DNA of 38,490 bases from Candidatus Darwinimomas equi (GTDB lineage Bacteria > Bacillota > Clostridia > Lachnospirales > Lachnospiraceae): contig JAGHSD010000021.1 of assembly GCA_018066045.1 (NCBI GenBank), positions 1 to 38,490 of the forward strand. The letters run 5' to 3'. Numbering within the stretch: the first letter of the stretch is position 1; each line of letters begins with the position of its first letter. The notes beneath the pieces were generated by a model, which searched no databases, was not told the origin of the DNA, and was given only the letters and a program-made list of their open reading frames with translations. Below are positions 1 through 38,490 of this stretch, piece by piece. The translations under genes were made by a program, and so were the position numbers.

Positions 1-251
1 TCGATCTCTGCACCCTGCTTACCGATAACTACACCCGGCTTAGCAACATGGATGATGACCTTAAGTCTGTCAGTGGTACGCTCGATTTCGATGTTTGATA
101 CACCTGCTGAGAAGAGTTTCTTCTTTAAGAACTCTCTGATCTTGTAATCTTCAACCAAGCAATCAGCGAAATCTGCATCTGCATACCATCTGGAATCCCA
201 ATCTTTAATTACACCGACTCTTAAGCCGTGTGGATTAACTTTCTGTCCCAT
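1..251 (-). CDS. rpsC: 30S ribosomal protein S3, N-terminal part (continues past the left window edge)
   Basis: Minus-strand translation from ATG at 251 gives [44 protein letters not shown]..., an S3 N-terminus, in S10 operon order. Confidence 0.95.
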
Positions 252-263
252 ATTGGCCTCCTA

Positions 264-650
264 TTATCTCTTGTCAAGCACGATAGTGATATTGCTCATT
301 CTCTTCTCGATTCTGTAAGCTCTACCCTGTGCTCTTGGTTTAACTCTCTTCATGATTGGACCATCGCCTGCCCAGCACTCTGCTACGTACAGGTCTGCCT
401 GGTTCAATCCCTGATTGTTCTCTGCATTTGCAATTGCCGATTTAAGTAACTTCTCAATAACGCCTGAAGCATATCTTGGGCTGTATTCAAGGATACCAAC
501 TGCTGTTGCAACATCCTTACCCCTGATAGCATCGAGTACGAAACATGCTTTCTGTACCGGAATTCTTGCATAAGAAAGCTTTGCAGATGGTCTCGTATCC
601 TTCACAGCGTTTCTTTCTCTCTTAATCCGGGATCTATGTCCTTTTGACAT
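264..650 (-). CDS. rplV: 50S ribosomal protein L22
   Basis: ORF translation MSKGHRSRIKRERN...ARIPVQKACFVLDAIRGK; operon position. Confidence 0.95.
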   Translation of the reverse strand: MSKGHRSRIKRERNAVKDTRPSAKLSYARIPVQKACFVLDAIRGKDVATAVGILEYSPRYASGVIEKLLKSAIANAENNQGLNQADLYVAECWAGDGPIMKRVKPRAQGRAYRIEKRMSNITIVLDKR

Positions 651-677
651 TTGTGAAACCTCCTTTCGCCTTTCTTA

Positions 678-959
678 TTATTTAGCTGATGCTTTCTTCT
701 CGTCAGCACGGTGGCCATGGTATGTTCTTGTTACTACGAACTCACCGAGCTTATGACCAACCATATCTTCAGTTACATATACCGGAACGTGCTTTCTTCC
801 ATCATGAACGGCGATCGTATGACCAACCATTGAAGGGAAGATAGTTGAACGACGTGACCATGTCTTTATGACTGTCTTCTGTCCGGACTTGTTGAGCTCT
901 GCAATCTGCTTTAATAATGAAGCATCTGCAAACGGTCCTTTTTTAAGTGAACGTGACAT
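678..959 (-). CDS. rpsS: 30S ribosomal protein S19
   Basis: Internal start [18 protein letters not shown] at 959 is the true N-terminus; the ORF-track extension to 1139 overlaps rplB. Confidence 0.95.
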
Positions 960-978
960 ATTCTTTCCTCCTCCCTGA

Positions 979-1824
979 TTATTTAGCTGATTTACCATTA
1001 CGACGATGGATGATAAGTTTATCTGACTGCTTGTGACCCTTACGTGTCTTAAGACCAAGTGCCGGCTTACCCCATGGAGTAGATGGACCCGGCCGACCGA
1101 TTCCGGCCTTTCCTTCGCCACCACCGTGCGGATGGTCATTCGGGTTCATAACAGAACCGCGGACTGTAGGTCTCCAACTCATGTTGCGCTTACGACCTGC
1201 CTTACCGTAGTTAATAAGTGAATGCTCACCGTTTCCTACGACACCGATCGTTGCGCGACAGATGATCGGAACCATTCTCATCTCTCCTGAAGGAAGACGA
1301 AGTGTTGCGTACTTTCCTTCCTTAGCCATGAGCTGTGCTGCGTTTCCGGCTGAACGAACAAGCTGTCCGCCCTTGCCCGGATAAAGCTCGATGTTATGAA
1401 TCTGAGCACCTACCGGAATCTGCTCGAGTGGTAAGCAGTTACCGACTCTTGCTTCTGCCTCAGCTCCGCTCATAACTTCCTGACCAACCTTAAGTCCTTC
1501 CGGAGCCAGGATGTATGCCTTCTCGCCGTCTGCGTAGCAGATAAGAGCGATGTTAGCTGTTCTGTTGGGATCGTACTCGATAGCAACAACCTTTGCTGCG
1601 ATGCCGTCCTTTGAGTTTCTCTTGAAATCAATGATTCTGTACTTTCTTCTTGAACCGCCGCCGCGGTGTCTTACAGTGATCTTGCCCTGATTGTTACGTC
1701 CTGAGTTCTTCTTTAAAGACTCAACGAGGTTTTTCTCCGGTGCTGACTTTGTAATCTCTGCGAAGTCATAGCCTGACATTCCTCTTCTGGACGGAGTATA
1801 GGGGCCATACTTTTTAATTCCCAT
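979..1824 (-). CDS. rplB: 50S ribosomal protein L2
   Basis: [21 protein letters not shown]...[24 protein letters not shown]; start at 1824 preferred over 1845. Confidence 0.96.
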
Positions 1825-1877
1825 TATAGTTTCCTTCCTGCACATAATGTTCGTGCATTTTTATTAAGTATTCAAGG

Positions 1878-2177
1878 TCACAGACCTTCTACTATGTCGA
1901 TCTCTTTGCTGTCAGCTGTAAGCTGTACGATCGCTTTCTTTGACTTTGCGGTCTTTCCGACTACCAGACCACGACGCTTTTTCTTTCCGTCGAGATTTAT
2001 CGTGTTAACCTTATCTACCTTGGTTCCCGGGAACATTTTCTCAACTGCTTCCTTGATCATAACCTTGTTTGCATCCGGATGAACCATGAAGGTATACTTC
2101 TTTGCAACCATGCCCGTCATACTCTTCTCTGTGAGAACCGGACGAAGCAGAACATCGTAATACTGAATGTTAGCCAT
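1878..2177 (-). CDS. rplW: 50S ribosomal protein L23
   Basis: MANIQYYDVLLRPVLTEKSM...; overlaps rplD stop by 1 nt. Confidence 0.95.
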   Translation of the reverse strand: MANIQYYDVLLRPVLTEKSMTGMVAKKYTFMVHPDANKVMIKEAVEKMFPGTKVDKVNTINLDGKKKRRGLVVGKTAKSKKAIVQLTADSKEIDIVEGL

Positions 2178-2797
2178 TATGCATATACCTCCTCTATAGT
2201 ATTGATAACTGACTTCTCAGCAACAACTGTGTCATACTTCAGAATGTCGTATGCATTGAGTGTGAACGGAGGTGCCAGCTGAACTCCCTTAAGATTTCTT
2301 GTTGAAAGCATTGTGTTCTTTTCTCCCTCAGGGCAAACAACAAGTGCCTTCTTAACTCCGAGATTGCTGAGTGTCTTTGCCATCTTTGCTGTCTTGATCT
2401 CTGTCATTGCGAAATCATCAACAACTTTGAACTTTCCTGCTGCAACTCTTGATGAGAGTGCGCACTTAAGTGCAAGTCTCTTTTCCTTGCGGTTAAGAGT
2501 GATTGTATAGTCACGTGGAACCGGTGCGAATACTACGCCGCCATGCTTCCACTGCGGAGCTCTGGTTGAACCCTGACGTGCATGTCCTGTGCCCTTCTGT
2601 CTCCACGGCTTGATACCACCACCGGAAACTTCTGAACGTGTCTTAGCCTTCTGTGTGCCCTGACGCTTGTTTGCAAGCTGAGCAACAACTGCCATATGTA
2701 AAATATGCTCGTTAACTTCTACTCCGAATACGGCTTCATTAAGATCTAACTTGCCGCCTTCTCTTCCTTCAATATCATATACAGATACGTTAGCCAT
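2177..2797 (-). CDS. rplD: 50S ribosomal protein L4
   Basis: MANVSVYDIEGREGGKLDLNEAVFGVEVNEHILHMAVVAQLANKRQGTQKAKTRSEVSGGGIKPWRQKGTGHARQGS. Confidence 0.95.
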   Translation of the reverse strand: MANVSVYDIEGREGGKLDLNEAVFGVEVNEHILHMAVVAQLANKRQGTQKAKTRSEVSGGGIKPWRQKGTGHARQGSTRAPQWKHGGVVFAPVPRDYTITLNRKEKRLALKCALSSRVAAGKFKVVDDFAMTEIKTAKMAKTLSNLGVKKALVVCPEGEKNTMLSTRNLKGVQLAPPFTLNAYDILKYDTVVAEKSVINTIEEVYA

Positions 2798-2818
2798 TTC
2801 AGTTCCTCCTTTCCCTCA

Positions 2819-3496
2819 TCAAGCCTTTACGGTTTCTTTCAGAGTAATAAGAGCCTTCTTCGGTCCGGGTACTGAACCCTTAACAAGAATAAGGTTCTTC
2901 TCTGTGTCGATTCTGACAACTTCGAGATTCTGAACTGTGATCTGCTTAGCACCCATATGTCCGGGCATTCCTTTACCCTTTCTTACGCGGCTCGGATCTG
3001 CTGATGAACCGTTAGAACCCTGATGACGATGGAACTTGGAACCATGAGCCATAGGTCCTCTGTGCTGACCGAATCTCTTGATAGCACCCTGATAGCCTTT
3101 ACCTTTTGAAACTGCAGTAGCGTCAACCTTGTCGCCTGCTGCAAAGATATCAGCCTTGATTTCATCCTTAACTGAATAATCAGCTGAATTCTCGAATCTG
3201 AACTCACGAAGGAATCTTCCTACAGGATAAACATCTCTCTTTGCACCGTTTGCCTTCTCAACAACTTCACTCTCGATACCAGCCTTTGCAAGCTGTCCGG
3301 CTACCGGCTTGGTTACGAGCTTAGCTCTGACGCTGCCGAATGCAACCTGAACTGCCTCGTATCCGTCGTTCTCTGCTGTCTTTACTGTAGTTACTACACA
3401 AGGACCAGCCTGAAGAACTGTTACAGGGATTAACTGACCGGCTTCATTGAATACCTGAGTCATACCCACTTTTGTTGCAAGTATTGCTTTCTTCAT
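2819..3496 (-). CDS. rplC: 50S ribosomal protein L3
   Basis: [35 protein letters not shown]...[16 protein letters not shown]. Confidence 0.95.
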
Positions 3497-3602
3497 TTTT
3501 TCTCTCCTTACTTCCTACAAGCGGAGCACTGACTTTCGTGCTCTTTATATTGGTAGGGTTTTTTGTTTCGTTGTTACCTTTGCTCTTTCCTTCAGCCGCA
3601 GA

Positions 3603-3914
3603 TTATTTCATCTTTATATCAACATGAACTCCTGCAGGCATCTCAAGTCTTGAAAGTGCGTCGATTGTCTTCTCACTCGGAGCGATAACATCGATGAGTC
3701 TCTTATGAGTTCTCTGCTCGAACTGCTCTCTGGAGTCTTTGTACTTATGAACTGCTCTCAAGATCGTAACTACTTCCCTCTTGGTTGGAAGCGGAACCGG
3801 ACCTGAAACCAGAGCACCTGTCTTCTTAACAGTATCAACGATCTTAGCTGCTGAACTGTCAACCAACTGATGATCATAAGCCTTAAGTGTGATTCTCATT
3901 ACCTGACTTGCCAT
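3603..3914 (-). CDS. rpsJ: 30S ribosomal protein S10
   Basis: [34 protein letters not shown]...; ATG at 3914 preceded by AAGGAGGC. The upstream ORF extension to 4172 is leader RNA, not protein. Confidence 0.95.
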
Positions 3915-4202
3915 AAAAAAAGTCGCCTCCTTTTCGAACTTTCGGTTCAACAAGTGGTGACTGTACACATGCCCGTGCGTGTCCATATCGGACCCATTTT
4001 TTGCCCGGCTTAAACCAGGCGCACGTTTTCCGTTTGCGTGAGTTTCTCCTATAAAGGGGACTTGCGCATGTTTCCTGATATGCTGTACAGTGACTTGTCG
4101 CCATAATGCATAAATGACCTTCGCTCCACGAAGTTCCCTGCAAGTGCTTCGTACTTGTTGCACCCACAGCAATTTTCGTTTCGTAGCTATCTAGTCACAG
4201 CT
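3915..4202 (-). ncRNA. Structured 5' leader of the S10 operon (candidate r-protein autoregulatory or attenuator RNA)
   Basis: Hairpins on the minus strand: CAAGU/ACUUG (4141-4157), CUUCG/CGAAG (4119-4133), long-range stem CAAGU-ACUGUACA-CAU (4080-4097) with AUG-UGUACAGU-ACUUG (3951-3970), and a CGUGCG/CGCACG stem enclosing two smaller hairpins. Confidence 0.6.
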
Positions 4203-4207
4203 TGTCC

Positions 4208-4236
4208 ATAATAACAAAAAAAAGTGCCCTTTGCAA
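4208..4236 (-). promoter_or_regulatory. Predicted sigma-A-type promoter of the S10 operon: -35 TTGCAA (4231-4236), 17-nt spacer, -10 TATTAT (4208-4213)
   Basis: Direct reading of the minus strand; -10 is 5/6 and -35 is 4/6 consensus with 17-nt spacing. Confidence 0.55.
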
Positions 4237-4246
4237 GCACTTTTTT
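4218..4246. terminator. Bidirectional intrinsic terminator downstream of the ABC transporter gene
   Basis: AAAAAAGTGC - 9 nt loop - GCACTTTTTT perfect stem. Confidence 0.75.
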
Positions 4247-4326
4247 AAATTTTTACAACTTTCCCGGGCGTGTCGCAGATATTTAGTTCCGGCTCCCGTT
4301 TTTGCCACAATATGTAGTCTTTCAGG

Positions 4327-5991
4327 CTATTTCAGTTCTATAATGCTATCGCTCATCTCAACTGCAGCCGGGCGATGCGTTACAGCCACGCATGTCACTC
4401 CCGGGATATCCTTTATATTAGAAAGAACTCTTCGTTCGGTCTGAGCATCAAGCGCTGATGTAGCCTCATCAAGTAAAATGACAGGCTTCCCACTGAGTAC
4501 TGCCCGTGCTATGGAGATCCTCTGGGCCTGACCTTCCGAAAGTCCGAGGGCATTTTCCCCGATGCGTGTATCCAGCCCGTCGGGAAGCTCTCCGACGAAC
4601 TTATCCATATCTGCGGTCTTTACGGCATTCATAAGTTCTTCGTCTGATGCCTCCGGTCTGGTAAGCAGCAGATTCTCCTTTAAAGTACCGCTGAAAAGCA
4701 TATTCCCCTGCGGGACATAGGCAAAAAGGTTCCTTGTACTGCGGTCGATCTGAAGTTCTTCGTTGCCTGTTTCTTCTATATATAATCTTCCGCTGTCCGG
4801 TCTGTATACTCCCGGCATCAGTTTAAGTAAAGTAGACTTTCCGATTCCGGACTGGCCGGTTATCGCACAGAATGAACCCTTTCTGATTTCGAAGCTGACA
4901 TCCTGAAGAACATTCTCCTGATCCTGGGCATCTTCATATCTGAAGCAGATATTCTCGCCTTTAATTGATATCATCTTTTCGTACACGGTTTCTGCATCTA
5001 CCGGAGCAATGGCACTATCCGGCGTGTCGTCAGCATTTAACTCGTAAATTTCCCTGATACGCTCCGCGCTTCCGACTGCCGCCGAATACTTCGGGATGAT
5101 TCCGGACATGCTGATGAGCGGGCTTTCTATCCTGGCAAAAAGCTGAACCATGGCTATCAGGGTACCGAAGGTCATGACCCCGGACCTGATGTTGACCGCA
5201 CACCATACCAGCACGCAGAATTCTCCGATGAGGAAAACCGCATTCAGTCCGCCGCTGGTCAGGAGGCCGAGATTCTTTCTCCTGAGCTGAAGTCTGTACC
5301 TGTCTTCAAGTGCCTGATTCTCTCTTTTCTCAATTTCCTCCGCCGCATCAAGTGCCTGGATGACGAAAAGTCTTGATATGGACTCCTGTATGAATGAATT
5401 GACTCTTGCGTTGGCTTCTCTTGTTTTCTTGTGAAGCTCCCTGATCCGGTCGCGAAGCAGCGCCGAAATAATTATCAGTACTATTCCCGCGATGCACAGT
5501 ACTACCGTCATCTTTATATCTAACTGACCCATGATTATGACCGCCGATATCAGCTGTGTTAATATCCCGAGCACTCCGGGAATCAGTGAAATCAGGCCTG
5601 AATCAACCGTGTTTACATCGGCATTCATCCTGTCCAGCAGATTTCCGCTGTGATAAGAAGAAATCTTCTGATAGTCCGTATATAAAACCTTATGCATCAG
5701 GACCGTCTTCCAGCTGCGGTCCATCCTGTAGCTGATTTTTTCCGCAAGATGCCGTCGAAACAGCCTGATGGCAAGTGATACAAGCACCATTACCGCAAGT
5801 ATGATCACAGTCAACCGGAGATCTTTTCCGTTCGCTCCGGTCGCTGCATCGATAACATCCCGCGATGCGAGAGAATACCGTACGCTGATGTATGCCCCGG
5901 CCATAGTCAGGACAGTAAGAATAACAAGCGAAGGAATATATCTCTTCACCTGCTTAAACAGCCATGAAATTGTGGAATGGTCTTTGGTCAT
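4327..5991 (-). CDS. ABC transporter, fused permease and ATPase (homodimeric exporter type, no C39 peptidase domain)
   Basis: N-terminal TM helices; Walker A GQSGIGKST, signature LSEGQAQRIS, Walker B VILLDEATSALD, H-loop VAVTHRP. ORF track starts at 6099, but that part overlaps a hairpin; start at 5991 (MTKDHSTISWLF) preferred. Confidence 0.9.
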   Translation of the reverse strand: MTKDHSTISWLFKQVKRYIPSLVILTVLTMAGAYISVRYSLASRDVIDAATGANGKDLRLTVIILAVMVLVSLAIRLFRRHLAEKISYRMDRSWKTVLMHKVLYTDYQKISSYHSGNLLDRMNADVNTVDSGLISLIPGVLGILTQLISAVIIMGQLDIKMTVVLCIAGIVLIIISALLRDRIRELHKKTREANARVNSFIQESISRLFVIQALDAAEEIEKRENQALEDRYRLQLRRKNLGLLTSGGLNAVFLIGEFCVLVWCAVNIRSGVMTFGTLIAMVQLFARIESPLISMSGIIPKYSAAVGSAERIREIYELNADDTPDSAIAPVDAETVYEKMISIKGENICFRYEDAQDQENVLQDVSFEIRKGSFCAITGQSGIGKSTLLKLMPGVYRPDSGRLYIEETGNEELQIDRSTRNLFAYVPQGNMLFSGTLKENLLLTRPEASDEELMNAVKTADMDKFVGELPDGLDTRIGENALGLSEGQAQRISIARAVLSGKPVILLDEATSALDAQTERRVLSNIKDIPGVTCVAVTHRPAAVEMSDSIIELK

Positions 5992-6012
5992 TGTGTAAGT
6001 TTGTGTGGGTAT

Positions 6013-6041
6013 ATTGTAGGACATGTTGAGGAAAAAAACAA
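6013..6041 (-). promoter_or_regulatory. Possible promoter for the ABC transporter gene: -35 TTGTTT (6036-6041), 17-nt spacer, -10 TACAAT (6013-6018)
   Basis: Motif reading only; -35 is weak (3/6) and lies in a T-run. Confidence 0.3.
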
Positions 6042-6068
6042 TAAAAAGCAGACAGCTTATGTGCCTGC
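6032..6068 (-). terminator. Intrinsic terminator between the small peptide gene and the ABC transporter gene
   Basis: Minus strand GCAGGCA - CATAAGC - TGTCTGC stem followed by TTTTTATTGTTTTTTT. Confidence 0.55.
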
Positions 6069-6087
6069 AGGATTTAAAAATGTAATT

Positions 6088-6114
6088 CGGGCCTGGCAAT
6101 AACTGCCAGGCCCG
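6088..6114. terminator. GC-rich 11-bp perfect hairpin downstream of the small peptide gene (terminator or transcript-stabilising hairpin)
   Basis: CGGGCCTGGCA - ATAAC - TGCCAGGCCCG; only a weak U-tract follows on the minus strand. Confidence 0.55.
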
Positions 6115-6126
6115 TATTATGCGGAA

Positions 6127-6315
6127 TTAATAATTACTCTGTTCTTCGTCTGAGCTTTCCGGGAATTGCCAAGGATTACCAAAAATAGACTTTTCTTCAT
6201 TAAGTAATACTTCGGCTCCTGCTTCTAATGAGCCACACACAACCGAAGAATAAACAAATTCAACGAATGTTGCTTCCGGATGAACATATTCTTTTTTTTC
6301 AGTATTACTCCTCAT
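6127..6315 (-). CDS. Small orphan peptide (62 aa from ATG at 6315, or 64 aa from GTG at 6321), of unknown function; precursor-like
   Basis: MRSNTEKKEYVHPEATFVEFVYSSVVCGSLEAGAEVLLNEEKSIFGNPWQFPESSDEEQSNY; strong promoter directly upstream; adjacent to an ABC exporter. Confidence 0.65.
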   Translation of the reverse strand: MRSNTEKKEYVHPEATFVEFVYSSVVCGSLEAGAEVLLNEEKSIFGNPWQFPESSDEEQSNY

Positions 6316-6323
6316 ACCCACGC

Positions 6324-6353
6324 ATTATACTACATATCATATACAATCGTCAA
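6324..6353 (-). promoter_or_regulatory. Strong sigma-A-type promoter of the small peptide gene: -35 TTGACG (6348-6353), 18-nt spacer, -10 TATAAT (6324-6329)
   Basis: Direct reading of the minus strand; -35 5/6, -10 6/6. Confidence 0.7.
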
Positions 6354-6364
6354 TTAACAAATTA

Positions 6365-7219
6365 CTAAAATGCCACTCCATCTTCAGCATTTGTGATATT
6401 CTTATCCCTTTCAGCAGTGTACTCTTTTCTCATTTCAGTAATCCAGTTCAGGTATTCCCGCGGAGATGGTGCAGCTTCATACAGGATCAGCTTTTCCTCT
6501 GCTGTAGTGTAATTCAGGAAATAGTCATATGTGAAATTCTCATTATTTCTGGCTGCTTCGAAAGGATTCTGTTCCGAAACGCCCCCGGAATCGTCTTCTT
6601 CTCTGTCATCTTCTTCCACAGGTGTAACAATCTCAGGGACTGTTTCATCTTCAGGCCTGTTATCCGTTGACGTTTCTTTCTCTGCTGCAGTTTCTTTCTC
6701 TGCTGCAGTTTCCTTTTCTGCTGTAGTTTCTTTCTCTGCTGCAGTTTCCTTTTCAACTGCATCACCCGATGTTTTTTCCGTACTGCTCTTTGAGGTATCA
6801 TTGAGAGTGTTTTTTCCGGTTTTACCATTTGAAGAATAATCAATACTGCTATTATCAAACAGTGCCTCTTCATCCTCGGCTTCCATAATAAACATCTCTT
6901 TTGCCTCAGCTGCGCTTTCAGTCTTCTCAGCTTCCCCTGATTTATCAATACCCGGATTACTTTCTTCTCTGCCAATTGCACTGGGTTCCACTGTATCATC
7001 CTTGGACGGAGAGATTATCATCTCCCCATCCGTAATTTCTGTTTCCCGGCAATTGCCCGAATCCCCTTCATATGAACTTCTCGGAATTATATTTTGACTC
7101 CCTGATGATTGCTGCACTACATACTCCGTTGATTCATTTTTTTCCGCACATTTATTAACGCACACTATCAGGAGTATAAAAACCGCCAGCCCAATTAATA
7201 TAATAATTACTTTTTTCAT
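6365..7219 (-). CDS. Membrane-anchored or lipoprotein-like acidic protein with Glu/Thr-rich hexapeptide repeats, probably cotranscribed with the mega-protein
   Basis: N-terminal hydrophobic segment MKKVIIILIGLAVFILLIVCVNKC, then a low-complexity acidic region with (A/T)AEKET repeats and a compact C-terminal segment; starts 14 nt after the mega-protein stop. Confidence 0.75.
   Translation of the reverse strand: MKKVIIILIGLAVFILLIVCVNKCAEKNESTEYVVQQSSGSQNIIPRSSYEGDSGNCRETEITDGEMIISPSKDDTVEPSAIGREESNPGIDKSGEAEKTESAAEAKEMFIMEAEDEEALFDNSSIDYSSNGKTGKNTLNDTSKSSTEKTSGDAVEKETAAEKETTAEKETAAEKETAAEKETSTDNRPEDETVPEIVTPVEEDDREEDDSGGVSEQNPFEAARNNENFTYDYFLNYTTAEEKLILYEAAPSPREYLNWITEMRKEYTAERDKNITNAEDGVAF
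6672..6761 (-). repeat. Five tandem 18-bp units encoding EKET(A/T)A-type hexapeptides
   Basis: GTTTCTTTCTCTGCTGCA and close variants repeated in frame on the + strand reading. Confidence 0.9.
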
Positions 7220-7233
7220 GGCTTACTCTCTTG

Positions 7234-10200
7234 TTATTCCGGTACCTTGTATGAATTTGAAACAATACCTGTGCCTTCTGGCAACTGAAGAACCGAAGAT
7301 CTCAGTTCTCCCGTCAAATTAACCATTTTGCCCGGAAGTTCTATTTTGTAGTTGTTATATTTAATGGCAATAAGATACGTTGTGCCCGGTTTGTCCACAT
7401 AGGACTGTCCGTATTCTTTGATCAATCCATCTGAATTTATTTTAAATCTGTGGTATTTATCACCAATATATTGTTCGCTGCAGGATTCCCATCTGATATC
7501 TGCTATCAAATCAATTCCTGATACTCCTGATGACAAGTATTTGTATCCATCCGCATTCCCAAATTCAAATCTGTATCTGAATCTCAATACATTATTGTCA
7601 ATTACACCCACTTTGCTTGAATATGTAAATGCATAATACAGTATTCTATATCCGCCGTTCTCCTTATCAAACAGAGGTACCCATCCATATCTTGATGATG
7701 TTGTCACGCGATCAGCTCCATCATCCATCAGTAAAATACCCTCTGCATCGCTTGGACTGCCGATAAGTCCCGGTGTCCTTATTAATCCAACTCCGCCGTA
7801 CTTATTGGCAGCACTCTTATCAACTACATGACCGGAAATAAACGTGAATGATTTACAATCAACAGTATGTCCGTTCAGGTTGAACTCGATATCAGCAGCA
7901 TTCATATAATCCGTATCCGGATGAGATATATCCTTCAGCAATATGATCTGATCTCCCGGAATTGAATCATGGAACGCATATTCAAGTTTTTCGTACTTCA
8001 TATTCGTTCTTGTATTCTCAGCTTCCGCATTAACAGGATCATTGTAAACGACTTTATGCGGATACTTCGCTCTCGTTTTCTCATCCTTGTTTTCCGTACA
8101 GATATAATCTTTATCGCAGAAATCCGTCACATGCTCTTTATAAATTCCGCCTCTGAGGACTATCCTGGCATCACTGCCGGATGCTGACAGATGTCCGTAT
8201 ACTCTTGCTCCATCACTGAATATCTCGATGAGTGCTTCATCCTCTGCCTTAATATCGCCTGCTATGTCCACGCTCGGAGTTGCCCGATTTATATGAAGCT
8301 CTGATCCATACCCTGTTACGGATATCGCCACGGATTCATCCTCGGATGCAGTTGCAATCTTACCGTTGTACATATCAAGCTTCGCATAATCACTCAGGGA
8401 AATGCTTCCGGTCAATGTGTTTCCGCCTAAATCAAGCGATATCATATCTCCGCCTATCCTATTTACAGTTACATTTTCCTCGGTATCCTTAAGCAGTGTT
8501 ACTGCTGCTATATCCATAGGACGTACTCTGTATGAATAGATATCATCAAAAGGTGCCTGAAGCGAATTGTATGTATACTCTGTACCACTCTGTAATGTAA
8601 TCTTTGCAACCGGATCTTTGGCTCCGAGAGTCCACGGATAATCGGTCTTTGTAGACTTGTCCGTGTTCTCAACCCAGTCGGGTTTCTGAGGGCTCAGAGT
8701 GATATTGTATCCTGGCTGTTTACGCTTTGTTTCAATATCATTCTTTGTATCATCATCATATATACCGCTGTTTACATGCAGTTCCGGATTCCCTGACAAT
8801 ACTTCATAAACAATCTTTTTAAAGCTGCCCTCTTCATATACAGTCTCTCCGCCACCTGATTTCAGATTAATATCCGTATATGTTCCGCGATCACAGATCA
8901 GCTTTCCGCCATTCTGCTCTACTGTAAGACCGGTGTATTTTGCTCCGTTAAAAGTAAGCTCACCGCTTGCTTCAACTATGTTCAGACTATCAGTTCCCTC
9001 GATATTTACACCATGTCCGAGCAACAGACTTCCACCTTCAATACTGAACAGTTTTCCGCTTCCTGTAATAGTAGAATATGCGTTTGAATCATTTACAATC
9101 AACGGTACTTTCTGAGAACTTACTGTAATTGCAGCATTTGTCGGACTGTTTACAGTAATGGTATGCTTGTTTAGTTCAAAATAAACATCCGTTCTTTCAT
9201 CATCTGCATTAAATTCAACCCTATCACTGTCTCCTATCGTTATATCTTTCAGCAGCCAAATATTATCCGCATCTTCATCAGCGCTGGCTTTTTCAAATGC
9301 TTCTTTAAGTGATGTATGATATGTATCGGGTCTTGCTATTCCATCTATTACCTTGTAACTCACATATGCAACCGGATCCCCGAGTGTCCACGGATACAGA
9401 TCTTTTGTTAAATCATCTGTATTTGTTACCCATCCCGGCTTCAATGGATTCAGAATGATATTGTATAATAGTGCTCTCTTGGCTTCGATATACTCCTTTG
9501 TAAAGTCATCGTATACACCTCCGTTGATAGAGCATACCGGAGAGGTATTCTGAGGTTCATAGATAATATGTGCATACTTTCCGTCTGTTAATGTAATGCT
9601 GCCTGCCGACGGCTCCAGTTTAAGAGCAGTAAATGTTCCCGACTTAAACTCAGTATAACTGCCGGGGCCGTTCTGCTCAAATATCAAATCATCTGTAATT
9701 CCTTTGATGCTGATACTGTCAGCAAGTGTCAGTTCTGCTCCGTTATCAAACAGTCTTCCGGTTCCTTCTATCTCACCGTTTTTAACAGTAATATCGATTC
9801 CCTGGCCTACCGTGATTGCAGCCCTCAGAGACTCTGCTGTCAATCCTATTGAGAGTGTATGTGTACCGAGGTCAAATGTATAATTCTTCGTTCCCGGGAT
9901 ACCGTCTAACTTTTGTGCGACAGCCTCTTCTCCTGTTACTATCTGTGCATCCTTAAGCAGAGTGATCTGATAAGTAATCTGATAAGCTGCTGCATCCGCA
10001 TTGGCTGTATCAAATGCAGCTTTAACAGATGCATGATATGTCGGATTCTTTACTGCTCCGGTCACATCCGCAAGATAGTCAACCCTTGCGACAGCACCGT
10101 CCCACTTTGCATAGAGCCAAAGTGGATTCGGGTCTGTATCAGCGATAGTGCGGGTTTCAAAAATCCACTTCTCACCCCAGTCCGGATTACCTGCAGCGTC

Positions 10201-13200
10201 TTTGTTTACTGTTCCGTCTTTGGTGTACCATGCATCGAAGGTAACTCCTTCTTTAGTCATGGCTGCTGGTTTTATTACTCTTTCACCGATTGAAACAGTC
10301 TGATCTTCTGGTGCAGGTGTGCCACCCTTGGCATCGAATTTAACTACTCTGCCCCTGTCGATCGTCCACGGATGAGATGCCAGACCTGATTTCTTCCAAC
10401 AGTAACCTGCGGGAAGTCCTACATTGTCAAATGCAGTCTTGGCCTTCTCTGTATAGAAGCCTCCGGTTATATTTAGTTTGTCCTCTTCTGATGCAGGCTT
10501 AGGAATATTAGTTCCACCCGAAATATAACCTCCGGTGATTCCACCGGTGATTTTACCGGTCTGCGGATTATTGACATAGACAACATTTCCGTTATCACCA
10601 CCAGCTTCTACAGTTCCTCCGCTTATACTAAATGCACCATATTGATTAAAGCTGATAACATTTGTGGCGGCTGTTATTGCTCCAGCGGTAATATTGACAC
10701 CACCGCCTTTTTGAGTCTGCGAGTCATCATTTACCTTAAAGGCAGTCTTTAATGAGTATATCGTCCCCGCACCCTTGACTGAAAGTGTAGATCCACTGTC
10801 AACAGTAAACACTGCAGTATCTACCAAATGTTCTGAGATATCGTAATCTGCAAGATTCAGGGTCATGTCATTTTTGACATCATATGTCCCATACGGCTGA
10901 CCTGACACCGGTTGTGCATTCAGTGAAGATATAAAATTATCCAACAGTTTCACGCTGATAGAAACATCGATATAGTCTCCGGCTATTCCGTATATCGCCT
11001 TATTCGCCTCGTCTAAAGCCTCTTTAAGAGTCTTGTAATCCTTATCGATCACGACTTTGATCGGCTGATCCACCTCGGTTTTCAGTTTGCCTTCGATCTT
11101 GAGATGAACTCTATCCTTCCAGTTTGCCTTCAGATTATAAGGCTTATTGATTACTGTGGTTTCGAAATTGAAATCTGCGTTTCCGTCCTTCCAGCTTGAC
11201 AATACATAATTCTTGTCGATCGGAGTATACTCACTTGGAACCGGCTTTCTCGCTTTTCCTCCTTCATCTATCCACTGAGCATCCGGAACTTTTGAAGTTA
11301 TCTTTTTAGCATCTGTGTTTCCTGTGTCGAATGTAACCTTATACCTGTATTCTGCGGTAAACAGAGTATCCTTACTTGCTGTATAGGACTCTCCGCCCTG
11401 ATACAGAAGATTATTGGCATCACATCTCCACCCCTTGCATTCACTTCCGTTGCCCTTATTTGGACGCGCTTCAACAGTTATGACAGTTCCCTTGGGGACA
11501 TAAAATGCCTCCGGTACCGCAGATCCACCCTTGGAATCATATTCTATCCTGACCATTTCATCTTTAGGCTTATTTCCTTTTTTGCTGTTAAACAGCAGTT
11601 CGAATAAACCAGCTGTTATTGCAACAGCTGCAATAGTACATCCGGTGATAGCCAGCGTTTTCAGACTCACCATCGTCTTTGCCTTTAATAAAGCATATGT
11701 TACTGTAACCGTAATAGCTGTACCGGCAGTGATGACAAATATCTCTTTAAGTGCTTCCAGTGATCCGTGGTTCCAGTTGATATTTCCTCTCGCACTACCC
11801 GGATCTATCGCATAGTCTCCCTCACTGACACAGGTACTGGCTTCTGAAGCGCAGTCGAATTCGTCAACGCCCTGCATCTTGATACCACAGTCTTTGCCGT
11901 TGATGGTCGAATTATTAAGTTTCAGATCGACCTTTCCTCCGGTTTCCGGAGTTCCATATTCTGCTTTAAATGAATTGATACCATCATTTGTGGTTCCGGT
12001 TATGCGACTTCCGCCCTCGACCTTCAGTGTGACTGTCTTCGCTGCTCCTGACCCTGAAGCTGACGGGTTTACGGTTATTCCTGTAGTACCGGTTACCGTA
12101 GATCCTGTCACTGTCATCGCTCCGCCATCAACGCTCAGGGCTGCAGCGGCAGCGCTTGTAACAGTAAGACCACTCAATACTACCGTTCCGTCTTTGGTCT
12201 TTACAGCTGTACCGGCATTATTGATGACTTTTCCGTTTTTGACCGTTACATCTCCGCCCGTAATCTGAACAGCGCCCGAAAGCCTGCTTGCCGGATTTGC
12301 AGTGATGGTATGTCCGCCAAGATCAAGTATCAGTTTTTTGCCGGTTATCACGATCGGCTCATATACCGTTACATTATCAAGAACTTTAACTATCTCTCCC
12401 GGTAATGCCGCATCTACTGCATCCTGAATAGAAGAGAAGCTTAACTCCTTTCCGTCCCTTACTATCTTAGCGACTCTGTCTCCCCATCTTGCATAGAGCG
12501 TCATACCGGATGTGACCGCGTCACTTCCGAAGTTCCACTTTCTTCCCCAGTCAGGTGCTCCTGTTGCAGGATCCAGCGCGCCGCTCTTTGTAAACCATCC
12601 GTCAAAAATCTTTGTATCTGAAGGCTTATGAGCAAATTGCGGTTCTTCTTCTTTTGTGATTACATGACCGTGATCATAATATCTTACAAGATCCGCCGTA
12701 GAACCGCCTTCGAAGGTTCCGCCGTTGCCCTTAAATGTAACCGCATAATTATTGATACCTACAGAATAACGATATATTGCACCCGCACCATTATCTATAA
12801 CTCCGTATCCATCGTGCAGCATTCCCATGTGGCCGATCGTCCTGCCCGGATACAGCGATGATGCATCGTTCGGAGATATGCTGAAGCTTCCTCCGGTTAT
12901 ATCTCCTGCAACACCTGTCAGTGAAGATATCTGAGTAATATCATACCTCACAGCACCCTGGAAATTACCGCCTGAGATTATGATGTCCTTGCTTGTTTCA
13001 CTGACAAACTTGACCTCCAGTGCAGAACCGCTATTGTTATTGATACTTCCGTTCTTATCGCTGCTGCTGTCAAGTATACTAATCTTTCCTGCAGACTGAA
13101 CTGCCGGAGCGCTTCTGTTTACAGTAATACTCTTACCGTTCAGATCAAGTGTTATATTTCCTGCAAATTCAAGTGTCTTTGCAGTCTGTCCTGAAAGCGG

Positions 13201-16200
13201 ATAGCTGTTCTCAAGCTTCAGTGTGCCGCCCGTATGCTCATACGCATATTTAACGGCCTTTTCAAGATCGTTGAATGCCAGTGTCTTTGTACCCACTGTA
13301 TATATAGCCGCCATATCTGAACTGCTGATTACCTCATAAGGATATGTACCGTCTTCAGTTCTATTCAGCCATACATATCCATCAGCAAGCTTCACAGCTG
13401 TTCCATTTACAGAAGCATATGCCTCACTGTCATACAGACCTCCTGCCAGAGTGATATTTCCGGTCTTTTCCTGAGATGCAGCTGCACTCATAGCGCCTCT
13501 GATTTTGCCTGCGATTATCTCTGCATCACCCTGTCCGACAGATATTGAACCGCCCTTGAGACCGGTATTGTTGATAAGCCCGTATGCCGTCTTATCAGCT
13601 GAATCTGTTATCGTCAGCTTTCCGGAACCTGATTTACTGATGAGACTTCCACGGGCTATAGATCCTGTCAGATTCTTACCTTTCAGATCCACAGTCAGTC
13701 CTGTCTCCAAATCAAATGCAAGCGTTTCATTTATATCGCAGTTATCCAGGAGTGTAAGAGCAGCCGTTCCCTCTGTAAATGCATTTGCTGCTGCCACCGC
13801 ATCAGCGATAGAATTATAATTCTTCGTTTCTCCCGCATGTTCAAGAGCTGCCACGGCATGTGACCACTTTGCAAAGAGCTCTACATCACTCTTAATCTCA
13901 TTATCAAAGCTCCACTTGGTTCCCCAGTCACCTGTCGATCTTCCGTCCTTCTCGAACCATCCCTCAAACGCCAGATCCTTAACATACGGAGTCACCTCTT
14001 TTGCCTTCTGTCCGTATTCTACGGGCTGCGGATTAACTGTCACATCCTTATTGAGCGTGTTAAATGTTACTGTAAACTTCCTGATGCTTACCTGCTTCGG
14101 ATAAGCAGTCTGCGTCTCCGTATCAGTATTGTCTGTAACTTCGTATCCTTCTTTCAAGTATCCTTCAGAACTGATTACTCCGGATATCTCTTTTTTACCC
14201 GGTGCCTCGCTGTAGATACCACCGTAGATATCACCTGCAGGCTTCTGTCCCTGCTGAACATTTTCATAAACTATGCTGCCCTGATATCTTCCTGAACCTA
14301 TGCTCAGTTTCTTTGAAGGATCGCTCATACTGATCACTATTCCTGATGATGCAGTATTGCTTAAGCTTCCTTCCGCTTCTGTTCCGTCCACTGAACCAAC
14401 TCCTGTTTTGCCGTAAACAGTGAGATTTGCTCCGACAACAGATATAAGCGGCTGTCCGGCAACACTACCACTCAGTGCATAATCGTTAAGGTCTATCTCG
14501 ACATTCTTATAAAGAACATATGATGTATTCTTCTCATAGTTATTAAGAAGTTGCAGGATTCCTTCATCCTTTGTATTTGCAAATGTTACCGCATCTTCAA
14601 ATGTTGCAAAGTATTCTGTATGTTCAATCTGTTCTCCGCCCTGGCCTTCAGTCATCCATGTATATGAAGCAACCTTATCAGCATCATGTACTACGGCATA
14701 CGGATAATCCTCGGAAGTTCTGTATATCCAGTCGGAATTCTCAGCCAGAGTGATATATGTTCCCGTACTCTTTCGGTCATATTCACCGCCATTCAAGGTG
14801 ATAGTCGCATGAGCTGTATCAAGTGAACCTGTTGAGAAAGCACCCTTGATCTTGCCTCCGTTTATCGCAACCTTTGCACTCGAATTTCTGGAGCTATCAT
14901 AATATACAGCACCTCTCCTGCCGGTTATATATCCTGATGCAATAGTCAGTGATCCGTCTGCGATGCTGATAGCATCTCCTGATTCATTGCTGTTTTCTAT
15001 ACGTCCTGTCGTGACTGTGCTGTCTTTGAGGATCAGATGTCCCTTACCCAGAATCCTAAGCAGAGCACCCTCTGTATTTCCTGTTATATCGTATCCGTTA
15101 AGATCAAGTGTAAGCTCTGCTTTCTTATCATTGAATTCACTCCATGTATGCTCTCCTGCCGGTATATCGACATTTGTCATGAGCTTCAGTACTGCATCCG
15201 GATATATTGCTTTTTCTGCCGCATCTTTTGCCGCATCTGACAGGTTTTCATACTGCTTTACTACAGTCTTGCCCTCAGCATCAGTATATGATACCTCTGC
15301 CAACGCATCTGCCCATGCTGCTCTAAGTGTCAGATTTTCTGTCACTACATCCGTATCAAAGTTCCACGGTTCATCACTCCATGTCTGCTCATCAATCTTT
15401 GCATACCATCCGCCGAGAACTTTATCCGTAAATGAAGCTTTCGGACGAATATCCTGTCCGATAGTCTTTCCATATTGAACTGTTACTGATGAAGGACCGT
15501 CAAGAGTACCGCCGTTAGCATCATATGTAACCTCATAGCTGGTTTCACTAAGTAGTACTACCCTATATGGATATGCATTCTTAGTAGTTGCATCCGTATT
15601 GTCAGCAACACCATATTCCGGATTGATAAATGTCTTTTCCGGCTTATCACTGTAGATACCACCTTTGATTGCACCGGTATATCCATCAGCTATTCCGCCT
15701 GCTCCCTCATATGAAAGCTTACCCTTTATCTCTCCGCCTGATATCTCAAGCTTCATACAGTTATTCCAGAATCCTGCTGCTATTCCATCAGTGCCTGCTA
15801 TGATTCCGTCAGCGGGGGCAGTTATAGAACCGCTGATCATCTTGATGCCGTCGTAGTTGAAATCTGACCATATTGCATTGTATCCTTCGATTGCAACACC
15901 ATCTATGATAAGTGTATCATCCTTTACAGTTTCATCTCCAAACAGTGCAACTGCATATGAATTACCGGATGTACTGTTGTTGATGATTCTTCCTCTTGCG
16001 GTATCACCCGTTGAAGAATCTGTGATCTTAAGACTCGTTCCGTCTACCCTGATTACACAGTCTGTCAGGCTTCCTGAGATATTCCGTCCATTAAGATCAA
16101 GCGTGATATTCTTATCTATAACAATTGTTGACGCTGCCTCTACAGTCTTATAAAGTGTTACTGTATCTGTATCTGCATCTGATGCTGACGCGAGAGCTGC

Positions 16201-19200
16201 AGTCAGACTCGTATAGTATTCCGGCCTGGTCAGTCTTGTTGATATGATACTTGCTTCTGCCTCATCCCACTTAGCGTGGAGAGTTATTTCTGCAGTTACG
16301 ATATCTTTTTCAAAGTTCCACTTTTCTCCCCAGTTTCCTGATGTTGTTCCGTCCTCCTTGAACCATCCGCTGAATACCCATCCTTCAGCATAAGGTTTCT
16401 GTGGCTCAACAACCTTGGCACCATATTCTATTGTCTGTGGCTCAACTGTTACACCGTCTTTATGGGTGTGGAATGTTACCGTATACGTATTGGTGGTCCA
16501 CTTAGCATACAGAGTTGTATCCTTTGTTATGGTATCTCTTTCGAAGTTCCACGGTTCTCCCCAGTTTCCTGATTCAGTTCCATCTTCTTTGAACCATCCG
16601 TCAAAGGTATATCCTTTTTCTGTCGGATCTTCCGGCTTTACGACTTTGCCGCCGTTAGCCACATACTGAACATCATAATAAGTGTCTCCATGTCCGTTCA
16701 GTTCAAACTCAACTCTGAAGGCCTGTCCTACCGTGTATGGATAGGCTATCTTTGTAGCTTCATCTTTATTATCCAGAACACCATAGCCTTCCGCCATATA
16801 CGAACGTGCAGACTTGTCGCTGTAATATCCGCCTGTGATATTACCGTGATTGGTCATTGATCCTGCACCTGCATACTCTACAGAACCCTTGAAGTATCCA
16901 TCGCTGATGTTCAGTGATACAACGCTGTTCCACCATGAAAGTGATGTACTGTACTCAATACCTGAAGCACTTATATATCCACCGCTGATATTGAGAGTAT
17001 GATAATTCCAGTCGGAAACCACTCCGTTATAACCGGATATCGTTCCGCCTGTCATAGTGAATGCGTATTCATTTGTTTCATCATCAGCAGTCAGGATGAC
17101 AGCATATGAGGCAGGATCAGTGCTTGTATTTTCTATCTTTCCTTCCTTGCTGATGGATGTATCTGTAACGGTAAATCCAGCATTTTCAACAGCGATGATG
17201 TATCTGTCATCATTTCCCGACAGAGTCTGACCGTTCAGATCAAGAGTGATGCTGTGATTTACGGTCAATGCTTCCGTCACTTCAAACGGTTTAAGGAGCT
17301 TTACAGTATCTCCATTCTGTGCTGCCGCAAATGCTTCCTCAGCAGTTCTGTAATATGTCGTATTCTGTGAATCAATAACAACAGCCGCTGCCTCTGACCA
17401 CTTTGCGTGGAGAGTTACTGCTGCGGTTACGGTATCATTTTCAAAGCTCCACTGATCTCCCCAGCTTCCTGACTTTGTTCCGTCTTCTTTGAACCAGCCG
17501 TCGAAGAGATATCCGATTTCTGACGGAATTGGCGGTTCTGCTATCTTACCGCCATGTGCCACAGACTGACTTGCAATCTGTGCGCCGTGTTCATGCATAT
17601 CAAAGGATACTTCATACTTATTCTGATCCCACTTTGCGTGGAGAGTCATATTACTCTTTACAGGATCTGTAGTGAAGTTCCATGCATTATCAAACGATCT
17701 GTCCTTGAACCAGCCTCCGAATGTGTATCCTTCTTCCTGCGGCGTCTCAGGCTGTTTAGCCATCTCACCGTACGGAACTGACTGAGTATCGATCTGCTCA
17801 CCATGTCCGTTCATATTGAAGTAGACATTGTAGTTTTTCTTAGCCCACTTTGCGTAGAGAGTCATATCCGACTCTACAGGGTCCGTATCAAAGTTCCATC
17901 TGTTCGCACATTCAGGCTCCCTGAACCAGCCTCCGAATTCATATCCTTCTTCAGATACTGCCGATGGAGTCGATATGGTTGCCATCGGAATCACACTCAG
18001 AGTTGCCGGCTGTGGTTCTCCGTGTCCCTGAAGGTCAAAGCTTACTGTATAGTACCTCTCGTCAACTATGAAAGGATATGTTTTTTTATCTTCGTCGGTA
18101 TTTTCATAGAAGCGGGCCTGAGTTCCCTCCGCCAGATACTCTGAATAGTCTTTATTGAATTTACCGCCGATTATACTGAGTTTCGGATTCGCACCCATCT
18201 CGCTGATATTCCAGCGTCCTCCGGTAATAACTGCCCTATGGTTATTAAGGTCGAGTGCTCCTGCGAAATCTATGCTCTCTGCAAACTCAACTCTGCCAGA
18301 TCCAAAAGTATCCATATACAGATTTTCGATAGTAGCTCTTGAAGCGGAACTGTTGTCAAATTTAGCAACGGAACCGCTGGCGATACCTATAGTACCTATA
18401 GTACCTATAGTACCTATAGTACCTATAGTGCCACTCGTAGTTGTCGTGAATGTGTGTCCTGCCAGATCTATCGTTACGGTATATCTGTGTGATTCTTCGT
18501 CTCCTATATAAACGCTATCTTCTAATGATACCGCGTCGAGTAATGTAATCGTCTCAGTCCTGTCTGCATCTGCCAGTGCATCCCTAATGGTACGATAGTA
18601 AATCGTATCATTATTTACTCTTGATATATTTGGTACACTTGCAACACATATTGAAATATTATCTACTGACCACGGATATACTGCATCTTTGACATTCCTT
18701 ATTATTCCCTTGCCGGTTTTGATAGTTGCAAAGGTCTGGTCAGGTGAGAGATTATAGTTTCCGCCATTAATATTTATTTTACAATTGCTGTCAGCTGAAC
18801 TTTTCCCCTTCCAGCTTCCCAGTTTGAAGTTGCCTCCTGTTACATCAGCTGTGTAGTTATTATGAGTGTTATCATCATCATACATCCAAGTATCAAGTTC
18901 AAAATCACCGGAGCTGATGCTCAGCTTCTGGTTGCTTCCGTTTCCATTTGCAGAGATAATTGTGTGTCCCTTATGGAATCCTCCGTTTATTGTCAATACA
19001 TCCTTATCACATGATAACGCAGCTATTCTGTCTCCATACGTGTTGACATTATTAAGTACAAGTGAAGTATTATAGGCATTCAGCCAGAACAATGCCGTTT
19101 TGTTATTCTCATCTGCGGAGCTGACGGTTCCGTTCTGAATAGTGATTGTCTTGCCCTCACCGTGTACAGTCGGAAATCTTGACACAAGTGTCTTACCGTT

Positions 19201-22200
19201 AAGATCTATCGTAAAGGTCTTATCAAGATTCAACTGCTCACCTGTCGCTGAATCACCTCCGACTACGATTCCGTCTTTTAATACATATACGGTAGACCCA
19301 TCAGATGCCTTATTTACCGCTTCCGAAAGTGAAGCAAAGTATATTTTCTCTACCGACCCGTTGTTTATCCTGTATGCTTCTGCCTCTGTCCACTTTGCGT
19401 GAAGAGTTATGTCTGCTGTTACAGTATTTTCTTCAAAGTTCCACTTTTCTCCCCAATCCGAACCGGTACCATCTTTTGTGAACCATCCGTCAAACAGATA
19501 ACCCTCCGCTGTCGGATCTGCCGGTTTGGTTATATTGCCGCCATGTGCCACAGACTGACTTGCGATCTGTGCGCCGTGTCCATGCATATCAAAGCTGGCT
19601 GTATATTTTTTGATAGTCCACTTGGCGTAGAGAGTCATATTACTCTTTACAGTATCTGTATCAAAGTTCCATCTGTTTTCACATCCGGACTCTTTGAACC
19701 AGCCATCAAATGAGTAACTTACATCTGACGGAGTTGCCGGAGCTGCAAATGTATATCCGGCTCTTGCTTTCACAGGAGCTATCTCCCCGCCATGACCGTT
19801 GAGAACAAAGGATACTGTGTATCCCTTGTCTACCAGATATGGATAGTCATTCCTATCAGCGTAAGGATTATCGAAGAAATAGCATCCTGTCGCCAGACAA
19901 CCCTCTGAAAGTCTGGTATTAAACTTTCCTCCGGATATCCTGAGCTTTCCTGACTCAATGGATGGAAGGGACATTGTACTAATCTTCCACTTGCCGGATA
20001 TAATTTCAGTTTCACAGTCTAATAGTCTGACACTTCCTTCGACATTTACATTTTCAAATATGATCTTGCCACCCGCGGAGTTACCTGTGGTAAAGTTGGT
20101 AAATGTGCCATTTTCATTACTGCTTGTGATATTAAGTGTTGTATCCTCTGCTACCGAAATCGTTTGCTTATCTGAAGATGTAAGCTTCTTACCATTCAGA
20201 TCAAGGGTTATGGTTTTCCCTGCATCCGAGCAACTTACAGTAACGGACTCTTCCAGAATCACATCCTTGCAGAGAGTCACCGTCCTTGTCTCATGAACAT
20301 CATTAAGAGCCGCACCTATCGTACGGTAATATATATTATTCTTTGGGTTATCTGCAGGCACTGCACCCGGTACATATGCTTCACATTCCTCTGCTGATCC
20401 TACAGTATACTGGTATGGAGCATATTCAGAATCATGATTATCCGGATAATTCTTTACGATACTTGATCCATCAGCGATAGTAATCCTTGCGTCATCAGGA
20501 TCAAGGTTGAAGTCTGCAGAAAGCACAGTAGTCGTCCCATAGGATGTACTGCCTGCCGGAGTTCCCCATTCGCCAAGCTTAAACTGTCCACTAATGATAT
20601 TTCTGGTTATGTTAGTGTGACGTGGATAGTGCGTAAAGAACCACGATTCAAGCTCATAAGTTCCTCCCTCAACTTCCAGCTTAGCACGATTTCTGTCCGT
20701 AATTTGACCTGATACCAGACTGCATGCATCCACATTGGAATTTCTGAATGCTACCCCGGTCAAAGCAGTCAAATCCGAACTGAAATCGACCGGACAGTAT
20801 CCTGCTATGCTTACACTTGCAAAAGAGATCTGTGCTCCGTTTTGTAACTGGAACATAGAAAATGCATAAGGATATTTGCCGGATTCATCTTTTGCCGACA
20901 TGGTCGTCGTAATATTACCATTTTTGATTTCAACAATTGAACTTACCGGAATATCTCCAATTCTTTCTCTGTTTCCCGCATCTCTCTGTCCGCCAATTAT
21001 CAGTGTCTTTCCATTCAGGTCAAGGATGACATTCTTGCTGAACTTAATTGCCTCGTGAACTGCTGTTCCATCTTTGTCATATCCTTCTTTTCTTACGGTC
21101 AGATCCTTAAGCAGAACAACCGTATCCCGCGGTATGATTCCAGTAACATTATCAAGCGCATCTGAAAGCGAAGCATAATATATCTTCACATCCGTACCGG
21201 ATTTCTCCACATATGCTTCAGATTCTGCAATTTTAACAATGGTATACTTGTAATCAGATGCTGTATCCGGATTATTCTGTACTCCATAACCATCTGCGAT
21301 GTGCGATGCATTCGGAGCAATCTTAAACAATCCTCCGGTAATATTTATTCTGGCTGATTCGGCCTTGCTTAAGACTCCATCGTATTTACCGGCTTTTATT
21401 TCAAGTAATGCACTATCTTTGACTTCGATATCTCCTGTTATCTCTATATCAGAACGAGATACCTCTGTATCGGATGTCACTGGTTTCAGAACTCTGATTT
21501 TAGCATTTGCAGATGCGTCTGATACTGCCCGGGACAACGAATAATATCCCAGACCTTCGATGTTTTTATCTGTATCAGAATAGTTCTCTGCTGCTGCGTT
21601 TTCTTTTTTATCGACTGTGTACGGATAATCAGCATCCCCTGATCTGAACTGGCGATGAGTTGCAGAATTGCCTGCGTATAATCTGCTGTCAAGTTTATGA
21701 GTAAACAGACCGCCGGTTATCTTTCCATAGTTTCCTTCAAAACTGTTTCCAACAATAATAGAGCCTTTGAATTTACCGGAACTGATTGCAATATCTTCAA
21801 CGATATTTTGAGTATCTTTTAATGCATTCCCCTGAGCAGTAATATTCAAATTAGACAAATCAATATCATAGTATTTAAACTCTATTCCATTGTATCCTAT
21901 ATAATTTCCGGCACTGATCTTCAGGGGTATCCAACCGTTTTGATTCATTAACCTTAAAACATAGGCTGAAGAACTATCACTCTTATTTTCTATTGTTCCG
22001 GCGCTTTCTCCTGAACCTGCTGCAGAACTGTCAATTATTGAAAGCTTAATATTTTCAATGTCCAGCAAAGGTCCCGCATAGTTTCCTGTGATTGTCTTTC
22101 CGTTTAAATCAAACGTAACGGCAATACTGCTGCTTCTTTTCCATAAGAGGTTCCCTGCCGGGATAGTAATATTCTTAAGTAGTGTAACCGTGCTTCCATC

Positions 22201-25200
22201 ACCAGCTACATCCATTGCATCCGAAAGTGAAGCAAAATAAACTGCAGTGCTTTCACCTTGTTTCTTCAGACTGGCTTCTGCCTCTGTCCACTTTGCGTGA
22301 AGAGTTATGTCTGCTGTTACAGTATTTTCTTCAAAGTTCCACTTTTCTCCCCAATCTGAACCGGTACCATCTTTTGTGAACCATCCGTCAAACAGATACC
22401 CCTCCGCTGTCGGATCTGCCGGTTTGGTTATCTTGCCGCCATGTTCCACAGACTGACTTGCGATCTGTGCACCATGTCCCTGCATATCAAAGCTGACTGT
22501 ATATTTTTTGATCGTCCACTTGGCGTAGAGAGTTGTATTTTTTGTTACTTTATCAGTATCAAAGTCCCACTGATCTCCCCAGTTTCCTGATGATGCTCCG
22601 TTCTCAGTGAACCAGCCTTCAAATGAATGGCTTACATCTGACGGAGTTGCCGGAGCTGCAAATGTATATCCGGCTCTTGCTGTAACAGGAGCTATCTCCC
22701 CGCCATGACCGTTGAGAACAAAGGATACTGTGTATCCCTGATCTACCAGATATGGATAGTCATTCTTGTCATCATCAGGATTGTTGAAGAAATAGCATCC
22801 TGATTTCAAAAGATCTTTATCATCCCATGTATTGTATCTAAATTTTCCCCCGGATATCTTGAACTCTCCCTGTTCATGTTCACCCGGTGTCGGACGGCTT
22901 GCCCTGTCAATCCACCACTTACCTGATTTTATCTCCGTTTTATATTTTGTAATTCCGAGATATCCCTTGACATTTGCACCATCAAATATGATTGTGCCGC
23001 CTTTACTTCCGGAAGGTGGATAGACTGTTCCGAAGTTACGAATTGAGCCGCCTTCAATACTGCTTATTATTATAAGTGTTGTATTTTCTGCTACGGAATA
23101 TTTAGAATCCGTATCTGAGCAGTTAATAGCTTTACCGTTCAGGTCCAGGGTTATCGTTCCACCATCTGCACAGTTTGCAGCAACTGTTTCACTCAGATTC
23201 ACATCCTTGCAGAGCGTTACAGTCTTTGTAGTATGAACATCGCTAAAAGCCGTACCTATCGTACGGTAATATATACCTGCGTCTTCTTCTTTTTCATATA
23301 TGCAATGTTCTTTCGGAAATTTTGCTTCACAGTCTGCTTCTGAAAGCGTCGCAACAGACCAAGGATATTCTGAATTACCGATATTCCTGATAATGCCTTT
23401 ACCGGAAGCAATAGTAATCCTGCGGACTGTACCTTTTCCGTTATTATCTTTCCATTCAAAGTCCGGATTAAGATTAAAGCTGCCGCCACGGATCTCTAAA
23501 TCGACATGTATATAATCTTTAAAACCGGTAGGATCTTCTCCTCTGAATCTCCAGTCAGCAAGAGATGGATAATATCCTCCATCGATGACAGCTTTTCCCT
23601 TAATATTCTGGTTTTGAGGAAGTGAAGATGCTATATAGCGGATGTTATGAGTACCGCCATGAATATATAATTCAGACGGATTCGGATCCGCATGCTCATC
23701 AGTCCAAAAGATTGCAACTGAATATGCATCCAGATTCACATTGTCAAATGAGAGTTTTCCACCTTCATATATTCTGAAAAGAGTATTCCCGTCTCTTTCA
23801 CTTGAATCCTGAACTACATTACCATTGATCATGGATACTGATGCCCTGACAGGAAGATCATAGTATACATTGACTACTGCTTTCAGCTGATGATTATCCA
23901 GATTAAGCGTAATACTCTTTCCAAATTCCGAACTGTTATCGATGTTTGCATCCTTGCGGAGAGTAATTACATCTCCATCTTCAAGAAGACTGCTTGATAA
24001 TGCATTCTTCAATGTATCGATGTAATAATCAATTTTCTCACTTACATCGTACAGGATAGCTTCTCCGTCTATTTCTGTTACAGGAAGGACTATGTACGGA
24101 TAATCTTCTCCCGTAACCTTCACTCCATACCCTTCTGCAACGTATTCCTTCTTAGGAGCATTCTTGAACAATCCTCCTGTAATGCTTATTGTAGCTAATT
24201 GGGTCCTGCTAAAGACTGCATCGTATTTTCCACCTGTAATTGTGAGCACTCCTGAAGCTGCATGAATTGTTCCGGAGAAAGTGATTTTCTCGGATTCATT
24301 GGATATTACAGCATCTTTAAGTACAGTAAGTGTTGTTCCCGGTGTAGCTTCTTTTACTGCATCTATTACAGAGAGGTAATATATACCTCCGTCTTCTTCT
24401 TTTTCGTATATACAATGTTCCTTCGGAAGTTTTGCTTCACAGTCTGGTGTCGGACCTACACTATACTGATAATCGCCTGTTCCGGTCTGATCATCAGCCC
24501 AATTCTTTATAATGCTGTTTCTATTTCCGATAGTGATAAAGCTCTGGTCAGGTGAGAGGTTGAAGTTGCCGGCATTAATAACGGTATCAATATGTCTGTC
24601 TGAAGGCGAACGGGTTCCTTCCCAGCTGCCTATCGTAAAATCACCGCCGTTAATAGTTGCCTGATAATTATTATGAATCGCATCATTATCGAACAGCCAG
24701 CTTGTCAGGTTGAACTTTCCGCCGTTTATTACAAGTGTCTTTCCTGTGCCGGAATTGTTTGCAGCAATCAGCGTATGTGCGGTTATTGTATAGTCGTTCG
24801 AATTGTTTATAACAAGACCGCAATTATTAAGGTTTCCTGTCAGGCAAATCGGACTATATCCCCTGACATTGACATTATTCAGCGTAATAATATTTCTGCG
24901 TGTATCAAATCCCTGGAACTGGAACATTGAGTCTTGTTTATTATCAACATCATAAACAGCAGAATTGACAGTTCCGTTTTTTATTATCAGATAATCTTTG
25001 ACGGTTATATTTCCACTCTCATGAACAAGAAGAGTCTTGCCATTCAAGTCAAGTGTGATATCTTTTGTAAATTGTGCCTTCTCTGTTCCGGGAATATCAC
25101 CGTTTGATATAGTGATTCCATCCCTAAGCAGATGAACTGTATCATTATTATCAGCAGCACTGATTGCCTGAGTTAAAGTACAGTAATACTGTTCTTCTCC

Positions 25201-28200
25201 GGATTGCTTCTTTACATAAGCCTCAATATCATCCAGTTTTTTTACAGTATATTTATATATGCCTTCATCAATATTAACCCGTTTATATCCATCCGGGATA
25301 CACTCTGAATCAGGAGCCTCAGAGAAGAATCCTCCGGTAATGCTTATTCCGGCTGTCTCATCTTCACCGGTTGAAAGAACAGAATTATACCATCCGCCGG
25401 TTATGTTTACACTTCCTCCGTCTTCTGTCGAAAATGTCAGATTGCTGTATTTTCCGGCGCTGATATTTATTACAGCATCTGAGCCTTTTGCTTTCAATTT
25501 TCCACCCAGTTTTCCATTTCCGGATGTCTCAAGTGTTACATTCGCAGAAATCTCGACTGAATTATCTGTAACCTCCTGAAGGATACGTATAGTATCCCCG
25601 GATTCCGCATGTTCTGCTGCTGTGCTTACAGCCTCGGCTGCAATATCTTTATTCTTTGATGTATTTACTAATTCGGCCTTTGCCCTGGCTGCTGAATATA
25701 CTGTATACGGGTATTCTGCTGCGGTATTATCATCAGGATTAAAAAATACGCGATACTGTCTTTCTGAGTATTCTCTTTTGGTGTATTCGTAATAGCGATA
25801 CAGATAATTATCTCTTATCCTGTTGGTAAACATGCCTCCTTGTATTCTATAATACAGGTTCGCGTTTACGGGATAGTCTTTGTACTCGATATTTCCTTTT
25901 ATTTTTGGTATGTATGATCCGGAATCAGCTATGTTTATCTCAGCAGAAGGCGAATTAAACAATATTGCATACCCGTCAGCATTGTCTGCCAGAACAGAAA
26001 CAGCTGCACGAGCCTCATTGATAAAGACATCTGATTCATAAAGATATATCGCATTTGCTCCTTCAATGATTCCGCCGTAAATACGCATTTTTACATAAGA
26101 GCCTGATGTCGAGTAAATTGCATAGGAATTACCGGATGTCGATTTATTCCATATCTTTCCTGTTCCGGTTGAATCAGATATGTTGACATGCAGCATATTA
26201 AATGTCAGCAATCCTCCGTTATCAAATTGTCCGGATAAAGTATGTCCATTCAGGTTCAAAGAGATGGTAGTGTATGCAGGTACCCTGTTAAAATCAAGAT
26301 GCTTACCGTTTTCAAGCGTAATATCCTTTAGCAGTCTGAGCTCATCACCGCCACTCATGTCATTAACAGCATCTGATATCGAAGTATATTCTATTGTGGT
26401 ACTTCCCCTTATAATGCTGACTTCAGCCGTACCTACCATCCAAGGAAAATCTGTTTTTGTAGCAGCATCGGTATTGGATATAAAACTAAGTCCACTGTCC
26501 AGGGAATCTGCGAAAGAATTACGGGAGGTATTATCAAACAATCCTGCTTTTACGGTTATTCTGTCTTTTCCCTCTGAAACGGTTATATTCTTATATGATC
26601 CGCTTACTATATCAAGATGTCCGGATTCGGATACCTTGATATTTCCGTTGGCAAAAACGAATGATCCGAAATCGAAAGTAATGCTTTCCTTAACTTCTGC
26701 TTTTTCTTCAGCATCATATACCGATTTAAAAAGGCTGATCGTCTGATTAGAACCTGCATCTGATACCGCATCTTTTAAAGAAACGTAATATGTGTTTTTC
26801 TGTTTATTATAAGCCGCTGCATTTTCACTGATTCTCTTTACAGCATACGGGAATTCCTTATATGTACTGTCAAGGAACACTGCAAAACCCGGTTCCAGAT
26901 TATTCTTTGGTGGGTCTGCATAATAACCTCCGGATATATTTATAGAACTATTTGATTCATCAGTATTAAGCATTTTCCCGCTAATTCTGATGTTCGAGTC
27001 TTCCGGTATGATAAGAGTTCCGGATTTTTCAACAGCTATAGCTCCCGGCGCAGCCCCGTATATCGTTCCGGATTCAAGCGTAATCTTTGCTCCCTCTACT
27101 CCAAGTGCATATTCACCCTCAGTTGCTCTTAGCGAGTAGTTTCCCAGCGAAAGTATATATTCATTATTTATCCCGTTTTCTTTACGGAATACAACATGGT
27201 CTGTTACATCTTTCAGCAGTTCAATGGTTGCTCCATTATATTCAGATGATGCGTTCATCAACTTAGCAGCGGTCTGAAGATCTTCGAAGTAGCTTACCGT
27301 TCCTCCTGCGCTTGTCACCTTTACAGTAACAGGAACTATCTTATAATATTCATCATCCGATTTAACCGCCTTGTATCCTTCAGCCAGATACTTTTCAACC
27401 CGCTCGCTTTTGAAGTAACCTGCAGTAATTTTCACATCTCCGGTTCCGGTAATATTCCCATCAAAATATGCCTTAGCATTAGACAATACCGCTTCTCCGG
27501 AGATGGCGATACCACCTGTCACCTTTACTGGCATCTCGTTATTTATGAACAGCTTCGATCCGTCAGCTACAGTGATGCTGCCGTCGAGTATTCCATCTGT
27601 AAGATGCAGTTTTGTGTTACCGGAAATCACAAGGTTTTTTTTGATTGTTTTTCCGTAAAGATCTATGGAAAAGTCTTTTCCATTATCTGCATTTATTGAT
27701 TCTTCACCTAATGCATTTGTAACGATAACTACTATATCTCCGTCAGATGCCGTCGCAATCATGGCAGGAAGTGTTCCGTAGTCTTTTACTCCGTGAATCT
27801 CATCTGCAAGGACAGCCTCATTTCCTTCCGCGCTGGTTACAGTCCAATAGTCACCTTCCTTAATTGCCATATAACCGGGTGCAATATATTCAGGAGATAT
27901 CTCTTTTGCAAACTGTCCTCCGCTTATCTCAATAGAACCGTTACTTTCTGACAATGTTACCGATAATCCGTATGTCCCTCCGCTTATAGAGATTTTTGCT
28001 CCGTCCTTTGCTGAAATGCTGCCGGATTCCATGTTTATTGCAGGGATAATAACATCAGTCGAATCGCCTGATGCTACTAAACTGCCATTTAAATCTCCGT
28101 TCATGAATTTTGCGTTTCCGGATGTTGCAGTTACAGTCCCGGAAAGTGTCTTTCTATTCAGATCAACGGATACGGTTTTAGCTATTGGGAAATCTCCCGA

Positions 28201-30432
28201 TAGATCCTTCTGAAGACTGATCAAATCACCTTCTGCTGCTAAATCAATCGCTGCTTCAAGTGAATGATACTCCAGTCCTGTGTACATGTTCTTTACAGCT
28301 GCTTTGGATGCCGGTTCAACAGTGTAAATTATATTGTCGCTTTCATCTCTGCTTTCAAACGGAGCATTTTCACTATCTTTTACCATCCATGGTTTAAGTT
28401 TATCTGTATATGTTCCGCTGCTTAACCTCCAATAAAAGATATCCTCTGCCGGATATATCAGCTTTCCGTCTATCAGAATATTATTTCCGTTGACATAAAA
28501 GTTTGACGGAAGCGTCGTTTCGTTAAGAGCATATCCTCCCTCTGCTGCAAGCAAATTTACTTTTGAATTACCGGAAGTTGAAATATAAAAATCAACTGCA
28601 TCATTAAAAATTACATTTCGTCCCGTATATGTTCCACCTGCCAATGTACACTGACACCAGCGAATCCGTCCATCTCTGAAGGTCACGACATTGGATGCCG
28701 GCGAAAGTGATGTGTTTTCTATCCTTCCTGAAGAATCCTCAGAGCTGTCTTTTATTGTGACATTTACTCCTTCAAATTTAATCACCGGCTTATCCGGAAG
28801 TTCTCCCTTTATCTCATATCCCTTAAGGTCAAGGTAAACGGTTCTGTGGTCACTTCTCCATTTGCCTTGAGAATCATCTCGATTTTTTATCATAGCAGCA
28901 GTATCGGTCAGTATGATATTGGTGCTGATTTCTATGGTTTCTCCCGGCTGTACTGCATCAAGCGCTTCCTGAAGAGATGCATAATCCCTGCTGCCTATAT
29001 GTGCAACGAAATTGTTGCGGGTAATAGAGATCTCAACAATATGCTTTTCTCCTCTTTCGTCGGTATATTGTACTGTCAGTTTTCCGGATATGAAATTTTC
29101 ACCGACTGTATAGGTTGTATCTGCTCCGCTTCCCGAACTGCTCACAGCCGTACCGCCCGGATTAATATCTGTTAAACTCGACCGTACATCGGTTATTCCT
29201 GAAGGATCTGTTATATTCATTTCCTTTAGGACATCTTTTACAGAAAAACTGTTTCCACTTATCGAATATTTTATGTTACTTAAACTAAACTCAATTACAT
29301 ATGCGGAAAAACTGTCTGTGATAACAGAAAATTCAACCGGTAATGCATCACTCTGTTCTGTATTGTCATCTTTTGGAATATTTACCACAGCCGTCTCGGC
29401 TTTTGCAGAGGCATCTTCCGACGGCTCAACTACTTCAAGCTCTTCTGCCACATACGGAGTATCTATTAACCAGGTATCTTCTTCTGCCTCAGCTATACCT
29501 TCTGCAGCAGAATAATCCGATAACAACGCATCGAATTTTTCTGTTGCTTTTTGAATGTCTTTTTTGCCTGCCTTCTGATTTACATCATCGAACACCTCTC
29601 CGTCGGGGAATTCTAACTCTGATTCTATTCCTTCGGCTTCTGCCTTTTCGATCTTCTCAGCAATTTTTGTCAGTTTTTCTATACTGTCTTCTGCATGGAA
29701 TACACGTATCCCTGTCAGGTTGGCAACAGCTTCCGTAAGAGTGAATTTTATCTCCACTTCACCGTCAGGCTCGATCTCATTACCGTCTTCATCCAGTATG
29801 GTGATATCCAATATGTTTCTCTTTGTAGAAAGCTCTGATGTAAATGCGGAGGCATCAGCATTTTTCTCTGAATCACTTGCTGTTACGCTCGGGTTCGAAG
29901 TGCTATCTATATCTGTGGCAACAGGCACTCCTGCAGGCTGTGCGCCCGTTTCATCCTCGGTTCCGTCAATTATTTTTGTATTGTCAACTGCAGCTTCTAT
30001 ATCTTCGTATGTTGTTGATTCTGTTGCTATTTTTTCTACAACTACTTTTGCCGTTGCAGGAAGTACCCCTGCTTTTGCTTTTACCGTGACCACTATTCCG
30101 TCAACAGGATCTGAGCATGCTATGAAATCCTGTTCACTTTCAGCGAACCCGGTATCGTTTTCTGAGGCAATATCCGTTAATACGTTTTTTATATCTGTTG
30201 CAGTCTCCGCTGATACACTTTTGTCCTGTGCCGCGTCTTCTGTGCCGAGCGCAATATCTTTTTCGACTAATATTTCTTTTTCCGGAAGGATATCCTCAAT
30301 CATGCTTCCGAAGCTGTCTTTCGCCGTCACTTCCGATTCCGCAAAGCTCGTCATCGGTGATAAAAGCGCCATGGTAACTGCAAGAACCAACGCTATTGTT
30401 TTTTTGTAATGTGTTAAAAACTGCATGCTCAT
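7234..30432 (-). CDS. Giant secreted repeat protein (7,732 aa as called), beta-helix-like modules plus InlB/Flg_new (Listeria-Bacteroides) repeats; putative surface adhesin
   Basis: Single uninterrupted ORF; signal peptide; repeated Y(Y/F)xSLxxAxxxAxxGxTVxLLKD...ITLDLNGKTLxG...ISGGxF...YPYTV modules; repeated YTVSFDxxGHGxQIxxQxVxxGGKIxKPxxPTxxGYxFDGWFKEDGT...WNFxxDxVTxxxTLxAKW units. Start may be ATG at 30426 (better spaced from AAGAG). Confidence 0.93.
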   Translation of the reverse strand: MSMQFLTHYKKTIALVLAVTMALLSPMTSFAESEVTAKDSFGSMIEDILPEKEILVEKDIALGTEDAAQDKSVSAETATDIKNVLTDIASENDTGFAESEQDFIACSDPVDGIVVTVKAKAGVLPATAKVVVEKIATESTTYEDIEAAVDNTKIIDGTEDETGAQPAGVPVATDIDSTSNPSVTASDSEKNADASAFTSELSTKRNILDITILDEDGNEIEPDGEVEIKFTLTEAVANLTGIRVFHAEDSIEKLTKIAEKIEKAEAEGIESELEFPDGEVFDDVNQKAGKKDIQKATEKFDALLSDYSAAEGIAEAEEDTWLIDTPYVAEELEVVEPSEDASAKAETAVVNIPKDDNTEQSDALPVEFSVITDSFSAYVIEFSLSNIKYSISGNSFSVKDVLKEMNITDPSGITDVRSSLTDINPGGTAVSSSGSGADTTYTVGENFISGKLTVQYTDERGEKHIVEISITRNNFVAHIGSRDYASLQEALDAVQPGETIEISTNIILTDTAAMIKNRDDSQGKWRSDHRTVYLDLKGYEIKGELPDKPVIKFEGVNVTIKDSSEDSSGRIENTSLSPASNVVTFRDGRIRWCQCTLAGGTYTGRNVIFNDAVDFYISTSGNSKVNLLAAEGGYALNETTLPSNFYVNGNNILIDGKLIYPAEDIFYWRLSSGTYTDKLKPWMVKDSENAPFESRDESDNIIYTVEPASKAAVKNMYTGLEYHSLEAAIDLAAEGDLISLQKDLSGDFPIAKTVSVDLNRKTLSGTVTATSGNAKFMNGDLNGSLVASGDSTDVIIPAINMESGSISAKDGAKISISGGTYGLSVTLSESNGSIEISGGQFAKEISPEYIAPGYMAIKEGDYWTVTSAEGNEAVLADEIHGVKDYGTLPAMIATASDGDIVVIVTNALGEESINADNGKDFSIDLYGKTIKKNLVISGNTKLHLTDGILDGSITVADGSKLFINNEMPVKVTGGIAISGEAVLSNAKAYFDGNITGTGDVKITAGYFKSERVEKYLAEGYKAVKSDDEYYKIVPVTVKVTSAGGTVSYFEDLQTAAKLMNASSEYNGATIELLKDVTDHVVFRKENGINNEYILSLGNYSLRATEGEYALGVEGAKITLESGTIYGAAPGAIAVEKSGTLIIPEDSNIRISGKMLNTDESNSSINISGGYYADPPKNNLEPGFAVFLDSTYKEFPYAVKRISENAAAYNKQKNTYYVSLKDAVSDAGSNQTISLFKSVYDAEEKAEVKESITFDFGSFVFANGNIKVSESGHLDIVSGSYKNITVSEGKDRITVKAGLFDNTSRNSFADSLDSGLSFISNTDAATKTDFPWMVGTAEVSIIRGSTTIEYTSISDAVNDMSGGDELRLLKDITLENGKHLDFNRVPAYTTISLNLNGHTLSGQFDNGGLLTFNMLHVNISDSTGTGKIWNKSTSGNSYAIYSTSGSYVKMRIYGGIIEGANAIYLYESDVFINEARAAVSVLADNADGYAILFNSPSAEINIADSGSYIPKIKGNIEYKDYPVNANLYYRIQGGMFTNRIRDNYLYRYYEYTKREYSERQYRVFFNPDDNTAAEYPYTVYSAARAKAELVNTSKNKDIAAEAVSTAAEHAESGDTIRILQEVTDNSVEISANVTLETSGNGKLGGKLKAKGSDAVINISAGKYSNLTFSTEDGGSVNITGGWYNSVLSTGEDETAGISITGGFFSEAPDSECIPDGYKRVNIDEGIYKYTVKKLDDIEAYVKKQSGEEQYYCTLTQAISAADNNDTVHLLRDGITISNGDIPGTEKAQFTKDITLDLNGKTLLVHESGNITVKDYLIIKNGTVNSAVYDVDNKQDSMFQFQGFDTRRNIITLNNVNVRGYSPICLTGNLNNCGLVINNSNDYTITAHTLIAANNSGTGKTLVINGGKFNLTSWLFDNDAIHNNYQATINGGDFTIGSWEGTRSPSDRHIDTVINAGNFNLSPDQSFITIGNRNSIIKNWADDQTGTGDYQYSVGPTPDCEAKLPKEHCIYEKEEDGGIYYLSVIDAVKEATPGTTLTVLKDAVISNESEKITFSGTIHAASGVLTITGGKYDAVFSRTQLATISITGGLFKNAPKKEYVAEGYGVKVTGEDYPYIVLPVTEIDGEAILYDVSEKIDYYIDTLKNALSSSLLEDGDVITLRKDANIDNSSEFGKSITLNLDNHQLKAVVNVYYDLPVRASVSMINGNVVQDSSERDGNTLFRIYEGGKLSFDNVNLDAYSVAIFWTDEHADPNPSELYIHGGTHNIRYIASSLPQNQNIKGKAVIDGGYYPSLADWRFRGEDPTGFKDYIHVDLEIRGGSFNLNPDFEWKDNNGKGTVRRITIASGKGIIRNIGNSEYPWSVATLSEADCEAKFPKEHCIYEKEEDAGIYYRTIGTAFSDVHTTKTVTLCKDVNLSETVAANCADGGTITLDLNGKAINCSDTDSKYSVAENTTLIIISSIEGGSIRNFGTVYPPSGSKGGTIIFDGANVKGYLGITKYKTEIKSGKWWIDRASRPTPGEHEQGEFKISGGKFRYNTWDDKDLLKSGCYFFNNPDDDKNDYPYLVDQGYTVSFVLNGHGGEIAPVTARAGYTFAAPATPSDVSHSFEGWFTENGASSGNWGDQWDFDTDKVTKNTTLYAKWTIKKYTVSFDMQGHGAQIASQSVEHGGKITKPADPTAEGYLFDGWFTKDGTGSDWGEKWNFEENTVTADITLHAKWTEAEASLKKQGESTAVYFASLSDAMDVAGDGSTVTLLKNITIPAGNLLWKRSSSIAVTFDLNGKTITGNYAGPLLDIENIKLSIIDSSAAGSGESAGTIENKSDSSSAYVLRLMNQNGWIPLKISAGNYIGYNGIEFKYYDIDLSNLNITAQGNALKDTQNIVEDIAISSGKFKGSIIVGNSFEGNYGKITGGLFTHKLDSRLYAGNSATHRQFRSGDADYPYTVDKKENAAAENYSDTDKNIEGLGYYSLSRAVSDASANAKIRVLKPVTSDTEVSRSDIEITGDIEVKDSALLEIKAGKYDGVLSKAESARINITGGLFKIAPNASHIADGYGVQNNPDTASDYKYTIVKIAESEAYVEKSGTDVKIYYASLSDALDNVTGIIPRDTVVLLKDLTVRKEGYDKDGTAVHEAIKFSKNVILDLNGKTLIIGGQRDAGNRERIGDIPVSSIVEIKNGNITTTMSAKDESGKYPYAFSMFQLQNGAQISFASVSIAGYCPVDFSSDLTALTGVAFRNSNVDACSLVSGQITDRNRAKLEVEGGTYELESWFFTHYPRHTNITRNIISGQFKLGEWGTPAGSTSYGTTTVLSADFNLDPDDARITIADGSSIVKNYPDNHDSEYAPYQYTVGSAEECEAYVPGAVPADNPKNNIYYRTIGAALNDVHETRTVTLCKDVILEESVTVSCSDAGKTITLDLNGKKLTSSDKQTISVAEDTTLNITSSNENGTFTNFTTGNSAGGKIIFENVNVEGSVRLLDCETEIISGKWKISTMSLPSIESGKLRISGGKFNTRLSEGCLATGCYFFDNPYADRNDYPYLVDKGYTVSFVLNGHGGEIAPVKARAGYTFAAPATPSDVSYSFDGWFKESGCENRWNFDTDTVKSNMTLYAKWTIKKYTASFDMHGHGAQIASQSVAHGGNITKPADPTAEGYLFDGWFTKDGTGSDWGEKWNFEENTVTADITLHAKWTEAEAYRINNGSVEKIYFASLSEAVNKASDGSTVYVLKDGIVVGGDSATGEQLNLDKTFTIDLNGKTLVSRFPTVHGEGKTITIQNGTVSSADENNKTALFWLNAYNTSLVLNNVNTYGDRIAALSCDKDVLTINGGFHKGHTIISANGNGSNQKLSISSGDFELDTWMYDDDNTHNNYTADVTGGNFKLGSWKGKSSADSNCKININGGNYNLSPDQTFATIKTGKGIIRNVKDAVYPWSVDNISICVASVPNISRVNNDTIYYRTIRDALADADRTETITLLDAVSLEDSVYIGDEESHRYTVTIDLAGHTFTTTTSGTIGTIGTIGTIGTIGIASGSVAKFDNSSASRATIENLYMDTFGSGRVEFAESIDFAGALDLNNHRAVITGGRWNISEMGANPKLSIIGGKFNKDYSEYLAEGTQARFYENTDEDKKTYPFIVDERYYTVSFDLQGHGEPQPATLSVIPMATISTPSAVSEEGYEFGGWFREPECANRWNFDTDPVESDMTLYAKWAKKNYNVYFNMNGHGEQIDTQSVPYGEMAKQPETPQEEGYTFGGWFKDRSFDNAWNFTTDPVKSNMTLHAKWDQNKYEVSFDMHEHGAQIASQSVAHGGKIAEPPIPSEIGYLFDGWFKEDGTKSGSWGDQWSFENDTVTAAVTLHAKWSEAAAVVIDSQNTTYYRTAEEAFAAAQNGDTVKLLKPFEVTEALTVNHSITLDLNGQTLSGNDDRYIIAVENAGFTVTDTSISKEGKIENTSTDPASYAVILTADDETNEYAFTMTGGTISGYNGVVSDWNYHTLNISGGYISASGIEYSTSLSWWNSVVSLNISDGYFKGSVEYAGAGSMTNHGNITGGYYSDKSARSYMAEGYGVLDNKDEATKIAYPYTVGQAFRVEFELNGHGDTYYDVQYVANGGKVVKPEDPTEKGYTFDGWFKEDGTESGNWGEPWNFERDTITKDTTLYAKWTTNTYTVTFHTHKDGVTVEPQTIEYGAKVVEPQKPYAEGWVFSGWFKEDGTTSGNWGEKWNFEKDIVTAEITLHAKWDEAEASIISTRLTRPEYYTSLTAALASASDADTDTVTLYKTVEAASTIVIDKNITLDLNGRNISGSLTDCVIRVDGTSLKITDSSTGDTARGRIINNSTSGNSYAVALFGDETVKDDTLIIDGVAIEGYNAIWSDFNYDGIKMISGSITAPADGIIAGTDGIAAGFWNNCMKLEISGGEIKGKLSYEGAGGIADGYTGAIKGGIYSDKPEKTFINPEYGVADNTDATTKNAYPYRVVLLSETSYEVTYDANGGTLDGPSSVTVQYGKTIGQDIRPKASFTDKVLGGWYAKIDEQTWSDEPWNFDTDVVTENLTLRAAWADALAEVSYTDAEGKTVVKQYENLSDAAKDAAEKAIYPDAVLKLMTNVDIPAGEHTWSEFNDKKAELTLDLNGYDITGNTEGALLRILGKGHLILKDSTVTTGRIENSNESGDAISIADGSLTIASGYITGRRGAVYYDSSRNSSAKVAINGGKIKGAFSTGSLDTAHATITLNGGEYDRKSTGTYITLAENSDWIYRTSEDYPYAVVHDADKVASYTWMTEGQGGEQIEHTEYFATFEDAVTFANTKDEGILQLLNNYEKNTSYVLYKNVEIDLNDYALSGSVAGQPLISVVGANLTVYGKTGVGSVDGTEAEGSLSNTASSGIVISMSDPSKKLSIGSGRYQGSIVYENVQQGQKPAGDIYGGIYSEAPGKKEISGVISSEGYLKEGYEVTDNTDTETQTAYPKQVSIRKFTVTFNTLNKDVTVNPQPVEYGQKAKEVTPYVKDLAFEGWFEKDGRSTGDWGTKWSFDNEIKSDVELFAKWSHAVAALEHAGETKNYNSIADAVAAANAFTEGTAALTLLDNCDINETLAFDLETGLTVDLKGKNLTGSIARGSLISKSGSGKLTITDSADKTAYGLINNTGLKGGSISVGQGDAEIIAGKIRGAMSAAASQEKTGNITLAGGLYDSEAYASVNGTAVKLADGYVWLNRTEDGTYPYEVISSSDMAAIYTVGTKTLAFNDLEKAVKYAYEHTGGTLKLENSYPLSGQTAKTLEFAGNITLDLNGKSITVNRSAPAVQSAGKISILDSSSDKNGSINNNSGSALEVKFVSETSKDIIISGGNFQGAVRYDITQISSLTGVAGDITGGSFSISPNDASSLYPGRTIGHMGMLHDGYGVIDNGAGAIYRYSVGINNYAVTFKGNGGTFEGGSTADLVRYYDHGHVITKEEEPQFAHKPSDTKIFDGWFTKSGALDPATGAPDWGRKWNFGSDAVTSGMTLYARWGDRVAKIVRDGKELSFSSIQDAVDAALPGEIVKVLDNVTVYEPIVITGKKLILDLGGHTITANPASRLSGAVQITGGDVTVKNGKVINNAGTAVKTKDGTVVLSGLTVTSAAAAALSVDGGAMTVTGSTVTGTTGITVNPSASGSGAAKTVTLKVEGGSRITGTTNDGINSFKAEYGTPETGGKVDLKLNNSTINGKDCGIKMQGVDEFDCASEASTCVSEGDYAIDPGSARGNINWNHGSLEALKEIFVITAGTAITVTVTYALLKAKTMVSLKTLAITGCTIAAVAITAGLFELLFNSKKGNKPKDEMVRIEYDSKGGSAVPEAFYVPKGTVITVEARPNKGNGSECKGWRCDANNLLYQGGESYTASKDTLFTAEYRYKVTFDTGNTDAKKITSKVPDAQWIDEGGKARKPVPSEYTPIDKNYVLSSWKDGNADFNFETTVINKPYNLKANWKDRVHLKIEGKLKTEVDQPIKVVIDKDYKTLKEALDEANKAIYGIAGDYIDVSISVKLLDNFISSLNAQPVSGQPYGTYDVKNDMTLNLADYDISEHLVDTAVFTVDSGSTLSVKGAGTIYSLKTAFKVNDDSQTQKGGGVNITAGAITAATNVISFNQYGAFSISGGTVEAGGDNGNVVYVNNPQTGKITGGITGGYISGGTNIPKPASEEDKLNITGGFYTEKAKTAFDNVGLPAGYCWKKSGLASHPWTIDRGRVVKFDAKGGTPAPEDQTVSIGERVIKPAAMTKEGVTFDAWYTKDGTVNKDAAGNPDWGEKWIFETRTIADTDPNPLWLYAKWDGAVARVDYLADVTGAVKNPTYHASVKAAFDTANADAAAYQITYQITLLKDAQIVTGEEAVAQKLDGIPGTKNYTFDLGTHTLSIGLTAESLRAAITVGQGIDITVKNGEIEGTGRLFDNGAELTLADSISIKGITDDLIFEQNGPGSYTEFKSGTFTALKLEPSAGSITLTDGKYAHIIYEPQNTSPVCSINGGVYDDFTKEYIEAKRALLYNIILNPLKPGWVTNTDDLTKDLYPWTLGDPVAYVSYKVIDGIARPDTYHTSLKEAFEKASADEDADNIWLLKDITIGDSDRVEFNADDERTDVYFELNKHTITVNSPTNAAITVSSQKVPLIVNDSNAYSTITGSGKLFSIEGGSLLLGHGVNIEGTDSLNIVEASGELTFNGAKYTGLTVEQNGGKLICDRGTYTDINLKSGGGETVYEEGSFKKIVYEVLSGNPELHVNSGIYDDDTKNDIETKRKQPGYNITLSPQKPDWVENTDKSTKTDYPWTLGAKDPVAKITLQSGTEYTYNSLQAPFDDIYSYRVRPMDIAAVTLLKDTEENVTVNRIGGDMISLDLGGNTLTGSISLSDYAKLDMYNGKIATASEDESVAISVTGYGSELHINRATPSVDIAGDIKAEDEALIEIFSDGARVYGHLSASGSDARIVLRGGIYKEHVTDFCDKDYICTENKDEKTRAKYPHKVVYNDPVNAEAENTRTNMKYEKLEYAFHDSIPGDQIILLKDISHPDTDYMNAADIEFNLNGHTVDCKSFTFISGHVVDKSAANKYGGVGLIRTPGLIGSPSDAEGILLMDDGADRVTTSSRYGWVPLFDKENGGYRILYYAFTYSSKVGVIDNNVLRFRYRFEFGNADGYKYLSSGVSGIDLIADIRWESCSEQYIGDKYHRFKINSDGLIKEYGQSYVDKPGTTYLIAIKYNNYKIELPGKMVNLTGELRSSVLQLPEGTGIVSNSYKVPE
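11587..11745 (-). other. Two-helix hydrophobic hairpin inside the mega-protein (about aa 6224-6281 including flanks)
   Basis: EIFVITAGTAITVTVTYALLKAKTMVSLKTLAITGCTIAAVAITAGLFELLF: two long uncharged stretches separated by KAKTMVSLK. Confidence 0.75.
18385..18429 (-). repeat. Perfect 9-bp tandem repeat, 5 copies, in frame (encodes TIG/GTI tripeptides)
   Basis: acctatagt x5 on the + strand; translated GTIGTIGTIGTIGTIGI. Confidence 0.97.
19376..19635 (-). repeat. 260-bp direct repeat copy A (pairs with 22274-22533)
   Basis: Manual ungapped alignment: about 9 mismatches in 260 bp. Confidence 0.9.
19718..19852 (-). repeat. 135-bp direct repeat copy A (pairs with 22631-22765)
   Basis: Manual ungapped alignment: about 4 mismatches in 135 bp. 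Confidence 0.9.
22274..22533 (-). repeat. 260-bp direct repeat copy B (pairs with 19376-19635)
   Basis: See copy A. Confidence 0.9.
22631..22765 (-). repeat. 135-bp direct repeat copy B (pairs with 19718-19852)
   Basis: See copy A. Confidence 0.9.
30340..30432 (-). other. Predicted N-terminal signal peptide of the mega-protein
   Basis: MSMQFLTHYKKTIALVLAVTMALLSPMTSFA|ESE; basic n-region, hydrophobic core, AxA-like end. Confidence 0.8.
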
Positions 30433-30497
30433 ATCTCTTAAATATCTTCAAGCAACAAATCCTGGCACGAATAATTTCTCCGTACATATATCCTTTT

Positions 30498-30529
30498 ATT
30501 ATATCACAAAACACCTGATTTTTCATCAT
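30498..30529 (-). promoter_or_regulatory. Possible promoter of the mega-protein gene: -10 TATAAT (30498-30503) at the foot of the inverted repeat, -35-like ATGAAA around its loop
   Basis: TATAAT 6/6; -35 4/6 with about 17-nt spacing. Confidence 0.4.
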
Positions 30530-30548
30530 AAATCAGGTGTTTTGTGAT
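30503..30548. terminator. 19-bp perfect inverted repeat with 8-nt loop between the surface operon and the mega-protein gene (bidirectional terminator and/or operator)
   Basis: ATCACAAAACACCTGATTT - TTCATCAT - AAATCAGGTGTTTTGTGAT. Confidence 0.75.
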
Positions 30549-30602
30549 TATTTCCGGCAGGCATCCGCCTGCCATCGTCTTATTGTATATTATCTGTATG
30601 AA

Positions 30603-31709
30603 TCAGAACATCTCGTAGAGCCTGTCCTTTAATTCATCAAGGAATCTTTCGGTTTTTTCCTGAATTCTTGAAGTAGGATCACCATCCTCCTTAATCCCGG
30701 CACCCGCAGTACCCTCAGGTAATGTGACCGGTTCGGCTATGATTCCGTCCGGATCTTCATGAATAGCGCTTATCCGGGCATTTATAGCCTCAACATCAGC
30801 CTCAAGCTGTGCGATCTTTGCACCCTCCCTGAGAGTTATCGCCTCGATCAGCTCCTTATTCCTCTCCTGTCTCTCTCCTGCCATGCATGCCGACACGATA
30901 TCGCACTCACCGGTTTTGTCTCTTGCTTTTATTACCGAGAGCATACTTGAGAAAACCTCTTCATCATATGGATACCGCTCTGTTTGCTCCGGCGGACCTA
31001 CTGCCAATGCTATACTTTCAAAATTATCGATCGCACTCAATGTCCTGTCTTTGATTCCGTCTGCCATGTACTCCTCAGTACGGATGACCGAAGCATCCGT
31101 GTCCTCGGCAATCTGCAGAGATGCATCGGCAAGTATGACTTTAATACCGTTATTGCCTGCCTGTTCGATAGCATCATCAATCTCACCCGGGTCAAAGTCT
31201 GCACTCAGATATACTGCCTCTGCCTTTGGCAGTCCCGCTTTTCCTATCTCTGAAGCAATCTTACGGATATCACCGGCCTTTCGGGGCGAGATCACTATTC
31301 CCCAGCCATCACCGGTCAGATTTTTCATATCCGCAATGCTTATATATCCCGGCTTTCCGGGAAATGCTTCCGTGGATACAGCTATATCAGCCACACATGA
31401 ATTCTTATCAAGGATTTCTTCTGCGCTTCTGATCAGATTATCATCCGGCGTCTTAAAAAGAATCGTAACTGTTGCCTGCACTCCATCCTGCTTTTTGATT
31501 CCCTCACGAATCTTCCTTATCCTGTAATTAAGATTATCTCTGCGTGTATACAGTTCATTTATCTGCTCATTGATAGTACTGTATGCCTGCTCCATCCTGG
31601 CTGCATATGCAGTTTCATCGTTGCGATCCTTTATGATAGCAATCATAAGCGCAGCAAATGCTATTAAGCATAACGCAGCAATTATTTTTTTAATGATGTC
31701 ACTTCTCAT
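30603..31709 (-). CDS. Membrane-anchored protein with coiled-coil segments and a possible degenerate polysaccharide-deacetylase (NodB)-like domain
   Basis: N-terminal TM (IIAALCLIAFAALMIAII), coiled coil, then ATVTILFKTPDD...GYISIADMKNLTGDGWGIVISPRKAGDIRKIASEIGKAG..., resembling NodB layout without obvious catalytic His/Asp residues. Confidence 0.5.
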   Translation of the reverse strand: MRSDIIKKIIAALCLIAFAALMIAIIKDRNDETAYAARMEQAYSTINEQINELYTRRDNLNYRIRKIREGIKKQDGVQATVTILFKTPDDNLIRSAEEILDKNSCVADIAVSTEAFPGKPGYISIADMKNLTGDGWGIVISPRKAGDIRKIASEIGKAGLPKAEAVYLSADFDPGEIDDAIEQAGNNGIKVILADASLQIAEDTDASVIRTEEYMADGIKDRTLSAIDNFESIALAVGPPEQTERYPYDEEVFSSMLSVIKARDKTGECDIVSACMAGERQERNKELIEAITLREGAKIAQLEADVEAINARISAIHEDPDGIIAEPVTLPEGTAGAGIKEDGDPTSRIQEKTERFLDELKDRLYEMF

Positions 31710-32167
31710 TATTCAGAGATCATCCCGTTTTTTAGTTTTTTTCTTATCTTGCGTATTTCCTTTGTGAATAAGCGAATCTTATCTGCCAGCTCCGCTGTCC
31801 TGTTCGGGTCAAATGAAATCAATCCCCTGTGTATCCTTGTTGCTATCCCTATCACATCCGTTCTTTTAATCGGCGCATCAGGTTTGTCACAGTTATCGCC
31901 AAGGGTCTGTATCTCATCTCCCGAAATTCTGTAAATCCTATGCATCACGGCCTGACCGTCACTGCGTTTGAAGACCACGATATCACCCGGCTTCAGTTCC
32001 CTGTAAACAGATGTGATTTCTGCCATATCCTTATCAGATCTTATCAGAGGCCACATACTGTTCCCATGTGGAATCACCCTGGCTGTGCACCCGGTTCCTG
32101 ATTGTCTCATCTCCGTCCATTCATCTATAGGCACATCCAGAAATCTCACATTCTGCTTATTACTCAT
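31709..32167 (-). CDS. S24/S26-family signal-peptidase-like protein (SipW-like Ser/His type) without obvious TM segments
   Basis: ARVIPHGNSMWPLI (catalytic Ser), LKPGDIVVFKR, AVMHRIYRISGDEIQTLGDNC. Start at 32167 (MSNKQNVRF) preferred; overlaps the upstream stop by 8 nt. Confidence 0.75.
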   Translation of the reverse strand: MSNKQNVRFLDVPIDEWTEMRQSGTGCTARVIPHGNSMWPLIRSDKDMAEITSVYRELKPGDIVVFKRSDGQAVMHRIYRISGDEIQTLGDNCDKPDAPIKRTDVIGIATRIHRGLISFDPNRTAELADKIRLFTKEIRKIRKKLKNGMISE

Positions 32168-33044
32168 GTTTCCTGCTGCGGACAAATACATAGAATGCAC
32201 CGAATATCAGTGCTGCTGCTCCAATTGCATATGCAGTCCAGAGCAAAGTCTGATCACCTGTCTTCGGTGAACGCCTTCCGCTCGAATCCAGAATCGACAT
32301 GTCTCCGGCACAGATGATAACAAATTCTGTCAGCTCACCGACATCAAATGAAAGGGTTCCTCCGTTCCATTTTGCTTCAACTACCTTCCATTCATTTCCG
32401 ACTCTCTGCAATACCGATACAAACTGATCCTTCAGATCCGGTCTCGCCATCTCTACATGTACTCCGGAATAGTCATCGCTATAGGTATAGTTATTGTTGG
32501 AATCTACAAGATAATATGACAAATCAAAAAGATCTGCCATATATAACTGCTCCGGAGCAAAGCCTGCCTTAACCGCCATTTCTCCCACAGCCGGAACATA
32601 CTGATCCACACGGCCATTCACCGCCTGAATCGACGCAAAGGCTGCATTCATAGCTGCGCGGGATGAACCGGATATAATAGATGCCATATCCGGATAATCA
32701 GTATATACGACCACATCCCTGATCCCATCAGAACGGTCGCCCTTATTGATAGATATCCTCAATGCACCTGACGCCTTCAATGCCTCAGCAGCCCGTGGAT
32801 CAGTGGCTCCGACCTGTTTCAGATATGATGCTGAATATTCTGTCGTTACATCAACAAGTGAAACTCCCTTTCCATTCTTATACTTGATCATGCTTCCCGA
32901 TACACCGGGACCGCCTGAACCGGAACCCGAACCTGAGCCGCCGCTTCCCCCCTGCGGACTTTTAACATACGGAACCGCTGACACCGTCATCGCACTCGCT
33001 ATTGAAAGCACTACTGCCATTAACAAAACAATTATTCTTTTCAT
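32160..33044 (-). CDS. Secreted cell-wall-anchored protein with C-terminal SPKTG sorting signal
   Basis: Signal peptide, Gly/Ser linker, C-terminal RRSPKTGDQTLLWTAYAIGAAALIFGAFYVFVRSRKHE. Confidence 0.85.
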   Translation of the reverse strand: MKRIIVLLMAVVLSIASAMTVSAVPYVKSPQGGSGGSGSGSGSGGPGVSGSMIKYKNGKGVSLVDVTTEYSASYLKQVGATDPRAAEALKASGALRISINKGDRSDGIRDVVVYTDYPDMASIISGSSRAAMNAAFASIQAVNGRVDQYVPAVGEMAVKAGFAPEQLYMADLFDLSYYLVDSNNNYTYSDDYSGVHVEMARPDLKDQFVSVLQRVGNEWKVVEAKWNGGTLSFDVGELTEFVIICAGDMSILDSSGRRSPKTGDQTLLWTAYAIGAAALIFGAFYVFVRSRKHE

Positions 33045-33700
33045 CTCACCAGTTTCCCCACTACTATATATCTTTCATTTGTCCTTCCTCCGCCCATACA
33101 GGTCGAGAGGATAAGCAGGTTATCATTTACGGTCGGCGTTATGCCGCCGTTTTTAACTACTTCCATTGATCTGATATTCATCAGCTCATCAATAAATCTT
33201 TTATATCTGTTTTTATCATTAAAGTTCCTTCCATACAGAATATGGTTGGCACCCACCGGCAGTGCAATGAACAATTTGTATATGTTGGTTTTTCCGTTCA
33301 TATACACTATAGCTTCATCATGTCCGCCAAAACCTCTCTGGAATGTCTCCTGCAGATGTCCGAACATCTTGCCTGATCTCATGTTGTGTCCGTAGATGAC
33401 TGTTACCGGATCAGCAAATGTCCTGGAGTTGTATGCGCTTTCAGTATACAAAGCTCCGTTTGCATCCAGTCTCTTATCGACATTATGCGTCAGATAATAC
33501 ACATCATTCGTTGACTGACATACCGGATAATTGATATTGGTTCCGGGAATAGTAAGCCATGCATAGACATCCGGATTTTTCGCACTCTCTGCTTCCAGAT
33601 CCTTTTCTGAAGCCACTGCCTGCATTCCGCAGGATAATATCATAACCGCTGCAAGAACCAGTGTAACTGCTTTTCTAAACCACTTCATTGTCATTTTCAA
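33041..33700 (-). CDS. Class B sortase
   Basis: NPDVYAWLTIPGTNINYPVCQSTND-YYLTHN, VIYGHNMRSGKMFGHL (His), LLILSTC (Cys), TNERYIVVGKL (Arg). Confidence 0.9.
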   Translation of the reverse strand: MKMTMKWFRKAVTLVLAAVMILSCGMQAVASEKDLEAESAKNPDVYAWLTIPGTNINYPVCQSTNDVYYLTHNVDKRLDANGALYTESAYNSRTFADPVTVIYGHNMRSGKMFGHLQETFQRGFGGHDEAIVYMNGKTNIYKLFIALPVGANHILYGRNFNDKNRYKRFIDELMNIRSMEVVKNGGITPTVNDNLLILSTCMGGGRTNERYIVVGKLVR

Positions 33701-34701
33701 TACAATATCTCCGATTTCAGATCCCTGTTAAAGAGGCTATCCACCGCATCTCCCGGAGTAATCACTCCATCCACGATTAGTCCCATCGTCTCGATGATAG
33801 GCATCTTTACTCCGTATTTTTCAGCTAATGCTCTGGCACCCGGCAGGGCATTAAGTCCTTCAACTACCATCCCAACTTCTTTGACCGCTTCGTCCACCGG
33901 AACGCCCTGACCTATAAGTATTCCTGCACGGTTGTTCCGGCTGTGCATGCTCGTGGCAGTCACTATCAGATCTCCCATTCCTGCAAGTCCGGAAAACGTC
34001 TGTATATTGCATCCCATCGTACGTCCGAGACTTGCTATCTCAGACATGCCGCGGGTCATAAGAGCTGCCCTGGTATTATCTCCGTACCCAAGTCCGGTAG
34101 ATATACCGCATGCAAGAGCCATAATATTCTTCAGTGCTCCGCAGATCTCTACGCCCTTTATATCATTATTGCGGTATGGTCTGATACAGGTTCCGGCAAA
34201 TGCTTCCTGAACTGTTTCTGCCGCCTTTTCGTTTTCACTGGCACACACTATAGTAGTAGGATAGTTTATCGCAACTTCCTCCGCATGTGTCGGTCCGGAT
34301 AATGCCACAACCGGATTGTCACCGTTCTTTCCGATGACATCCTCGATAACCTCGCTTAAAGTGAACAGCGTTCTTTCCTCAAGACCCTTGGCTGCTACTG
34401 CAACTGTCTGGCCTTTTTCAAGATGTTTCTTCAGTGTAAATGTCGTAGAACGTACGAATATCGATGGAACAACTATTATTATTATCTGAGCACCGCAAAC
34501 AGCCTCAGCCATATCACTTGTAAACAGAATCCCGTCCGGAACAACAGCTCCCGGCAGATTCCTGTGCTTATGAGTTGATTTGAGTTCATCTATCTCATCC
34601 TGCGATATCGACCACAGACTTACTTTGTTGCCGGCACGTGCGAAGGTAGCTGCAAGTGCCGTTCCCCATGTACCTGAACCAAGTATAGCAATATTATACA
34701 T
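33697..34701 (-). CDS. gpsA: NAD(P)-dependent glycerol-3-phosphate dehydrogenase
   Basis: MYNIAILGSGTWGTALAATFARAGNKVSLWS; SGPTHAEEVA; GALKNIMALACGISTGLGYGDNTRAALMTRGMSEI. Confidence 0.95.
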   Translation of the reverse strand: MYNIAILGSGTWGTALAATFARAGNKVSLWSISQDEIDELKSTHKHRNLPGAVVPDGILFTSDMAEAVCGAQIIIIVVPSIFVRSTTFTLKKHLEKGQTVAVAAKGLEERTLFTLSEVIEDVIGKNGDNPVVALSGPTHAEEVAINYPTTIVCASENEKAAETVQEAFAGTCIRPYRNNDIKGVEICGALKNIMALACGISTGLGYGDNTRAALMTRGMSEIASLGRTMGCNIQTFSGLAGMGDLIVTATSMHSRNNRAGILIGQGVPVDEAVKEVGMVVEGLNALPGARALAEKYGVKMPIIETMGLIVDGVITPGDAVDSLFNRDLKSEILY

Positions 34702-34764
34702 TGTATTTACTACTCCTGTGTTTTCTGAAAACCATTACTTTTTCGAAATCCGGAGCAAATATGA

Positions 34765-35838
34765 TCAAACCACTATTTCGACAACACCGTTCTTGACTTT
34801 ATACTTTGTTCCGTCACCATCTTTATGCGTTCCGGATGTATAGACAACACCTTCGGAATTGAGCAGAGCCTGCTTACCGTTCTTGAGATCAATAATTTCA
34901 AGTTTAGCATCCTTATCTGCCTTTGTGAGTATTCCGTCTGTATATAGATGCTTGTTCTGAACTCCTGTAAATCCCTTGCCTGCTTTGTTTCCGCTGGTAG
35001 TAAAGTAGAATTGATACGGCTGCTCTTCGATCATGATCTCGTGCCTGCCGACCTGCATCACTCCGTCTTCTCCGAACAGATACAGACCTGTCTTGGATTC
35101 GCCGTCTCCGCATCCCTTTGCACTTTCGACTTCATCCTGAGTCTTTACATATTCGATGCCGGACACGCTTGAATTGCCTCCGTCAAATGATACTATCACA
35201 AGTCCTGTGACCATACCTCCTCTGTCATTGAAGAGATACTTTTTGCTTCCGATAGCCTTAAGGGCATTGCTTACTACTTTTCCGTTCTCTCCGGCATAAT
35301 ACCACAGCATAGTTCCGTTCTTTGCTGCTTCCGGATCAAGATTCGGATCCGGAACGGCCCGGAACCATCCTTCAGGCTGTCGGGTTCCGTCTTCTCTGTA
35401 ATAACGCCATCCTGATACATTGTCATCATCGTCCTTTACCCTTGCCCATCCGACTACCATATGTCCGTCATTGGCAAAAGCATAATTCTTTCCGTCTATC
35501 AGGCGATTCATGCACTCACTGTCGCCTGCATTGCACGTCTTCCTTCCGCCGTCTCCGAAATAAAACCAGTAATTCCTGGTCTGTCCGGCATCTGAAACCG
35601 GAAGCTGCAGCCATTTTCTTACTGCGACAGTTCCGTCAGCTTCTGCATAGTAAGCCGCTCTCTTCCATGCCTCTGCATCATCTCCCGCCGGTTTGTATTC
35701 CTCAGTGATCCATCCGGTCACATACTCTCCGTTATCATTGACCAGACATTTTTTTCCATCAACAGTTTTAAAGCCTGCCGCATAAACTGTCGTGGCAAAA
35801 AGTAATGTAAGAATAAATGCAAGTACTAATTTCTTCAC
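34765..35838 (-). CDS. Secreted protein with cell-wall-binding (CW_binding_1/glucan-binding-like) repeats
   Basis: Signal peptide; repeats such as GKNYAFANDGHMVVGWARV, WYYAGENGKVVSNALKAIGSKKYLFNDRGGMVTG. Confidence 0.8.
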   Translation of the reverse strand: MKKLVLAFILTLLFATTVYAAGFKTVDGKKCLVNDNGEYVTGWITEEYKPAGDDAEAWKRAAYYAEADGTVAVRKWLQLPVSDAGQTRNYWFYFGDGGRKTCNAGDSECMNRLIDGKNYAFANDGHMVVGWARVKDDDDNVSGWRYYREDGTRQPEGWFRAVPDPNLDPEAAKNGTMLWYYAGENGKVVSNALKAIGSKKYLFNDRGGMVTGLVIVSFDGGNSSVSGIEYVKTQDEVESAKGCGDGESKTGLYLFGEDGVMQVGRHEIMIEEQPYQFYFTTSGNKAGKGFTGVQNKHLYTDGILTKADKDAKLEIIDLKNGKQALLNSEGVVYTSGTHKDGDGTKYKVKNGVVEIVV

Positions 35839-35870
35839 AGTAAACCTCCTGTTTCATCAGTTATCATTTA

Positions 35871-36950
35871 TCATCGTCCGACAGCAGCATCATCTGTCTC
35901 TGTATTCTCCGGGTTATCCAGCGGCTCGTAGAACAAATCCAGGATCAGCTGTTTCAGTTTCGCCTCATCCGGCCAGAATTCCACAAGACCTGTCCTGGTG
36001 CCTGTGTAGTACAGATCTCCCTCCGGTACGTATATCGGAGCCCCCTTGTATTCTCCCAGCTCCTGTGCCATATTTGCCATAGTCACAGAATCACAGTTCG
36101 TGCACAAATACGGCGATATATGCTGGATCAGCTCAGTTGCTTCCTTGGCTGATTTGAATTTATCCTTGGCAATATCACTCCATGCCAGAATATACTGTCT
36201 CTGTCTTTCCATACGTGAAACGTTGGAAGGATCGGCCATGATAGAACGTGCCCTTACGTATGTGAGAGCCTCGTCTCCTGAAAGCGTTATGATCTCATCT
36301 TTCTTATAACCCAGTTCGGGGAAATCACAGATACACGGAAGTGTAACTCCGTCTACCTCATCATTGAGTACCCCTATACCGCTCATAGTCATCGCGATGT
36401 ATTTCTCGACCGGAAGTCCATACAGAAGCTCATTAACTGCATCCACCGTGTTTTTACAGCTTGTCTCTGCTCCGTCTCCATAGGAAAATGCCAGACAAAT
36501 CTGCTCCTGATTCCTTCCCACTCTGTCTCCGCTTATCGACAGTGTATTGACATAGGTCATCGTATCCCTGTTTATCTGTATAGAGAACACATCTCCATTA
36601 TCATCATTTTTCGCCAGAAGCAGCAGAAAGTCCGCCTGATGTGGATTTTCATATATATCATGCTCTCTCAGTTCTCCGAATTCATCTACACCTATGAGCA
36701 GGGTAGTCCTGATCTCTCTTTTATATCTGTACCATCTTCCGTCAATGTTGACACGGTCATCCGTGACCCTGGTATCCTCCGGTTTCCTCGTTACTATACC
36801 CTCCGGAGTATCGCCTGCAAGCGGAACCGTCTTCTTCTCCACAAACATTACCACCAGAAGTATCAGAACCATAGCAACTGCCAGTACCCCGAGTGCTGTT
36901 CCCAGTTGTATCAGTTTTCTTTTATTGAATCTGTTACCGTTAGTTCTCAT
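35871..36950 (-). CDS. LytR-CpsA-Psr (LCP) family cell-envelope protein
   Basis: N-terminal TM; TTLLIGVDEFGE, ADFLLLLAKN, FSIQINRDTMTYV, VGRNQEQICLAFSYGDGAETSCKNTVDAVNELLYGLPVEKYIAM, LSGDEALTYVRAR. Confidence 0.85.
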   Translation of the reverse strand: MRTNGNRFNKRKLIQLGTALGVLAVAMVLILLVVMFVEKKTVPLAGDTPEGIVTRKPEDTRVTDDRVNIDGRWYRYKREIRTTLLIGVDEFGELREHDIYENPHQADFLLLLAKNDDNGDVFSIQINRDTMTYVNTLSISGDRVGRNQEQICLAFSYGDGAETSCKNTVDAVNELLYGLPVEKYIAMTMSGIGVLNDEVDGVTLPCICDFPELGYKKDEIITLSGDEALTYVRARSIMADPSNVSRMERQRQYILAWSDIAKDKFKSAKEATELIQHISPYLCTNCDSVTMANMAQELGEYKGAPIYVPEGDLYYTGTRTGLVEFWPDEAKLKQLILDLFYEPLDNPENTETDDAAVGR

Positions 36951-37624
36951 ATGATTCTATCTTCATTCTCCGCAAATTCTTCTGCAACATCATCACCGAG
37001 ATGTGCCCGGATTACATCAAATGCTTCCTTCAGGTTCGGCCTCCTTCTTTCAGCGTCATGGCAATCGGTAGCGATAAACTGTACCGCGCCTGTCCTGATA
37101 AGCTCCAGCGCTCTTCTCCTCTGGAAAAAACTGAACAGGCACTCTGTATTAAGCTGAATCAGAATACTGTTCATATTGCAGAACTCTATAAATCTGTCGT
37201 TATTGAACTCGCTGTACCTGTTGAGATGAGCGATTATCGGCCTGATATTTCTGGATCTCAATTCCATCAGGTCATCTATCACGATTTCATTTATTCGCTT
37301 GTCTGCCAGCTCAAGCATCATAAAATCCGATCTGTCGATTTTAAGAAGCTCTATGTCGTCAGCTCTTCCTATTCCGGTAAAATATCTGACCTCTGCACCT
37401 TTTCTGATATTGTATTTACTTACGAGATCTCCCATGCTCTTAAATGCTTTGTTTCTTTTGAGCAGGAATTCTTTTGGATCAGTGCTGTCCGCGTAGAAAT
37501 GAGGTGTTGCGATAATCCTGTCGACACCCTGTGATCTCATCAACCAGCAAACCTTTTTTGCCTCCTCCAAAGAACCGCATCCGTCGTCAATTCCCGGTAT
37601 CAGATGTGTGTGTATGTCTATCAC
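36947..37624 (-). CDS. CpsB/CapC-type (PHP domain) tyrosine-protein phosphatase
   Basis: VIDIHTHLIPGIDDGCGSLEEAKKVCWLMRSQGVDRIIATPHFY...IIAHLNRYSEF...FIATDCHDAERRRPNLKEAF. GTG start at 37624 with AAGGA upstream is preferred; ATG at 37672 is an alternative. Confidence 0.85.
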   Translation of the reverse strand: MIDIHTHLIPGIDDGCGSLEEAKKVCWLMRSQGVDRIIATPHFYADSTDPKEFLLKRNKAFKSMGDLVSKYNIRKGAEVRYFTGIGRADDIELLKIDRSDFMMLELADKRINEIVIDDLMELRSRNIRPIIAHLNRYSEFNNDRFIEFCNMNSILIQLNTECLFSFFQRRRALELIRTGAVQFIATDCHDAERRRPNLKEAFDVIRAHLGDDVAEEFAENEDRII

Positions 37625-38490
37625 TTTCTTCTTCCTTACTGCTGTGAGGCTGTTCGCTCTGAACATTTTCATATCCATAGCCATAGCCGTAACCGTAATC
37701 ACTGGTGTAATAGCTCTTCCTGTAATTCCCGTAACCTTTTCCGGCTCCGCCTCTGTAATATTTGTATCTCTTATATCTTCTTGAATAGCCGCTGTCATCG
37801 TTATTGGCAGCATTGAAAACGAATCCAAGTGTTCTGATGCCTGCAAAATCCATCGACCTCAGAGCCTCTGCAAGCGCACCCTTCTCGGAATGATCATGTC
37901 TTATAACCATCAGCATACCGTCAATCACCTTGGACGCAACAAGCGCGTCAGCAACTACTGTAACAGGCGGAAGATCAAGTATGACGTAATCGTACATGGA
38001 TCTGAGAAAATTCATAAACTCCGCCATACGTGACGATCCAAGAAGCTCCTGCGGATTGGGCGGTATCTTCCCGGCTGTCATGATATCAAAATATCCGCCA
38101 TGCTCCTCAATAACACACATCGGATTGATAGATGTCAGAGGTCCGCTCCCGGCAAGAATCTCCGTCAAACCCCTTTTCTGTTTGATACCAAGTTTTTTAC
38201 CCAGAGACGGAAGGCGCAGATCGCACTCAAGGAGGATGACCTTATATCCATCCTCGGCAAGTGAGTAGCTGATATTGATTGATGTCAGAGACTTGCCCTC
38301 ACCTCTCATAGGACTTGTCAGTCCTATGCATCTGCATCCCGATACATCGGCAAGAGCAAAATCCAGATTCGTTCTGAGCTGCTTGCATGCCTCTCGGGCA
38401 GCAAAATTCAATGATTTTCCGATACGTTCTTTCTCGCTGCGGACCTCATCGTCGCTCTGACCGGAATAATCTTTTGAGTAATAATAATTC
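37587..38490 (-). CDS. CpsD/CapB-type bacterial tyrosine kinase (BY-kinase), N-terminus truncated by the window edge
   Basis: CIGLTSPMRGEGKSLTSINISYSLA (Walker A), VILLECDLRLPSLGK (A'), YDYVILDLPPV (Walker B), Tyr-rich C-terminal tail. The ORF start at 38411 is a TTG inside an open frame that continues NYYYSKDYSGQSDDEVRSEKERIGKS-LNFAAREACKQLRTN to the edge. Confidence 0.88.
   Translation of the reverse strand, partial: NYYYSKDYSGQSDDEVRSEKERIGKSLNFAAREACKQLRTNLDFALADVSGCRCIGLTSPMRGEGKSLTSINISYSLAEDGYKVILLECDLRLPSLGKKLGIKQKRGLTEILAGSGPLTSINPMCVIEEHGGYFDIMTAGKIPPNPQELLGSSRMAEFMNFLRSMYDYVILDLPPVTVVADALVASKVIDGMLMVIRHDHSEKGALAEALRSMDFAGIRTLGFVFNAANNDDSGYSRRYKRYKYYRGGAGKGYGNYRKSYYTSDYGYGYGYGYENVQSEQPHSSKEEESDRHTHTSDTGN

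Follow-up and report, generated by a model that had tools for sequence, protein, structure and literature searches.

A predicted internal membrane hairpin in a giant B-repeat surface protein of Candidatus Darwinimomas equi

The giant gene and its neighbourhood

The stretch of DNA analysed here (the window) is an entire 38,490-base contig (JAGHSD010000021.1; C145) from the draft genome of Candidatus Darwinimomas equi, a member of the Lachnospiraceae (GCA_018066045.1; 1.44 Mb, 167 contigs, 81% complete). Its main gene is a giant open reading frame (ORF) flanked by two groups of genes. On one side, positions 264–7219 hold a short gene, an ABC transporter and the S10 ribosomal operon; on the other, positions 30603–38490 encode a class B-like sortase, an SPKTG substrate, a signal peptidase, a LytR/CpsA/Psr protein and capsule regulators. 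The surface-protein cluster (30603–34701) lies upstream of the giant gene and contains the following genes:

33041–33700, class B-like sortase
32160–33044, SPKTG substrate
31709–32200, SipW/archaeal-like signal peptidase
30603–31709, coiled-coil-like membrane protein

A surface role of the giant protein is therefore likely from its position beside the sortase cluster, which leaves undecided how the protein is held. The small gene at 6365–7219, located 14 bp past the giant gene, encodes a strong N-terminal transmembrane (TM) segment and a KET-rich stalk, and ends in a short domain that has no match in Pfam or NCBIfam; its product may be a partner to the giant protein.

The giant protein consists of a signal peptide, beta-helix modules alternating with B-repeats, a predicted internal hydrophobic hairpin roughly four-fifths along its length and a C-terminal part of 1451 amino acids, with the following features:

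7234..30432, minus strand, giant ORF of 7732 aa
30340..30432, minus strand, Sec signal peptide MSMQFLTHYKKTIALVLAVTMALLSPMTSFA, aa 1–31, from the sequence, with a putative cleavage site
11746..12480, minus strand, beta-helix module preceding the hairpin, aa 5985–6229, from AF2 and Foldseek
11686..11745, minus strand, predicted TM helix 1 (TM1) EIFVITAGTAITVTVTYALL, aa 6230–6249, from hydrophobicity and AF2
11659..11685, minus strand, basic 9-residue turn KAKTMVSLK, aa 6250–6258, from the sequence
11590..11655, minus strand, predicted TM helix 2 (TM2) LAITGCTIAAVAITAGLFELLF, aa 6260–6281, containing LAITG, from hydrophobicity and AF2
11014..11556, minus strand, two diverged B-repeat-like units beyond the hairpin, about aa 6293–6473, from weak similarity to the B-repeats of relatives
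7237..11589, minus strand, C-terminal 1451 aa with beta-helix modules, B-repeats and a terminal domain, from module homology
10783..12282, minus strand, paralogue-free stretch, aa ~6051–6550, from self-comparison at a resolution of 200 aa

Pfam family PF09479 (Flg_new/List_Bact_rpt) matched 14 stretches of the protein, whose halves scored 175.8 and 312.8 bits where the curated cut-off is 27, which identifies a B-repeat surface protein. A right-handed beta-helix fold was recognized for a single module, the one that precedes the hairpin: AF2 modelled its first 60 residues as a parallel beta-helix (pLDDT ~90), and the top Foldseek match was a pectin methylesterase (probability 1.00, but E 0.02). 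Pectin methylesterase is a right-handed parallel beta-helix. Self-comparison in 300-aa windows from aa 451 onward detected a paralogue for each window except 6051–6350 and 6251–6550, so that the hairpin sits inside the sole internal stretch that is not built of repeated modules. Separately, a TIG tripeptide repeat (TIGTIGTIGTIGTIG) occupies aa 4002–4018 (18379–18429); it has a 9-nt unit, and its length could vary.

The hydrophobic pair and its relatives

The initial annotation had described two hydrophobic stretches joined by the linker KAKTMVSLK, and their sequences, their order and the linker are exactly as described; the window interval also stood, whereas the start given at about aa 6224 was six residues too early, as TM1 begins at 6230. 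Kyte–Doolittle 19-residue averages peak at 1.93 for TM1 and 1.89 for TM2, close to the signal peptide (1.96) and far above the protein mean (−0.35). With the next most hydrophobic segment at 1.70, the pair are outliers of the mature chain. A single 19-residue segment of at least 1.85 is not rare, occurring in 2399 of 3000 composition shuffles of the giant protein, but two of them within 45 residues arose in just 28 of 3000 (~0.9%). Real ORFs are a better null for the pair than shuffles, and 69 B-repeat ORFs (117,000 aa) from relatives within the family and order contained no paired internal hydrophobic segments. Nor was such a pair present among 67 ORFs of at least 1000 aa that either begin like a signal peptide or lack a TM segment. 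The hydrophobic pair is thus real in the sequence and sets the protein apart from its relatives, and it has so far been seen in one protein of one draft genome.

Searches for relatives of the hairpin itself returned none from two congeners, 299 family genomes, 399 phylum genomes, GTDB contigs (two scans), viral contigs, plasmids and phages. Phylum matches at E 0.01–0.1 proved on re-alignment to be chance or gave no alignment, and family matches covered only the B-repeat that follows the hairpin. Loci fetched through the B-repeats or through the pre-hairpin module, and then read, contained no hairpin either. Two kinds of candidate were set aside: elsewhere in the genome (C155), a 2,183-aa ORF has two internal hydrophobic segments that belong to a polytopic membrane protein, and weak internal peaks in relatives (Kyte–Doolittle 1.6–1.8) are single segments, strand-like where the context was read. 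As for the ends of the giant protein, the N-terminal 460 aa gave weak partial matches only, and the C-terminal part had no match in 195 relatives or GTDB contigs; for the terminal domain (7237–8100), none of the genome and contig collections searched yielded a relative.

The true C-terminus (...EGTGIVSNSYKVPE) carries neither a TM segment nor an LPXTG-like signal, as the initial annotation had said, and the last 200 residues contain no TM segment or motif that would mark an LPXTG sortase substrate. The suggestion that the hairpin stands in for a C-terminal anchor fares less well. The giant C-terminus is anchorless, but so are most B-repeat relatives: a C-terminal TM segment is found in nine of the 69 ORFs, some with xPxTG motifs, and the other ORFs lack one or are cut at a contig end. 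Because an anchorless C-terminus is ordinary in B-repeat proteins, there is no need to see the hairpin as a substitute anchor. One further protein, of 359 aa (G000:C32, L169), combines a signal peptide with a C-terminal TM segment and basic tail, without an LPXTG-like motif.

Predicted membrane character of the pair

At this site, a short turn is predicted to join two neighbouring hydrophobic helices. The cores of TM1 and TM2 have no charged residue over 19 positions, and their mean Eisenberg hydrophobicities (0.69 and 0.67) and helical moments (0.05 and 0.03) place them in the classical transmembrane corner. Apparent insertion energies over 19 residues (dG19) were calculated on the 2005 biological scale without position weighting. 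On this unweighted scale TM1 scored 0.20 and TM2 0.45, values that are marginal rather than strongly favourable. Both nonetheless indicate easier insertion than does the signal peptide of the giant protein (1.45), compare with 0.67 for the SPKTG protein of the neighbouring cluster and fall inside the range of nine real C-terminal anchors of relatives (−4.05 to +1.92). The giant protein's best other segment, a beta-strand segment at aa 6083, scored 2.48, and strand-like segments of relatives scored 3.4 and above. Modelled alone as a single sequence, aa 6210–6300 (91 aa) gave AF2 helices at 6222–6250 and 6257–6286 with moderate confidence (pLDDT ~70); in a longer single-sequence construct of 406 aa the hairpin region was unfolded and uninformative.

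TM1 is rich in Thr and Val, and its strand propensity (1.29) exceeds its helix propensity (1.03), which keeps a soluble, strand-rich core among the candidates. The two segments would then be not membrane helices but the buried core of a soluble domain such as a beta-helix cap, a reading that draws on the strand-like TVTVT alternation and on the position of TM1 directly after the beta-helix module. We consider it rather unlikely, given the low helical moments, the helices in the AF2 model and the absence of any comparable uncharged pair from the 117,000 residues of related ORFs.

Insertion of the predicted hairpin into the membrane is likely from these models. The anchor proposed by the initial annotation is upheld in part, as far as its transmembrane-like character goes (hydrophobicity, low moment, AF2 helices and dG19), with insertion and topology standing as predictions. 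Homologous extracellular modules precede and follow the hairpin, so both flanks should be outside; the signal peptide and the basic turn fit this arrangement, but the four lysines that follow TM2 (NSKKGNKPK) would also lie outside, against the positive-inside rule. Finding no homologue of the hairpin in the genomes and contigs searched likewise weighs against the anchor, conservation being the best test of function. We propose that TM1 and TM2 would form a helical hairpin that inserts in the cytoplasmic membrane of the producing cell itself while Sec exports the protein, leaving the basic turn in the cytoplasm and arms of ~6,200 and ~1,450 aa outside, and that the hairpin would tether the giant beta-helix/B-repeat surface protein from within. 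In our judgement this internal tether with both arms outside, its insertion, topology and tethering function all deduced from sequence and models, has about an even chance of being correct.

Alternatively, the hairpin may be fully exported, packing on another subunit or entering a partner membrane rather than that of the producer. Some secreted proteins carry hydrophobic helical hairpins that act on partners or partner membranes. The marginal dG19, the extracellular context on both sides of the hairpin and the many relatives that manage without a membrane anchor would suit such a role. However, paired 19-residue uncharged helices would make a good stop-transfer signal, and searches of Pfam, NCBIfam and PDB sequences related the pair to no known pore-forming or effector family; we regard full export as unlikely.

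Junction, motif and known systems

The initial annotation had also raised the possibility that the hairpin is a fossil junction of two fused ancestral surface proteins. On this reading, the C-terminal anchor of one (TM1 and its KAK tail) would have been joined to the N-terminal signal anchor of the other (MVSLK and TM2). Local features recall such an origin: LLKAK resembles an anchor tail, MVSLKTLAITG resembles the start of a signal anchor, AAAGG stands 8 nt ahead of the ATG of M6254, and the stretch around the hairpin has no paralogue in the giant protein. An internal start at M6254 was nevertheless rejected, since its start signal is not outstanding, ranking 18th of 64 in-frame ATGs (17 score better). 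The two flanks showed no difference in module family or composition, and no split homologue was found. Modules beyond the hairpin belong to the same family as those before it, with ~22–37% identity and E values down to 2e-20 (for example, 34%, E 4e-18), and third-position GC is even along the giant gene (0.30–0.42), which from sequence composition also argues against a foreign insert or an assembly join at the hairpin. No shorter homologue starting or ending there was found among genus, family and phylum genomes or in the contig scans. With homologous flanks, uniform composition and no outstanding internal start, the fusion idea is left unsupported and appears quite improbable.

TM2 also has a superficial likeness to LPXTG sortase substrates, with LAITG ahead and lysines behind. 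The LAITG at 6260 is the sole L[PA]xTG in the giant protein, precedes 17 hydrophobic residues and NSKKGNK, and lies in a locus with class B-type sortase and signal peptidase genes nearby; it hints at an internal sorting signal, at a level within chance. A sortase could accordingly recognize LAITG, TM2 and the lysines as an internal signal, or the neighbouring signal peptidase could cut the hairpin, but we hold this very unlikely. The motif was noticed post hoc, a shuffled stretch yields L[PA]xTG in ~1% of cases and a broader sorting motif arises in 10–17% of shuffles. Moreover, LPXTG signals are C-terminal, whereas TM2 is internal and preceded by TM1; the one clear substrate of the cluster uses SPKTG, not LAxTG; TM2 would need an N-out orientation, in conflict with an inserted TM1; and no good signal-peptidase site is evident. 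The consequence, a single gene whose precursor is cut or transpeptidated at the hairpin into a 6,200-aa protein held in the wall or membrane and a distinct surface protein of 1,450 aa, seems a touch less probable still.

Among known systems, the closest are the related B-repeat (PF09479) proteins, which share the signal peptide, B-repeats, large size and, mostly, the lack of a C-terminal anchor, but have no paired internal segment; three of the 69 (L108, L113 and L118) carry a single strong internal TM segment near aa 350–360, with B-repeats after it. L118, the one of the three that was read, has an unusual receptor-kinase architecture of its own, with a cytoplasmic Ser/Thr kinase-like domain, a TM segment and then extracellular repeats, PASTA-like ones ahead of six B-repeats. 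Adhesin-like proteins of Methanobrevibacter smithii and Methanosphaera combine right-handed beta-helix and repeat domains with TM-helix membrane anchors, which lie at the N-terminus, the C-terminus or both ends (PMC11532034), whereas the predicted anchor here is an internal hairpin. Giant1–5 of Apilactobacillus kunkeei (3,000–8,000 aa) resemble the present protein in size, signal peptide, beta-solenoid and long repeats, but have no predicted TM segment, and their attachment is ascribed to C-terminal SH3b-like domains (PMC12863079). We found no direct precedent in the literature, either for internal sorting signals or for surface proteins anchored by a hairpin.

Together, these results make a membrane anchor the most likely explanation of the pair, as a prediction. 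As a lone predicted case with no homologue in the collections searched, it ranks as a curiosity and not as an established mechanism. If inserted, the hairpin would provide a simple model of Sec-dependent export that stops and restarts after ~6,200 exported residues, and the protein would be a giant Gram-positive-type surface protein held not by an end but from within the chain, with an arm reaching outward on either side. Were this true, the annotation of such proteins would change, because anchor searches check termini only.
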